Shown here piece after piece: positions 1-55,467 of a stretch of 55,467 bases of DNA. Location of the stretch: positions 1 to 55,467 of the forward strand of contig NZ_NFHH01000025.1 of assembly GCF_002161285.1 (NCBI RefSeq), read 5' to 3'. Each line of letters starts with the position of its first letter. The first letter of the stretch is position 1. Below the pieces are notes generated by a model that had not been told where the DNA came from, ran no database searches, and was given only the letters and a program-made list of their open reading frames with translations. Source of the DNA: Blautia sp. An81 (lineage in GTDB: Bacteria > Bacillota > Clostridia > Lachnospirales > Lachnospiraceae). Position numbers and translations under genes: made by a program.

Positions 1-171
1 AAACAGGAGATCCGGGAATTAGACAGGCTGATCGAGGAACTGTCCAGTTATATGCGTTCCAGTGGAAAGCAATATGCTGATCATGCTGTTACCTTGAGAA
101 GATGGGCAGAACGGTCAGCTCCGGTAAAAAACATTCCGGATTATACCTGCAGTGAGGAGGAAAGTCTATGA
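1..171 (+). CDS. C-terminal end of a RepA-like replication initiator (partial)
   Basis: The frame is open from the first base and stops with TGA at 169-171, giving 56 residues. The tail ends in a short acidic stretch after a Trp-containing basic helix (LRRWAERSAP). This resembles the C-terminus of RepA/replisome-organiser proteins of Tn1549-like and mobilisable elements, and the next gene is a DnaC/IstB-like loader, the usual partner. The stop overlaps the ATG at 168 of the next gene (ATGA), which indicates translational coupling. The matching N-terminal half of such a protein occurs at 54945 at the other edge of the window, in a different element. The assignment rests on the short tail and the context. 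Confidence 0.5.
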   Translation, partial: KQEIRELDRLIEELSSYMRSSGKQYADHAVTLRRWAERSAPVKNIPDYTCSEEESL

Positions 172-1021
172 ACAAGGTGGTAGAAGAAACAGTAAAGAAC
201 ATGATGCAGCCGGGAGAAAAACCAGGGAGGATTACATCGGAGAAGACGGGCTCCTGTATTGTGGACAATGCCATGAACCGAAGGAGGCTTATTTCGATCA
301 GGAGAAAATCGGAGTTTTGGGAATAAAAAAACATCCGCGTGAATGTGAGTGCCGGAGGCAAAAGAGAAAAGAGGAGGAACAGTACCGGGAACAGCAGCGC
401 CATGAAGCTGTAGTCAGAGAATTGAAGGAACATTGTTTCTCGGATAGATCCATGAAGGAATGGACATTTAAGAATGATAAGGGACTTTCCGGAAATACAG
501 TGCTTGCAAAGCTGTATGTGAAAGACTGGGAAACAATGAAGGCGGAAAATACAGGCTACCTCTTCTGGGGAGCAGTGGGAACCGGGAAAAGTTTTCTGGC
601 GGGCTGTATTGCCAATGCACTGTTGGAACAGGAGATAGAAGTACGTATGAACAATTTCGCGGAAGTGCTGAATGATCTTTCTGCTAATTTTTCAGAGAAG
701 AATACATATATAAAAAATTTGTGCAGAGTTCCGCTGCTGATTCTGGATGATTTTGGAATGGAGAGGGGGACAGAGTATGGACTGGAACAGATCTATGCGG
801 TGATCGATGGCAGATATCGGAGCGAGAAACCCCTGATCGCGACGACCAATCTGACACTGCAGGAGTTAAAGAATCCGCAGGATACAGCGCATGCCAGGAT
901 TTATGACCGGTTGCTGGAGATGTGCGTGCCGGTTCAGTTTAAAGGGGAGAGTTTCCGAAAACGTACGGCTCAGGAAAAGCTGGGGCGGATGCAGAAAAGA
1001 GTAAAGGAGGAGATGAGGTAA
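152..1021 (+). CDS. DnaC/IstB-like AAA+ ATPase (helicase loader type), apparent 5' frameshift
   Basis: Likely loads a replicative helicase at the element's own origin. Counted from the first codon of the open frame (GTG 152), Walker A GAVGTGKS is at residues 140-147, followed by Walker B LLILDDFG. A Cys-rich N-terminal zinc-ribbon-like segment (YCGQC...CECRR) is typical of loaders in Tn1549-like elements. The start is doubtful. The ribosome site GAGGAGG (154-160) is placed for the ATG at 168, but that frame (MNKVVEETVK...) stops early. It joins the main frame if one G is restored in the run near 228-234, which would read ...GEKPGEDYIGEDG. I therefore suspect a 1-nt deletion, or a sequencing error, in the first 70 nt. 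The GTG at 152 overlaps the Shine-Dalgarno and is a weak start. Confidence 0.75.
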   Translation: MRRKVYEQGGRRNSKEHDAAGRKTREDYIGEDGLLYCGQCHEPKEAYFDQEKIGVLGIKKHPRECECRRQKRKEEEQYREQQRHEAVVRELKEHCFSDRSMKEWTFKNDKGLSGNTVLAKLYVKDWETMKAENTGYLFWGAVGTGKSFLAGCIANALLEQEIEVRMNNFAEVLNDLSANFSEKNTYIKNLCRVPLLILDDFGMERGTEYGLEQIYAVIDGRYRSEKPLIATTNLTLQELKNPQDTAHARIYDRLLEMCVPVQFKGESFRKRTAQEKLGRMQKRVKEEMR

Positions 1022-1216
1022 ATGAGACAGACAAAAGAAAGAGAGAGCAACTGCCGTCTGGCAGTGGATATTGAAGGGCTGGCCGCTATGCTTTCCTGCG
1101 GACAGATGACTGCAAGGAAGATTGCGGAAGATGCGGGAGCCCGGATCACCATCGGCCGCCGGGTATTGTACTCCGTACAGAAAGTGGAGAAATACCTGGA
1201 AGCAATAGCAGAATAG
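1022..1216 (+). CDS. Small excisionase-like helix-turn-helix protein (DUF6462 type)
   Basis: This 64-residue protein is built around a MerR/Xis-like winged helix (DIEGLAAMLSCGQMTARKI, then IGRRVLYSVQKVEKYL). Its place directly before a tyrosine integrase fits a recombination directionality factor or a regulator of excision. The same gene, with about two thirds identical residues by eye, sits before the integrase of element B at 27283. It starts at the ATG immediately after the TAA of the ATPase gene, preceded by GGAGGAG, so the two are translationally coupled. Confidence 0.7.
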   Translation: MRQTKERESNCRLAVDIEGLAAMLSCGQMTARKIAEDAGARITIGRRVLYSVQKVEKYLEAIAE

Positions 1217-1315
1217 AGGAACACGGATGTGCGTGGGGTTGGTTTTGTGCTATACTTTTCATAGACAGGACAAGACCATTCCCCACAACAGGGAGGTGTG
1301 AAGATTACAGAAGCA

Positions 1316-1373
1316 ACAGTTCAGCACGCGCCATTCGCAAAACCGCGCTACGTACGAATGATGGCTGAACTGT
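1316..1373 (+). promoter_or_regulatory. Long hairpin in the integrase leader of element A
   Basis: AACAGTTCAGC near 1315 pairs with GCTGAACTGTT near 1362. Inside it, GCCATTCG pairs with CGAATGATGGC, with a small bulge. The hairpin ends about 20 nt before the GTG start of the integrase. It has no T-run, so it is not a simple terminator. It could be an operator, an Xis/Int binding dyad, or an RNA fold that limits integrase translation. Confidence 0.5.
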
Positions 1374-1392
1374 TCCAGAAAGGAATGGTTTT

Positions 1393-2604
1393 GTGGCAAG
1401 AAAAGACAATAGAGGAAGAAATCTGAGGACCGGGGAATCCCAGCGCAAGGATGGACTCTATATGTACCGGTATAAAGATGAACGGACTGGCAGACGCCTG
1501 GCCGTTTATTCTCCGGATCTGGCTGAACTCAGGAAAAAAGAAAAAGAGATTGAGAAAGACCAGAGCGAAGGAATTATGACCGATACCCAATGCAAGAACA
1601 TGACTCTCAATGACCTGTTTGAGATCCACATGGATACCAGAAAGCTGGCAGAGAGTACACAGGCCAATTACAGAAGGATGTGGAACAGTCTTGTGAGGAA
1701 CGAACTCGGACAGATGAAAGTGGTACAGGTTAGACCATCTCATGTACGCCTGTTTTATTCCCGGCTGAGCAAACAGAAATATTCCCACAGTACCATCAAG
1801 TTTCTCCATAATATGATCTTACCGAGCTTTGAGGTGGCTGTAGATGATGATATCATCCGAAAGAATCCGGCCAAGAGAACGCTGGGAGACTATGGGGAAC
1901 CGGAAAAGAAACGCATCGCCCTGTCCTTTGATCAGCAGAAAAATCTGTTGAACTATGTTAAGAACAGCGAGGTATTCCATATCTATCTGCCGCTTTTGCA
2001 GGTGATGATCGGAACCGGGCTCCGCTGTGGCGAACTGATCGGGCTCACCTGGAAGGACGTAGATCTGAAGACCCGGACCGTATATGTGAATCATCAGCTG
2101 ATCTATAAGAACTATGGAGACGGGTGTGATTTTCATGTGACCATGCCCAAGACAGAAGCCGGGATCCGGGAGATTCCAATGAGCAAGATGGTGGCAAAAG
2201 CCTTTGAGACTCAGAGACGGCTGAATTTTCAGATGGGAATTCCCAGGGATGTGAAGATCGAAGGGCTTTCGAATTTCGTATTCATGAGCAGGAGCGGACG
2301 CCCTATGATGCCGACTACTGTGAACTTTATTCTCCGGGATATTGTGAAGGCGTATAACGAGGAAGAAAATGAGCGGGCAAAGCGGGAGAGGAGAAAGCCG
2401 GAAGAGCTGCCTCATATTTCCGCCCATATTCTCAGACATACGGCCTGTACCCGGATGGCAGAGACAGATCTGGATATGAAGGTCGTTCAGTACGTGATGG
2501 GACATGCCAACATCAGTGTCACGATGGAAGTTTATAACCATATCACAGACCGGTCCAGGATCGAAAGAGAAATCGCAAAGATGGATTTGGTGCAGATTAT
2601 GTGA
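1393..2604 (+). CDS. Tyrosine recombinase / integrase of element A
   Basis: Phage-type site-specific recombinase of the Tn916 Int class, 403 residues. It has an N-terminal arm-binding domain (to about residue 60), a SAM-like core-binding domain (about 70-170) and a C-terminal catalytic domain. Visible catalytic elements are Arg in GTGLRCGEL, HILRHTACTR (His and Arg), HANISVTMEVYNH (His), and the nucleophile Tyr381. GTG start at 1393, preceded by GAAAGGA. It should cut at the core TTAGCACTCA at 2882 and bind the TGGTGTAG repeats between 2687 and 2790. It is a paralogue of the element B integrase at 27582. It appears intact. Confidence 0.93.
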   Translation: MARKDNRGRNLRTGESQRKDGLYMYRYKDERTGRRLAVYSPDLAELRKKEKEIEKDQSEGIMTDTQCKNMTLNDLFEIHMDTRKLAESTQANYRRMWNSLVRNELGQMKVVQVRPSHVRLFYSRLSKQKYSHSTIKFLHNMILPSFEVAVDDDIIRKNPAKRTLGDYGEPEKKRIALSFDQQKNLLNYVKNSEVFHIYLPLLQVMIGTGLRCGELIGLTWKDVDLKTRTVYVNHQLIYKNYGDGCDFHVTMPKTEAGIREIPMSKMVAKAFETQRRLNFQMGIPRDVKIEGLSNFVFMSRSGRPMMPTTVNFILRDIVKAYNEEENERAKRERRKPEELPHISAHILRHTACTRMAETDLDMKVVQYVMGHANISVTMEVYNHITDRSRIEREIAKMDLVQIM

Positions 2605-2686
2605 TGGAAATTTCTGTCCCGGCATTGGAGTTTTTAGGGGCATGATGGTGAAAAACATGAAAAAAAATCGGATTTTTCTGCTTTTG

Positions 2687-2790
2687 ATGGTGTAGTAAAT
2701 TAACTCAGATTTCCTTGAATTTACAGGGGATTTTGGAGATCCCCGATTCTGAAATTGGTGTAGAAATGGTGTAAAAATGGTGTAGTAAGC
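2687..2790 (+). repeat. Integrase arm-site repeats at the right end of element A
   Basis: TGGTGTAGTAAA at 2688 is followed by three more copies of TGGTGTA at 2755-2787, spaced 11-14 nt apart. The same word recurs at every related terminus in the window (30598, 33181, 33650, 36552) and is replaced by TTGGTGTCAA in element B. This matches the arm-type DR sites bound by the N-terminal domain of Tn916-class integrases. Confidence 0.6.
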
Positions 2791-2881
2791 CATTTTTTGA
2801 AAAAATCATAAAATTGGAAAGCCCGAAAAAGCCCGTAAAATCAAGCTTTTTTGAGGTTTTCCAAAAAAAATATTTAAAAAA

Positions 2882-2891
2882 TTAGCACTCA
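2882..2891 (+). other. Attachment core TTAGCACTCA at the junction of elements A and B
   Basis: The 10-bp core is shared with the CIRCE left arm at 28925 and with the cores at 36418 and (one mismatch) 30463. To its left is the right-end block of element A: arm sites, then the partly self-complementary segment AAGCCCGTAAAATCAAGCTTTTTT near 2831-2870. To its right is the left end of element B. The site is therefore attR of A and attL of B in one. Confidence 0.7.
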
Positions 2892-3060
2892 CCTCTTGTT
2901 ATCGCAGTGTGGCTTTTGTCTAACTTCATAGAGTGCCGTAAGTGCCTATTTATGGGCATTTCTCGGATTTTATGATTTTGTCTTAACTCGTCAGAAATCG
3001 TCATTTTATAAAAATTTGGTGTCAAAATTGGTGTCAATCAGCGGAGAGATACCTTTTCTT
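2892..3060 (+). repeat. Left terminus of ICE element B (stem-loop and Int arm sites)
   Basis: After the core there is a GC-rich dyad (GTGCCGTAAGTGCC around 2935-2975), then two arm repeats TTGGTGTCAA at 3016-3037. The same arm word is doubled at the right end of B (28820-28841). This layout parallels the C, D and E termini although the sequence differs, which fits B having a different arm specificity but the same core. Confidence 0.6.
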
Positions 3061-3148
3061 GCCACAGTATATCAGTATCACAAATTGAAAAATTGAATAT
3101 CGCAAGTAGATTATGGAACGCCGATATTGACGTTCCTTTTCTATTTCC

Positions 3149-3175
3149 AGCCGTTCAGAAATGGACGGCTTTTTC
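3149..3175 (+). terminator. Terminator-like hairpin before the adhesin gene
   Basis: AGCCGT pairs with ACGGCT across a 10-nt loop, followed by TTTTT. A second short dyad, GGAACG/CGTTCC, lies just upstream (about 3115-3136). The hairpin ends about 15 nt before the ribosome site of the next gene. The same hairpin, T-run and Shine-Dalgarno layout recurs at 7883, 14029 and 15357. It may stop transcription entering from element A, or act as an attenuator. Confidence 0.6.
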
Positions 3176-3207
3176 TATATCCAAACGAAAGGAGAATTTT
3201 AAAAGCT

Positions 3208-6200
3208 ATGAAAAAGATATTGAAGCGATTAGCCACAGGCTTCCTTGCCTTTGCGACTATCGTTACCGCTTTGCCGACAACGGCAGTCCACGCTTCCGAG
3301 AAGCAATACTGGACAGAAAGTGCCGAGCGTGTCGGTATCGTTGAAAAAGTAATGAATGACGGTTCTATCGGTTCGACATTCAACGAGGGACACATGACCG
3401 TTGAGGGCGAGGACGCTTTCTGCGTGGATATTAACACCAACTTCCGCAACGGCTACAAGACCAGAGCCGACGCAAGCACACGCATGAGCTACGACCAGAT
3501 TTCAGATGTTGCACTCTCAATCGAGTATGTTAATCAGTATGTGCAGAGCCACAGCGGATTGAGCAGTCAGCATATCTATCTTTTGAAACAGTGCGTCGTA
3601 TGGCAGAGATTGAGCGTTCATCTTGGCTGGCAATGCGATAACGTCAGAGCTTCCTATGATGAAATCCCTAAAGCTATACAGGACGAGGTTTACGCTGGGG
3701 CGAAAGCCTTTGCCAGCGAGAACAAGGGACGCTATGAATGTGGCGGTTACATCTATTCTGGCGAGGGACAGGACATTGGACAGTTCTGGGCGAAACTTGC
3801 CGTAGGAAATGCCACCCTTAAAAAGACTTCCAGTAATGCCAGCATTACTGACGGGAACGGGCTTTACTCTATCGCTGGTGCGACATATGGTGTCTATTCT
3901 GATAAGGACTGTACGAAACAGCTTGCCACCCTTACGACTGATAACAGCGGAAACACGGATACCGTGGAAGTAAAGGCTGGCACAGTCTACATCAAAGAGC
4001 TTTCTGCTCCTGTTGGCTATAAGGTAGACAGCACTGTCTATTCTTTAAATGTGGAAGCTGGCAAGACAGTGACACTCAATGTATCAGATACGCCAAAGGT
4101 CACAGACACCTTGATTGAGCTTTTCAAGATTGACATGGAAACACAGAAAGACGCTCCACAGGGCGACGCTTCCCTAGAGGGTGCGGAGTTCACATGGAAA
4201 TTTTATGCGGGACACTATACCGCTGACAATCTCCCTAGCGAGCCTACAAAGACATGGGTGACAAAGACAATCGCTGAAAAGGACAGCGACGGCACTATCC
4301 ATTATGTTTCCCGCCTTTCTGATGAATACAAGGTATCTGGGGACAGCTTCTATACACAGGACGGAAAGAACGTACTTCCTTTAGGAACGCTGACTGTTGA
4401 GGAAACGAAAGCTCCTGACGGCTATCTTCTTGACGGTGCATATATGCAGGCTGACGGAAGCGAGGAACAGATTAAGGGAATGTACCTTACACAGATTACC
4501 GAGGACGGCGACATTGCCGTATTGTCTGGAAGCAATCAGTACCATGTATCAGACAAGGTTATCCGTGGCGGTGTGAAAATCCAGAAAAGAGATTTGGAAA
4601 CCAGCGATACCAAAGGTCAAGGAAGTGCGACTTTGAAAGACGCTGAATTTGAAATCATCTCTCTAAATGACAACGCCGTACTTGTTGAGGGCAAGCTCTA
4701 CAATAAGAATGAAGTGGTAAAGACAATCCTTACCGACATTGAGGGCGTGGCTTCTACTTCTGCCGACCTGTTACCTTACGGAAAATACCGTATCGAAGAA
4801 AGCAAAGCTCCAGAGGGCTATCTGACGGACGGTGCGAAACCGATTGAATTTGAAATCACAGAGGACGGAAAAATCGTTGACCTTACAGGTGCGGACACTT
4901 CCATTTACAATCAAGTGAAGCGTGGCGACCTAGAGGGTGTCAAGATTGGTGCTGGCACACACCAGCATCTTGCGGGAGTTCCGTTTAGGATCACAAGCAA
5001 GACCACAGGTGAGAGCCATATTATCGTAACTGATGATAACGGGCAGTTCTCCACTTCTTCTGACTGGGCTTCCCATAAGAACAACACTAACGCAGGAAAG
5101 ACCAGCGAGGACGGTATCTGGTTTGGAACAAGCGAGCCGGACGACAGCAAGGGTGCTTTGATTTACGATACCTATATCATTGAGGAATTACGCTGTGAGG
5201 GCAACAAAGGCTTTGAGCTTATCCCACCGTTTGAAATCGTGGTGTCCAGAAACAATGTGACCGTTGACTTAGGGACACTTACTGATGAATACGAGAAAGA
5301 AATCTCTATCCATACCACAGCCACAGGCAAGGACGGAGAAAAGTCTATCGTGGCTGGCAAAGAGGTAACAATCGTTGACACGGTTACGCTTGACGGGCTG
5401 GAAAAAGGCACAAAGTATCAGTTGAAAGGCTGGCAGATATTGAAAGAAGAAAATGCCGAGCTTCTTATCGACGGACAGCGCGTAGAGAACAGCTATACCT
5501 TTACTGCTGATGATGAAGAAATGAAAGTGGAAATTTCCTATACATTCAATGCGTCTGATTTAGGTGGTAAGAACCTTGTTACCTTTGAGGAACTTTACGA
5601 CCTTTCCAACAAGGACGAGCCTGTAAAGGTGGCTGAACACAAGGACATTGACGACGAGGGACAGACGGTGCTTATCACAGAGCGTATCATCTCTATCCAT
5701 ACCACAGCGACTAGCGAGGACGGAAAGAAAGAGATTGAAGCTGGAAAAGACGTGACAATCATTGATACCGTTACCCTTGACGGATTGGAAATTGGCACAA
5801 AGTATCAGCTTGTAGGTTGGCAGATGATTAAGGACGAAAACGCAGAACTTATCATCAATGGTGAACGTGTCGAGAATGACTATACCTTTACTGCCGACAG
5901 TGAAAGCATGGAAGTCCAGATTTCCTTTACATTCGACGCTTCCGAGCTGGGCGGGAAAGAGCTTGTGACCTTTGAGGAATTATACGATTTGAGCAATCCA
6001 GACGAACCGACAAAGGTTACAGAGCATAAGGACATTGAGGACGACGGGCAGACGGTGACAATCACAGAAGTACCAGAAACGCCAGAAGAACCAACAGAGC
6101 CAGAACAGCCGACCACACCAGATACACCGAGCAAGACAACGGACGCTCCAAAGACAGGCGACAACACAAACATTGCCTTATTCTTAGGGCTTCTTGTTCT

Positions 6201-6252
6201 CTCTGGTGCAGGCGTGGCAGGAACATACTTCATCAAGCGTAGACGTTCATAA
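3208..6252 (+). CDS. Cell-wall-anchored surface adhesin with thioester, SpaA/Cna-B and VaFE-repeat domains
   Basis: A 1014-residue secreted protein. A signal peptide (MKKILKRLATGFLAF..., cleavage near AVHA-SE) is followed by a thioester-domain-like region with FC72VDIN and Q128CVVW as the probable Cys-Gln cross-link pair. Then come SpaA/Cna-B prealbumin modules (KAPDGY and KAPEGY signatures, Lys/Glu isopeptide-type), two near-identical VaFE-type repeats of about 129 residues, a Pro/Glu/Thr stalk, and a sorting signal APKTGD (from A980) with a TM helix and RRR tail. The motif is a variant of LPXTG. It probably attaches recipient cells or host surfaces and may help mating contact. The start at 3208 is chosen for the signal peptide; GGAG at 3191 is rather far. 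It is first in the ICE transfer region. Confidence 0.88.
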   Translation: MKKILKRLATGFLAFATIVTALPTTAVHASEKQYWTESAERVGIVEKVMNDGSIGSTFNEGHMTVEGEDAFCVDINTNFRNGYKTRADASTRMSYDQISDVALSIEYVNQYVQSHSGLSSQHIYLLKQCVVWQRLSVHLGWQCDNVRASYDEIPKAIQDEVYAGAKAFASENKGRYECGGYIYSGEGQDIGQFWAKLAVGNATLKKTSSNASITDGNGLYSIAGATYGVYSDKDCTKQLATLTTDNSGNTDTVEVKAGTVYIKELSAPVGYKVDSTVYSLNVEAGKTVTLNVSDTPKVTDTLIELFKIDMETQKDAPQGDASLEGAEFTWKFYAGHYTADNLPSEPTKTWVTKTIAEKDSDGTIHYVSRLSDEYKVSGDSFYTQDGKNVLPLGTLTVEETKAPDGYLLDGAYMQADGSEEQIKGMYLTQITEDGDIAVLSGSNQYHVSDKVIRGGVKIQKRDLETSDTKGQGSATLKDAEFEIISLNDNAVLVEGKLYNKNEVVKTILTDIEGVASTSADLLPYGKYRIEESKAPEGYLTDGAKPIEFEITEDGKIVDLTGADTSIYNQVKRGDLEGVKIGAGTHQHLAGVPFRITSKTTGESHIIVTDDNGQFSTSSDWASHKNNTNAGKTSEDGIWFGTSEPDDSKGALIYDTYIIEELRCEGNKGFELIPPFEIVVSRNNVTVDLGTLTDEYEKEISIHTTATGKDGEKSIVAGKEVTIVDTVTLDGLEKGTKYQLKGWQILKEENAELLIDGQRVENSYTFTADDEEMKVEISYTFNASDLGGKNLVTFEELYDLSNKDEPVKVAEHKDIDDEGQTVLITERIISIHTTATSEDGKKEIEAGKDVTIIDTVTLDGLEIGTKYQLVGWQMIKDENAELIINGERVENDYTFTADSESMEVQISFTFDASELGGKELVTFEELYDLSNPDEPTKVTEHKDIEDDGQTVTITEVPETPEEPTEPEQPTTPDTPSKTTDAPKTGDNTNIALFLGLLVLSGAGVAGTYFIKRRRS
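5303..6075 (+). repeat. Tandem direct repeat of about 386 bp inside the adhesin gene
   Basis: Two copies begin with the same words (ATCTCTATCCATACCACAG) at about 5304 and 5690. They encode the two VaFE modules (VDTVTLDGLEKGTKYQL and the matching second copy). Such repeats can expand or contract by recombination and change stalk length. Confidence 0.8.
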
Positions 6253-6317
6253 TCGGACGGTCTGCTTATGATGAAGAAATCACGTTCCCCGCCGTATGTA
6301 CTTATAACAGGGAATGA

Positions 6318-6413
6318 AAATTTAAACTGTTCCTTTTCTGTTAATCTGCTTGCGGATTGACGGAAAAGAACAGTCCACTAGGGGCGTGGGGAGTGTAGCT
6401 CCCCACATATCAA
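6318..6413 (+). terminator. Two hairpins between the adhesin and DUF961 genes
   Basis: CTGTTCCTTTTC pairs with GAAAAGAACAG over about 45 nt (6330-6375). A compact hairpin TGGGGAG/CTCCCCA follows near 6388-6408. Neither has a long T-run, so termination is uncertain. They could also be RNA-processing or protein-binding elements. Confidence 0.4.
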
Positions 6414-6440
6414 CAACAGAAAGAAATGAGGTATGAACAC

Positions 6441-6767
6441 ATGAAATTGAAATATATCGTGCCTGACATGGCACAGACTTTTGGGAACTTGGAGTTTGCA
6501 GGAGAAAATGACGTGGAACAACAGCGTGTGAATGGTCGCTTTGTTCCCGTGACGAGAAGCTACAACCTGTATTCCGACATTCAGAGAGCCGACGACATTA
6601 TCGTGGTGCTTCCCACAAAGGCTGGGGAGAAGCGTTTCAAGTATGAGCAGAAAGTCAAGCTCGTCAATCCTAAGATTACCGCCGAGGGAAAGAACGTGCG
6701 AGGTCGTGGCTACACCAACTATATCTTAACGGCTGATGATATGCTCCCAGCCGAGGAAAGCAAGTAA
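6441..6767 (+). CDS. DUF961 family protein (Tn916 Orf23/24-like)
   Basis: Small cytoplasmic protein of about 108 residues, found at the start of the transfer operon of Tn916-family ICEs. The role is not firmly established; the family is conserved with the conjugation genes. Sequence marks are the N-terminus MKLKYIVPDM and the middle motif NLYSDIQRADDI. The ATG at 6441 is preferred over 6426 because GAGGT sits 8 nt before it and the family begins with this motif. It is followed after 15 nt by a paralogue at 6783, so the two form a tandem pair. Confidence 0.8.
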   Translation: MKLKYIVPDMAQTFGNLEFAGENDVEQQRVNGRFVPVTRSYNLYSDIQRADDIIVVLPTKAGEKRFKYEQKVKLVNPKITAEGKNVRGRGYTNYILTADDMLPAEESK

Positions 6768-6782
6768 AGGGGGTATCAGATT

Positions 6783-7168
6783 ATGAGATTAGCGAATGGA
6801 ATTGTGTTAGATAAGGAAAAGACGTTTGGAGTGCTGAAATTCTCCGCATTAAGACATGAGGTGCGTGTAGAAAATGAGGACGGGACGACCAGCGAGGAAA
6901 TCAAGCGTAGAACCTATGACTTGAAGTGCAGTCAGCAGGAACGCACGATACAGGTATCTATCCCAGCGGAAATCCCTGTCAAGGACTACCCGTATAATGC
7001 CGAGGTGGAGCTTATCAATCCTGTTGCCGATACAGTGGCAAACGCCACTACCGAGGTGCAGACGTGGAATGGTACATCAAGGCAGACGATATTGTGCTGA
7101 AAAATAAAGGCAGTCAGCCCACAGGAAATCCACAGAACCACGCTCCGCAGGGACAGCAGAAAAAATAA
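6783..7168 (+). pseudogene. Second DUF961 family protein, C-terminus frameshifted
   Basis: Paralogue of the preceding gene (Tn916 Orf22-like). The open frame stops at 7100 with a non-family tail (TSRQTILC). Downstream, one frame over, the DNA still encodes the expected ending WYIKADDIVLKNKG, continuing to a TAA at 7166-7168. The two parts join if one base is added or two removed near 7062-7072. The truncated product has 105 residues. It may remain partly functional because only the last third of one domain is lost. The region after it, to 7256, is AT-rich and leads into inserted cargo. Confidence 0.7.
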
Positions 7169-7256
7169 TTATCATATAAAATAAATTTTGATTGTCTCTA
7201 ATATTAAGAAATCGTATAATGTTCATGTATGATTTTTAATTAAGGGATGTGAATAC

Positions 7257-7874
7257 ATGAGCGAGAAATTATTAGACTTATTAAGAATATTTCTTGAGAA
7301 ATATTTAGTGCCAACGGTTATTGCAATAGTGCTTTCTTTTATCACTTATTACTTTACACCCACGGATAATAGGTTATTATTAAAGTTTACCATTTGGGGT
7401 TATAGCGTTTTTTTATTCTGCGTATGGTTTCTTTGCATAAAATTTGTAATATGGTTAATAGAGAAAATACAGTATCACAATTACTCGAAAGGCATTGAAG
7501 AACGCAGTAAACAACGGAAAGCTAGTGAATTACAAGAAGATTTAGAGTGGATTTGGACAGAAATAGACAGTTTATCTTCAAATGATTATAAAATATTACT
7601 TCAATTCATAAAAAATGGGAATAAACCGTACTACAGTTCTAGTATTTATTGTGGAGATTGCTTATTAAATTCTGAATGGGTTCATAAAACAGTATCAAAG
7701 CCTGCTAAGCAAGAATTGATACAGTCAAAAAGGGATTCTTCATCAAGAGCAAGTTCACTTCCAGCGTATGAAACGATCTCAGGAACATATCAATATATTC
7801 TTAGAAATGATATTTATCAATTACTTAAATATTCATACGCAACATATGGCAGGATTTCTCATTTTGAAAGATAA
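7257..7874 (+). CDS. Small membrane protein, possibly superinfection-exclusion (SieB-like)
   Basis: 205 residues with two hydrophobic helices near the N-terminus (about 14-31 and 43-66) and a long cytoplasmic tail with an acidic segment ELQEDLEWIWTEI. Its AT-rich codon use differs from the flanking transfer genes. It sits between DUF961 and the coupling-protein gene, where Tn916 has nothing comparable, so it reads as cargo. Two TM helices followed by a cytoplasmic domain are the layout of SieB-type superinfection exclusion proteins. That match is a resemblance only. The ATG at 7257 follows AAGGGATGTG. Confidence 0.45.
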   Translation: MSEKLLDLLRIFLEKYLVPTVIAIVLSFITYYFTPTDNRLLLKFTIWGYSVFLFCVWFLCIKFVIWLIEKIQYHNYSKGIEERSKQRKASELQEDLEWIWTEIDSLSSNDYKILLQFIKNGNKPYYSSSIYCGDCLLNSEWVHKTVSKPAKQELIQSKRDSSSRASSLPAYETISGTYQYILRNDIYQLLKYSYATYGRISHFER

Positions 7875-7882
7875 AGTTATAC

Positions 7883-7915
7883 AAAGCGGTTAGTCTATAC
7901 GATTGACCGCTTTTT
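7883..7915 (+). terminator. Terminator-like hairpin before the coupling-protein gene
   Basis: AAAGCGGT pairs with ACCGCTTT and runs into TTTTT. It lies between the cargo gene and the Shine-Dalgarno of the FtsK-like gene. It is nearly the same hairpin as at 14029, which also follows a cargo gene. Confidence 0.65.
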
Positions 7916-7937
7916 CCATATCCAGAAAGGGGTGTTT

Positions 7938-9320
7938 ATGAGCCTATACAAATACAAGGGAAAGCGTATCAGAGCCAGCGACAAGAACCTTGTGTACCGC
8001 TTCTGTGTGGGTACGCTCCTGCTCCTATTCGTGGCGGTTCTCCTGCTACTGAACATGGGACAGCTCATGCGTACTGATTGGGAGCATTTCAGCCTGCTTG
8101 ATAATGACGTGACACTTTCTACATACAACTTCATAACCATAGGGATAGCGACTGGTGTTTGTGCATTGGTCGCTTTTCTTTATTACCGCTTCTTCCATGA
8201 CAGCTTCAAGAAGCTATTGCACCGTCAAAAGCTCTCCCGCATGATACTGGACAATAAGTGGTATGAAGCACAGACCGTACAGGACAGCGGTTTTTTCACT
8301 GACCTGCAGAGCAGATCAAGGGAAAAAATCATCTGGTTTCCTAAAATCTATTATCAAATGGACACGGGACTGCTCCATATCCGCTGTGAAATCTCTTTAG
8401 GAAAGTATCAAGACCAGCTTTTGCGACTGGAAGATAAGCTGGAAAGCGGACTTTACTGTGAGCTGACCGACAAGACGCTCCATGACGGCTATATCGAGTA
8501 CACCCTGCTCTATGACATGATAGCGAACCGTATCACGATTGACGAGGTAAAGGCTGAAAACGGGGGCTTGCGTCTGATGAAGAACCTCATATGGGAATAC
8601 GACGCACTCCCTCATGCCCTTATCTGTGGCGGGACTGGCGGTGGAAAGACCTATTTCCTGCTGACAATCATTGAAGCCCTCTTGCAGACCAACGCCCAGC
8701 TTTACATCTTAGACCCTAAGAACGCTGACCTTGCGGACTTGGGTACGGTCATGGATAACGTGTATCACACCAAAGAAGATATGATTGAATGTGTCAATGC
8801 GTTCTATGAGGGCATGGTGGCAAGGAGCGAAGAAATGAAGCAACACCCTGATTACAAGACGGGCGAGAACTATGCCTATCTGGGCTTACCGCCCTACTTC
8901 CTTATCTTTGACGAGTATGTGGCGTTCTTGGAAATGCTGGGGACAAAGGAAAGCATAAGCCTTTTAAGCCAGCTAAAGAAAATCGTCATGCTTGGCAGAC
9001 AGGCAGGCTATTTCCTTATCGTTGCGTGCCAGCGTCCCGACGCAAAGTATTTTTCAGACGGTATCAGAGATAATTTCAACTTCCGTGTGGGCTTGGGACG
9101 TATCAGCGAGCTTGGCTACGGTATGCTCTTTGGAAGCGACGTAAAGAAACAGTTCTTCCAGAAGCGTATCAAAGGACGTGGCTATTGTGACGTGGGTACG
9201 AGCGTCATATCGGAGTTTTACACTCCCCTTGTTCCAAAGGGGCATGATTTTTTGCAGACTATCGGCTCACTTGCACTGGCAAGGCAAGCCGTACCAGAGA
9301 AACAAAAGGAGATTGAATGA
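7938..9320 (+). CDS. FtsK/SpoIIIE-like conjugative coupling ATPase (Tn916 Orf21, TcpA)
   Basis: Inner-membrane motor that hands the relaxosome to the transfer channel, about 460 residues. Two TM helices lie near residues 25-43 and 55-75. The FtsK domain has Walker A GGTGGGKT at residues 231-238 and Walker B YFLIFDEY. It matches Tn916 Orf21 in length and place. The ATG at 7938 has AAAGGGG 6 nt before it; the in-frame GTG at 7932 is less likely. Its stop overlaps the next ATG (ATGA). oriT follows one gene later, as in Tn916. Confidence 0.92.
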   Translation: MSLYKYKGKRIRASDKNLVYRFCVGTLLLLFVAVLLLLNMGQLMRTDWEHFSLLDNDVTLSTYNFITIGIATGVCALVAFLYYRFFHDSFKKLLHRQKLSRMILDNKWYEAQTVQDSGFFTDLQSRSREKIIWFPKIYYQMDTGLLHIRCEISLGKYQDQLLRLEDKLESGLYCELTDKTLHDGYIEYTLLYDMIANRITIDEVKAENGGLRLMKNLIWEYDALPHALICGGTGGGKTYFLLTIIEALLQTNAQLYILDPKNADLADLGTVMDNVYHTKEDMIECVNAFYEGMVARSEEMKQHPDYKTGENYAYLGLPPYFLIFDEYVAFLEMLGTKESISLLSQLKKIVMLGRQAGYFLIVACQRPDAKYFSDGIRDNFNFRVGLGRISELGYGMLFGSDVKKQFFQKRIKGRGYCDVGTSVISEFYTPLVPKGHDFLQTIGSLALARQAVPEKQKEIE

Positions 9321-9730
9321 CTATGGGATATTTGAAAATCCATTATGAACCAGAATGTACCGACAGTGTACTTACCTGTATCGGATTGGGGTATGGAAAA
9401 TTCCTGTCCGATTTGGCTTTTACGGCAGACAGTGAATATAAACAGGACGACGACTATCCAGAAACACTTTTCCATGAGAGAATGTCGGAACTGCTGGAAG
9501 ATTTGGCAGAGGATTATCTGGAAATGCCGTTGCTGTTTTCCGTGGAGCTTCCCGCACACATGGCAAACCTGCTGGGCTGTCTTTTCCGCTACACGTTTCT
9601 TGTCATGGACAGGGAGCATTTCAGACAGGTATGCCGTGAATACGAGATTGACAAGGATATCGCCAGAAAATGCCTTTCAAGAGATACCGACTGTATCGTA
9701 GTTTATACGGGCATGACAAGGATAGGCTGA
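9317..9730 (+). CDS. Conserved ICE protein of unknown function
   Basis: 137 residues, translationally coupled to the coupling-protein gene by an ATGA overlap. Soluble and acidic, with no clear motif. It lies between the FtsK-like gene and oriT. I do not recognise a domain. Position and coupling suggest a transfer-related accessory role. Confidence 0.6.
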   Translation: MTMGYLKIHYEPECTDSVLTCIGLGYGKFLSDLAFTADSEYKQDDDYPETLFHERMSELLEDLAEDYLEMPLLFSVELPAHMANLLGCLFRYTFLVMDREHFRQVCREYEIDKDIARKCLSRDTDCIVVYTGMTRIG

Positions 9731-9971
9731 ACCACTTGACGGCTGGAACGGTCAGCGGAGCGACCCAGACCGTGTAAGCCGTCCTGTGGAGCAGGGCTTG
9801 CCCTGCTCCACGAAAGAAGCCCCTCGGTATCTAACAGAGGGGCACAATTCCGCTGGAAACTACGGTCAAAAAGTCTGGAAATCCCGCTTGGTATAAGGGT
9901 TTTCTCTCACTCATAGCTGACTGTGACAATCGGCGGAAAATATCACAGATTTCTAAAAGGGGGTATGCAGG
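9731..9971 (+). other. Origin of transfer (oriT) region of ICE B
   Basis: The 241-nt gap between the Orf21-like and MobT genes is where Tn916 has oriT. It contains a perfect hairpin (arms GTGGAGCAGGGC and CCCTGCTCCAC, 9786-9811) and a second dyad CCCCT/AGGGG at 9820-9842 with a loop reading CGGTATCTAACAG, similar to the Tn916 oriT. It also holds the stretch ACTACGGTCAAAAAGTCTGG near 9858. No gene is present. The nick site cannot be fixed by eye. Confidence 0.7.
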
Positions 9972-11162
9972 CTGAATGAAAGCACCTTTATTAACGCCTT
10001 GAAAGAGAAACGTCAATCTTACGGCGTGTCCCAGACAAGGCTTGCAATCATGGCTGGTATCAGCCGTGAACACCTGAACCGTATCGAAGCGGGAAAGGTC
10101 AAGCTCACGGACGATATGCAGGACAAGCTCATGGAAGCGGTCGAGAAATTCAATCCCGACGCTCCCATGTTCCTGCTGTTCGACTATGTGCGTATCCGTT
10201 TCCCCACGCTGAATATACAGCACGTTATCAAAGATATATTGAAGCTCAACATGGACTATATGCTCCATGAGGACTACGGACACTATAAATACACCGAGCA
10301 TTACTATCTGGGTGATGTGTTCGTCTACACCTCACAGGACGAGGAAAAAGGCACGCTTCTGGAGCTGAAAGGAAAAGGCTGTCGCCAGTTTGAAAGCTAT
10401 CTGCTGGCACAGGAGCGAAGCTGGTATGACTTCCTCATGGACGCTCTGGTTGAGGGCGGTGTGATGAAACGCCTTGACCTTGCGATTAACGACAGAGCGG
10501 GCATACTGGATATTCCAGATCTGACCTCCAAATGCAACCGTGAGGAATGTGTTTCCCTGTTCCGTTCTTTCAAGTCCTATGCTTCCGGCGAGCTGGTGAA
10601 ACACAACGAGCAGGACAAGGCGGGAATGGGACACACGCTGTATATCGGCTCTCTGAAATCAGAAGTCTACTTCTGCTGTTACGAGAAGAACTACGAACAG
10701 TACGCAAAGCTGGGAATACCGCTTGAAGAAGCACTCATAAAGAACCGCTTCGAGATACGATTGAAAGATGAAAGAGCTTATTATGCCGTCCGTGAACTGC
10801 TGACCCATTATGACGCAGAACAGACGGCATTTTCTATCATCAATCACTATATCCGCTTCGTGGACAGAGAGCCGGAGAAGCGAAAGACAGACTGGAAGCT
10901 CAATGACCGCTGGGCGTGGTTTATCGGGAAAGACCGCCCGCCTATCAAGCTGACAACAGACCCAGAGCCTTACACGCTGGAAAGGACGCTGGGCTGGATA
11001 AGCCGACAGGTCGCCCCTACGCTGAAAATGCTGAAAAAGATAGACGCTGGCAACAGCACAAGCTATCTGAAAGAGATTGAGGACAACGCAAAGCTGACGG
11101 AAAAGCACTTGCAGATAATCAAACAGCAGACAGCGGACACAGAGGAGCTTATCACAGAGTAA
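9972..11162 (+). CDS. MobT relaxase (Tn916 Orf20, Rep_trans family)
   Basis: Relaxase that nicks oriT and starts rolling-circle replication and transfer, about 396 residues. An N-terminal XRE-type helix-turn-helix (SQTRLAIMAGISREHLNRIE) is followed by the replication initiation factor domain, as in MobT. The usual TTG/ATG is missing. The family N-terminus (NESTFINALKEKRQ) can be read from CTG at 9972, with AGGGGG 9 nt upstream; the first standard in-frame start is TTG 9999, with no ribosome site. I choose CTG 9972. It sits immediately right of oriT. Confidence 0.88.
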   Translation: MNESTFINALKEKRQSYGVSQTRLAIMAGISREHLNRIEAGKVKLTDDMQDKLMEAVEKFNPDAPMFLLFDYVRIRFPTLNIQHVIKDILKLNMDYMLHEDYGHYKYTEHYYLGDVFVYTSQDEEKGTLLELKGKGCRQFESYLLAQERSWYDFLMDALVEGGVMKRLDLAINDRAGILDIPDLTSKCNREECVSLFRSFKSYASGELVKHNEQDKAGMGHTLYIGSLKSEVYFCCYEKNYEQYAKLGIPLEEALIKNRFEIRLKDERAYYAVRELLTHYDAEQTAFSIINHYIRFVDREPEKRKTDWKLNDRWAWFIGKDRPPIKLTTDPEPYTLERTLGWISRQVAPTLKMLKKIDAGNSTSYLKEIEDNAKLTEKHLQIIKQQTADTEELITE

Positions 11163-11177
11163 AGGAGAATTTTGACT

Positions 11178-11318
11178 ATGGCAGAACTTGTCAAGGACTT
11201 GGTGCTGGTATCGCTGGGAATGGGTATCGGCGTCGTCCTTATGTGTATCGCACAGGTCAGCAAAATGGCTGACGAACAAATGGAAGAAATCAAAAAAGAA
11301 AGGATTGATAAAGAATGA
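11178..11318 (+). CDS. DUF3789-like single-TM small protein
   Basis: 46 residues: MAELVKDLVL..., one TM helix (about 5-24), then a charged tail ending KKERIDKE. AAAGGAG lies 13 nt before the ATG at 11178. It overlaps the next gene by 4 nt (ATGA). Such tiny membrane proteins are common between MobT and tcpD in Tn916-like ICEs; the function is unknown. Confidence 0.75.
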   Translation: MAELVKDLVLVSLGMGIGVVLMCIAQVSKMADEQMEEIKKERIDKE

Positions 11319-11536
11319 ATTTCGGACAGAACTTATACAACTGGTTTTTAAGCAACGCCCAGAGCTTGGTGCTTATGGCTATCGTGGTAATCGGTATCTA
11401 CTTAGGATTTAAGAGAGAGTTTTCAAAACTTATCGGCTTCCTTGTGATTGCCTTAATCGCTGTCGGGCTGGTATTCAATGCCGGCGGTGTCAAGGACGTG
11501 CTGTTAGAGCTGTTCAACCGTATCATTGGTGCGTAA
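11315..11536 (+). CDS. TcpD-like small membrane protein of the transfer channel
   Basis: 73 residues with two TM helices (about 14-31 and 36-54) and a short C-terminal tail. Position (after MobT, before ardA and tcpE) and size match the Tn916 Orf19-region / TcpD-type membrane component of the mating channel. It is coupled to the preceding gene by ATGA. Confidence 0.65.
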   Translation: MNFGQNLYNWFLSNAQSLVLMAIVVIGIYLGFKREFSKLIGFLVIALIAVGLVFNAGGVKDVLLELFNRIIGA

Positions 11537-11566
11537 CAATCAATAGTTTGCGATCACGCAAACTTA

Positions 11567-11603
11567 CCTGTCCCCCTATGGGAGTTCGGGCATAGGGGGA
11601 ATG
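11567..11603 (+). terminator. Hairpin after tcpD-like gene
   Basis: TGTCCCCCTATG pairs with CATAGGGGGA around a short GGAGTTCGGG loop. There is no T-run, so it may be a weak terminator or an RNA-stability hairpin. It marks the last conserved ICE sequence before the AT-rich cargo begins near 11640. Confidence 0.5.
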
Positions 11604-11730
11604 AAAGGGGGGTGACGGAATGGTACACAGATAAAAGATAGTCACGCTATGAATTTCGTTGAATGACTAAGATATAGCTGTTATAATTATATCAGATTAG
11701 ATAAAAGCATTTGATGAGGAGATATTCATA

Positions 11731-13965
11731 ATGAAAGAATTAAAATTAGAGTTAAGTAATTGCTATGGAATTCAGGAAATGAATATTTCTATAGATTACT
11801 CAAAAAATAATGTATCGATAATTTATGCACCGAATGGAACAATGAAATCATCATTGGCAAAAACATTTGAAGCAATACGAGATAACAAACCTGTAGAAGA
11901 AAGAGTGTTTGGATTTAGAAGTACATACAGCATAGTTGATGAAAATAACACCAGTATTTTACCTGGAGATATTATAGTTATTAATCCTTTTGATGAAAAT
12001 GCATATGAAAATCAAGGGATGTTAATGGCAAACGATGAATTAAGAAAAGAATACATGACAATTCATAAAACTATAGAAGAAAGGAAACAAAATTTATATA
12101 CTCAAATTAAACAAAAACTCAAATACTCTTCACGCAGTAGCTTCGAGGTTAAAAGTGTAATGCTGAAAGATTGGAACAAATCGGCAAAAGAAGAATATCA
12201 GTGTTTAGAAGAAATACTTGGGCTACTACATAACTCAGAGTGGGCGTGTTCTTTAGATGAGGATGAGTTAGATTATAATGCTTTGTTTAATGATAAAGTA
12301 TATTCGATGATTACAAATGGAAAAACATCAGAATTAATTGAAGAATATGAAAAAAAGTATAATGAATTGATAGATAAGTCTCTATATATGCAGAGGGGAG
12401 TTATAGATCACAATAACTATGGAAATATTAGTAATTCATTAAGTAACAATGGATTCTTCGTAGCAAATAATGAAATAACATTAAATGCCAAAGATGGAAG
12501 TAATGCTGTAGTATTGAAGAGTCAAAAGGAATTAGATGATTTAATTAAGGCAGAAAAGGAGCAGGTATTAAATACTAAGGAGATTAAAGATTTATTTGAA
12601 AAGATAAATAAAGCAATTACTAAGAATAAAGATACGCTAGCGTTTAATGCTTTTCTACAGAAACATCAAGATATTATCGTAGAATATAAAGATATTGATA
12701 AATTCAAAAAGAAAGTTTGGATTAAAGTATTTGCTTGTTATGAGTCAATGCTTCATGAACTATTGACAGAGTATAAAAAGGCACAAGAAGATTTGAAGAA
12801 TTTAAGGGATAAGGCCAAAAATGAAATAACCGATTGGAAACTTGCTTTGGATTTATTTAAAGAAAGATTTTATGTTCCATTTGTTATTGAACCGGCAAAT
12901 CAAGACGACGTAATTTTAAATCAAGATTTGCCAAGTTTTAAATACATTTTCTCTGATAATCGTGGAGAAAAAGAAGTAACAAAGGATAATTTGCTAGAGG
13001 TGCTTAGTACAGGAGAAAAAAGAGCGTATTATATTCTTAATATGATTTTTCAAATTTTAGTTGCTCAAAAAGAACACAGAGAAAAATTAATTGTATTAGA
13101 TGATATATCAGAATCATTTGACTACAAAAACAAATATGCAATTATTGAATATATTAGTGATATAGCTGAATATACAAATCCTAATGGAGAAAAGAGCTTT
13201 AAAATTTTACTTCTAACGCACAATTTTGACTTTTATAGAACAGTGGCATCACGAATAACCAAAAGAGGTAATTCATATATAGCTTTCTCTGACAATGGTA
13301 AAATTCATTTTGAAAAAGGACAGTATACTAAAAATATATTTACAAATTATAAAGAACGTTTAGGTAGGGCTAATTGTAATAATATTGTAGTGGCATCTAT
13401 TCCATTTGTACGCAATTTAATTGAATATACAGATGGCGATACCAATCCGGATTATTTAACTCTTACGAGTGTTTTGCATTACAAGGATGATACTCAAACA
13501 ATATCGCTCAAAGATATACAGGATATCTTTAATTCATATTGGTGTAAAAATAATAATGTAGGTTTTGCTAATGGTCATGAGACAGAATTGATTTATGATA
13601 TAATTATGGAAGAAGCTAATAAAATCGTGGATGTTGAAAAACTAGAAATTGAAAATAAATTAATTTTATCAATGGCAATTCGATTAAGAGCCGAAAAGTA
13701 TATGAAAGAAAAAATTCTCTCAGACGTACCTAATGGAACCAGCATTATTAATGATATCTATTCAAAGAAAAATCAAAGTGCTTGGATGATTAAAGCATAT
13801 CGAAAACATATTAATGATGGGGTAATGAATACATTAGAATTAGTTGCAATGATTACACCAGAAAATATACATTTGAATTCATTTATGTTTGAACCGATAT
13901 TAGATATGTCATTGAAACACTTGTATGACTTATATCAAATGGTTAAAGGTTTTTCTGCGGAATGA
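11731..13965 (+). CDS. RloC/PrrC-like ABC-type ATPase with altered Walker A, probable phage-defence effector
   Basis: 744 residues, about 30% GC, clearly foreign to the ICE backbone. The P-loop reads APNGTMKSS (residues 33-41), with Met where the conserved Gly of GKS should be. A long helical middle (about 100-380) is followed by an ABC signature LSTGEKR (425-431), Walker B LIVLDD (453-458), a D-loop-like SESFDYKNK and an H-switch LLLTHNFDFY. This is the split-head layout of RloC/PrrC/SMC-type proteins. The C-terminal 200 residues could hold an effector; no RNase motif is certain. Start ATG 11731 has GAGGAG 11 nt upstream. It sits between tcpD and ardA as a single-gene insertion. Confidence 0.7.
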   Translation: MKELKLELSNCYGIQEMNISIDYSKNNVSIIYAPNGTMKSSLAKTFEAIRDNKPVEERVFGFRSTYSIVDENNTSILPGDIIVINPFDENAYENQGMLMANDELRKEYMTIHKTIEERKQNLYTQIKQKLKYSSRSSFEVKSVMLKDWNKSAKEEYQCLEEILGLLHNSEWACSLDEDELDYNALFNDKVYSMITNGKTSELIEEYEKKYNELIDKSLYMQRGVIDHNNYGNISNSLSNNGFFVANNEITLNAKDGSNAVVLKSQKELDDLIKAEKEQVLNTKEIKDLFEKINKAITKNKDTLAFNAFLQKHQDIIVEYKDIDKFKKKVWIKVFACYESMLHELLTEYKKAQEDLKNLRDKAKNEITDWKLALDLFKERFYVPFVIEPANQDDVILNQDLPSFKYIFSDNRGEKEVTKDNLLEVLSTGEKRAYYILNMIFQILVAQKEHREKLIVLDDISESFDYKNKYAIIEYISDIAEYTNPNGEKSFKILLLTHNFDFYRTVASRITKRGNSYIAFSDNGKIHFEKGQYTKNIFTNYKERLGRANCNNIVVASIPFVRNLIEYTDGDTNPDYLTLTSVLHYKDDTQTISLKDIQDIFNSYWCKNNNVGFANGHETELIYDIIMEEANKIVDVEKLEIENKLILSMAIRLRAEKYMKEKILSDVPNGTSIINDIYSKKNQSAWMIKAYRKHINDGVMNTLELVAMITPENIHLNSFMFEPILDMSLKHLYDLYQMVKGFSAE

Positions 13966-14028
13966 ATGCCAATAGTAAGTATTGTGAAAATGCAGTAAAC
14001 TCTATTTAAAATTTCATATTCCACAAAC

Positions 14029-14063
14029 AAAGCGGTTACTCCATTGGAGATCAACCGCTTTTT
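14029..14063 (+). terminator. Terminator-like hairpin after the ATPase cargo
   Basis: AAAGCGGTT pairs with AACCGCTTT and ends in TTTTT. An inner CTCC/GGAG pair extends it. It closes the cargo gene and precedes the ICE genes, like the hairpin at 7883. Confidence 0.7.
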
Positions 14064-14094
14064 CTATACTCAAATTTCAGATTGGAGTGATTGA

Positions 14095-14311
14095 TTGAAA
14101 GACATTTTTACGGATATGCAGGCTCTCCGACCTGCCCTATTACAAGCGTGCGGTCTGGTTTGAAATGAAACGCCTTTGCCTGTCTGACTATCCTAAGAAA
14201 CAGTTAGAAGATTTTGCACGCTATGTATTCGGTGTACCCTACGCCGTCATACAGGAAGCGTTGACAAGAGAGGACGTGATGAAACATGGAAGAAATGCGT
14301 GTGCAGATTGA
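14095..14311 (+). pseudogene. Small conserved ICE gene upstream of ardA, frameshifted
   Basis: TTG at 14095 opens LKDIFTDMQAL, then the frame is lost near 14125. The other frame continues with a convincing protein, SDLPYYKRAVWFEMKRL...YVFGVPYAVIQEAL, to TGA at 14309-14311, overlapping the start of ardA. Adding two bases (or removing one) at 14124-14130 restores a protein of about 73 residues. I recall short proteins of this kind before ardA in Tn916-like ICEs, but the function is unknown. Confidence 0.6.
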
Positions 14312-14783
14312 AGCCAGAGAGCCGACAGACGGCGAGATACGAGCCTTTTGGTTCACCCTGCCTATCGACACGGAACAGGTGGAAGAACTGCTGGGGATTG
14401 ATGTAGATACAGACTATTACTATATCACGGGCAAGGAGCTTCCCTTTGCTGATGAAGTGCAGGAAGATACCACTGTCGAAAAGCTCAATGACCTGTACCA
14501 TACCTATGAAAACTTACCGTCTTACTTGAAAGAGGACTATACGGAGCTGATGTGCTACTTCTCTGATCTTGATGAACTGCACAGATACAGAAACGACATC
14601 ATTCATTATTCGTGGTGCAAGAACATGACGGACGTTGCCCGACACGTTCTGAACAATGACCCAGTTTTCACTTCCCTTAGTGAGAGTGTTATCTGCTATT
14701 TCGATTTTGAAGCCTACGGACAGTACCTTGACGGCAACGGACGATTTGTGGAAACCGATCATGGTATCTATGAACTTCCATAG
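14286..14783 (+). CDS. ardA: ArdA-like antirestriction protein (copy 1)
   Basis: DNA-mimic antirestriction protein that shields the incoming ICE from type I restriction, 165 residues. It is strongly acidic and has the ArdA opening (RVQIEAREPTDGEI...FWFTLPID) and a Glu/Asp-rich body. Start ATG 14286. It is followed after 17 nt by a second ardA, so the two are tandem paralogues of diverged sequence. Confidence 0.8.
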   Translation: MEEMRVQIEAREPTDGEIRAFWFTLPIDTEQVEELLGIDVDTDYYYITGKELPFADEVQEDTTVEKLNDLYHTYENLPSYLKEDYTELMCYFSDLDELHRYRNDIIHYSWCKNMTDVARHVLNNDPVFTSLSESVICYFDFEAYGQYLDGNGRFVETDHGIYELP

Positions 14784-14800
14784 AAAAGAGGTGTGTGCCT

Positions 14801-15304
14801 GTGGTTGATGACATGAGAGTGTATATCGCTAATCTTGGCAAATACAATGAGGGCTACCTTGTGGGGGACTGGTTCTCTTTCCCTATCGACGAGGAAGATG
14901 TTGCGGAGCGTATCGGGCTGAACAGCTATTATGAGGAATACGCTGTCCATGATACGGATAACTTCCCTATTGAAATCGGGGAGTATATCTCTATTCAAGA
15001 ACTCAATGAGATGTACGAGATGATCTGTGAGCTTCCCGATTATATCACCGACGCTCTGGACGAGTTTGTTTCCCACTATGGAAGTCTGGAAGAAGTCTAC
15101 GAACATAAGGACGAGATATATTTCTATCCAGACTGTGAGGATATGACCGACCTTGCCTATTACTTCATTGATGAATTGCAGATGTTGGGCGAGATACCGC
15201 TACCGTTGCAGAATTATATCGACTATGAAGCATACGGCAGGGATTTATCCTTTGAGGGAACATTTATTGAAACAAGCCGAGGTATGTGCGAGATACCATA
15301 TTAG
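14801..15304 (+). CDS. ardA: ArdA antirestriction protein (copy 2)
   Basis: 167 residues, acidic, with the classic ArdA N-terminus VYIANLGKYNEG and DWFSFPIDEEDV, close to Tn916 ArdA (Orf18). GTG 14801 has AGAGGTG 8 nt upstream; GTG 14795 and ATG 14813 are alternatives. Together with copy 1 it could widen the range of restriction enzymes blocked. Confidence 0.87.
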   Translation: MVDDMRVYIANLGKYNEGYLVGDWFSFPIDEEDVAERIGLNSYYEEYAVHDTDNFPIEIGEYISIQELNEMYEMICELPDYITDALDEFVSHYGSLEEVYEHKDEIYFYPDCEDMTDLAYYFIDELQMLGEIPLPLQNYIDYEAYGRDLSFEGTFIETSRGMCEIPY

Positions 15305-15356
15305 TGCTGGCAGATCAGCGACAGGAAAGATCGCTACTGTCAGCTTTTTCTATCAA

Positions 15357-15384
15357 GGACAGTCTGAAAAATGGCTGTCCTTTT
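15357..15384 (+). terminator. Terminator-like hairpin before tcpE
   Basis: GGACAG pairs with CTGTCC over a 12-nt loop and is followed by TTTTCC. A preceding dyad (GCGACAG...CTGTCAGC with TTTTTC, 15318-15350) makes a double hairpin. AAAGGAG of tcpE follows 12 nt later. Confidence 0.55.
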
Positions 15385-15412
15385 CCATTACAACGAAAGG
15401 AGCTGAAACGAA

Positions 15413-15802
15413 TTGAAGAAGATTAAGAGCTACACGGGTATCTGGAACGTGGAGAAAGTCTTATACGCAATCAATGACTTTACTCTCCCGTTTCCCGTTA
15501 CCTTTACCCAGATAACGTGGTTTGTCATTACGGAGTTTGCCGTCATTCTCTTAGGGGACTTACCGCCGTTATCACTGATCGAGGGGGCATTTCTGAAATA
15601 CTTCGGTATTCCCGTTGCCCTCACATGGTTTATGAGTCAAAAAACCTTTGACGGCAAGAAGCCTTACAGCTTTTTAAAGTCCATGCTGACCTATGCCGTC
15701 CGACCAAAAGTAACTTATGCAGGAAAAGCCGTGAAGCTGGAAAAGGAAGTGTTCAGCAAACCCGTCACGGCGGTTAGGAGTGTGATGTATGTTCCCGATT
15801 AA
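15413..15802 (+). CDS. TcpE-like conjugal transfer membrane protein (Tn916 Orf17)
   Basis: 129 residues with two hydrophobic helices (about 25-46 and 50-70) and the conserved ending SMLTYAVRPKVTYAGK. TcpE is an essential membrane component of the Tn916/pCW3 type of mating channel. TTG start at 15413 with AAAGGAG 11 nt before. Its end overlaps the ATPase gene by 14 nt. Confidence 0.87.
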   Translation: MKKIKSYTGIWNVEKVLYAINDFTLPFPVTFTQITWFVITEFAVILLGDLPPLSLIEGAFLKYFGIPVALTWFMSQKTFDGKKPYSFLKSMLTYAVRPKVTYAGKAVKLEKEVFSKPVTAVRSVMYVPD

Positions 15803-18236
15803 ATATATCGACAACAACCTTGTCTGGAACAAGGACAATGAGGTATTCGCCTACTATGAACTGATACCGTATAACTATTCTTTTCTGTCAGCGGAGCAGA
15901 AATTTATCGTCCATGACAGCTTCCGTCAGCTTATCGCACAGTCCCGTGAGGGAAAGATACACGCCTTGCAGATAGCGACGGAAAGCTCCATAAGAAGCAT
16001 ACAGGAGCAGTCAAAAAAGCTGGTGACAGGGCGACTTCGTGATGTGGCGATACAGAAGATAGACGAACAGACGGAAGCCCTTGTTTCCATGATTGGGGAC
16101 AATCAAGTGGACTACCGCTTTTTTATCGGCTTCAAGCTCATTGTGACAGAGGAAAAAGTGAGCCTTGACAGCATGAAAAAATCGGCGTTTATGACGTTCA
16201 AAGAGTTCTTGAATGAGGTCAACCATACGCTGATGAACGACTTTATCTCCATGCCAGATGATGAAATCAACCGCTACATGAAAATGGAAAAACTGCTGGA
16301 AAATAAAATCTCCCGCCGTTTCAAGTTCCGACGCTTGGATAAGAACGACTTCGGGTATCTTATCGAGCATATCTACGGCAGGGACGGTGTGGCGTATGAG
16401 TACTACGAGTATTCGCTTCCAAAGAAGAAGCTGAAAAAGGCAACGCTCATCAAGCAGTACGACCTTATCCGTCCGACCCGCTGTCTGATAGAGGAAAGCC
16501 AGCGATACATAAGGCTGGAACATGAGGACAGCGAGAGCTTCGTGTCCTACTTTACCGTCAATGCGATTGTGGGCGAGCTGGATTTTCCGTCGTCGGAAAT
16601 CTTCTATTTCCAGCAACAGCAGTTCACCTTTCCTGTTGACACTTCTATGAACGTGGAAATCGTCGGCAACCGCAAGGCACTTTCCACGGTAAGAAACAAA
16701 AAGAAAGAGCTGAAAGATTTGGACAACCACGCCTATCAGTCTGGAAGCGAAACCAGCTCAAACGTGGTGGACGCATTAGACAGCGTGGACGAGCTGGAAA
16801 CCGATTTAGACCAGAGCAAGGAAAGTATGTATAAACTTTCCTATGTGATAAGGGTATCAGCTCCCGACCTTGACGAGCTGAAACGACGCTGTGATGAGGT
16901 CAAGGATTTTTACGACGACCTCAATGTAAAATTAGTCCGTCCCGCTGGGGATATGCTGGGGCTTCACTCTGAATTTCTCCCCGCCAGCAAGCGTTACATC
17001 AATGACTATGTGCAGTATGTGAAATCCGACTTCTTGGCTGGTCTTGGCTTCGGGGCGACCCAGCAGTTAGGAGAAAACACAGGTATCTATATCGGATATT
17101 CCGTGGACACAGGAAGAAATGTTTATTTACAGCCGTCCCTTGCCAGTCAAGGCGTGAAAGGGACAGTTACCAACGCTTTGGCGTCTGCCTTTGTGGGAAG
17201 CCTTGGCGGTGGAAAATCATTCTGCAATAACCTTATCGTTTATTATTCCGTTCTCTTTGGGGGACAGGCAGTTATCCTTGACCCTAAATCAGAGCGTGGC
17301 AACTGGAAAGAAACGCTCCCAGAGATAGCCCATGAAATCAATATCGTCAACCTTACCAGCGATAAGGAGAACGCTGGGCTTCTTGACCCGTTCGTGATTA
17401 TGAAGAATGTAAAGGACGCTGAAAGTCTGGCGATAGACATTCTCACATTCCTTACGGGGATTTCCTCTAGGGACGGTGAGAAATTCCCTGTCCTTAGAAA
17501 AGCGGTGCGAGCCGTGACCCAGAGCGATCAGCGAGGGCTTCTCCATGTGATAGACGAGCTACGCAGAGAGGACACGGCGATAGCCCGCAACATTGCCGAC
17601 CATATCGACAGCTTTACGGACTATGACTTTGCACATCTGCTGTTCTCCGACGGAACGGTTAAGAACGCTATCAGCTTGGACAACCAGCTCAATATCATAC
17701 AGGTGGCAGATTTGGTACTGCCCGACAAGGACACCACCTTTGAGGGATACACGACCATTGAACTGCTGTCTGTGGCTATGCTGATTGTCATTAGTACCTT
17801 TGCCCTTGACTTTATCCACAGTGACAGAAGCATTTTTAAAATCGTGGATTTAGATGAAGCGTGGGCTTTCCTCAACGTGGCACAGGGAGAAACGCTCTCA
17901 AATAAGCTGGTGCGTGCGGGACGTGCTATGCAGGCGGGCGTGTACTTCGTCACACAATCCTCTGGCGACGTGTCAAAGGAGAGCTTGAAAAACAATATCG
18001 GTTTGAAGTTTGCCTTTAGAAGTACCGACATCAATGAGATAAAGCAGACCCTTGAATTTTTCGGTATCGACAAGGACGATGAGAACAACCAGAAACGACT
18101 TCGTGACTTGGAGAACGGACAATGCCTGCTTCAAGATTTGTACGGGCGTGTGGGCGTGGTGCAGATACACCCTGTCTTTGAAGAATTACTGCACGCCTTT
18201 GATACCAGACCGCCCGTGAAAAGCGAGGTGGAGTGA
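15789..18236 (+). CDS. VirB4/TraE-type transfer ATPase (Tn916 Orf16)
   Basis: 815-residue cytoplasmic ATPase that powers the type IV secretion channel. Walker A GSLGGGKS is at residues 470-477. Downstream are Walker B FKIVDLDEAW and the motif VYFVTQSSGDVS typical of VirB4. Length is normal for the Tn916 family. It overlaps tcpE at its start and tcpH at its end (TGATGA), so it is part of a coupled operon. Confidence 0.93.
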   Translation: MFPIKYIDNNLVWNKDNEVFAYYELIPYNYSFLSAEQKFIVHDSFRQLIAQSREGKIHALQIATESSIRSIQEQSKKLVTGRLRDVAIQKIDEQTEALVSMIGDNQVDYRFFIGFKLIVTEEKVSLDSMKKSAFMTFKEFLNEVNHTLMNDFISMPDDEINRYMKMEKLLENKISRRFKFRRLDKNDFGYLIEHIYGRDGVAYEYYEYSLPKKKLKKATLIKQYDLIRPTRCLIEESQRYIRLEHEDSESFVSYFTVNAIVGELDFPSSEIFYFQQQQFTFPVDTSMNVEIVGNRKALSTVRNKKKELKDLDNHAYQSGSETSSNVVDALDSVDELETDLDQSKESMYKLSYVIRVSAPDLDELKRRCDEVKDFYDDLNVKLVRPAGDMLGLHSEFLPASKRYINDYVQYVKSDFLAGLGFGATQQLGENTGIYIGYSVDTGRNVYLQPSLASQGVKGTVTNALASAFVGSLGGGKSFCNNLIVYYSVLFGGQAVILDPKSERGNWKETLPEIAHEINIVNLTSDKENAGLLDPFVIMKNVKDAESLAIDILTFLTGISSRDGEKFPVLRKAVRAVTQSDQRGLLHVIDELRREDTAIARNIADHIDSFTDYDFAHLLFSDGTVKNAISLDNQLNIIQVADLVLPDKDTTFEGYTTIELLSVAMLIVISTFALDFIHSDRSIFKIVDLDEAWAFLNVAQGETLSNKLVRAGRAMQAGVYFVTQSSGDVSKESLKNNIGLKFAFRSTDINEIKQTLEFFGIDKDDENNQKRLRDLENGQCLLQDLYGRVGVVQIHPVFEELLHAFDTRPPVKSEVE

Positions 18237-20359
18237 TGAAAGATAGGATAAAGGGGCTTCTGACAAAAAAGAAGCTCTTTCGTTTTTTCAAGATTGCTCT
18301 GATAGTCATTTTTACCTCTATTGTGTTCCTCTCCCTGTTCGGTACGGTAGCTCATGCCACGGGGCTGGTTGATGATACGGTCAATGCGGATAACCTGTAT
18401 TCACAGTACCCTTTGGAAAACTACCAGCTTGACTTCTATGTGGACAATAGCTGGGGCTGGCTTCCGTGGAACTGGCTGGACGGTATCGGGAAGTCCGTAC
18501 AATATGGGCTTTACTGTATCACCAACTTTATCTGGACGATAAGCCTGTATCTAAGCAACGCCACGGGGTACGTCGTCCAGCAGGCGTATAAGCTGGACTT
18601 CATTAACGACATGGCAGACAGTATCGGGAAAAGCATACAGACCTTGGCGGGCGTGACGGAAAACGGCTTCGGAAGTACGGGCTTCTATGTAGGCTTCCTG
18701 CTTCTCATTATCCTTATCGTGGGTATCTATGTTGCCTACACAGGGCTTATCAAGCGAGAAACTAGCAAGGCACTACACGCCGTTATCAATTTCATTGTAG
18801 TGTTCGTGCTGTCCGCTTCCTTTATCGCCTACGCTCCCGACTATATCAAGAAAATCAATGACTTTTCTTCGGACATTTCCACGGCTTCGCTGGATTTGGG
18901 AACAAAAATCATGCTTCCCGACAGCGACAGTAAGGGAAAAGACAGCGTGGACTTGATAAGGGACAGCCTGTTTTCCATACAGGTACAACAGCCGTGGCTA
19001 CTCCTGCAATTCGGCAACAGTGATATAGAGGAAATCGGGGCTGACCGTGTGGAAGCTCTGGTATCGGCTAGTCCCTCTGCCGACGACGGGGCGACCCGTG
19101 AGGACGTGGTGAAAACGGAAATCGAGGATAACGACAACGACAATCTGACGATACCGCAGGTCATCAACCGTCTGGGAATGGTATTCTTCCTGCTCATCTT
19201 CAATCTGGGGATAACGATATTTGTTTTCCTGCTCACAGGCATGATGATATTCTCCCAGATACTTTTTATCATCTTCGCTATGTTCCTGCCTATCAGCTTT
19301 CTTTTAAGTATGATACCCAGCTATGAGAACATGGCGAAACAGGCAATCGTGCGAGTGTTCAATACGATTATGACAAGGGCGGGCATTACCCTTATTGTTA
19401 CGGTGGCTTTTAGTATTTCCAGTATGTTCTACAATATCTCCACCGATTACCCGTTCTTTATGATTGCGTTCTTACAGATAGTGTGCTTTGTGGGTATCTA
19501 CATGAAGCTGGGCGACCTTATGAGTATGTTTAGCTTAAATGCTGGGGACAGCCAGAGCATGGGACGCAGGATATTCCGTCGTCCTTATCTGTTCATGCGA
19601 CACAGGGCTAGGCGTATGGAACGACGTATCGCTGGTGCGGTCACGGCTGGAAGCATGGCGGGAGCTGTGGCGGGAAGTGCCGTTACGGGTGCAGGAAACA
19701 AAAACCGTACTTCCGCTTCAAGAGGGAACAGGAGCAATCAGTCCATAAGTAGCCGAGCGGGTTCAGCCGTAGGTGCGGTGCTTGATACGAAAAACAAGGT
19801 CAAGGACAAGGCAACGGCTGTCAAGGAGAATATCAAGGATATGCCGACCCAGACCGCCTATGCCGTACACTCCGCAAAGGAAAAGGCAAAAGCAAATGTG
19901 TCCGACTTCAAACGTGGCATTGTGCAGGGACAGGAAACCAGACAGAGCGAGCGTGCTGAAAAGCTCCAACAGCACAGACAGAATATTGCTGATAAGCGTA
20001 TGGAGCTTCAAAAGGCACAGGAAGCAAAACAGGTTGGCAGAACGACGGGCGGATCAGCGACAACAGGAGCTACCCGTCCCCATGACAGATCTGTGACCGC
20101 TTCTCCTGCTTCTAAGACCGATACAGGAAAAACGCAGGAAGTCAAGCGTCCTGTCACCACGGATAAGGTACATACCGAGCCAACGAAAGCACAACCTGTC
20201 AAGGAGCGTCCGCTTGCTTCAAAATCTTCTGAACCTGTATTGCAGAAACATGGAACAAGGCTCAATGGTGTGGAGCTGAACCAGCAGACCACCAGAAAAG
20301 AGCGAAACATCAAGAAAGCGACCTTAAACATGACAGGAAAGAAAGGACGTAAGAAATGA
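18236..20359 (+). CDS. TcpH-like polytopic mating-channel protein (Tn916 Orf15)
   Basis: 707 residues. A signal-like first TM (about 18-38) is followed by about seven more TM helices to residue 430, then a long, basic, Ser/Gln/Lys-rich cytoplasmic tail (about 450-700, with Thr/Lys/Pro repeats). This is the TcpH/VirB6-like scaffold of Gram-positive conjugation. The ATG at 18236 overlaps the VirB4 stop; its own stop overlaps the next gene (ATGA). Confidence 0.88.
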   Translation: MKDRIKGLLTKKKLFRFFKIALIVIFTSIVFLSLFGTVAHATGLVDDTVNADNLYSQYPLENYQLDFYVDNSWGWLPWNWLDGIGKSVQYGLYCITNFIWTISLYLSNATGYVVQQAYKLDFINDMADSIGKSIQTLAGVTENGFGSTGFYVGFLLLIILIVGIYVAYTGLIKRETSKALHAVINFIVVFVLSASFIAYAPDYIKKINDFSSDISTASLDLGTKIMLPDSDSKGKDSVDLIRDSLFSIQVQQPWLLLQFGNSDIEEIGADRVEALVSASPSADDGATREDVVKTEIEDNDNDNLTIPQVINRLGMVFFLLIFNLGITIFVFLLTGMMIFSQILFIIFAMFLPISFLLSMIPSYENMAKQAIVRVFNTIMTRAGITLIVTVAFSISSMFYNISTDYPFFMIAFLQIVCFVGIYMKLGDLMSMFSLNAGDSQSMGRRIFRRPYLFMRHRARRMERRIAGAVTAGSMAGAVAGSAVTGAGNKNRTSASRGNRSNQSISSRAGSAVGAVLDTKNKVKDKATAVKENIKDMPTQTAYAVHSAKEKAKANVSDFKRGIVQGQETRQSERAEKLQQHRQNIADKRMELQKAQEAKQVGRTTGGSATTGATRPHDRSVTASPASKTDTGKTQEVKRPVTTDKVHTEPTKAQPVKERPLASKSSEPVLQKHGTRLNGVELNQQTTRKERNIKKATLNMTGKKGRKK

Positions 20360-21363
20360 AGCTAAAACATCTCGCCCTTATCGGCAGTCTGTTTTCCTTT
20401 CTTCTTGCGATAGTGCTTTTCTTTGGTGTGATTATCAGTGCCGAGGACGACGACGGGAGCAGTGGTTCTTCCTCATGGGTAACGGGCATGAACCTGTCCG
20501 CAGAGGTCTTGAAACATCAGCCTATGGTGGAGAAATACGCTAAAGAGTACGGCATTTCTGAGTACGTCCCCTATCTGCTCGCAATCATACAGGTGGAAAG
20601 TGGCGGGACAGCCGAGGACGTTATGCAGAGTTCCGAGAGCATGGGCTTACCGCCTAACTCCCTTGATACGGAAAGCTCAATCAAGCAGGGGTGTAAGTAT
20701 TTTGCGTCCCTGCTTTCTTCAGCAGAAAATCAAGGCATAGAGGATATAAACGTGGTGGTACAGTCCTATAACTATGGCGGTGGCTATATCGGCTATGTGG
20801 CTTCCAATGGAAAAAAGCACAGTTTCACGCTGGCAGAGAATTTCGCTCGTGACAAGTCTGGCGGGAAGAAAGTCACCTACACGAACCCTATCGCTGTTGC
20901 CCGCAATGGTGGCTGGCGATATGCCTACGGGAATATGTTCTATGTGGAGCTTGTCAGCCAGTATCTAACGATTACAAAATTTGATAATGCGACCGTTCAA
21001 AAAATCATGGACGAAGCCCTAAAATATAAGAATTGGGATTATGTCTATGGCGGGAACAACCCTAACACTTCTTTTGACTGTTCGGGGCTGGTTCAATGGT
21101 GTTACGGCAAGGCGGGCATTTCCTTACCGAGAACGGCACAGGAACAGTATGACGTTACCCAGCATATCCCGCTTTCACAGGCACAGGCTGGGGATTTGGT
21201 GTTCTTCCACAGCACCTATGACGCAGGAAGCTATGTAACCCACGTCGGTATCTATGTGGGAAACAATCAGATGTATCACGCTGGCGACCCGATAGGCTAC
21301 GCTGATTTGAACAATAGCTACTGGCAACAGCACCTTATCGGGGCTGGCAGAATTAAGCAATAG
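20356..21363 (+). CDS. Lysozyme-like plus NlpC/P60 cell-wall hydrolase (Tn916 Orf14, TcpG)
   Basis: 335 residues. N-terminal TM (8-28), a lysozyme-like domain (about 55-200) with probable catalytic Glu81 in IQVESGG, then an NlpC/P60 endopeptidase domain with Cys242 in FDCSGL and His296 in THVGIYVG. It opens the peptidoglycan for the conjugation channel. Coupled to tcpH by ATGA. Length and domain order match Orf14. Confidence 0.93.
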   Translation: MKLKHLALIGSLFSFLLAIVLFFGVIISAEDDDGSSGSSSWVTGMNLSAEVLKHQPMVEKYAKEYGISEYVPYLLAIIQVESGGTAEDVMQSSESMGLPPNSLDTESSIKQGCKYFASLLSSAENQGIEDINVVVQSYNYGGGYIGYVASNGKKHSFTLAENFARDKSGGKKVTYTNPIAVARNGGWRYAYGNMFYVELVSQYLTITKFDNATVQKIMDEALKYKNWDYVYGGNNPNTSFDCSGLVQWCYGKAGISLPRTAQEQYDVTQHIPLSQAQAGDLVFFHSTYDAGSYVTHVGIYVGNNQMYHAGDPIGYADLNNSYWQQHLIGAGRIKQ

Positions 21364-21384
21364 AAAGAAAGGAATGGAAATATC

Positions 21385-22278
21385 ATGTTCAAGAAGAAAG
21401 AAAAACCGATAAAGGAAAAGAAAATCCGCACTATGAAAGTGGGGACGCATAAGAAGTCCGTCATTGCCCTCTGGGTGGTGCTTATCGCAAGCGTGAGCTT
21501 TGGGGTGTATAAGAATTTTACGGCTATCGACCAGCACACCACGCATGAGATAGAAACCATACAGCTCCGTTTGAATGACACCAACGGCATAGAAAATTTT
21601 ATCAAGAACTTTGCGAAGTCCTATTACACATGGAGCAACAGCAAGGAAGCTATCGAAGCAAGGACACAGTCTATCAGTGCTTATCTGACACAGGAATTGC
21701 AGGATTTGAATGTTGATACGGTGAGAACGGATATACCGACCAGCTCCACGGTCACGGACGTATTTATCTGGGACGTGGAACAGTCTGGGGAGGACGCTTT
21801 TACTGTTACCTACGAAGTAGATCAGCAGATAAAAGAGGGCGACCAGACAAGGAATGTATCAGAAACCTATACCGTGATTGTTCATGTGGACGCTGACGGG
21901 GATATGGTGATTATCCAGAACCCGACCCTTGCCTCAACTATGGAAAAATCCGATTATGAACCAAAAGCACAGGAAGCAGACAACAGCGTGGACGCTGACA
22001 CCGTCAATGACGCTACGGCATTTTTGGAAACGTTCTTCAAGCTGTACCCTACCGCAACGGACAAGGAGCTTGCCTACTATGTAGAGGGAAATGCTCTTGA
22101 ACCGATAAACGGTGACTACCTCTATTCCGAGCTTGTCAATCCTGTATTTACGGCTGACGGCGATAATGTGAAAGTCAAAGTAGCTGTAAAATTCATTGAT
22201 AATCAGACAAAGGCGACACAGGTATCACAATATGAGCTGACGCTTCATAAGGATAGTAACTGGAAAATTCAAGGATAA
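21385..22278 (+). CDS. TcpC-like conjugal transfer protein (Tn916 Orf13)
   Basis: 297 residues: a basic cytoplasmic head, one TM (about 33-50), then two extracellular NTF2-like domains (about 75-180 and 205-297), the known TcpC fold. It is a VirB8-like channel component. AAAGAAAGGA lies before the ATG. It is the last gene of the transfer operon and is followed by a strong terminator. Confidence 0.88.
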   Translation: MFKKKEKPIKEKKIRTMKVGTHKKSVIALWVVLIASVSFGVYKNFTAIDQHTTHEIETIQLRLNDTNGIENFIKNFAKSYYTWSNSKEAIEARTQSISAYLTQELQDLNVDTVRTDIPTSSTVTDVFIWDVEQSGEDAFTVTYEVDQQIKEGDQTRNVSETYTVIVHVDADGDMVIIQNPTLASTMEKSDYEPKAQEADNSVDADTVNDATAFLETFFKLYPTATDKELAYYVEGNALEPINGDYLYSELVNPVFTADGDNVKVKVAVKFIDNQTKATQVSQYELTLHKDSNWKIQG

Positions 22279-22286
22279 GTAAAACA

Positions 22287-22330
22287 GGCTTGCTTCGTGG
22301 AATACATTGATAAGCAAGCCTGTTTTTTTA
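22287..22330 (+). terminator. Rho-independent terminator of the transfer operon
   Basis: ACAGGCTTGCTT pairs with AAGCAAGCCTGT, followed by TTTTTTT. It is the strongest terminator in the ICE and lies right after tcpC. Confidence 0.9.
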
Positions 22331-22517
22331 AAGTATATCTTTTTGTAAAATTATTGTCTATTAACAGTGGTTACAGTATTTTAATTAAATCCTTTGAATG
22401 TGTTCACCTTATCCGTTTATAAAGTTTGCACAAGTATATTTTACTAACTGCTTATAAGAACAAAGATAGGAATAAGAAATCTCATAACAAGATATAACAG
22501 ATTATATTGGCTGTTTA

Positions 22518-22547
22518 TTGAACTACAAAGGCTCATTAAGATATAAT
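22518..22547 (+). promoter_or_regulatory. Sigma-70-type promoter for the WYL/GNAT genes
   Basis: TTGAAC at 22518, an 18-nt spacer, and TATAAT at 22542. AGGAGG follows at 22562-22567 and the ATG at 22577. The rest of 22331-22517 is AT-rich without a recognisable element. Confidence 0.6.
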
Positions 22548-22576
22548 ACATTTTAGAAATTAGGAGGAATGAGTAA

Positions 22577-23485
22577 ATGAAAATAGAACGTCTTTATGCG
22601 ATAACCGTCTATCTTCTCAATCATGGAAGAACATCTGCGAATGAATTAGCTAAATATTTTGAAGTTTCCGTGCGAACTATCCAGAGAGATATTGACTCAT
22701 TATGTCTTGCCGGAATTCCGATTATTTCAGTAACTGGGGCAACAGGTGGTTATGAAATATCCTCGCAGTTTAAACTTGATAAACATCTTGCCACTTCAAA
22801 TGATTATTCTTATATTTTGACTGCGCTTAAAGGATTGGTTTCGGCTACAAATGATCAAAATGCAAAACATACATTAGAAAAAATATCTCACATATTTAAT
22901 CAAAACAATATGAATATTATATTAGATTTTTCTGTCTTACGAGAAGGTGAGCAAGCTACTCTGCAAACATTGCAAACTGCCATAGTTCAAAAACGTATGG
23001 TAGATTTTATATATACGAATAATAACAATGAAACTCGTGTACACAGTGTAGAGCCGATTGCAGTCTTATACAGGTGGTACGCTTGGTATCTTCTTGCTTA
23101 CTCTAAAATAAAAAACGATTATCGTACCTATAAATTGGTAAGGATGAGGGATTTAAAAATTACGGATATCCCGTTTACAAAAGAACATGACGCTCCAGAA
23201 AGTATTTTGAAAAAGTCTGATAAAACAGATTGTCGTCAATATATAGATGTTGTTGTAAAATGTAAAGAAAAGGCACGGTCGCGGGTTCAAGAATATCTGA
23301 AAGGGAGCGTAATTGAGAACCTTCCGAATGGAAACACGTTCATGAAATTGACCGTGGTGGAAAATGAGCAGTTCTGGCTTGGTACGCTATTGTCATTAGG
23401 TGATGATGTTGAGGTAATTGCACCAAAAGAAATACGTAAACGCCTTTTTAAAGTAGCTTCAAAAATTGTTTCTTTATACAAATAA
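22577..23485 (+). CDS. WYL-domain transcription regulator (YafY type)
   Basis: 302 residues. An N-terminal HTH_11-type winged helix (TSANELAKYFEVSVRTIQRDI) is followed by a WYL domain (about 135-215; core WYAWYLLAYSKIKNDYRTYKL) and a C-terminal WCX extension. WYL proteins sense ligands, often nucleotides or nucleic acids, and repress or activate neighbours. It replaces the tet(M) accessory slot of Tn916. Next to it, after 61 nt, is a GNAT gene, probably its target. Confidence 0.88.
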   Translation: MKIERLYAITVYLLNHGRTSANELAKYFEVSVRTIQRDIDSLCLAGIPIISVTGATGGYEISSQFKLDKHLATSNDYSYILTALKGLVSATNDQNAKHTLEKISHIFNQNNMNIILDFSVLREGEQATLQTLQTAIVQKRMVDFIYTNNNNETRVHSVEPIAVLYRWYAWYLLAYSKIKNDYRTYKLVRMRDLKITDIPFTKEHDAPESILKKSDKTDCRQYIDVVVKCKEKARSRVQEYLKGSVIENLPNGNTFMKLTVVENEQFWLGTLLSLGDDVEVIAPKEIRKRLFKVASKIVSLYK

Positions 23486-23546
23486 CTATGACATACTGTT
23501 GTCATATATACCGTGATATAGTGTTAATAAAAACGGAGGTGCATTT

Positions 23547-24113
23547 ATGTTGAACCCATATGAAAGATGTCCTAAATATGAGAATGAAAACTATATGTTA
23601 AGAATGGTAAGTAAAAAGGACAAGGAAGATTTATTAAAAGTATATTCTGATGAAAAAGCTGTACCATTTTTCAATAGTGATAATTGCGGGGGAGATGACT
23701 TTCATTATACTACTGAAACCAGAATGGAACAAGCAATTGAATATTGGCTGTGGGAGTATGGCAGACAAGGTTTTGTTCGCTGGACTATTGTATCAAAAAC
23801 AGATAACAAAGCAATAGGAACGATTGAAGTATTTAATCGGAAAGCTGATGATTATTTTAATAACTGTGGGTTATTAAGACTTGATTTGAGAAGCGATTAT
23901 GAACAGGAAGAAAGTATTTTTGAAATATTATCGCTTATCGTGCCCTCAGTGTTTGAATTATTTAATTGCCAGATAATTGCAACAAAAGTTCCTCATTTTG
24001 CTTCTGAAAGAAAATTGGCAATAGTCCGGTTAGGTTTCGTTGCTTCTGAAGAAAAATTGATAGGTGGACATGATAAAAAGACTTATACTGATTATTATGT
24101 CCTGCAAAAATAG
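23547..24113 (+). CDS. GNAT-family N-acetyltransferase
   Basis: 188 residues of the RimJ/RimL type: an N-terminal YMLRMVSKKDKEDLLKVY, a central strand WTIVSKTDNKAIGTIEVF and the late GNAT core ERKLAIVRLGFVASEE. The substrate is unknown; such accessory acetyltransferases can modify antibiotics or protein N-termini. CGGAGG lies 9 nt before the ATG. Likely regulated together with the WYL gene. Confidence 0.8.
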   Translation: MLNPYERCPKYENENYMLRMVSKKDKEDLLKVYSDEKAVPFFNSDNCGGDDFHYTTETRMEQAIEYWLWEYGRQGFVRWTIVSKTDNKAIGTIEVFNRKADDYFNNCGLLRLDLRSDYEQEESIFEILSLIVPSVFELFNCQIIATKVPHFASERKLAIVRLGFVASEEKLIGGHDKKTYTDYYVLQK

Positions 24114-24168
24114 AATTGGAGATTTAGAATAAAGGCAATTCTTAAAAAAATGTAGCGGAGTGATATAC

Positions 24169-24584
24169 ATGGGAAAATATTAGTTGCAGAATTTACAGAG
24201 AAAGAAGAAGCTGTTTTTAATCAGTTGGTAGAATGGCTGTCTAATACTTTGTGTACTGCACCTGTTTCTCTAAGCAAGAAATGTAAAGGTTTAGATTTAG
24301 ATTGTTTTACTCGTACTGTTACTGACACCAACGGAAATAAAATACATTTGACCGCTAAAGAATTTGACTTATTATATTTCCTTTCCAGCCACAAAGGACA
24401 GGTATTCACAAAAGAACAGATTTACGAAAATGTGTGGGGCTATGACAATACACCAGACGCAAGCAACCTTTCCTCATTTATTAGAAAGCTAAGACTGAAA
24501 ATAGAACCACACCCAGACAATCCACGATATATCATTACTGTCTGGGGTGTGGGATATAAATTCAGTGGAGAAGAAAAACCGTAG
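24169..24584 (+). pseudogene. Winged-helix (OmpR/PhoB C-terminal) regulator with a 5' frameshift
   Basis: An ATG at 24169 with GGAG in good position reads MGKY and stops. One more A in the AAAA run at 24174-24177 would give MGKILVAEFTEKEEAVFNQL and continue in frame into the long open part from 24225 to 24584. That part is a complete trans_reg_C winged helix (TAKEFDLLYFLSSHKGQVF...GVGYKF). There is no receiver domain, so this is an orphan DNA-binding protein. With the lesion, expression must start internally (GTG 24225, weak) or is lost. Confidence 0.7.
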
Positions 24585-24626
24585 CTGTATTTCACAATTC
24601 ATTGTGATCTGCACGCTACGGTTTTA
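24575..24626. terminator. Bidirectional terminator between convergent regulators
   Basis: AAAACCGTAGC pairs with GCTACGGTTTT, with a T-run on both strands. The loop holds a second perfect dyad, TCACAAT/ATTGTGA. It separates the winged-helix gene from the XRE gene on the other strand. Confidence 0.85.
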
Positions 24627-24986
24627 TCTATTGAACTGATTTCTTACTTCCTTATCCCTACGCATGGCGGATTTTGCACATTTCAGCAGGTCAACTAAAA
24701 ATCGGGTTTCGTATTCGTCGCAATCCTCAAAAATCTCTTTTGATTCTCCCTTGAAAATATTTTGTGAAGCAAGTACATTATCACATAGGAGAACATCAAC
24801 TGATACGGAAAGAGCATTGGCAATCTCAATCAATGTCGGCAGGCTGACTTTCGTTTTCCCTGTCTCCACGTTGCTCATGTGGGCTGGGGTAATATCTATA
24901 AGGTCTGCGACGGCTTCCTGTGTTATTCCTTTCTTAATTCGTGCTATCTTGATACGCTGTCCGATTGCTTTATAGTCTATTTCCAC
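24624..24986 (-). CDS. XRE-family regulator (Tn916 Orf9-like)
   Basis: 120 residues with an N-terminal Cro/C1 helix-turn-helix (IGQRIKIARIKKGITQEAVAD...MSNVETGKTKVS) and a short C-terminal tail. Transcribed against the rest of the ICE, as orf9 is in Tn916, where it is thought to repress the conjugation/excision circuit. Reverse-strand AGGAGAGG precedes its ATG. It diverges from the 25139 gene, so the 150-bp gap between them should hold its operators. Confidence 0.88.
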   Translation of the reverse strand: MEIDYKAIGQRIKIARIKKGITQEAVADLIDITPAHMSNVETGKTKVSLPTLIEIANALSVSVDVLLCDNVLASQNIFKGESKEIFEDCDEYETRFLVDLLKCAKSAMRRDKEVRNQFNR

Positions 24987-25138
24987 AGTTTCCCTCTCCT
25001 TTCTTGCTTTTCATTATTGTAACTATTCACAGAGTGTAATATAATAGTCTGTATAGATGAAACATTTGCGCACTATATTTTTTGATGGATTTTTTTGAAA
25101 TATATCATCAATTTTGAGAAAAGAGGTGTTCTGAACGT

Positions 25139-25363
25139 ATGATGAAATTCAGTAAAAGGGACAGCAGGAAAATGATAAAAGAAATGGCTCGCCTGCATGG
25201 GCTATCTGCTTCAGAAGTCCGTGAACAGATACAGGGGAAAATCATAGACGCAATGAACAGTGACGACCCAGAACAGCAGGCACAGTTTAAGCGTCTGTTT
25301 GGCAACAGTACACCTACACCAGAGGAATTTATCTGTGTTGCCAGCAGACAGCTAAAATTTTAA
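25139..25363 (+). CDS. Small Spo0A-C-terminal-like helix-turn-helix protein
   Basis: 74 residues: FSKRDSRKMIKEMARLHGLSASEVREQIQGKI is similar to the small ICE proteins annotated with a Spo0A C-terminal-like fold. Cytoplasmic, probably a regulator. AAAGAGGTG is before the ATG. It is the first gene right of the XRE repressor and probably under its control. Confidence 0.6.
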   Translation: MMKFSKRDSRKMIKEMARLHGLSASEVREQIQGKIIDAMNSDDPEQQAQFKRLFGNSTPTPEEFICVASRQLKF

Positions 25364-25382
25364 TGATTTAGGAGTGGCTATT

Positions 25383-25748
25383 ATGGGACAAGCGGAGAAG
25401 CAAAAGGAAGTGTTTCTGTCCGTATGCGGACAGCATGACTACAACTTACTGACGGGCAAGGAAGCCATGACACAGACAGATCTTGAACGTATCACCTATA
25501 TTACTATGGCTCTGGGCTATACTTCCTATACACAGGAATTGATTGGTGAACATTTGGACTTGGCGTGCAATGAAGCGGAACGGGCTGACAGGGAATTTGA
25601 CATTCTGCAAGACTATCCAGCCTATTATGATGATGAAAACGTCTATGAACAGAGAGATAAATGGCTGGCAGACTTCATCAGTCAAGTACCGCCAGCAAAG
25701 CAGGACGATATTCGTCAGCTCATTAAAGAAAATACAGAGATTATCTGA
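25383..25748 (+). CDS. Conserved ICE protein of unknown function
   Basis: 121 residues, acidic, mostly helical, with no catalytic motif I can name. TTAGGAG (25367-25373) selects ATG 25383; the GTG at 25374 touches the ribosome site. It follows the Spo0A-like gene by 19 nt and is closed by a terminator. Confidence 0.65.
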   Translation: MGQAEKQKEVFLSVCGQHDYNLLTGKEAMTQTDLERITYITMALGYTSYTQELIGEHLDLACNEAERADREFDILQDYPAYYDDENVYEQRDKWLADFISQVPPAKQDDIRQLIKENTEII

Positions 25749-25750
25749 TA

Positions 25751-25824
25751 CACAGGGTTATCGCAATTACGGCATTTTTGCTGTGTGTGATAGCCTTTTT
25801 TAGTTCCTGCCAAAAAACAGGAAC
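25751..25824 (+). terminator. Terminator plus second perfect hairpin
   Basis: ACAGGGTTATCGCA pairs with TGTGATAGCCT and is followed by TTTTTT. Right after it GTTCCTG/CAGGAAC (25803-25824) forms another stem with a CCAAAAAA loop. Confidence 0.7.
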
Positions 25825-25917
25825 TTGGACGGAATTAGGACGGATTTATCTTTTATGCTTATTCTGTTGAAATTTGCCTTATTTTGGCAAGGCGGTTTCT
25901 TCAAGGGAGGATTACGA

Positions 25918-25959
25918 ATGACAGGAGTGCATAAAAGAAAATCATCAAAAAAATTTTAA
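25918..25959 (+). CDS. Candidate 13-residue leader peptide upstream of the sigma-like gene
   Basis: ATG at 25918 with a near-perfect AGGGAGG 7 nt upstream encodes MTGVHKRKSSKKF and stops. It is rich in Lys, Ser and Arg. A terminator-like hairpin follows at 26031 and the sigma-like gene at 26189. This is the layout of ribosome-stalling attenuation. The ORF is short, so chance is possible. Confidence 0.4.
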   Translation: MTGVHKRKSSKKF

Positions 25960-26030
25960 TCCATGTTAAGGGAGTTTACAGCTATTTCCGTGTAGAATTT
26001 CCTCAATATTTGTCGATTATATTCGCTAAA

Positions 26031-26070
26031 GCTCAACGAGGTTATCAAAACTTCTTGGGCTTTTTTACTT
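26031..26070 (+). terminator. Terminator/attenuator in the leader of the sigma-like gene
   Basis: GCTCAACGAG pairs with CTTCTTGGGC (9 of 10 positions counting G-U), followed by TTTTTT. It lies between the candidate leader peptide and the sigma-like gene, so read-through here would control excision-gene expression. Confidence 0.6.
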
Positions 26071-26188
26071 TTTCTGGATTTCTTTTTCAAACTTTGCCAG
26101 TTCATATCCTCTCATTTGTATTAATGACGGAAAGGGGGAAGGAACGGTTACAATCACCGCCTTTTGACAAACGAAAGGAGGTGAAAAT

Positions 26189-26617
26189 GTGAAAAGACCC
26201 ACTTCTCCGGAAGATGTTCAGAAAGTCTTTGACTGTTACTGCAAGAAGATTTTGAAGAATGAAACAATCAATATTCAGAAGCACTACCAGCGTATGAACG
26301 ATTTGCAGATTTCCTTTTCAGAACTCACGCCAGAACAGCTTGCGGAACTCTCGACTTATGATGATTATTCCACGGACTATGACCTTTACAAAGTCATGGG
26401 CTACGACGTGAAAATCAAGAATGAGCTGTTGAGTGAAGCGTTGCAGGAACTTTCTGAGGAAGAACGCTTTATTTTGTTGCTCTACGGTTTAGGCTTCAAC
26501 GACGGCGAGATTGCCGACCTGCTGAAAATTGTACGCCGTACAGTGAACTATAAGCGTCAAAGAGGATTTGAAAAAGTCAGAAAAAGAATGGAGGAAAAAC
26601 AGTATGAAGAAGAATAA
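26189..26617 (+). CDS. Sigma-70 region-4-like regulator (Tn916 Orf7)
   Basis: 142 residues with a C-terminal region-4 helix-turn-helix (LSEEERFILLLYGLGFNDGEIADLLKIVRRTVNYKRQRGFEKV). In Tn916 Orf7 activates transcription through xis, int and the transfer genes. GTG start with an ideal AAAGGAGGTG 6 nt before. Overlaps the next gene by 14 nt. Confidence 0.85.
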   Translation: MKRPTSPEDVQKVFDCYCKKILKNETINIQKHYQRMNDLQISFSELTPEQLAELSTYDDYSTDYDLYKVMGYDVKIKNELLSEALQELSEEERFILLLYGLGFNDGEIADLLKIVRRTVNYKRQRGFEKVRKRMEEKQYEEE

Positions 26618-26852
26618 AGCGGTACATAAAGGCAATGGCTTATTGCCTTACCCTGTTATCGTTACCGCTTCACAGGGCGATATTCTGGCTATGAATGTTG
26701 TGTTATGCCATTATGAGCCATACATTGCCCGCTTGTCCATGCGAACAAGCATTGACGAATACGGCAATCCTCACACCAGCGTTGACGAGGATATGCGTAG
26801 CCGTCTGGAAGCAAAACTGATTGAGCAGGTACTTAATTTCAAAGTAGCATAA
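26604..26852 (+). CDS. Tn916 Orf8-like helix-turn-helix protein
   Basis: 82 residues: MKKNKAVHKGNG, then PYPVIVTASQGDILAMNVVLCHYEPYIARLSMR. Matches Orf8 of Tn916 in size, place and motif. ATG 26604 has GGAGG 9 nt upstream inside the sigma-like gene. Orf7 and Orf8 together form the activation switch of the family. Confidence 0.85.
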   Translation: MKKNKAVHKGNGLLPYPVIVTASQGDILAMNVVLCHYEPYIARLSMRTSIDEYGNPHTSVDEDMRSRLEAKLIEQVLNFKVA

Positions 26853-27282
26853 ACCAACGTCCTATTGCAGAGTGACGCATTATCCCCTTTCCTGCGTCCT
26901 CTCTGTGGTTTGTATATCTATCAAAACCCATATGACTTCATATAGGTTTTGACAGGCGTATAAGCCGTTGTGGTCTTTGAAAACTGAATAAAGCAGACAG
27001 ATACGTTTGTGATATAGCGAGCCACGGGGACTGTACGCCATGACCTTTCCAAAAGAGAGCGAGCGATCCACGCAGTGATCCGAGAGCGACCTTTGGAAAA
27101 GTCGCCCCGCCATGACCTGTATTCACAGGATAATGATACGTCCCAGAGGTGGTTTTGCTCATAGGAATGAGATTGGTTGAGATACCAGCGGAGCTTTTCC
27201 AGAGCCGTCTGTCTGCTTCCAAAAATACAGGAAAGGGGGTGTTGCAAAATAAGTGATACTGATATGCTTATTTTGCTGATAT
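26853..27282 (+). promoter_or_regulatory. 430-bp structured non-coding region before xis
   Basis: No convincing gene on either strand. A long stem is formed by GACCTTTCCAAA (27042-27053) and TTTGGAAAAGTC (27092-27103) around GATCC direct repeats. CGCCATGACCT occurs twice (about 27036 and 27108), flanking the stem. A shorter dyad, CAAAACC/GGTTTTG, lies near 26924-26951. AAAGGGGG and CTTATTTTGCTGATAT lead to xis. It likely carries Xis/Int control sites or a structured RNA. Confidence 0.45.
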
Positions 27283-27477
27283 ATGAACAAGACAAAAGAG
27301 CGAAAAACCAGCCAGCCGATTACTGTTGATATAGAGGGGCTTTCTGCTATGCTCTCATGCGGTCATGCTACGGCAAGGAAAATCGGTGAGCAGGCAGAAG
27401 CAAAAATTGTCATAGGTCGCAGGGTTCTTTACTCCGTGGAAAGGGTCAAAAAATATCTGCTTTACCTTGCAGAATAG
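27283..27477 (+). CDS. Excisionase-like small helix-turn-helix protein of ICE B
   Basis: 64 residues, same family as the gene at 1022: DIEGLSAMLSCGHATARKI followed by VIGRRVLYSVERVKKYL. Winged-helix Xis-like fold placed directly before int, as in Tn916. Probably binds the ICE ends and promotes excision. Confidence 0.75.
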   Translation: MNKTKERKTSQPITVDIEGLSAMLSCGHATARKIGEQAEAKIVIGRRVLYSVERVKKYLLYLAE

Positions 27478-27540
27478 TACAGTATTCTATTTATGTTCTT
27501 GCGGAAATATGGTATAATTACTTATAGGCAAACCACGCTG

Positions 27541-27582
27541 TGAGAACATGAAAAGAGGGCTACAAGAAAGGAATGGTTCTCA
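27541..27582 (+). promoter_or_regulatory. Hairpin covering the integrase ribosome site in ICE B
   Basis: TGAGAACA pairs with TGGTTCTCA. The right arm includes the ATG at 27573 and ends at the first base of the ATG at 27582, so the fold would trap the ribosome site GAAAGGA between the arms. Element A has an unrelated but similarly placed hairpin (1316). Confidence 0.45.
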
Positions 27583-28802
27583 TGGCAGTTAGCAGAAAAG
27601 ACCCGAAAGGGAGAAAATTAAGAGAGGGCGAAAGCTGGCGTAATGACGGCAGATACAGTTATCGTTTTACAGATATAAGGACAGGAAAACGTCGTACAAT
27701 CTACGCACAGGATTTACCAGAGCTTAGAGAGAAAGAAAAAAAGATTGCAAAGGATATGGACGATAACATTCTGACAGACAGTGCAATCAAGAAAATGACG
27801 TTAAACACCTTGTTCGAGCGATACATGGCGACCCGTGAACTGAAAGAGCCTACACGAGTGAATTACATTCGTGTATGGAATAATCGGGTGAAAGATGAAA
27901 TCGGCAACATTAAAGTTGTCCAGATGTTACCCTCTCACATTAAAGCCTACTATTCAAAATTGTCCAAAGCTGGATATGCTCATTCTACTATCAAGTATAT
28001 TAACAACATGATTTTTCCTGCGTTGGAAATGGCGGTTGATGATGATATTATCCGTAAAAATCCAGCAAAAGGTTCTATCAGTGATTATGGCAGACCAGCA
28101 GAGGAACGTGTGGCGTTAACAATCTCACAACAGGAAAAGCTCATTGATTTTGTGAAGCAGAGCAATGTCTACAATACCTATTATCCTATGCTTACGATTA
28201 TGATAGGCACAGGGTTAAGGTGTGGAGAGCTGATCGGTCTTACATGGAAAGACGTGGACACGAGAGCAAGACGCTTGAATGTAGACCACCAGCTTATTTA
28301 CAAGAATTATGGAGACGGCTGTCGCTTCCATATTTCTACTCCAAAGACAGACTCTGGTATTCGTGTGATACCTATGACGCAGGAAGTACAGAAAGCATTT
28401 GAAGAACAGAGGAAAATCAACTTCATGCTGGCGAAAGATAAGTCTTTTGAGGCGGACGGATATTCTGGTTTTGTTTTCACTGCTAAATCCGGCAGACCGC
28501 TTATGCCTTATGGTGTAAACAGTGTATTGTATAACATTGTGGACGCTTATAACAAAGCGGAAGTCCAAAAAGCAAAGAAAGAACACAGGAAAGCAGAACT
28601 GCTTCCAAAGGTTTCCGCTCATGTTATGCGACACACAGCCTGCACGAGAATGGCAGAGTGCCGTATGGACATTAAGGTATTGCAGTACATTATGGGACAC
28701 GCTCATTTTGATGTGACTATGGAAGTGTATAACCACTTGGGCGACAGGGCAAGGATTGAAAACGAGATAGCAAAGCTGGATAGTATGGCAGTGAACTTCT
28801 GA
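27582..28802 (+). CDS. Tyrosine recombinase / integrase of ICE B (Int-Tn class)
   Basis: About 406 residues. N-terminal arm-binding domain (MAVSRKDPKGRKL...), core-binding domain, and catalytic domain with Arg in GTGLRCGEL, HVMRHTACTRMAE, HAHFDVTMEVYNH and nucleophile Tyr383. ATG 27582 is chosen because GAAAGGA is 9 nt upstream; ATG 27573 is only 1 nt from it. It should recognise TTGGTGTCAA arms (3016, 28820) and the core TTAGCACTCA (2882, 28925). Clearly homologous to the element A integrase, though arm words differ. Confidence 0.94.
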   Translation: MAVSRKDPKGRKLREGESWRNDGRYSYRFTDIRTGKRRTIYAQDLPELREKEKKIAKDMDDNILTDSAIKKMTLNTLFERYMATRELKEPTRVNYIRVWNNRVKDEIGNIKVVQMLPSHIKAYYSKLSKAGYAHSTIKYINNMIFPALEMAVDDDIIRKNPAKGSISDYGRPAEERVALTISQQEKLIDFVKQSNVYNTYYPMLTIMIGTGLRCGELIGLTWKDVDTRARRLNVDHQLIYKNYGDGCRFHISTPKTDSGIRVIPMTQEVQKAFEEQRKINFMLAKDKSFEADGYSGFVFTAKSGRPLMPYGVNSVLYNIVDAYNKAEVQKAKKEHRKAELLPKVSAHVMRHTACTRMAECRMDIKVLQYIMGHAHFDVTMEVYNHLGDRARIENEIAKLDSMAVNF

Positions 28803-28819
28803 CACCAGAAAAGAAAAAA

Positions 28820-28841
28820 TTGGTGTCAAATTGGTGTCAAA
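28820..28841 (+). repeat. Int arm sites at the right end of ICE B
   Basis: Two direct copies of TTGGTGTCAA, 12 nt apart, just after int. They mirror the pair at 3016-3037 at the left end. Confidence 0.65.
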
Positions 28842-28878
28842 CCTAAGAAAAATGACAATTTCAAGAGTGGAAAATACT

Positions 28879-28908
28879 TGCAAACCATTGATTTTACTGG
28901 GTTTGCAA
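28879..28908 (+). other. Inverted repeat between arm sites and core at the B right end
   Basis: TTGCAAACC pairs with GGGTTTGCAA around a 12-nt loop. It holds the same place as the inverted repeat at the right end of A and D (AAGCCCG...GGCTTTC). It could terminate int transcription or be an Xis/Int binding dyad. Confidence 0.5.
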
Positions 28909-28924
28909 AAAAATAAAAAAATTA

Positions 28925-28967
28925 TTAGCACTCAGGGGTTGACAGTGCTAATAATATGTGTTATATT
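28925..28967 (+). promoter_or_regulatory. CIRCE (HrcA) operator with embedded attachment core and hsp20 promoter
   Basis: TTAGCACTC, 9 nt, CAGTGCTAA (28925-28951) is CIRCE with one mismatch from the consensus right arm GAGTGCTAA. The promoter is near-ideal: TTGACA at 28939, a 17-nt spacer and TATATT at 28962; the -35 lies inside CIRCE. HrcA would repress the gene at normal temperature. The first ten bases, TTAGCACTCA, are also the ICE core found at 2882, so ICE B ends inside the operator and rebuilds it. Confidence 0.85.
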
Positions 28968-29086
28968 ACAACTAGAACAAAGGAAGAGAGATAAAAAAGA
29001 GAGCTTCCGGAGTTTAGAAAACTACACTGAGGTTTTCCGAAGTGCTGATATATATTTTATATGTCTGTTGAAAGGAGATATGACTT

Positions 29087-29530
29087 ATGTTAATGCCTAG
29101 TATTTTTGGAGAAAACTTATTTGATGATTGGATGGATGATTTTGATAAAGCTTTCTGGGGAAAAAGGAATCCATTGTATGGTAAGAATGCTAAGAACATG
29201 ATGAAGACAGATGTTCGGGAACATGATAAAGGATAAGAACTGGATGTGGATCTTCCGGGATTTAAGAAAGATGAGATTCATATCGGTCTGGAAAATGGAT
29301 ATCTGACGATTTCAGCCTCTAAGGGTCTGGATAAAGACGAGGAAGATAAGAAAGGTAAATATATCCGGAAAGAACGTTACGCCGGAGCTATGCAGAGAAG
29401 CTTTTATGTAGGAGACGGCATCACCCAGGAGGATGTGAAGGCAAAATATGAAGATGGCATCCTGAGGATCAGCATTCCTAAAAAGGACGCAAAAGCTGTG
29501 GAGGAGAAAAAGACAATCGCTATTGAGTGA
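29087..29530 (+). pseudogene. hsp20: Small heat-shock protein Hsp20, interrupted by a nonsense codon
   Basis: ATP-independent holdase chaperone of the alpha-crystallin family. The frame from ATG 29087 (AAAGGAG 9 nt upstream) encodes 147 residues. The N-terminus LMPSIFGENLFDDW and the crystallin domain (ELDVDLPGFKKDEI...LENGYLTISA) are typical. Codon 50 is TAA (29234-29236) where the family has Tyr (GYELDVDLP), a one-base change. Beyond it everything is intact to 29530, so the lesion is recent. Only a weak GTG at 29246 could restart. Confidence 0.88.
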
Positions 29531-29563
29531 TAATCCTTCCCGAATAAGTATAAAATAAAGAGC

Positions 29564-29632
29564 GGAGCTGCTACATTAAGCAAAATCGGAAATATTTCTG
29601 ATACATGTTTAATGGGGCAGTTCCCTTTTTTA
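29564..29632 (+). terminator. Probable terminator after hsp20
   Basis: GGAGCTGCT...TTAA pairs imperfectly with TTAATGGGGCAGTTCC, followed by CTTTTTTAC. Confidence 0.5.
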
Positions 29633-29751
29633 CTTTAAATTTAATTATTCATTTTAAGGTTATCTTATATACAGAGAAAATTAGTGGTTTACCCTATAGG
29701 AATAAGATATAATAGGAAAAAGAAATGAAAAGCTGAAAGGAAATCCTGACA

Positions 29752-30183
29752 ATGAAAGGTAAAGATAATTTATCAGATGGCGAAAAGACGGGAACCGGAA
29801 GAAAAGCAGTGGAAAGGCAGACAGAGCTTGGAATGATTAAAGTAGATATGGAGTATCCCTATCCTTGTGTGCCGCCGCCGGAAATCAGAGAAGAAAAAGA
29901 CGGAAAACTTTTAATTATCACTGCTTCTCATACGTTCCGGATCAGAAACGGAAAAATGGAAATTTCACCTGTTTTTTATCAAAGCTGCATGCATCCGGAA
30001 AAAATCCATATTGATCCGGTACAGATCAGAATTGACGGAGAGGAAATCTGTTTTCAGGTGCGAAATCAGCAGTGGACAATCCATAGATCAGAAGCGTCTT
30101 TGGTGGAAATCCTGCCCTGGGAAGCGAAAATCAAAAAGAAAAGCTGTATCCCATGTACGAACTGCGGAAGATGCAGCTGGTAA
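29752..30183 (+). CDS. Unknown protein with Cys-rich C-terminus
   Basis: 143 residues. Body rich in beta-strand (KLLIITASHTFRIRNGKMEI...WTIHR) and a tail CIPCTNCGRCSW that could bind a metal. I do not recognise the family. It follows hsp20 on the same strand, with its own AAAGGAAAT ribosome site, and appears to be resident chromosomal DNA. The sequence 30184-30460 after it holds no gene. Confidence 0.55.
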   Translation: MKGKDNLSDGEKTGTGRKAVERQTELGMIKVDMEYPYPCVPPPEIREEKDGKLLIITASHTFRIRNGKMEISPVFYQSCMHPEKIHIDPVQIRIDGEEICFQVRNQQWTIHRSEASLVEILPWEAKIKKKSCIPCTNCGRCSW

Positions 30184-30462
30184 GGGGGAGAAGCTGCTGG
30201 ATAAATGGGAGCTACAGCTAACTAGGTGTGGAAAAACAGGCCAAGCTATAAATCAAACATATTTACGGAATAAGTAAAGCGGATCGGTAAGTAAGTGGTA
30301 ACATTGGCGGCATTATTTTTACTTATCTATAAGAAAAAAATCCACCTGAAATTCGGAAAAATATAAGAATATTGGCTGGCTATGATTGTATAAGACTCTT
30401 TCGTAAGATAAAAAGGTAGAAATAAGTATTTCATTTAATGGGGCCCTACAAACATGAAAAAA

Positions 30463-30620
30463 TTAGTACTCACCTCTTGCCGTGTGGCGGGTGGTTTTGT
30501 CCTGTGTCGTCAGAGTCCGTGGAGCCTTATTTTACAAGGTTTCTGCGGGCTCTGTCTTTTTGTCTGGGAGTGTCAAAAATCATCAATTTTAAAGAAAATG
30601 GTGTAGTAAATGGTGTAGTG
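30463..30620 (+). repeat. Left terminus of element C
   Basis: A variant core TTAGTACTCA at 30463 is followed by CCTCTTGCCGTGTGG, a strong stem-loop CAGAGTCCG/CGGGCTCTG (30511-30554), and two arm repeats TGGTGTAGTAAA/TGGTGTAGTG (30598-30620). The same block recurs at 33073 and 36418 with most bases conserved. From 30621 to 30838 I see only AT-rich leader sequence. Confidence 0.65.
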
Positions 30621-30838
30621 CGAGAGAAAGAAATCCTGAAAAATTAAAGTTGAATTGAAGCTGACTTGAAATAGAAATATTTGTTGGCGTAAGACAGTAG
30701 TTCTGATAAAATTAAATGTAGGATTATGCTTTGCAGGTGATTTCTTTATGAGATACAGAAAAGATAAGTGAATTATAAAGTATTGCTATTGAGGGAAAAA
30801 GATAAAGAGTTAGTAATCATAGAAGGGGAGATGTAAAG

Positions 30839-32557
30839 ATGGATTTGTGGCTGGAAAGCAAACCTAGTAATTCTGAACTTTGTACAGTTCTTGATAGACT
30901 TATAAAGAATTGGGAAACAGAAGTGGTAGAGTTTAAAGAAGCAGGAAAAGATTATGATAAAAATAAAATCGGACAGTATTTTTCGGCAATTAGTAATGAA
31001 GCCAATCTTAAAAGTTTGCAGCATGGTTGGCTGGTGTTCGGAGTAAGAAATAAGGATAAGGCAATTGTTGGATCGGAATACAGGATCAGTAAGGGGTTAG
31101 ATGCTTTAAAACAGGAAATATCAATAGGAACTACTGGAGGAATTTCTTTTATTGAAATATATGAAGTTTTTCCGATTGTCAAGGGGGAGAAGAAACGGGT
31201 TATATTATTTCAAATTCCTGCAGCTACTACAGCCACGCCGACTGGATGGTACGATCACTTTTATGGACGAAATGGGGAATCATTAGGCGCCTTGTCGGTT
31301 GAAGAAATAGACCGAATCCGTGGACAGGAAAAAAAGGACTGGTCTAAGCAGACGATTCCTAAAGCAAAACTTGAACATTTAAATAAACAAGCCATTCTTC
31401 TTGCTAGAGAGAATTATAAGAAGAAAATGAATAAATCCTATATAAGTGAAGAAGTCGATAGGATGACAGATGAGCAGTTTTTAACAAAGTTGAAATTAAT
31501 AATTAACGGTAAAATTACTAATGCTGCGATGTTACTTCTAGGGAATGAAGATTATGATTATCTGTTTAAAACTGTTCCTGAAGCTTCATGGAGAGTATTT
31601 GATTCCAGAAATGAGGTAAGTGATTATGAGATTTTTAAAATCCCATATATTACTTTAAGTGAAAGACTTTTCGGCAAGATCAGGAACCTGACATATAGAT
31701 ATATGCCAAATCAACTTACCTTATTTCCAACGGAGACAAAACAGTATGATATGTGGATCCTTAGAGAATTACTGAACAACTGTATCGCTCATTCAGAATA
31801 TACTTACGGAGGGAGAATATATCTAAATGAATATGAAGATAAAATAATTCTGACTAATCCTGGTTCTTTTTTACCTGGAAAAATTGAACCAATTTTGGAT
31901 CCGGCGTATAACCCACCTTTTTATAGAAACCAATTGTTGGCAGAGACAATGGTAAAGCTCAATATGATAGATTCTCAATCAACTGGCATCAGAAGGGTGT
32001 TTCGGATTCAAAAGGAACGGTATTTTCCGCTTCCCGATTATGATTTATCTAATAAACAGCAGGTAAGGGTTCGTGTATATGGGAAAATACTTGATGAAAA
32101 TTATTCACAAATATTATTTAAAAATCCTGATTTTGATTTAGAAACAGTGTTTTTGATCGACTGTGTGCAAAAAGGAATTAAGATTGACAAGTCGGCGGTA
32201 AAACATTTGAGAAAATTAAAGGTTATAGAAGGGAAAATGCCCAATATTTTTCTTTCAGCTACTATTTCAGAGACAATTGGCGAAAAAACCCAGTATGTAA
32301 AAAATAAGGCATTTGATGATAAGTATTACAAGGATTTAATAGTAAAATATCTTGAACAATATGGGAAGGCAAAAAAAAGAGATATCAGGACACTACTTTG
32401 GGATAAACTTCCGGAAGTAATGGAAGATAAACAAAAGGAAGATAAAATACGAAATTTACTTTCTTCTATGCGTAGAAAAAATATTATTACTACGGATTCA
32501 AGTAATAAGCAGGTTTCTTCTTGGATTTTAGTATCAAAATTTAAACAAGAAAAATAA
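30839..32557 (+). CDS. AlbA_2 (Schlafen-like) and GHKL-type ATP-binding protein
   Basis: 572 residues. N-terminal AlbA_2 domain (about 20-160: ETEVVEFKEAG...HGWLVFGVRN) followed by an ATPase-like domain (about 290-410: LRELLNNCIAHSEYTYGGRIYL...DKIILTNPGSF, the N- and G-box pattern of HATPase_c_4) and a C-terminal winged-helix region. Such proteins are frequent in mobile and defence loci and are annotated as transcription regulators; the precise role is not known. GGGGAG is 6-11 nt upstream. It is the only intact gene of element C. Confidence 0.75.
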   Translation: MDLWLESKPSNSELCTVLDRLIKNWETEVVEFKEAGKDYDKNKIGQYFSAISNEANLKSLQHGWLVFGVRNKDKAIVGSEYRISKGLDALKQEISIGTTGGISFIEIYEVFPIVKGEKKRVILFQIPAATTATPTGWYDHFYGRNGESLGALSVEEIDRIRGQEKKDWSKQTIPKAKLEHLNKQAILLARENYKKKMNKSYISEEVDRMTDEQFLTKLKLIINGKITNAAMLLLGNEDYDYLFKTVPEASWRVFDSRNEVSDYEIFKIPYITLSERLFGKIRNLTYRYMPNQLTLFPTETKQYDMWILRELLNNCIAHSEYTYGGRIYLNEYEDKIILTNPGSFLPGKIEPILDPAYNPPFYRNQLLAETMVKLNMIDSQSTGIRRVFRIQKERYFPLPDYDLSNKQQVRVRVYGKILDENYSQILFKNPDFDLETVFLIDCVQKGIKIDKSAVKHLRKLKVIEGKMPNIFLSATISETIGEKTQYVKNKAFDDKYYKDLIVKYLEQYGKAKKRDIRTLLWDKLPEVMEDKQKEDKIRNLLSSMRRKNIITTDSSNKQVSSWILVSKFKQEK

Positions 32558-32814
32558 GATTTACACAAGCATTTACACAAGTAATGCTGAAAAAAGCTTA
32601 TAAAATCGAGGAAATTTGCTTGTGTAATTGAGAAGTTTAGGAATTATTTAAACAAGAAATTAAAACAGGAGGCATAAAAATGTGAACAAGTAGTATTATG
32701 GTGTTTGAGAAAAAATTATCATATACAGCTACAATTGGATGAAATGTTTGAGAAGTCGAATTATTGTGATTACAAGTATTTGGTCAGAGCGAAATTTATC
32801 CCAAGATAAGATGA

Positions 32815-32965
32815 AAAACACCGCTTTATCTGAAAGGCAACTAAACAGGGCAGAGATCATTGTTTTTGTGAAGCAGAGCAATGTCTAAAATACCTATTAT
32901 CTTATGTTTACGATTATGATCAATATAGGATTAGGGTGTGGAGAGCGGATGGGTCTCATATATAT
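32815..32965 (+). pseudogene. Integrase gene fragment (element C relic)
   Basis: TALSERQLNRAEIIVFVKQSNV, stop, NTYYLMFTIMINIGLGCGERMGL matches ISQQEKLIDFVKQSNVYNTYYP...GTGLRCGELIGL of the 27582 integrase. At DNA level GTGAAGCAGAGCAATGTCTA is identical. Only about 50 codons of the catalytic domain remain, with a stop inside. The rest of 32558-33070 is AT-rich; it begins with a repeated TTTACACAAG near 32562-32580. Confidence 0.75.
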
Positions 32966-33072
32966 TAATGATAGAATCAGACCATTAAATAATAAAGAAA
33001 ACTCAAGATTGTGCTGATGTTTTTCACAATTTGATTCGTATTGAACGGGAATAAGAGGATATCAATTTATAA

Positions 33073-33212
33073 AAAAGCACTGTTTTTTTGCCGTGTGGTT
33101 TTGTCCTGTGGTGTCAGAGCCCGTGGAGCCTTATTTTACAAGGTTTCTTCGGGTTCTGACTTTTTGTCTGGGAGCGTCAAATGGTGTGGTTTTTTACGGA
33201 AATGGTGTAGTG
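33073..33212 (+). repeat. Left terminus of mini-element D
   Basis: AGCACT core remnant, then TTGCCGTGTGG and GGTTTTGTCCTGTGGTGTC, a stem-loop CAGAGCCCG/CGGGTTCTG (33115-33158), and arm repeats ATGGTGTGG/ATGGTGTAGTG (33181-33212). Highly similar to the C and E left ends. Confidence 0.65.
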
Positions 33213-33225
33213 AAATGACCATGGG

Positions 33226-33495
33226 AGGGTGGAAATCACCTCTCCTGGTGGTATTATGCCCAGCATGACGCTGGACATAATAAAAGAGGGATATTCTAAG
33301 ATACAAAATAGCGTGCTTGCGCATGCATTCTCCTATATGAATTTGATTGAGGGGCAGCGGCATTCCGAAGCTGATGGAAGCCATGAGAAAATATGGACTG
33401 CGTGAGCCGGAGTTCCGTGATATCGAGAATGGATTTCGCATCAACCTCTATCGCAATACAGAGGATGTGCTGGGATACCGCCTAAGGTGCTGAAA
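33226..33495 (+). pseudogene. Fragment of an AlbA_2/ATP-binding protein gene inside mini-element D
   Basis: VEITSPGGIMPSMTLDIIKEGYSKI...AFSYMNLIEG then, after a frameshift near 33356, IPKLMEAMRKYGLREPEFRDI...NGFRINLYR. This is the end of the GHKL-like domain of AlbA_2 proteins. It has no start and no intact frame. Confidence 0.7.
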
Positions 33496-33649
33496 AAACT
33501 ACCCAAGTTAGGCTGACGAAAGAAGATAAGGCTGCATTAGCGACAATCAAATCTAAAAGTTTTTAAAAGCTGATGAACATGTTTATTAGAACAATAGCTA
33601 ACTTGAAATTTTAAATTCCAGTGCAGAGTTAAATTCCACGTTTTAAAAA

Positions 33650-33769
33650 AATGGTGTAAAAATGGTGTAGTAAGTCATTTTTGAAGCAAATTAAAAAGTT
33701 GTAAATGCTCAGAAAGCCCGTAAAATCAAGCTTTTTTCAGGCTTTCTAAAAAAATCTTAAAAAAATTAG
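33650..33769 (+). repeat. Right terminus of mini-element D
   Basis: Arm sites ATGGTGTAAAA and ATGGTGTAGTAAG (33650-33675), an inverted repeat AGAAAGCC...GGCTTTCT with the inner word CGTAAAATCAAGCTTTTTT, and ATTAG of the core. It is almost the same as the A right end (2755-2886). The remainder of the core, CACTCA, is on the other side of the IS at 36422. Confidence 0.7.
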
Positions 33770-33926
33770 TGCAGATTGCCAGCCAAAACGGCCACCTGTG
33801 CCATATTCGGCGGCCACTCTGTGACTTAAATGGCGGCCAGCCAGGGACACATTAAACGGCCAAAATTCCAGTTATAATATAAGCATCTCCTGCTCAAGGG
33901 GAAATATCATAACTGGAGGTTCAATT

Positions 33927-35540
33927 ATGGACTACAAAAAAGTACTTAGGCTTCACTTTATGAATCATCTCAGCAGCCGCGAAATCGCCGAAAGCTGCGG
34001 CGACTGCAGCAAAACAACTGTCAACGAGTTCCTGAAGCGGTTCAGAGAGAATCCGGAACTCTCATACCCTTTACCGGCAGATGTCACGAATGAATACATC
34101 GGAAACATGCTTTATAAAAAGCCTGGTGTATCGGCGGATCAGCTCCTTTACCGGGATTTCAACAAGGAAGCTGTCTATAAGGCTCTGGCCCGCAAAGGAG
34201 AAACCCTGAAGCATCTGTGGCAGAAATACAATGCTGTAGGTGTCGTAGATGGAAAGAAGCCAATGAGCTACCGCCAGTACTGCAGACGTTACAGCGAATG
34301 GGCGGATTCCAAACAGCTGACCTTCCACATCCAGCGTTATCCCGGCGTCAATCTCGAACTGGATTATGCGGGAAAACAGCTCTATCTGCATAGCCGCCGG
34401 AACCCGGAAGAGACCACAAAGGTAACCATTTTTATCGCAGCCCTCACCTACAGTGATTACTTTTACGCTGAGGGAATGACCGAATGTGATATCCGGAACT
34501 GGATCCGGGTCAACAATAATGCGCTGGCCTATTTTGGCGGCGTGACGCCGACAGTCACCCCGGATAATTGTAAAGTAGCAGTTGCCCGGAACAAGGACTG
34601 GATCAGCCCTGTCCTGAATAAAGATTTCCAGGCATGGGCAGAGCATAACAATACGGTATTAACCCCGGCCAAAGTAAAATCACCCCGCTGGAAACCAGTC
34701 GTGGAAGGCCACGTAAAGATCATTACCATGCACATCCTCGTGGACATGGAGGATATGGTCTTTTATTCGCTGGATGATTTAAACCGTGTCCTGATGGAAA
34801 GGGTGGATGCTGAGAACCGGAAGCCCTTTGATGGCCTCACCTATTCCCGGTACGATCTCTTTACAACAGAAGAGAAGGAGTCTCTCCTGCCACTTCCGCC
34901 CAGCCGATTCGAATACCTTGAACGAAAGACTGTTAAAGTAGCACAGGATTTCTCCTTCACCTTCGACAAGGTCCATTATAGCATGCCGCGGAAATATCTG
35001 CGACAGGAACTTGAGATCCGGGCAGGGGAAAAAGAGATCTATGTCTATAATAAACACGGAGATCTCATTCGGACGCATAAGCGCAGCTACACGCCGAAAG
35101 ACTGGGTGATCATCCCCTCGGATATGCCCGCCGAATACAAAGACTATGGCTATTGGACAGTCCCTTATTTCCAGCAGAAAGCATCTGCTATCGGCCCCAG
35201 AACCCGGGCTTTGATCGATACAGTCATTCAGAAATATGCCTATCCGGTACAGTCATTCCGAAGCTGCTTTGGTATTTTGCGATATGCGGAAAAGTACTCA
35301 CCGGAAGCTCTCGAACGCTGCTGTAAAGACGCTGTCTTGGCTGGGAGATGCAACTACTCTTATATCTGTAACACAATCTCAACCTACCATAAGGAGCCAG
35401 CGCAGAATACGGTACCACAGAGCAAAACTAAAGAAGAGGCTGCTGCGGCCGTTTCCGGCGCCTACAAAGATGATGACAGCAAGTATTCCCTTAAAAACCT
35501 GCTGAAGCGTCAGGAAACGGAGGCCGGCAATGAAGAATGA
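33927..35540 (+). CDS. istA: IstA transposase of the IS21-family element
   Basis: DDE transposase of 537 residues. N-terminal helix-turn-helix (LSSREIAESCGDCSKTTVNEFL), then the RNase H-like core with Asp in NLELDYAGKQ, Asp in TPDNCKVAV and Glu in KPVVEGHVK, followed by the C-terminal beta-barrel (FDKVHYSMPRKYL). CTGGAGG precedes the ATG. Overlaps istB by 11 nt. Confidence 0.93.
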   Translation: MDYKKVLRLHFMNHLSSREIAESCGDCSKTTVNEFLKRFRENPELSYPLPADVTNEYIGNMLYKKPGVSADQLLYRDFNKEAVYKALARKGETLKHLWQKYNAVGVVDGKKPMSYRQYCRRYSEWADSKQLTFHIQRYPGVNLELDYAGKQLYLHSRRNPEETTKVTIFIAALTYSDYFYAEGMTECDIRNWIRVNNNALAYFGGVTPTVTPDNCKVAVARNKDWISPVLNKDFQAWAEHNNTVLTPAKVKSPRWKPVVEGHVKIITMHILVDMEDMVFYSLDDLNRVLMERVDAENRKPFDGLTYSRYDLFTTEEKESLLPLPPSRFEYLERKTVKVAQDFSFTFDKVHYSMPRKYLRQELEIRAGEKEIYVYNKHGDLIRTHKRSYTPKDWVIIPSDMPAEYKDYGYWTVPYFQQKASAIGPRTRALIDTVIQKYAYPVQSFRSCFGILRYAEKYSPEALERCCKDAVLAGRCNYSYICNTISTYHKEPAQNTVPQSKTKEEAAAAVSGAYKDDDSKYSLKNLLKRQETEAGNEE

Positions 35541-36267
35541 GACTACCGATATCTATGAGATGTTGGACACACTATCCCTGCCGGTGGCTGCCCAGCGCTT
35601 TGTGGAGCTGTCTGAAAGCCCCGAATTGGGCAGCTATACCGCTTTGCAGTTCATCCGTGAAGTCCTGGAGCCTCAATACATAGAAACCCTCAATAAGCGG
35701 TTTGAAACCAATCTGCGACTCAGCAGCCTGATCAACAAAGGAGCGGTAGCCGAGAACCTGAAAACCGGTAACGGACGCATTTATAATGATGCCACTGTTG
35801 AACAGGTCCTGACATTCCACTTTGCTGAAAACCGGCAGAATGTGGGAGTCTATGGAGTCACCGGTGCTGGTAAGTCCTATTTCCTGTCTGCCTGTTGTGT
35901 AGAAGCGTGCAGGCGTAATTACCGTTGTAAGTTTGTAGACTATAGCGATCTGTTGGACGAACTGATCGTCCTCAACCGGCAGGAAGACCTGAACAAGTAC
36001 CGTAAGAGGATCCGGTACTATGCGCGGATCCAGCTGCTGTTCATTGATGACTTTGCTATCAGCCGGTATTCCGAGGAAGGGATCAAGATCCTATACCATC
36101 TCATAAAACTTCGGGATGACCTTGGAACCTCCACCCTCTTCACCTGTCAGTATTCACCAGATGAGTGGGGAAACCAGCTGAGTGACGAGAAGGAGTGCTA
36201 CGGCAAACTTGACGGAATACGGCGCAGGCTGACTACAGGCTTTACCGTACTGATTGAGAAGGCATAG
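35530..36267 (+). CDS. istB: IstB ATP-binding helper protein
   Basis: AAA+ ATPase of 245 residues that assembles with the transposase and selects the target. Walker A GVTGAGKS at residues 109-116, Walker B LLFIDDFAIS, and the C-terminal arginine region. Its ATG lies inside the end of istA. Complete. Confidence 0.93.
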   Translation: MKNETTDIYEMLDTLSLPVAAQRFVELSESPELGSYTALQFIREVLEPQYIETLNKRFETNLRLSSLINKGAVAENLKTGNGRIYNDATVEQVLTFHFAENRQNVGVYGVTGAGKSYFLSACCVEACRRNYRCKFVDYSDLLDELIVLNRQEDLNKYRKRIRYYARIQLLFIDDFAISRYSEEGIKILYHLIKLRDDLGTSTLFTCQYSPDEWGNQLSDEKECYGKLDGIRRRLTTGFTVLIEKA

Positions 36268-36417
36268 CCTTCTGGAACAACAATCACTACAGGCTAGCAG
36301 GGTGGAGTCCCTCTCTGCCCTGCACCCCTGTACCACTCTCTAAAACTGGCCGTTTAATATGGCCCTGTCTGGCCGGGAAATGCGGCCCTGCTGGCCGCGG
36401 AAAATGGCTATTTGCAA

Positions 36418-36580
36418 TTAGCACTCATCTCTTGGCTCGTTTGGGGTGGTTTTGTCCTGTGGTGTCAGAGCCCGTAAAGCCTTATTTTACAAGGTTTTTG
36501 CGGGTTCTTACTTTTTGTCTGAGAGCGTCAAAATTCGTCATTTTTTGCTAAAATGGTGTAGTAAATGGTGTAGTAAAATG
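36418..36580 (+). repeat. Left terminus of element E
   Basis: TTAGCACTCA at 36418, then TCTCTTGG, GGTGGTTTTGTCCTGTGGTGTC, a stem-loop CAGAGCCCG/CGGGTTCTT (36466-36509) and arms ATGGTGTAGTAAATGGTGTAG (36552-36575). It directly follows D's right end (interrupted only by the IS), so D and E are tandem insertions sharing one core. 36581-37120 is AT-rich and shows no gene. Confidence 0.65.
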
Positions 36581-37122
36581 GGCAGTAATAAGCATGGAAA
36601 CCTAAATCAATCAGATATTGATAAAATCCAAAAGTAAATGATTTCAGTTTACAGGATGTAAAAGATCCACTGTCAGCGTTCAGCCGTTTGATTACCCAAA
36701 CGATAAGAAAGTGTTGTAGGGTATCTTTGATACCTTTTAGATGGAGTTTTCTATGCTACGTGACAGTGTCGAGTTGTAGGCAAAAGTCATTAGTAATTTA
36801 ATCCATCTTATTAATTAAAGACATTCCGATGAATGGCAGGGTTATGATGTTTTTGGGGTATATATAAAATCTGATCAGTGTTTTTGCCGTTAACGCATGG
36901 GAAAATCTGCTGAGTTCTATATTCACATGAGGTGTCTCTGCTTGTGCCTGAAATTGTGGTAAATCAACTAAAAGGAAGAAAAGAAATTAAAATATTGGAA
37001 ATTAAGACTTGCTGTTTAATATAATTTAATGTTGTATAGCCCTTAAGACGTCGATTTTGGCTGATATTATTTTGGTTACAAAATATCAATAATATTTTTA
37101 CAAGTGATGGTAATAAAAGATA

Positions 37123-37151
37123 TTGACACTTATGCGGCGTGGTGATATACT
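37123..37151 (+). promoter_or_regulatory. Strong sigma-70 promoter of the three-gene cassette
   Basis: TTGACA at 37123, exactly 17 nt, TATACT at 37146. AAAGGAGA at 37193-37200 then serves the first gene. A consensus promoter with no visible operator suggests constant expression. Confidence 0.8.
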
Positions 37152-37205
37152 GAGCGTAGAAAGATTATCGGAACTGGTAATAAATATTATAGAAAGGAGA
37201 CTAAC

Positions 37206-37685
37206 ATGCTAGTTTCAAAAAACATACAGATAGAATTTGCAGATTCCTCAATGAAGGCTATCGATGCTATTCATGATATTCGAGAAGGAGTAAGAAGTGC
37301 ATCTTTAAATCTTTATTCTCGTCATGATGTACAAATCCAAACACCGATGATTTATGGTGAGGATAAGGTTGTAGTAGAGATGAAAATACCGGAAGATAGA
37401 GTTGAGTCATTCTCAATTGGGCCACATCTTAAGGGTGTAGCAAATTATTTGCTTAAGAGATGTAACGGACGTTATGACCAGTATGTAGTAGGAAAGAGAT
37501 TGTTGGTATATACAGAAGTTGCAGCACCAAATGCGTCAGACAATCGATTCCCTATGGAAGATCGGTTAGAGGCAGTTGCTAAATTTGCAAAATTATTAGA
37601 AAGGTCAGATGAAGAGGCGATGGATGCCATCAGGCATATTTTGGTTATTTTGAATAATACAGAAGACAAGATTACAGGACTGTAG
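37206..37685 (+). CDS. Unknown protein, first gene of a three-gene cassette
   Basis: 159 residues, soluble, mixed alpha/beta, e.g. DKVVVEMKIPEDRVESFSIG and a C-terminal helix EEAMDAIRHILVILNN. No family recognised. AGAAAGGAGAC precedes the ATG by 5 nt. The next gene begins 16 nt downstream. A strong promoter and tight spacing show that the three genes act together; an antitoxin, sensor or adaptor role is possible but not shown. Confidence 0.6.
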   Translation: MLVSKNIQIEFADSSMKAIDAIHDIREGVRSASLNLYSRHDVQIQTPMIYGEDKVVVEMKIPEDRVESFSIGPHLKGVANYLLKRCNGRYDQYVVGKRLLVYTEVAAPNASDNRFPMEDRLEAVAKFAKLLERSDEEAMDAIRHILVILNNTEDKITGL

Positions 37686-37700
37686 AAGGAGTGAGATAAC

Positions 37701-37868
37701 ATGAATGAAAGGACATATGAAAATTGGTCACAAAGTGCATCAGAGGTTGCAAAGAATTCTTCGCTTTCTATTTCCCTTGATGGATGGCCAGCAGCAGCTA
37801 CTTTGATTTCAATACCAACAGCAGTTGTACTAGTCTATGCAATCAAGACATTTGCAGCGCATGCTTGA
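37701..37868 (+). CDS. 55-residue single-TM peptide, second gene of the cassette
   Basis: MNERTYENWSQSASEVAKNS..., then a hydrophobic helix from about residue 29 to 50 (AAATLISIPTAVVLVYAIK) and a short AAHA tail. GAAGGAGTGAG is 6 nt upstream, a good ribosome site. The size and TM fit a membrane effector, holin-like toxin or anchor. It is easily missed because of its length. No known family recognised. Confidence 0.6.
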   Translation: MNERTYENWSQSASEVAKNSSLSISLDGWPAAATLISIPTAVVLVYAIKTFAAHA

Positions 37869-37923
37869 TAAGATGTAGTAGCTAGAGGATGAAAATGGAA
37901 GATATGAAGAAGGAGGACTAAGC

Positions 37924-39105
37924 ATGATTGATGATGTATTAAAAAGAGAGCTAATAGAACATAAAATATTCTCTGCATGGCAGTTTATGGAATACACTGA
38001 AAAAAATATAGCTACTGTAGAGTACTGTGCAAATACTATCGATAGTTTAATTAAGAAAATGACTATGAAGACTGTTCGTTGGCAACAGGATATTTCAGCG
38101 GATCTTGTGGATGACGTGACTGAGGAAGGGAAACCAGTAAAGCGATTATCTGTAACAACTGAAAATTCACCTACATATGAAGTAAGAGTAGCCGGTGAAA
38201 AGGTTGACCCTTGGTTTTTGTTTGATAAGCTTTTACGAGATTTTTTTCAGTACATCATGAATAGCTTTGATTCTATAAGTCAAATAATTAATGCAGGACT
38301 TCTTGCTAATCGAGGTAAAAAAGTAGATTCATGTGATATCCAAATGATGATCAAATGTTTTGACCAGCAAACATATAGCACATCATTTCCACAGATGCAC
38401 ACATGGCTAGATAATATAAGTAATTCGACAGAGTTCCGGTATATTGAAGCAATTAACAATAGAACTAAACATACAGCTGATATAGCAAATAAATTATCGA
38501 TGGGTATTCTAGGAAGCCCTAATACAACACAAATTGGCTCATTTTTCCGTAAGGGTGAGTCGCATGAAAAAAAGGAACTAAATGACCAATTGCAAGCCTC
38601 ATTCAAGTTTCTTAAGGATTCATGGAAAGATTTTCTGAATGTATTTAAAGCTGAGTATGTAAAGGATATTTATACAGAAAACAGACGACACAACATCACG
38701 GGGGTACGTCAACAAAAATTGAAAGATCGACCAGGTCAAGATTTATCCTATGCATATATTAGTGCTGAAACTACATTCGATGCTATGCCGGATGAAATCT
38801 ATGTTCTTTTAGTAAATGATAATGGAGAGGATGTATTTGCGCATGAGAGCCCGTTTAACACGATTCTTGTAACTGGAGATACAAATATAAATGTCCTTGG
38901 TAGGTATATTTCTGATGAAGAAATCGGAGATGATTGCCTGCTTCATTATCGTAAGTATATCAAGGATAAAAATGTGCAGGGAACCTCATGTATGTTCTAT
39001 GTTCAACGAGAAAAAGCTGTTTTTTATCATAAGAATCCTTATTTTAATGTGGAGTCAGTTTCTGATGATCAAGAATTTTTAATGAGAACATCTCTTCCAT
39101 TTTAG
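37924..39105 (+). CDS. Unknown 393-residue protein, possibly HEPN-like, third gene of the cassette
   Basis: Mostly helical in the first 270 residues. A helix FDKLLRDFFQYIMNSFDSISQI and the later motif NNRTKH (residues 178-183) recall HEPN-type folds, where an Arg/Asn...His set can form an RNase site; the spacing is not the canonical Rx4-6H, so this is a suggestion only. The C-terminal third (about 275-393) is a beta-rich domain (EIYVLLVNDNGED...ILVTGDTNINV). AAGGAGGAC precedes the ATG. AT-rich (about 36% GC). Confidence 0.55.
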   Translation: MIDDVLKRELIEHKIFSAWQFMEYTEKNIATVEYCANTIDSLIKKMTMKTVRWQQDISADLVDDVTEEGKPVKRLSVTTENSPTYEVRVAGEKVDPWFLFDKLLRDFFQYIMNSFDSISQIINAGLLANRGKKVDSCDIQMMIKCFDQQTYSTSFPQMHTWLDNISNSTEFRYIEAINNRTKHTADIANKLSMGILGSPNTTQIGSFFRKGESHEKKELNDQLQASFKFLKDSWKDFLNVFKAEYVKDIYTENRRHNITGVRQQKLKDRPGQDLSYAYISAETTFDAMPDEIYVLLVNDNGEDVFAHESPFNTILVTGDTNINVLGRYISDEEIGDDCLLHYRKYIKDKNVQGTSCMFYVQREKAVFYHKNPYFNVESVSDDQEFLMRTSLPF

Positions 39106-39108
39106 AAA

Positions 39109-39240
39109 GAAGCCTCGCTACTGGAGTAAAATCCAGTGGTGGGGGAATGTAGTTGAATTTTGGATTGTTTAGAGTGGTTTTGTCCCACCGTATTAGAGCC
39201 ATGAAGTCTTAGTTAGCAAGATTTTGATAAGGATAGTCGT
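39109..39240 (+). repeat. Hairpin and degenerate left terminus (element F)
   Basis: TACTGGA/TCCAGTG forms a hairpin after the cassette (39119-39140). From 39163 the sequence GTTTAGAGTGGTTTTGTCCCACCGTATTAGAGCC resembles, with many changes, the GTGGTTTTGTCCTGTGGTGTCAGAGCC block of the C, D and E left ends, but the stem is damaged and neither core nor arm sites are clear. 39241-39450 shows no gene. Confidence 0.35.
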
Positions 39241-39455
39241 AAAGAACAGTAAAAACAAGGCATTGCGGACAGCAACAGACAGGGATTTTGCTTAAATTGA
39301 ATATTGGACAGGATAAGGGATGTTGTTTTATAGCAGTATCCCTTTTCTGTTGCCTCTGTATGCCTCTCAGCGGGCAGACCACTATAGAGGGATTTTGCCT
39401 ATGCATTATTCGAAAACGTTCCTGGAATACAATATAAAGTACATGCATATTTGAA

Positions 39456-39512
39456 TTCGTTCCGAAATTACTATCATTCGTTCTTTACATTTCTGTTTCG
39501 TTCCTTTATAAT
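39456..39512 (+). promoter_or_regulatory. Promoter of the AAA/subtilase pair with three phased repeats
   Basis: TTCGTTCC at 39456, TTCGTTCT at 39477 and TTCGTTCC at 39497 are spaced 21 and 20 nt, two helical turns, so they face one side of DNA. TATAAT at 39507 abuts the last copy, and no good -35 is present; the middle repeat region replaces it. This suggests a regulator-controlled promoter. Confidence 0.55.
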
Positions 39513-39530
39513 AAGATGGGAGGTGTAATA

Positions 39531-40655
39531 ATGAAATATTCTATTGAAATTGGCAAGATTATAGAAGGTGCATTAAAGCACGATCAAACCAAAGTTATTA
39601 ATTATACAAAACAATTAGTATCAAAATTGGAAAAGGATAATGATTCCCGCTCTGCAACTAAATTTCAGCGTTTATTATCTGCTCAAGCCGAGACAGCCTT
39701 GACTCCTATGAATACTTCTAATCCTATTTCTATTCCTGTAGATACTGAATCAAGGATGAACCTTGCTGATATTATTTACCCATATCAAAATGATATTGAG
39801 GTTATTCTCTCAAAACGGAATGAGGAAAAATTAGACTCATTTATTTTAAGTTATCAAAATGCTGATAAACTTAATTCTCTTGGAATAAATGTATCTAACT
39901 CACTGCTGTTATATGGACCGCCTGGATGTGGAAAAACTAAATGTGCCTACTTAATTGCTAAACAATTAAATTTGCCACTCGTTGTTGCTAGGTTAGATAG
40001 TTTAATTTCTTCATACCTCGGTACTACTGCTAAAAATATTCGTAGCCTGTTTGAGTTTGCACAAAAAATGCCTTGTGTATTATTTTTAGATGAATTTGAC
40101 GCTATTGCCAAGGCTAGAGATGATAACAACGAGCTTGGAGAATTGAAACGCGTTGTTAATAGTCTTTTACAGAATATCGATACAATGAGCAAAGACAGCT
40201 TAATTTTAGCAGCTACCAATCATCAGCAGTTACTTGATCCTGCAATATGGAGAAGATTTGACTATAAATTGGAAATAGAATTGCCTGATAAAGACGCTAT
40301 TGTAGAATTAGTCACTTTATTTTCCAATGGTATATACGAATTTAGCCAAAAGGAAATTTTAGAAATTTCAACTTTACTGGATGGACAAAGTGGTTCTGAT
40401 ATAGAAGAGATTATAACCAAATCCATAAGAAATTCTGTTATCCATAACTCTCCTTTTAGCGTATCTAGTATTTATGAAGAACTGTTTATTACCCAAAATA
40501 TTATTCCTCAAAACTGTAATGATTCACGAGAATTATTAAAAATCAAGGCAAAATATTTACGAAACAAAGATTCAAAAGTTTTTAGTTTACAGACAATCGC
40601 TGACATCTTAGGTAGTTCAAAAACAACTATTCAAAAACTTGTGAAGGAGGTTTAA
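39531..40655 (+). CDS. ietA: AAA+ ATPase of an IetAS-type pair (IetA-like)
   Basis: 374 residues. Helical N-terminal domain (1-90), AAA core with Walker A GPPGCGKT (129-136) and Walker B VLFLDEFDAI (Asp187, Glu188), sensor-1 AATNHQ, arginine finger region AIWRRFD, and a C-terminal helix-turn-helix-like end (QTIADILGSSKTTIQKL). In IetAS, known first as a plasmid-stability pair in Agrobacterium and later as an anti-phage system, the ATPase is coupled to a subtilase. ATG 39531 has GGGAGGTG 7 nt upstream; the ATG at 39516 overlaps that site. Two nt separate it from the protease gene. Confidence 0.82.
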   Translation: MKYSIEIGKIIEGALKHDQTKVINYTKQLVSKLEKDNDSRSATKFQRLLSAQAETALTPMNTSNPISIPVDTESRMNLADIIYPYQNDIEVILSKRNEEKLDSFILSYQNADKLNSLGINVSNSLLLYGPPGCGKTKCAYLIAKQLNLPLVVARLDSLISSYLGTTAKNIRSLFEFAQKMPCVLFLDEFDAIAKARDDNNELGELKRVVNSLLQNIDTMSKDSLILAATNHQQLLDPAIWRRFDYKLEIELPDKDAIVELVTLFSNGIYEFSQKEILEISTLLDGQSGSDIEEIITKSIRNSVIHNSPFSVSSIYEELFITQNIIPQNCNDSRELLKIKAKYLRNKDSKVFSLQTIADILGSSKTTIQKLVKEV

Positions 40656-40657
40656 TT

Positions 40658-42934
40658 ATGAGCGAAAACAATCTACCAATAAAGTTAGTTCTTCCCAAAA
40701 CAACAGATATTGTTCCGAATACTGGGGGCGGAAAAATAAAATTTTTTGGAGAAGTAACTCCGGAGTTGAAAAAAGAAATAACTAACAAATTTGAAACTTT
40801 GCTATCTTTTTATTCAGATGTTTTTAATGAGAATGAAGCAATTCCCGCTGTGGGGAAAATAACGGTAAAACCTGAAGCTATTGCAAAATCACATAAACCA
40901 TCTGATCTGTGTAGGAATTGTCCAATTATCGGTAGCGAAGATTTAGATGAACTCTATATTAAGGTCAATAGAAAAAACATTCAGGAAACAATAGAGATGG
41001 TAAAAAACCCACCATCACAAAAATTTCAAGCCAACATGACCGCGATAGTTGATATTCAACCTATTACGCCAGAAGAAAAAATTTCACCAACACTCCAGTC
41101 TATTGCACAGGAAGATTTTAACTCTATTAAAAAAGTTATTAAACTTAAAGTCTTTGATTTTGATGATGACTTTGATAATGCACAAATTTGGGACTATGTG
41201 ACACGAAAATTATGTTTACTCCATTTTGAAGATAAATATGAAATTATTTCATATGGTGATCAGATTAAATTTTTGAAAATGGAAGTTACTTCTTATGATG
41301 ATATTATTAAACTGGCTTCTATTAACGGAGTAAAAACTGTTAGTTTTTTTCAAGAGTACTCTCTTCCTCTGAGTGATTTTTCGACGACTGAATTACAAAC
41401 CTTATTGGATTCTGAGTACAGGGATAGCGATGTTACCATCGGAATTATTGATGGTGGAATAAGTGACGATAATCCATTTTTAAAGCCTTATGTTGTTGCA
41501 CGTGAAGAATATGTAAATAAAGTTTATCAAAATCCACAACATGCCACATTTATTGCATCGACTATACAATATGGAAATGTTTTAAATAATATTTCTGCAT
41601 CCACAGCTTACCGTTTTAAATTTGTAGATATTGTTGCCATTCCAAATAGTGATAAAGATTTTGGATTAACTGATTCCATTACAGAAGATGATCTGATGGA
41701 GATTATTGAAGAAGTAATGGAGAAATATTCGTCTACTACTAAAATATGGAATTTATCTCTAGGCATTGAAAATAAACCTTGTGATGGTTCAATGTCTGAT
41801 TTAGGAGTGTTTTTAGATTATATTCAAGACACATACCATGTACAAGTCTTTGTTTCTAGTGGAAATGTAAATAGCCTGCCCCTTAGAAATTGGCCACCTC
41901 AAAAAGGTATTGGAGAGCATGACCGCCTTATATCACCAGCTGATTCTATTCGTGCTATAACAGTAGGTTCTGTTGCCTTATTTGATTCCGCAGATTCGAT
42001 TGTTAAATTTAATGAGCCTTCACCTTTTAGCCGAAGAGGACCTGGCGCCAACTATATTGTTAAGCCTGACATTGTTGATTATGGTGGTAATTGTTCTACA
42101 TCATACAAAATTGATGGTTTAGGAGTAAAAGGATTAGATTCTGGCGGAAAAATAGTTGAGGGTAATGGTACAAGTTATTCAACTCCTCGATCGTTACAGA
42201 AATATGCCTCTATATATGAAGAAATGATCGAGCCTGATTTACTCCTTGCTAAAGCAATGTTAATACATTCTGCCAGAATGAACTCTCGTGAGTTGTTGGA
42301 TGAACATCCTGACAATATTAAATATTATGGATTTGGGATTCCTTCTGCTGATACACAAGATATTTTACAATGCAGTAAAGATTGCGTAACGCTTGTTTTC
42401 AAACAAAAAATATCTCAGGGTTCACATCTGGAAATGTATGATTTCCCATATCCAAAGTCTCTTATCAAAAACAACAAATATATTGGTGAAATAGGAATGA
42501 CCCTTGCCTACTTACCGCCTCTTGACCCGAAATATGGTCGTGAATATTGTAGAACTAATATTGATGTTAGTTTTGGAACATATTCATACATAGATGGCGG
42601 AAAAACTGATTATAAAGGACAAGTTCCTCTTGAAACAAAGTGGGATGAAAAATTTGAAGCAGCGCGAGTAGAACACGGGTTTAAATGGAGTCCTATAAAA
42701 TCCTATTACAGAAAACTAAGCAGAGGAATACGCCTAGAGGACGGATGGAAACTTAGAGTTGACTTAACTCCACGAAATGGGCTGTATGTACCATCGCAAG
42801 AATTTGTTTTAATTATTACCATAAAAGATTCAAATGGTAATGATATTTATTCAGAGATAACTAATGGATTAAGAGAAAGAGGTTATGCAACTAATAATAT
42901 CGAAACGAAATATCAGGTTCGTCAAAGACAATAG
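40658..42934 (+). CDS. ietS: Subtilisin-like S8 serine protease of the IetAS-type pair (IetS-like)
   Basis: 758 residues, no signal peptide, so cytoplasmic. An N-terminal region of about 250 residues precedes the S8 domain. The triad is complete: Asp265 in IIDGG, His295 in NPQHATF, Ser506 in GNGTSYSTPR. The His motif is not the classic HGTHVA, as is usual in this subfamily. A C-terminal beta-sandwich-like domain follows (about 600-758). Expected to be held inactive until a trigger and then to cleave host or phage proteins with its AAA partner. AAGGAGG lies before the ATG. A terminator follows. Confidence 0.85.
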   Translation: MSENNLPIKLVLPKTTDIVPNTGGGKIKFFGEVTPELKKEITNKFETLLSFYSDVFNENEAIPAVGKITVKPEAIAKSHKPSDLCRNCPIIGSEDLDELYIKVNRKNIQETIEMVKNPPSQKFQANMTAIVDIQPITPEEKISPTLQSIAQEDFNSIKKVIKLKVFDFDDDFDNAQIWDYVTRKLCLLHFEDKYEIISYGDQIKFLKMEVTSYDDIIKLASINGVKTVSFFQEYSLPLSDFSTTELQTLLDSEYRDSDVTIGIIDGGISDDNPFLKPYVVAREEYVNKVYQNPQHATFIASTIQYGNVLNNISASTAYRFKFVDIVAIPNSDKDFGLTDSITEDDLMEIIEEVMEKYSSTTKIWNLSLGIENKPCDGSMSDLGVFLDYIQDTYHVQVFVSSGNVNSLPLRNWPPQKGIGEHDRLISPADSIRAITVGSVALFDSADSIVKFNEPSPFSRRGPGANYIVKPDIVDYGGNCSTSYKIDGLGVKGLDSGGKIVEGNGTSYSTPRSLQKYASIYEEMIEPDLLLAKAMLIHSARMNSRELLDEHPDNIKYYGFGIPSADTQDILQCSKDCVTLVFKQKISQGSHLEMYDFPYPKSLIKNNKYIGEIGMTLAYLPPLDPKYGREYCRTNIDVSFGTYSYIDGGKTDYKGQVPLETKWDEKFEAARVEHGFKWSPIKSYYRKLSRGIRLEDGWKLRVDLTPRNGLYVPSQEFVLIITIKDSNGNDIYSEITNGLRERGYATNNIETKYQVRQRQ

Positions 42935-42967
42935 AATATTCATTAGAATCGCAGACCGTAGATAAAG

Positions 42968-42992
42968 GCCCCGGCTTGATCCGGGGCTTTTC
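42968..42992 (+). terminator. Rho-independent terminator after the protease gene
   Basis: GCCCCGG, CTTGAT loop, CCGGGGC, TTTTCC. A compact, GC-rich terminator. Confidence 0.9.
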
Positions 42993-43044
42993 CTCTGTAG
43001 TTATCCTGATTCCATTTATCTTTCATCTTTTTGAAAAAATAAAG

Positions 43045-43090
43045 TACACGGTAAATAGCAGGTATTGCGGTACCTACTATTTACCGTGTA
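43045..43090. repeat. 46-bp near-perfect palindrome between two defence loci
   Basis: Left arm TACACGGTAAATAGCAGGTA and right arm TACCTACTATTTACCGTGTA are complementary at 19 of 20 positions around the 6-nt centre TTGCGG. No T-run follows. Too long and regular for chance. Possibly an operator, a cruciform-type recombination site or an RNA hairpin. Confidence 0.75.
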
Positions 43091-43178
43091 TAAAGTATAT
43101 AATATAGCATTCAGTTATATAGAAAAATAATGGTTATTATGATAAAATTTAAGATATATATTCACGTAGAATAGGAGG

Positions 43179-43218
43179 CTCTCTCGGAGAAAATATTACA
43201 AGAGAGTTATTATTTTTT
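43179..43218 (+). terminator. Attenuator-like hairpin in the leader of the helicase-nuclease operon
   Basis: CTCTCT pairs with AGAGAG across 16 nt, followed by TTATTATTTTTTT. Preceded by AATAGGAGG with no in-frame gene. It lies 35 nt before the first gene, so read-through would set operon expression. Confidence 0.5.
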
Positions 43219-43252
43219 TAACGAAAGATGATACTGGAACAAGGTGGTAAGT

Positions 43253-44836
43253 ATGTTTAAGATAACAGAAGGTGATTTTAAAAAACAAAAATATGGAGAA
43301 GAAAGTTATCTGTCAAACTGGCCAATGCTTTACATATTAGAAAATGGCAAACAGGCATATATCGGGCAATCTAATCATGTGATAAATCGCATGTCTCAAC
43401 ATTATCATTCTATAGATAAGCGTATTTTTGATAAAGTACATTTCATCTATTCTTCGAAATTTAATCAATCAGTTACGTTCGATTATGAATCGAAACTCAT
43501 TCAGTATATTGTTGCGGATGAACTATATGAGGTTCGTAATAAAAATGCTGGGATGGCTGATAAAGAATATTACGGAAAAAAAGAATATGATGAAAAATTC
43601 CATGTTTTGTGGCGAAGTCTTCAGCGCTCAAAATTAGTTAAGCATTCTTTGGAAGAACTTGAAAATTCTGATTTGTTTAAATATTCACCGTTCAAGGAGC
43701 TGAATAATGATCAGAGAGCAGCGGTGGATAAAATTATGGATTCCTTAAAAAAGGAAGATAATCAAACAATTGTTGTAAATGGGATGCCTGGAAGTGGAAA
43801 GACAATCGTTGCAATTTTTTTAATGAAATATTTGAGAGACAGTGATGAGTTTAGAGATAAAAAAATTGGTTTTGTAGTACCTCAGACTTCATTAAGAAAA
43901 ACATTGAAAGGGATTTTTAAAAGCATTTATGGACTAAAAGCATCAGATATCTTATCTCCGTCGGATGTAACAAAACAGAATTACGATATTTTGCTTGTGG
44001 ATGAAGCGCATAGGCTTCATCAATATAAGAATATTTCATATATGGGCCCCTTTAAGGCATGTTGTGAGCGCATAGGATTAACTACAGAAAGTGACGAATT
44101 AGACTGGATTCTGCACCAATGCAAATGTCCCATACTATTTTATGACGAAATGCAAGTGGTAGGACCATCGGGAATTGATGTACAAAGATTTCGTAGGAAG
44201 ATGAAGAATGATCAATCAAAACGTATTTTAACGTATTTTAATCTCCTTACCCAGATGAGAGTAAGATGTGGAAATGACTATATTTCTTATGTCAAAGAAT
44301 TATTATCTGGAACTGTGAAAGAGAAGAAGAATTTCTCAAATTATGATCTGAAAATAGTGACAGACTTTAAAAAATTTAATCAGCTGATGTATCAGAAAGA
44401 AAAAGAAGTTCAGTTAGTAAGAATGGCGGCAGGATATGCCTGGGATTGGATCAGTAAAAAAAATAAGTCATTATACGATATTGAAATTCAGGGAATAAAA
44501 AAACAATGGAATCATTGTACAGAGGGATGGGTCCTTTCGAAAGAAGCCGTTGATGAAGTGGGCTGTATACATTCTACTCAGGGATACGATTTGAATTATG
44601 GCTTTATAATTATGGGAAATGAAATAGGCTATGATACAGATAAAAAACGTATCATCATTCGACCACAAGAGTATTTTGATCAAAACGGTAAAAAAACAGC
44701 AGATTATGGAGAACTATTAGAGTATATTCAACATATTTATTATGTACTGATGACCAGAGGAATTCAAGGCACATATCTTTATATATGTGATCCTGATTTG
44801 AGAGAATATTTTTCACAGTATATAGATGTACAGTAA
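43253..44836 (+). CDS. GIY-YIG nuclease fused to a DUF2075 superfamily-1-type helicase
   Basis: 527 residues. N-terminal GIY-YIG-like domain with YIL (27-29) and YIG (36-38), then Arg in VINRMSQH. The motor domain has Walker A GMPGSGKT (177-184) and DEAH (250-253), followed by the STQGYDLNYGF motif typical of DUF2075. ATG 43253 has AAGGTGG 7 nt upstream. First gene of an eight-gene same-strand run. It probably translocates on and cuts foreign or modified DNA. Confidence 0.85.
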   Translation: MFKITEGDFKKQKYGEESYLSNWPMLYILENGKQAYIGQSNHVINRMSQHYHSIDKRIFDKVHFIYSSKFNQSVTFDYESKLIQYIVADELYEVRNKNAGMADKEYYGKKEYDEKFHVLWRSLQRSKLVKHSLEELENSDLFKYSPFKELNNDQRAAVDKIMDSLKKEDNQTIVVNGMPGSGKTIVAIFLMKYLRDSDEFRDKKIGFVVPQTSLRKTLKGIFKSIYGLKASDILSPSDVTKQNYDILLVDEAHRLHQYKNISYMGPFKACCERIGLTTESDELDWILHQCKCPILFYDEMQVVGPSGIDVQRFRRKMKNDQSKRILTYFNLLTQMRVRCGNDYISYVKELLSGTVKEKKNFSNYDLKIVTDFKKFNQLMYQKEKEVQLVRMAAGYAWDWISKKNKSLYDIEIQGIKKQWNHCTEGWVLSKEAVDEVGCIHSTQGYDLNYGFIIMGNEIGYDTDKKRIIIRPQEYFDQNGKKTADYGELLEYIQHIYYVLMTRGIQGTYLYICDPDLREYFSQYIDVQ

Positions 44837-44855
44837 GAAAAAAGGGGAGGTCTAT

Positions 44856-45194
44856 ATGAAACAGGAGACAATAGATGAAGTATTGAAGTTTAGAGACGAT
44901 AGGAACTGGAAACAGTTTCATAACCCGAAAGATTTGGCAATTTCCATCAGTCTGGAGGCGGCCGAACTGTTGGAAGTATTTCAATGGAGTGCAGATGATG
45001 TCTGGTGTGATGAGAAAAAAGACAAGGTCAGGGAAGAACTGGCGGATGTACTGAATTATTGTATCTTAATGGCAGATACCTGCGGGTTGGATCTGGACGA
45101 GATCATTCAGGAAAAGGTGAAGAAAAACGCTGAAAAGTATCCGGTAGAAAAAGCATACGGACATAAAGAAAAATATACGGAGCTGGGAGAATGA
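44856..45194 (+). CDS. MazG-like nucleotide pyrophosphohydrolase
   Basis: 112 residues, all-alpha. Metal-binding pattern EAAE (34-37) and EELAD (60-64), the ExxE...ExxD signature of MazG/dUTPase-like enzymes, which hydrolyse (d)NTPs to monophosphates. AGGGGAGG 8 nt before the ATG. Next to restriction-like nucleases it could remove non-canonical nucleotides or deplete dNTPs. Confidence 0.85.
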   Translation: MKQETIDEVLKFRDDRNWKQFHNPKDLAISISLEAAELLEVFQWSADDVWCDEKKDKVREELADVLNYCILMADTCGLDLDEIIQEKVKKNAEKYPVEKAYGHKEKYTELGE

Positions 45195-45195
45195 C

Positions 45196-46299
45196 ATGCA
45201 GCTGCCACATTCTGATATATTGGATATTGCCCATTTTTCCAGATTGTTTGATAACAAAAGCGAGTGTTACAAATTATTTTGGTTTCAGGCGATTGCACGG
45301 AAAATAAAAGAAGGACAGAAAACAATTACATTTGAAACGTTGATTGATGAAATGATAGCAGATGCCTGGTATATGGTTTTGGAGTACCGGTTGAATCTTG
45401 GCCCTAATGATGCACTGGAACGGGTGGTCCACCGGCTGGGTGAGATCAGTAATATGAAATCCTGTGAGAAGAAAGACGTTGTTCTGGAGTATGTGAAGAC
45501 ATGTAAAGATAAAGAAGTTTTAGCCATGAAACGGACGTTATCTTACAATGTTCCGTATCGTTTACAGGCGCCTTTTATGGAATCTATGAAAGGAAAAGAA
45601 TGGAACAGATCCGGGGAAAATCTTGCGGAAAGAATTAATCAGGAACAAAGGCTGATGTATTATTTTTTGCAATTCAGTGGCCTGAACACTCAAATCCAGA
45701 TACAGGAAGAATGGGTGGATTATATTGACCGTAATTATGAAATTATACAGGGATGGGTGGAATTAAATCTGATCCAGTATCTTCAGAGAAGGAACCCCAG
45801 CGTCCCGGGAATCGTGGACAAGCTTTATCCACCGAAAGAGCGGAACCTGGAAAAGGTGAAAAAGTATTGGAAAATGCTTGTTTCCATAAAACCTGTCTGC
45901 GAAATCTATGGGGAAAATCCACTCAATGAAAAGAATATTTCCATTGATCATTTTGTACCCTGGTCGTATGTGGCACATGATGAATTGTGGAATCTGACGC
46001 CTACAACCCGGAGTATCAACAGCAGTAAAAGCAATAGCCTTCCGGACTGGAATATGTATTTCCCATTATTATGTAAAATGGAATATCTGTCCTATGAATT
46101 GATGTGGGAATATCCGGAAGTACATAAAGCCTTTGACAAATGTGCGAAGGAGCATCTGAACAATCAGGAGATCAGGCATAAACTTTATCAGAGTGGTCTG
46201 TCGGAAAGGGAGTTTTCTGGGCGTTTGGAGGAGGTTATGTTTCCGGTCTATCAGTCGGCAAAAAGTATGGGATTTTCCAGTTGGAGCTTGAGGACATAA
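45196..46299 (+). CDS. HNH endonuclease-domain protein
   Basis: 367 residues. The C-terminal half carries an HNH/beta-beta-alpha-metal site: CEIYGENPL, then SIDHFVPWSY (His252), ELWNLTPT (Asn266) and INSSKSN (about 275-280). The N-terminal 200 residues are helical with no known domain and may bind DNA or partners. Starts 1 nt after the MazG stop. Confidence 0.82.
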   Translation: MQLPHSDILDIAHFSRLFDNKSECYKLFWFQAIARKIKEGQKTITFETLIDEMIADAWYMVLEYRLNLGPNDALERVVHRLGEISNMKSCEKKDVVLEYVKTCKDKEVLAMKRTLSYNVPYRLQAPFMESMKGKEWNRSGENLAERINQEQRLMYYFLQFSGLNTQIQIQEEWVDYIDRNYEIIQGWVELNLIQYLQRRNPSVPGIVDKLYPPKERNLEKVKKYWKMLVSIKPVCEIYGENPLNEKNISIDHFVPWSYVAHDELWNLTPTTRSINSSKSNSLPDWNMYFPLLCKMEYLSYELMWEYPEVHKAFDKCAKEHLNNQEIRHKLYQSGLSEREFSGRLEEVMFPVYQSAKSMGFSSWSLRT

Positions 46300-46300
46300 G

Positions 46301-46894
46301 ATGATGTGTAATTACTACGAAAGCAATGCAGAACACTACGCGGCAGAAACAATTTACGCTGATATGTCAGAACAGTATCAAAGCGTTCTGCCTCTGTTAA
46401 AAAAAGGAGCAAAGATTCTGGATGTGGGAAGCGGGAGCGGACGTGATGCATGTTATTTCCAGAAACAAGGATATCAGGTGACTGCATTGGAACCGTCGAA
46501 GAATCTAGGCAGAGAAATCCGGAAAGTGTTTTCTGGAGAAATTGTATGTTCGGATATCCAGAGTTATCAGACGACGGAACGGTACGATGGGATCTGGGCG
46601 TGTGCGTCATTGATTCATCTGCAGGAAGAAGAAATACTTTGCTTTTTTAAGAAGATTGACATGTATCTGAATGACAATGGAATTGTATATGTTTCCGGGA
46701 AAAGTGGAATTTCCACAGGAGAAGTGGAGGACGGACGTTTTTTTCTTGAGTTTACTGAACAGCTGGTAGAGAAAATCCTGACGGTAAATAAACAATTGCA
46801 GCTGGAGCAGCTGTGGTATACCGAAGATGTAAGCGGGAGACGGGGATTTCGGTGGCTGAATGTGGTTTTAAGATTGAGAAGAAATAACTCTTAA
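46301..46894 (+). CDS. Class I SAM-dependent methyltransferase
   Basis: 197 residues. Motif I ILDVGSGSGRDA begins at residue 39; motif II ends ALEPS, and the acidic loop EEEILCFFKKI follows DGIWACASLIHL. No DPPY/NPPY motif, so it is not a standard DNA adenine or cytosine-N4 methylase; a small molecule, RNA or modified base are all possible substrates. Starts 1 nt after the HNH gene stop. Confidence 0.83.
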   Translation: MMCNYYESNAEHYAAETIYADMSEQYQSVLPLLKKGAKILDVGSGSGRDACYFQKQGYQVTALEPSKNLGREIRKVFSGEIVCSDIQSYQTTERYDGIWACASLIHLQEEEILCFFKKIDMYLNDNGIVYVSGKSGISTGEVEDGRFFLEFTEQLVEKILTVNKQLQLEQLWYTEDVSGRRGFRWLNVVLRLRRNNS

Positions 46895-46912
46895 TGATAA
46901 GCGGTGAGAGCA

Positions 46913-47740
46913 ATGAAAGTAGTTTTAAGTCGTAAAGGATTTGATAGCGCTAATGGCGGTATCATGAGTCCTATTTTTGAAGATGGGACAATGGTTTCAT
47001 TCCCTATCCCAAGTAAAGATATGGAGAAGGACAACATTCGGTATGACGAATTGTTTTGTGATGGAATATGTATGAAAACAATTTTGAATGCGCTTGGGTA
47101 TCGGGGAGTAGAGCATTGCCATTTGGATCCCGATCTGGTGAAAGACAGAAGGCGGGAATCAATTCGTGAGTGGACACCGGCTTTTGGACAGATTAATCAA
47201 GCTGCAACTTATCTAAAGAATCAACATATTTCTGAAGGAGATCTATTTCTTTTCTTTGGCAATTTTCGTCATATAAAGCAGAATCATGGAAAGTATGAAT
47301 ATGTTCGAAGAACGGATAAAACAGAGGATACTTATCTGGGAATGCCGCTGCAGGTCGTATGGGGATATTTACAGGTTGGGGGCATTATCACTGATCCTGA
47401 CGAGCAAAAGAAATTGTTTTGGCATCCACATGCCTGTGATAAACGTATTTATGAAGAGAAGAATAATGTGATTTTTACAGCAAGCAAACAACTTTCCTTT
47501 GCTCCCGAAATGCCGGGTGCAGGTACATTTCTGTATGATAAAAAACGTGTGCTGACGATGCCTGGAAAATCAAAAGCGACCTGGAAATATTGCAAAGCAT
47601 ATGATACTGATAACATCGAAAGCAATCGAAAGAATTCTGAGAAGGGTATTGATGAAGGTATTTATTATGCCGGGATCTGGCAGGAACTTGTCTTAAAAGA
47701 AAATCGTATTTCTGAAGAATGGGCGAAATCATTATTTTAG
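46913..47740 (+). CDS. Nmad3-like protein (putative nucleotide-modification-associated domain)
   Basis: 275 residues. The N-terminus MKVVLSRKGFDSANGGIMSPIF and the motifs EGDLFLFFGNFR and LQVVWGYLQVGGII fit the Nmad3 family, predicted by comparative genomics to belong to DNA base-modification systems; no enzymatic activity is established to my knowledge. ATG 46913 has GGTGAG 5 nt upstream; GTG 46904 overlaps it. Its presence beside a methyltransferase, MazG and NUDIX genes is what points to modified nucleotides. Confidence 0.6.
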   Translation: MKVVLSRKGFDSANGGIMSPIFEDGTMVSFPIPSKDMEKDNIRYDELFCDGICMKTILNALGYRGVEHCHLDPDLVKDRRRESIREWTPAFGQINQAATYLKNQHISEGDLFLFFGNFRHIKQNHGKYEYVRRTDKTEDTYLGMPLQVVWGYLQVGGIITDPDEQKKLFWHPHACDKRIYEEKNNVIFTASKQLSFAPEMPGAGTFLYDKKRVLTMPGKSKATWKYCKAYDTDNIESNRKNSEKGIDEGIYYAGIWQELVLKENRISEEWAKSLF

Positions 47741-47786
47741 TAAATCTGTTGTTGAAGATGTGACACAGAGGTATAGTGAGGGATTT

Positions 47787-48248
47787 ATGGAGAAAAGGTA
47801 CTTGTCAGATTCAAAAGTTCAAAGAGAAGCGGAAGAAATAATATTTGAAAATTTAAAAAGCAAGTTAAAATGTAATGATTTACAGAGTAATGTAAGAATA
47901 CTGATTTCAAAGGAGAATAGTATATGGATTTGTCCCGATTTTTATTCAGAGGAAAAACATATAATAGGTGAGATTCATACCCATCTTGGGAAATTAAAGT
48001 CTGCGCAATTACATAAAATAGAAGGCGATATTTTAAAAATGCTTCTTTTTGAGAAGTGTCATAATGGAGAACAATATAGAAAAATGATTGTCGTTTGCGA
48101 TATTGAGGAATACACTCAGTTGAGTGGAAATTCATTTGTGGCAGAGGCAATCAGGCAATTTGATATAGAGTTGCATTATATTCCATTGGAACAAACACTG
48201 ATTAATGAGATAAAACAAGCTATGCAAGAGCAGAATTTATATCATTAG
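47787..48248 (+). CDS. Small protein, possibly PD-(D/E)XK-type nuclease
   Basis: 153 residues. PD at residues 50-51 followed by GEIH (61-64) and GKLK on the next helix recall the PD...(D/E)xK fold, with His where Lys is usual, so activity is uncertain. Strand pattern IWICPDFY and MIVVCDIEEY supports a restriction-like core. ATG 47787 has GTGAGGG 4-5 nt upstream; GTG 47760 is in frame but lacks a ribosome site. Confidence 0.5.
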   Translation: MEKRYLSDSKVQREAEEIIFENLKSKLKCNDLQSNVRILISKENSIWICPDFYSEEKHIIGEIHTHLGKLKSAQLHKIEGDILKMLLFEKCHNGEQYRKMIVVCDIEEYTQLSGNSFVAEAIRQFDIELHYIPLEQTLINEIKQAMQEQNLYH

Positions 48249-48310
48249 TGAGAAAAGGTAAATTGTGATACAATATATACAACTATAAAACCTCGAGGAG
48301 GTTACTGGTA

Positions 48311-51250
48311 ATGCAGTTACATAATGATAAAATAACAACATTGCAGACAGCAATCCAGACAGCATATCTGGATCATACTATAAATTCTAATCTGGCATAT
48401 CGACCGGAATTTATTTCAAATAATTATAAGCTTGGGAAAAAAGTTCTTGTTTCAATTGAAGAAGAATTACAAAGATGTGAAGAATTTTTTATCAGTGTCG
48501 CTTTTATTACCAAGAGCGGAATTACGCCACTTCTTCAGACTTTAAAAGATCTGGAACAAAGAAATATTCCGGGGAAAATCCTGACGACAAATTATCTTAT
48601 GTTCAGTGAACCAGAGGCCCTGGAAAAGCTGGCAGGATTAAAAAACATCGAATTGAAAATGTTTGTTACTGGTGCAGAAACCGGCGGATTTCATACAAAG
48701 GGATATATTTTTCGTGAAGAAGAAATTTATCGGATTATTATCGGAAGTTCCAATATGACACTCAGTGCCATTACAAAGAACAAAGAGTGGAATACCAAAA
48801 TTGTCTCTACAGAACAGGGTGAGTTGACGCAGTCAGTTTTACAGGAATTCGATGAGTTATGGCGGGATGAGCATTCCTTAGCATTTGAAGATTTTATTGA
48901 TGCTTACCGTCAAGAGTATCTGAATGAAAAAATGATTCGTAAGCAGAAGCAGCAGGCGGTATCAGAGCAGGTCGTAGAGCTTGAAAATTATCGGTTAAAG
49001 CCCAATAAGATGCAGGTCGCTTTTGTGAAAAATGTAATGGAAATGAGAGCACAGAACATAGATAAAGCCCTTCTTTTAAGTAGTACAGGGACAGGAAAAT
49101 CCCTGGCTTCCGCATTTATGCTGCGGGAGATGGGGACAAGAAGGGCTCTGTTTATTGTTCACAGAGAGCAGATTGCCAAGCAGACATTGAAAAGTTACAA
49201 AAGAGTTTTTGGATCATCAAGAACTTACGGACTTTTATCAGGAAATAGCAGAGAGTTGGGGGCAGAATTTTTATTTGCCACTATGCAGATGATGTCGAAA
49301 GAAGAAATTAGGTCTCATTATAGTCCAGAGGACTTTGATGTTATTATTCTGGACGAATGTCATCATGTGGGTGCAGAGAGCTACCAGAAGATTATGCAGT
49401 ATTTCAAGCCAAAGTTCTGGCTGGGAATGACTGCTAGTCCGGATACCAATCAGTATGATATCTATTCGATTTTTGATCATCATATTGCCTATGAAATACG
49501 TCTTCAGCAGGCTCTTGAGGAAGATTTACTATGCCCTTTCCATTATTTTGGAATTACAGATTTGGAAATAAATGGAGAAGTATTTGATGATAATGCGGGC
49601 GTAAAGAACTTTTCGAATCTGATTTCTGATGCCCGAGTCGATTATGTGATTGACAAGGCAAATTATTATGGATTTAGCGGAGACCGAGTAAAAGGGCTGA
49701 TTTTCTGCAGCCGAAAAGATGAGGCAAAAGAATTGTCGAAAAAGTTTAATGAGCGTGGATTGAGAACGGAGGTTCTGACTGGAGAAGATACTCAGGAACG
49801 ACGTGAAAGTGTGATTGCCAGACTGACAAATGATGAAGATGGTGAGGATCAGCTGGATTACATTTTTACCGTAGACATTTTTAATGAAGGTGTCGATATC
49901 CCGGAAATCAATCAGGTTATTATGCTAAGACCGACTCAATCTCCGGTAGTGTTTATACAGCAGTTAGGCCGAGGACTCAGAAAATATGAAGGAAAAGAAT
50001 ATGTAGTGATTCTTGATTTCATTGGGAATTATATGAACAACTTTATGATTCCTATCGCTTTGTCTGGGGACAGAAGCTATAACAAAGACGCAATGCGCCG
50101 TTACATCAGAGAAGGAGCCAGAGTTATTCCGGGAAGTTCTACTATTCACTTTGATGAAATATCAAAAAAGAGAATCTATGCGTCTATTGATACAGCAAGA
50201 ACCAATGATATGAAGCTGCTTAGAGAATCTTATAAAACTTTGAAATATAAGTTGGGAAGGATTCCAACAATAGGGGATTTTAAAAAATTCGGATCTGTAG
50301 ACGTGACAAAAATTTTTGAAAAGTGCGGATCTTATCATAACTTTTTGAAAAAATATGAAACAGAATATCAGGTGCATCTGACGAATCAGGAAGAAATTAT
50401 AATAGAATATTTTTCAAAGAAACTGATAGCTTACAAAAGAATTCATGAGCTGGAAATGCTGAGAATGCTGATCAGTAGGGAAAATCGTCTTTTGCAATAT
50501 CGGAAGCTCCTGCAGGAAAAATATCATGTTGGCATGAATGAACAGGTAGAGAGATCGGTGATCCGCAATCTGAAAAATGAATTTCCGAAAGAAGAAGAGC
50601 GGCGTAAATATTCGGACTGTGATCTTGTAGAAAAAAATACAGATGGAAGCTATTCTCTTTCCTCAAAATTTCAGAAGGCACTCTTGAATAAAAACTTTAG
50701 GCAGATGATCTTGGAATTGTTGGATTTTGGTATAGAACAGTGGAAGGAAAAGTATGGACAAATTTATAGAGATACCAATTTCACATTATATCAAAAATAT
50801 ACATATGAAGATGTATGTCGTTTGCTTAACTGGAACAAAAACTTAAATGCTCAGAATATTGGAGGCTATTATTATGATAGTGATACGAAGACGCTTCCTG
50901 TATTTATTAATTACTACAAAACAGAAGATGCAATTGCTTATGAAGATCGTTTTGTATCGGAAAGTCATTTAATTGCACTTTCCAAACATCCAAGAAAAAT
51001 TACATCCAGCGATGCTGTTCATATTTACAAGCAGTCTGAAGAGGATAAAAATAATCGGATTTTTCTGTTTGTCAGAAAAAATAAGGATGATAATGAAGCA
51101 AAAGAGTTCTATTTTCTGGGGGAAATCTTTGCAGAGGGAACTCCGAGACAGATTTACATGGAAAAAACAAAGGACAATGCCTTTGAGATAGACTATCGAT
51201 TAGACGTGCCGGTAAGAAGTGATATCTATGATTATATTGTGAGTGATTGA
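48311..51250 (+). CDS. PLD nuclease - SF2 helicase - DUF3427 fusion protein
   Basis: 979 residues. PLD-like domain (about 35-190) with HTK at 128-130 and GSSNMT at 145-150; one HKD-type motif, so it would work as a dimer. Helicase part: Walker A STGTGKS (258-264), DECH box (348-351), motif VI QQLGRGLRK. C-terminal DUF3427 region (about 640-979). Related proteins are common in phage-defence islands. CGAGGAGG is 8 nt before the ATG. It is the largest gene of the operon. Confidence 0.88.
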   Translation: MQLHNDKITTLQTAIQTAYLDHTINSNLAYRPEFISNNYKLGKKVLVSIEEELQRCEEFFISVAFITKSGITPLLQTLKDLEQRNIPGKILTTNYLMFSEPEALEKLAGLKNIELKMFVTGAETGGFHTKGYIFREEEIYRIIIGSSNMTLSAITKNKEWNTKIVSTEQGELTQSVLQEFDELWRDEHSLAFEDFIDAYRQEYLNEKMIRKQKQQAVSEQVVELENYRLKPNKMQVAFVKNVMEMRAQNIDKALLLSSTGTGKSLASAFMLREMGTRRALFIVHREQIAKQTLKSYKRVFGSSRTYGLLSGNSRELGAEFLFATMQMMSKEEIRSHYSPEDFDVIILDECHHVGAESYQKIMQYFKPKFWLGMTASPDTNQYDIYSIFDHHIAYEIRLQQALEEDLLCPFHYFGITDLEINGEVFDDNAGVKNFSNLISDARVDYVIDKANYYGFSGDRVKGLIFCSRKDEAKELSKKFNERGLRTEVLTGEDTQERRESVIARLTNDEDGEDQLDYIFTVDIFNEGVDIPEINQVIMLRPTQSPVVFIQQLGRGLRKYEGKEYVVILDFIGNYMNNFMIPIALSGDRSYNKDAMRRYIREGARVIPGSSTIHFDEISKKRIYASIDTARTNDMKLLRESYKTLKYKLGRIPTIGDFKKFGSVDVTKIFEKCGSYHNFLKKYETEYQVHLTNQEEIIIEYFSKKLIAYKRIHELEMLRMLISRENRLLQYRKLLQEKYHVGMNEQVERSVIRNLKNEFPKEEERRKYSDCDLVEKNTDGSYSLSSKFQKALLNKNFRQMILELLDFGIEQWKEKYGQIYRDTNFTLYQKYTYEDVCRLLNWNKNLNAQNIGGYYYDSDTKTLPVFINYYKTEDAIAYEDRFVSESHLIALSKHPRKITSSDAVHIYKQSEEDKNNRIFLFVRKNKDDNEAKEFYFLGEIFAEGTPRQIYMEKTKDNAFEIDYRLDVPVRSDIYDYIVSD

Positions 51251-51298
51251 TGGTAGAAAACGTAAGAATAACTAAAAGAAACAGAATGGAGAAATGTG

Positions 51299-51685
51299 AT
51301 GAAGACTGTACGTGTAGTAGCAGCGGTAATTAGAAAAGATGATAAAATTTTTGCCACCCAAAGAGGATATGGAGAATTCAAGGATGGATGGGAATTCCCT
51401 GGAGGAAAGATTGAGGCTGGAGAATCACCTGAACAGGCCCTTGCCAGAGAAATCAAAGAAGAGTTGGATACCGATATCAATGTGGGAGAACTGATTGATA
51501 CAATCGAATACGACTATCCGAACTTTCATCTGTCTATGGACTGCTTTTGGTGTGATATTGTGAAAGGTGGATTGGAGTTGAAAGAGCATGAAGCAGCTAA
51601 ATGGCTGACAAAAGAGAAGTTGTACAGTGTAGAGTGGTTGCCAGCAGATGTGGGATTAATTGAAAAGATAAAAAAGGAATTGTAA
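51299..51685 (+). CDS. MutT-type NUDIX hydrolase
   Basis: 128 residues. Complete NUDIX box G36x5E...REIKEEL (36-58). This family cleaves (d)NTPs, typically 8-oxo-dGTP or other altered nucleotides. ATG 51299 has GGAG 9 nt upstream. It lies 48 nt after the DUF3427 helicase, a pairing I recognise from other Firmicutes. Probably nucleotide clean-up or sensing within the system. Confidence 0.9.
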   Translation: MKTVRVVAAVIRKDDKIFATQRGYGEFKDGWEFPGGKIEAGESPEQALAREIKEELDTDINVGELIDTIEYDYPNFHLSMDCFWCDIVKGGLELKEHEAAKWLTKEKLYSVEWLPADVGLIEKIKKEL

Positions 51686-51837
51686 GGATTACTGGTATAA
51701 TCCCAAAGTTCTGTGTATTCTTTGTTTATTTAAGTTACTGTGAAAGAGGAAGTTTAGGAAATTGAGATAGAGAAGTAGGCAGCGATTGACAAGTCAGTAG
51801 AGTTTTCGAAAGAACTGGAGTATAGGAGACCAGTATT

Positions 51838-52623
51838 ATGAATTATTTTGATGATGAGTTAAAAATAATAGAGAAAGTACAAAATTTAGAAACAGAATCA
51901 GTTTTACTTGCAACATCCAGTGACGAAGAAGCGGAAGTTTTTCAGTCAATATATAATAGTGACAAATGGAAAGATTGGATTAATTCTTCTGGAAAGTCTG
52001 ATCCGCCACCTGATTTTTATAATGATAGATTAGGATTTATGATGGATGTGATGAGGATAGATGATCACGCATTTGTAAATAAAGACGGTAAGATTATTAA
52101 TCCTACAAATATGCGGGAAAGTAGAATACAAAAAGAAATTAAACAGAGTGGAATACTTGATGTTTTTCCAAATGTAAAATCTATAATGGTGAATGCTATA
52201 ACTGATTTACCTACAAATGAAGATCATAATTATAGTTTTTACTTAAACAACTTTAGACGTGTAGTTATGCAACACAATGAAAGCATTGGTTTGTATCGTA
52301 AAAACCATCCGGGATACAAGACGATATTTTTGGTTTTTGATGAGTCGAGTGGCTATATTGAATCTGAATCTCTTATAAATCAGCATGTGATTAAAGGGTA
52401 CCCACATTATTGGTTTGCTGATCAGGCTTTTGTAGAAGTTATAAAACGGGTGAGTGCGGATTTTATTTTTTGGTTTGCACCGTTTAAGTATTATGAATTA
52501 TTATCAGAACAAAATTTTCCTGAATTGCCCCAGGCATGTATATTCTCATTAAAGAATTTAAGCAAATTAATTGCTAAACCGATAAAATATGAAGCAAATT
52601 TAATGAGGAGTGCAGAAAAATGA
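51838..52623 (+). CDS. Unknown protein, probably truncated by an in-frame stop
   Basis: 261 residues, soluble, with no recognised domain; marks are DKWKDWINSSGKSDPPPDFYN and GYKTIFLVFDESSGYIE. The TGA at 52621 is followed in the same frame by 32 more codons of plausible protein (DGYNIEIEYLEKVLSKNREW, then WIDPKKRKKSFLQ) to TAA at 52720-52722. A full protein of about 294 residues is likely, broken by one nonsense change. AGGAGAC precedes the ATG. It may be a separate defence gene or an unrelated cargo gene. Confidence 0.6.
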   Translation: MNYFDDELKIIEKVQNLETESVLLATSSDEEAEVFQSIYNSDKWKDWINSSGKSDPPPDFYNDRLGFMMDVMRIDDHAFVNKDGKIINPTNMRESRIQKEIKQSGILDVFPNVKSIMVNAITDLPTNEDHNYSFYLNNFRRVVMQHNESIGLYRKNHPGYKTIFLVFDESSGYIESESLINQHVIKGYPHYWFADQAFVEVIKRVSADFIFWFAPFKYYELLSEQNFPELPQACIFSLKNLSKLIAKPIKYEANLMRSAEK

Positions 52624-52843
52624 GATGGGTACAATATTGAAATTGAATACCTTGAGAAAGTTTTGAGTAAAAATAGGGAATGGATAGATCCTAAAAAGAG
52701 AAAGAAAAGTTTTTTGCAATAATGTCGTGATGTTTATTCATAGGCAATTGGTAAAATGAACAAGAAAAATCCATTAAGTTAGCGAATTATTGAATGGAGA
52801 ATATAGAAAAGGATTTTGAATATATTATTTAGTAGCTGTTAAT

Positions 52844-53041
52844 TTAATTATGAAATCTCACGATTTTATTCAAATCATCACATTCCAAAATTCTTGAAAG
52901 TTTCTCCAGGGTGTTCAGTGTAATGTTCTTATTCTTTTTCAGAGAATCCAAGGTTTTATTATCGATACCGCTTTTTAAAAGCTGGTACTGAGTGATCCCT
53001 TTTTGTTCCATGGTTTCCCATAGTGGACTAAAATCTATCAT
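52844..53041 (-). CDS. Small XRE-family regulator
   Basis: 65 residues, a complete Cro/C1-type HTH (MEQKGITQYQLLKSGIDNKTLDSLKKNKNITLNTLEKLSRIL). On the reverse strand AAAGGGG is 8 nt before the ATG at 53041. It diverges from the gene at 53159, and the gap contains a palindrome likely to be its operator. 52723-52843 shows no gene. Confidence 0.85.
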   Translation of the reverse strand: MIDFSPLWETMEQKGITQYQLLKSGIDNKTLDSLKKNKNITLNTLEKLSRILECDDLNKIVRFHN

Positions 53042-53100
53042 ATTGAACACCCCTTTCCGTTTAAAGATAATTCAATTATAGGGGCTACCGTTGGAAAACA

Positions 53101-53132
53101 GTATTGTGGAGATATTCACAATACTATATAAT
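53101..53132 (+). promoter_or_regulatory. Palindromic operator overlapping a promoter
   Basis: GTATTGTGG...TCACAATAC (53101-53124) is an 8-of-9 inverted repeat with a 6-nt centre. TATAAT at 53127 follows; the -35 (TTGTGG, 53104) lies inside the left arm. Binding of the XRE protein here would block the 53159 gene. Confidence 0.6.
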
Positions 53133-53158
53133 AGATATGTGAACGGGAGGATCCTATT

Positions 53159-53512
53159 ATGCATGAAGGGGAAAAAATAAATAAGAGACTATGTAAATTT
53201 TTTATTGAGATATTTGAATTCACAGATGAACAATTAGCAGCGATAGATTGTCAAATTCCCATGACACAAGAGATTTATGATTCTATCCTGGATTGTTGCA
53301 TGGAACTGGGAACGGCTGCTGATGATTTGTTTTATAGGATGTTACTTGAGTATCCGGACTTTCTGTCTGTTTACGCCCAGAAAATAGAAGATGAAGTAAA
53401 CGAGAAATATGCAGATATAGATATACCAGAATCTTCCCCGGAAGAATTAGATGCTGGCTGGGAAGATCTATGTCAAAGAATCCGGGAAAAATACGGAGAA
53501 GATGCAATATAA
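53159..53512 (+). CDS. Unknown acidic protein
   Basis: 117 residues, strongly acidic and helical (EDEVNEKYADIDIPESSPEELD). No family recognised. CGGGAGG is 8 nt upstream. Controlled, it seems, by the divergent XRE gene. Could be an element-specific regulator or anti-repressor-type protein. Confidence 0.55.
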   Translation: MHEGEKINKRLCKFFIEIFEFTDEQLAAIDCQIPMTQEIYDSILDCCMELGTAADDLFYRMLLEYPDFLSVYAQKIEDEVNEKYADIDIPESSPEELDAGWEDLCQRIREKYGEDAI

Positions 53513-53550
53513 TAAAATGTATTTTCAATCATAAGTCGAATATGGCCGAT

Positions 53551-53584
53551 ACGCATTCAGTTTGAAACTGGGTGCGTTTTTTTT
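53551..53584 (+). terminator. Rho-independent terminator
   Basis: ACGCATTCAGTTT pairs with GAAACTGGGTGCGT, followed by TTTTTTTT. Confidence 0.9.
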
Positions 53585-53640
53585 GCCTTTTTTAAATATC
53601 CTATCTCCAAACACTGTATAATCCTCGAATTTCCTTTCTA

Positions 53641-53960
53641 TAAGTGAGGGGAAATATTTTTTGAAGCAGAAAATTAAAAGATTTTTCGAATCTCCTTGTA
53701 TTTCTGCCTCTGACAATTGGGTTAAGTGAGGGGATCTTTAAAGAATAAAAAAGATAAGAGTGGATCTAGTTGATAAGAATAAAATTTATTTCTTTTTGAC
53801 CCTGTATAATAGCCGCTCCCGGTTACGTTAAGTGAGGGGGTAGATATTATAGAGCAAGATCCACCCGTGTTAAGCGGTTATGCCATTCCTGGCAGTCCTC
53901 TAACTTACAGGTTGAGCTCTTGATGGGGATTTTTCCAGAGCAAGATCCACCCCGTAATAC
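53641..53960 (+). repeat. Repeat-rich region upstream of mobC (candidate oriT or origin)
   Basis: TAAGTGAGGGG occurs three times (53641, 53727, 53828). AGAGCAAGATCCACCC occurs twice (53851 and 53938), the second followed by a CACTATCGTG dyad at about 53959. No gene from 53513 to 54154. Spacing and location before mobC fit an oriT/relaxosome site or iterons for RepA; which one is not decidable by eye. Confidence 0.5.
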
Positions 53961-54154
53961 ACTATCGTGTTTTCCTGTGTAGGGCTCTTGCCTGGGATTT
54001 CGATTCCCCATACCCTCGATGATCTGCCGATCTGGCAGATATTGGCGTCCACTGGAAAGTGGGACGCAGCACAAAAGGAAGATTCCGGCAGGACTGCCGG
54101 TTCTCCCCTTTGTGGTGTTACTGAAGTAACTGAAAGAAAAAAGGAGATGAAGTC

Positions 54155-54541
54155 ATGAGAAAAAAGAGAATGGAACAAGAACTGAACCATCCGCATTTTG
54201 TCGGAGTCCGGCTTTCGGATATTGAGCTGGAACTTCTGGACAGGAAGGCGGAGATTCTGGGGGTGTCCAGATCCGAATGCCTGCGGAAATTGCTGGTGGA
54301 AAAGGAGATTGTGCATCGGGTAGAAGTGGTCGCCGATATGGAAGAACTGAGAAGTCTGGTGGGGGCATATGGAAAGATCGGTGTGAACCTGAATCAGATC
54401 GCACGGTACTTCAATACGGGCGGGGAGCGTTCGCTGGCTATGGAAGATGAAATCCGTCACTGCATTGCGGAATTGTTTGCACTCAGGGAAGAAGTGTTGA
54501 AGATGGCAGGGGATTTTGAACGGGATTATCGTCGCAGGTAA
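54155..54541 (+). CDS. mobC: MobC-like relaxosome accessory protein
   Basis: 128 residues. N-terminal ribbon-helix-helix (FVGVRLSDIELELLDRKAEILGVSRSECLRKLL) and the family signature GAYGKIGVNLNQIARYFNTG. MobC proteins bind oriT and help the relaxase nick it. AAAAGGAG lies 9 nt before the ATG. No relaxase gene is in the window; it may lie farther right. Confidence 0.87.
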   Translation: MRKKRMEQELNHPHFVGVRLSDIELELLDRKAEILGVSRSECLRKLLVEKEIVHRVEVVADMEELRSLVGAYGKIGVNLNQIARYFNTGGERSLAMEDEIRHCIAELFALREEVLKMAGDFERDYRRR

Positions 54542-54566
54542 AGTAGTCCAGACAAATTGTTCTAAA

Positions 54567-54725
54567 ATGATACCGAAACACGACCAAACTGCATTTTTGA
54601 CTGCTAGACAGGAGAAACCCCAGGCAAATATATTTGAGGTCAAAAAAGCCTGTCGTAAAGGGCAAAAAATGCAAAAAATGATACCGAAACGTGACCATAT
54701 TTCGCTGTCCTGTATCAGGTACTGA
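54567..54725 (+). CDS. Possible 52-residue protein with an internal repeat
   Basis: Starts MIPKHDQTAF and repeats the motif near its end as MIPKRDHISL; at DNA level ATGATACCGAAAC is repeated 111 bp apart (54567 and 54678). No clear ribosome site. It could be a tiny gene or simply two DNA-binding sites between mobC and the next gene. Confidence 0.25.
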   Translation: MIPKHDQTAFLTARQEKPQANIFEVKKACRKGQKMQKMIPKRDHISLSCIRY

Positions 54726-54745
54726 CAGGATGGCAGGAAGGAGGA

Positions 54746-54955
54746 ATGTCTGTGCCGAGAATGAGCAAGAAAAGAAAACAGGAATTGGCTTTTTTTCTCA
54801 ATGAAAGAAGGCGCATTGCCCACAATGACACCTGCCGGAAATGTGTTGGAGACTGCAAGCAGAGTTTCCGGACGGTGATTGTCTGTTGCCCCTGCTATGA
54901 ATCCAAGCGAAGCCGTCGGCGGAAGATCAGACAGAAACAAAAGGATGGATGTTAA
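54746..54955 (+). CDS. Small Cys-rich basic protein of mobilisable elements
   Basis: 69 residues with CRKC, GDCK and CCPCY motifs (probable zinc site) and a very basic tail (KRSRRRKIRQKQK). GGAAGGAGG precedes the ATG. Similar small proteins occur before repA in Tn1549-like elements. Overlaps repA by 11 nt, so translationally coupled. Confidence 0.6.
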   Translation: MSVPRMSKKRKQELAFFLNERRRIAHNDTCRKCVGDCKQSFRTVIVCCPCYESKRSRRRKIRQKQKDGC

Positions 54956-55467
54956 GAATAAAGATCAGATGGCATACATGACGGATCAGACCCAGATTCC
55001 GGTATATCTTCCTTACCCACGGTTTCTGCTGGGGATGGATCTGACTCAGACAGCCAAGGTCCTGTATGCTCTATTGCTGGATCGGGCGAGTCTTTCTAGG
55101 AAGACAGGGTGGAAGGATGAGGAAGGCCACATTTTTGTGGTTTATCCCATTGCTTATCTGGCTGACGATCTTAGAAAGAGTCCCATGACTGTAAAAAAGG
55201 CATTGAATGAACTGGAAGAAGCCGGACTTCTGGTAAGAAAAAAGCAGGGATTTTCAAAACCGAATCTGCTGTATGTCAGAATTCCGGCAGAGGGAAAGAA
55301 AAGTTTCCCTGTGAAGGAAAGAAAAGTGTCCCTCAAAGGGAAAGAAAATGATACTTATGAGGGAAAGAAACCTGTCCCTGTGAGGGATAGAAAAGTATCC
55401 CCTAATTACTTAAATAATAGTTACTTGATGTATAGTCAAACAAATAAAGAGAGAGAAGCGCGCTCTG
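54945..55467 (+). CDS. RepA-like replication initiator, N-terminal part (runs off the window)
   Basis: 174 residues visible. The N-terminal winged-helix domain has YLPYPRFLLGMDLTQTAKVLYALLLDRA and a second helix-turn-helix LRKSPMTVKKALNELEEAGLL, typical of RepA_N/replisome organiser proteins. It initiates replication of the mobile element. ATG 54945 is the first in-frame start; 54969 and 54978 are alternatives. The visible tail contains repeated KG/GKK...VP words. Its C-terminus should resemble the fragment at 1-171. Confidence 0.82.
   Translation, partial: MDVKNKDQMAYMTDQTQIPVYLPYPRFLLGMDLTQTAKVLYALLLDRASLSRKTGWKDEEGHIFVVYPIAYLADDLRKSPMTVKKALNELEEAGLLVRKKQGFSKPNLLYVRIPAEGKKSFPVKERKVSLKGKENDTYEGKKPVPVRDRKVSPNYLNNSYLMYSQTNKEREARS

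Follow-up and report, generated by a model that had tools for sequence, protein, structure and literature searches.

A modular cassette in Blautia sp. An81 combines a predicted SauUSI-type restriction enzyme with relatives of modified-dCTP hydrolases

SauUSI is a type IV restriction enzyme that cleaves DNA at 5mC or 5hmC and whose C-terminal domain has an SRA fold (PMC7913695). In Streptococcus, a figure legend places homologues of SauUSI next to those of MutT (Fig. 9 of PMC7641849), so the SauUSI-MutT adjacency has been noted before. Neither MazG nor Schlafen is mentioned in the main text of that paper. Q5LBB1 of Bacteroides fragilis, a 5-substituted-(d)CTP Nudix hydrolase, shows kcat/Km values of 4.8e6 on 5-methyl-dCTP and 4.4e6 on 5-hydroxymethyl-dCTP, an approximately 50-fold lower value on 5-OH-dCTP, and much lower values on canonical NTPs (PMC5158307). 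Its preferred bases thus carry the same two modifications that SauUSI reads. Orf135 (NudG) and RS21-C6/DCTPP1 have been named specific 5-methyl-dCTP hydrolases (PMC10742078), and DCTPP1 lowers 5-methyl-dCTP in cells (PMC4491611).

Cassette layout and the two hydrolase pairs

The window, i.e., the whole analyzed stretch of 55,467 nucleotides from Blautia sp. An81, contains eight co-oriented open reading frames (Table 1). A first-pass annotation had described these genes as tightly spaced on a single strand, which is borne out by the measured junctions of -11, 1, 1, 9, 19, 62, and 45 nt. Most of its domain labels also stand, with SLFN-g3 (formerly DUF2075), MazG, HNH_4, methyltransferase, Nmad3, PLDc_2/ResIII/DUF3427, and NUDIX scoring above the Pfam cut-offs; the GIY-YIG and PD-(D/E)XK labels do not. 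The long hairpin upstream of gene 1 lies barely beyond the cassette edge at 43099. In the gene 1 leader, the short hairpin and U-run form a possible, weak candidate attenuator (fold of 43160-43235, z -1.70; 12 of 200 shuffles equally good).

Table 1 Features of the cassette and its upstream region
Feature	Position	Strand	Evidence
Long hairpin, IetS-gene 1 interval	43045..43090	.	Fold of 43035-43100, z -7.26
Short hairpin then U-run, gene 1 leader (candidate attenuator)	43178..43219	+	Sequence; fold of 43160-43235
Gene 1, GIY-YIG-like N terminus and Schlafen group 3 helicase, 530 aa	43244..44836	+	PF09848 197 bits, cut-off 24
Gene 2, MazG-like all-alpha pyrophosphohydrolase	44826..45194	+	PF12643 84.8 bits; PDB 4qgp, RS21-C6
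Gene 3, HNH_4 nuclease, 367 aa	45196..46299	+	PF13395 42.6 bits, cut-off 22
Gene 4, class I SAM methyltransferase, 197 aa	46301..46894	+	Methyltransf_25 41.6 bits; PADLOC mad2 54 bits
Gene 5, Nmad3 protein, 278 aa	46904..47740	+	PF18754 179.7 bits
Gene 6, orphan protein, 162 aa	47760..48248	+	No match in Pfam or PADLOC
Gene 7, predicted SauUSI-type PLD-SF2-DUF3427 (SRA) type IV restriction enzyme, 979 aa	48311..51250	+	7clg, full length
Gene 8, NudG/MutT-like Nudix hydrolase, 129 aa	51296..51685	+	NUDIX 70.7 bits; PADLOC PDC-S07 176 bits

Gene 7 aligns with SauUSI (7clg, residues 11-952) over its whole length (E 2.4e-197), so the earlier lack of a match to a named system no longer applies to this gene. 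Its PLDc_2, ResIII, and DUF3427 domains exceed the Pfam cut-offs (DUF3427, 261 bits), and PADLOC mREase_IV scores 676 bits. Inspection of the 7clg alignment by eye, using the motif and residues given in PMC7913695, shows that the HxK motif is retained, as are four of the six SRA base-pocket residues, the other two being altered. Gene 7 is predicted to be a SauUSI-type, 5mC/5hmC-dependent restriction enzyme.

For the adjacent gene 8, the nearest PDB structure is 3gwy (E 1.3e-28), which is Q5LBB1, followed by a MutT and by 2rrk. By homology, it is classed no closer than as a NudG/MutT-like Nudix hydrolase, given scores below the NCBIfam equivalog cut-offs for NudG (PRK10546, 91.2 versus 156 bits) and MutT (TIGR00586, 91.3 versus 97.9 bits). 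These missed cut-offs, together with MutT as the second PDB match, make 8-oxo-dGTP a possible substrate. The pairing itself is recurrent: a SauUSI-type gene and a Nudix gene lie at most 400 nt apart in 20 of 23 loci outside the window, 15 of them on one strand (21 of 24 with the window included).

The second pair consists of genes 1 and 2. Gene 1 had been labeled GIY-YIG-DUF2075; the helicase half of this label stands under its new name, and the GIY-YIG match (PF01541) at the N terminus stays below the Pfam cut-off (18.9 versus 22.6 bits). PADLOC assigns this N-terminal stretch to its candidate PDC-S14, and no match to gene 1 was found among solved structures. Gene 2 is closest to PDB 4qgp (E 3.5e-23) and RS21-C6 (E 1.6e-18), and this family homology classes it as a DCTPP1-like MazG. 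Its relative in L001 starts at the residue encoded by the inner ATG of gene 2 (44856). Of the eight residues that PMC4491611 names in the DCTPP1 metal/base pocket, seven are retained by eye, with a non-histidine residue at the position of His38. Of 30 SLFN helicase loci, window included, 20 have a DCTPP1-like MazG gene adjoining the helicase. With gene 7 of the SauUSI type and genes 2 and 8 nearest to 5-modified-dCTP hydrolases, the proposed link to altered bases is upheld.

The HNH, methyltransferase, Nmad3, and orphan genes

The HNH motif residues of gene 3 are invariant across 17 aligned sequences, window included. Its structural model, built from four sequences, is largely helical and weak (mean pLDDT 66), and a fold search with it, in which the N-terminal SRA or other base-reading beta domain of an McrA-like SRA-HNH enzyme was sought, yielded nothing that reached E 0.001. 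HNH relatives occur in two viral contigs. Among 15 further HNH loci, 5 have a methyltransferase gene next to the HNH gene; in L150 and L155 the two overlap by 4 nt. The families that gene 4 itself hits are generic class I methyltransferases; none of Pfam's DNA-methyltransferase families is among them, and part of PADLOC mad2 from the MADS system also matches.

The names of the Nmad families reportedly originate from Iyer et al. 2013. The Nmad3 model (gene 5) is confident (pLDDT 93.8). Foldseek returned nothing significant for it (threshold E 0.001). The top rows, at E 0.7 or worse, include EVE and Lon N-terminal domains, and an assignment as an EVE/PUA-like base reader by fold was not retained. 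Nmad3 has no match in the phages collection and none in viral_contigs, where the single-protein query reaches close relatives only; a phage origin was rejected on these grounds. Distant relatives are present on two plasmid records, from Burkholderia and Cupriavidus, where the other seven genes are absent within 9 kb (phmmer).

Gene 6 has no Pfam or PADLOC match, its NCBIfam matches are at E 0.036 and worse, and its PDB match is at E 1.4. It was rejected as the PD-(D/E)XK nuclease named in the first-pass annotation, and the count of four nuclease-type folds loses one member. One distant relative lies on a Pseudoalteromonas plasmid, between conjugation and transporter genes.

These genes bear on the suggestion that the locus marks its own DNA, whereby the methyltransferase and Nmad3 would modify nucleotides or the host's DNA, leaving unmarked DNA to be attacked by the nucleases. 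The HNH-methyltransferase adjacency and the partial mad2 match are consistent with it. However, the generic families matched by gene 4, the lack of a significant known-fold match for Nmad3, and the fact that SauUSI attacks marked rather than unmarked DNA argue in the opposite direction, and we regard self-marking as highly improbable.

Recurring modules and island context

The cassette consists of separately recurring modules rather than one obligate system: the SLFN helicase and DCTPP1-like MazG (module A), the HNH and methyltransferase genes (B), Nmad3 and the orphan gene (C), and the SauUSI-type enzyme with its Nudix neighbor (D). Of 556 confirmed Nmad3 relatives in genome contigs, the loci of the best 80 were used, hence the closest ones. 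All eight genes occur together in only 1 of these 80, in Merdibacter massiliensis (L021) and with damage, which speaks against a dedicated eight-gene system. The same locus, which carries SauUSI, is also the only one of the 80 (1.22 Mb) with a strong Nudix match. Nmad2 is a far commoner neighbor, adjoining Nmad3 in 31 of the 80 (by profile), and Nmad3 was rejected as an anchor of the set.

The Merdibacter copy consists of pieces of 89-94% DNA identity spanning window positions 43099 to 51684, showing that the gene arrangement is beyond chance. Genes 6 and 7 contain alignment gaps. Gene 6 is short and the Nmad3 and SauUSI frames are disrupted, while the helicase, MazG, HNH, methyltransferase, and Nudix frames remain open. 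No near copy of 43000-51900 was found among plasmids. Immediately upstream of the cassette, at 39516-42934 on the same strand, lies an IetAS pair; with a match below 1e-100 in 5 of 278 genomes (counted by eye), IetS was uninformative as an island control.

A somewhat unlikely explanation is that the modules are independent cargo piled up in a mobile defense island, with the hydrolases serving in housecleaning or aiding their own nuclease only. Among the 26 extended SLFN loci examined, 19 lack any HNH, Nmad3, or strong SauUSI match; module A can therefore occur without module D. SauUSI occurs in 2 of the best 80 of 556 Nmad3 loci, and HNH in 0 of 20 further SauUSI loci. The known defense system directly upstream and the Merdibacter copy, with Nmad3 and SauUSI broken and five other genes still open, fit this picture as well.

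Against it stand the joins between modules. Cross-module parts lie on one strand in varying orders at L148, L150, L152, L154, L155, and L164, and junctions of -4 to 52 nt are seen in L148, L150, L154, L155, and L164. Among the 26 extended SLFN loci, 6 (window included) carry an HNH or DUF3427 helicase gene, compared to 0.027 expected under uniform spread; this expectation uses an HNH copy number of 16, and the L168 helicase is outside the DUF3427 match list. If islands raise local density 100-fold, P becomes 0.058 and the 6 of 26 is unsurprising, so island clustering by itself could account for the cross-module joins.

The first-pass interpretation is therefore partly retained. Its altered-base link is upheld, and the parts are recurrently joined, as the pairings and the shuffled joins at other loci show; a single dedicated system and four nuclease folds find no support. 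Judged by the refuting condition set in that annotation, the units do lie apart, one of them matching a known system, but they are also rejoined elsewhere in operon-like form.

A possible coupling of restriction to the nucleotide pool

A close relative of a 5mC-cutting enzyme in one cassette with two relatives of 5-methyl-dCTP hydrolases suggests that restriction is combined with surveillance of the nucleotide pool. Judged from homology, we see about an even chance that modification-dependent restriction is coupled here to the clearance of modified dCTP, which would shield the cell's own DNA, starve modified phages, or both. The SRA domain of gene 7 would recognize 5mC or 5hmC in incoming DNA, ATP would power translocation, and the PLD domain would cut. 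Genes 2 and 8 would, as their relatives suggest, hydrolyze 5-methyl- and 5-hydroxymethyl-dCTP. Modified cytosines, e.g., from degraded phage DNA, would thereby be kept out of the cell's own DNA and self-cutting avoided, and phages requiring modified precursors would be deprived of them. If the modules cooperate, genes 1 and 3 may act as extra nuclease arms and Nmad3 as a candidate base or nucleotide reader. At least one C5 methyltransferase is encoded elsewhere in the host genome, so host DNA may contain 5mC regardless.

The same hydrolases could instead deplete nucleotides, with MazG and Nudix, triggered by the nucleases, destroying dCTP upon infection and stalling phage replication. DCTPP1 does hydrolyze dCTP (PMC4491611), NudG is reported to act on CTP and dCTP, and further nucleotide hydrolases lie beside the modules (a HIT protein gene in L183; in L152 and L154, another type of MazG). 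Yet no switch or sensor that would hold the enzymes inactive was recognized, and the closest relatives are housecleaning enzymes, that of gene 8 being much weaker on canonical NTPs (PMC5158307); we consider depletion improbable.

Extending the coupling of restriction to modified-dCTP removal, modification-dependent nucleases may generally come with a dedicated modified-dNTP hydrolase that serves as antidote (a "pool guard"), and GIY-YIG/Schlafen-MazG may be an unnamed modification-dependent restriction system. We put this forward tentatively and think it rather unlikely. The pairs would be SauUSI with Nudix, the GIY-YIG/Schlafen helicase with DCTPP1-like MazG, and HNH with another MazG, and restriction of modified DNA would operate on two levels, DNA and precursor pool. 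If true, this would account for SauUSI-type enzymes adjoining nucleotide hydrolases, give the recurrent Schlafen-helicase/MazG pair a function, and suggest how a cell could destroy 5mC/5hmC DNA yet escape self-poisoning by recycled modified nucleotides. In the literature searched, mostly by title and abstract opening, pairings other than SauUSI-MutT were not encountered, and no publication found there combines MazG and Schlafen (DUF2075). For restriction with pool hydrolases, the matches listed hold no SauUSI or type IV restriction account, the PMC7641849 legend apart.

Compared to known systems, IetAS (IteA/IteS) is a separate two-gene anti-phage system that adjoins the cassette on the same strand, and the Merdibacter copy, beginning at 43099, excludes it. 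Gene 2 has RS21-C6/DCTPP1 as one of its closest relatives of known structure; this mammalian enzyme, however, serves in housecleaning and has no restriction partner, and gene 2 differs at the His38 equivalent (by eye). The closest solved structures to gene 8 include both Q5LBB1 (3gwy) and NudG/Orf135 (2rrk); gene 8 differs in scoring below the NudG equivalog cut-off. The Streptococcus SauUSI-MutT pairs show the same adjacency as genes 7 and 8, and the legend assigns the pair no function (PMC7641849). In contrast to SauUSI, gene 7 stands in a co-oriented run with seven other genes and has two of six SRA pocket residues changed (by eye); nevertheless, the two share the PLD-SF2-DUF3427/SRA architecture end to end, with the HxK motif in both (by eye).

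The eight-gene cassette and its surroundings

Successive cassette genes are separated by -11, 1, 1, 9, 19, 62 and 45 nt, in order. Matches over curated Pfam cut-offs identify an SLFN-g3 (former DUF2075) helicase, MazG-like, HNH_4, class I methyltransferase, Nmad3, PLD-ResIII-DUF3427 and NUDIX proteins; a GIY-YIG match lies under its cut-off, and gene 6 has no Pfam match. Gene 4, the methyltransferase, also partly matches the PADLOC profile mad2 (54 bits). For the upstream IetAS pair, the NCBIfam score of IteA is marginally above its cut-off and that of IteS is under it.

Features of the window and loci with joined modules
Feature	Position	Strand or placement	Basis or content
Eight-gene run	43244-51685	+	ORF calling
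IetAS (IteA/IteS), known anti-phage pair	39516-42934	directly upstream of cassette	PADLOC, NCBIfam
Long hairpin	43045-43090	between IetAS and cassette	fold z -7.26
Tyrosine integrases	1393-2604; 27573-28802
Conjugation-type genes	15789-22278		
744-aa ATPase	11731-13965		weak SMC_N match; in a 28% G+C stretch among conjugation-type genes
Further Schlafen-related gene	30839-32557		SLFN_AlbA_2 and HATPase_c_4
L148		one strand	SauUSI-like helicase, Nudix, HNH, MazG of another type
L150		one strand	SauUSI, Nudix, HNH, methyltransferase; joins 0, -4, -4 nt
L152		one strand	SLFN, MazG, second MazG, HNH, flavin-oxidase-like protein, SauUSI, Nudix
L154		one strand	SLFN, MazG, second MazG, HNH
L155		one strand	SLFN, MazG, second SLFN-type helicase, HNH, methyltransferase, HEPN-AbiU2
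L164		one strand	Nudix, SauUSI, MazG, SLFN

The conjugation-type genes and both integrases, which we take to be of the Tn916 type from their translations read by eye, suggest that defence genes are carried here as cargo by an integrative element. Merdibacter massiliensis (locus L021) has a copy of the cassette, where the DNA match to the window begins at 43099 and stops at 51684; identity is 94% over the longest matching piece, 43099-48077. In this copy, Nmad3 is fragmented, gene 6 is shortened and the SauUSI-type gene lacks internal parts; open reading frames remain for the helicase, MazG, HNH, methyltransferase and Nudix.

Recurrent gene pairs

Links between genes came from single-sequence searches with the window's proteins, followed by few-member family profiles run on all fetched loci. 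Some matches follow by construction, as counted loci supplied six of the seven seeds for MazG, three each for SauUSI and Nudix in addition to the window's own, and most of those for the methyltransferase; nearly all of these had already been recovered by single-sequence search.

Across 30 located SLFN matches, window included (matches of whatever strength were seen in 63 of 391 genomes), a DCTPP1-like MazG lies within 400 nt of the helicase in 20 loci, always on the same strand. Among the other ten, L122, L130, L132 and L143 lie at, or close to, the beginning of their contig; in L127 and L140 MazG is present at a greater distance. A full SauUSI-type enzyme is found in 24 places (E <1e-60, window included). 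Leaving the window aside, 20 of 23 have a Nudix gene within 400 nt, in 15 cases on the same strand; with the window the count is 21/24. The misses are L177, with its Nudix at 1.6 kb, and L191 and L196 (near a contig end). There are 25 further DUF3427 places, of which 20 were counted (four have no fetched locus, and G342, inside L167, was left out); Nudix accompanies nine of them, another MazG type four, and either one 12.

Besides the window, 15 strong HNH matches are adjoined by a methyltransferase in five cases, another MazG type in three (one divergent, L162) and canonical MazG in one. The last, L149, belongs to the window's own genome (contig 16, 9135-12959) and has another HNH gene, 87% identical to the window's, with canonical MazG and an AIPR protein after it.

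Among the best 80 of 556 Nmad3 relatives, Nmad2 adjoins Nmad3 in 31 loci, SauUSI lies at 2.2 kb in L018 and MazG adjoins in L015. A strong Nudix and a strong MazG match each occur in 1/80 of these loci (1.22 Mb), both in the cassette-carrying L021. Because Nudix and MazG are so rare there, the pairings reflect no general abundance effect. SLFN-g3 helicases with different N-termini directly adjoin Nmad3 in L068 (2477-4345) and L095 (8085-9986). Similar flavin-oxidase-like proteins are encoded in L152 (8421-8930, PNPOx_N; between HNH and SauUSI) and L015 (10357-10869; beside MazG-Nmad3).

The Nmad3 structure model is confident (pLDDT 93.8) and has no significant fold match in the PDB (best E 0.7 or worse). 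The top rows at that level include EVE domains, one of them a THYN1 structure with 5mC DNA, and Lon N-terminal domains; a base-reading role for Nmad3 may be taken as a lead only.

Modules joined elsewhere

The SLFN set was extended for 26 of the 30 loci (L136, L143, L146 and L147 were left out). An HNH or DUF3427 helicase gene is present in six: the window, L152, L154, L155, L164 and L183, the last a looser join of Nudix and SauUSI with MazG and a fragmentary SLFN farther along. Using round figures (genome size 2.7 Mb, 16 kb taken for the window), chance would give 0.027 such loci at even spread and 1.36 at 50-fold island density (P 0.003); at 100-fold density, 2.7 are expected versus six observed (P 0.058). 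By profile search, 19 of the 26 have no HNH, Nmad3 or strong SauUSI match, with L226 and L227 just ~5 kb long and L232 showing a weak SauUSI-profile match. The remaining locus, L168, carries a SauUSI-like helicase absent from the DUF3427 matches.

L183 (12998-16336) and L164 (11051-14348) also carry a HIT-type hydrolase gene (assigned by eye in L164), another MazG and a second SauUSI-like or PLD-type helicase beside SLFN-MazG. On Sinorhizobium pSymB (L176), a DUF3427 protein, a RecQ-type helicase and an HNH relative are consecutive on one strand, which links HNH and DUF3427 in another phylum. Hymenobacter and cyanobacterial plasmids (L170, L173, L174) have HNH relatives near cysteine desulfurase, with DUF4007 in L170 and L173, perhaps a phosphorothioation context.

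A proposed pool-guard model and known systems

The SauUSI structure 7clg aligned along the full length of gene 7. SauUSI is described as cleaving at 5mC or 5hmC and as built of PLD domains that carry HxK motifs, together with an SF2 ATPase and an SRA domain (PMC7913695). For gene 8, the PDB ranking places 3gwy first, MutT second and the CTP pyrophosphohydrolase 2rrk third. The protein in 3gwy is Q5LBB1 of Bacteroides fragilis, with reported kcat/Km values of 6.7e6 for 5-Me-CTP, 4.8e6 for 5-methyl-dCTP, 4.4e6 for 5-hydroxymethyl-dCTP ('5-MeOH-dCTP' in the paper) and 8.5e4 for 5-OH-dCTP, and much lower values for canonical NTPs (PMC5158307). The closest solved structures to gene 2 are 4qgp and RS21-C6/DCTPP1. 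DCTPP1 is reported to reduce cellular 5-methyl-dCTP (PMC4491611), and NudG/Orf135 and RS21-C6/DCTPP1 are named as specific 5-methyl-dCTP hydrolases (PMC10742078). Residue comparisons were taken by eye from printed alignments.

Since the Nudix protein resembles a remover of exactly those triphosphates whose bases SauUSI reads in DNA, we propose a pool-guard model: the SauUSI-type enzyme would read 5mC and 5hmC on DNA, while the adjacent Nudix protein would clear the triphosphates of the same two bases. The substrates of the window's proteins, self-protection and cooperation between modules are all inferred. Elsewhere, the window's genome encodes one full C5 methyltransferase and another ORF that gave two partial matches; no other PF12643 MazG was found in it.

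Among the matches listed from open-licence papers, neither the MazG-SLFN pair nor the joined operons were found. For the SauUSI-Nudix pair, a figure legend states that SauUSI homologues adjoin MutT (PMC7641849), and PADLOC already lists the Nudix as candidate PDC-S07. DUF3427 has been predicted to bind modified DNA (PMC7159879), and DefensePredictor places MazG and a nucleotide-modification-associated domain among its predicted, unvalidated defence domains (PMC13092281).
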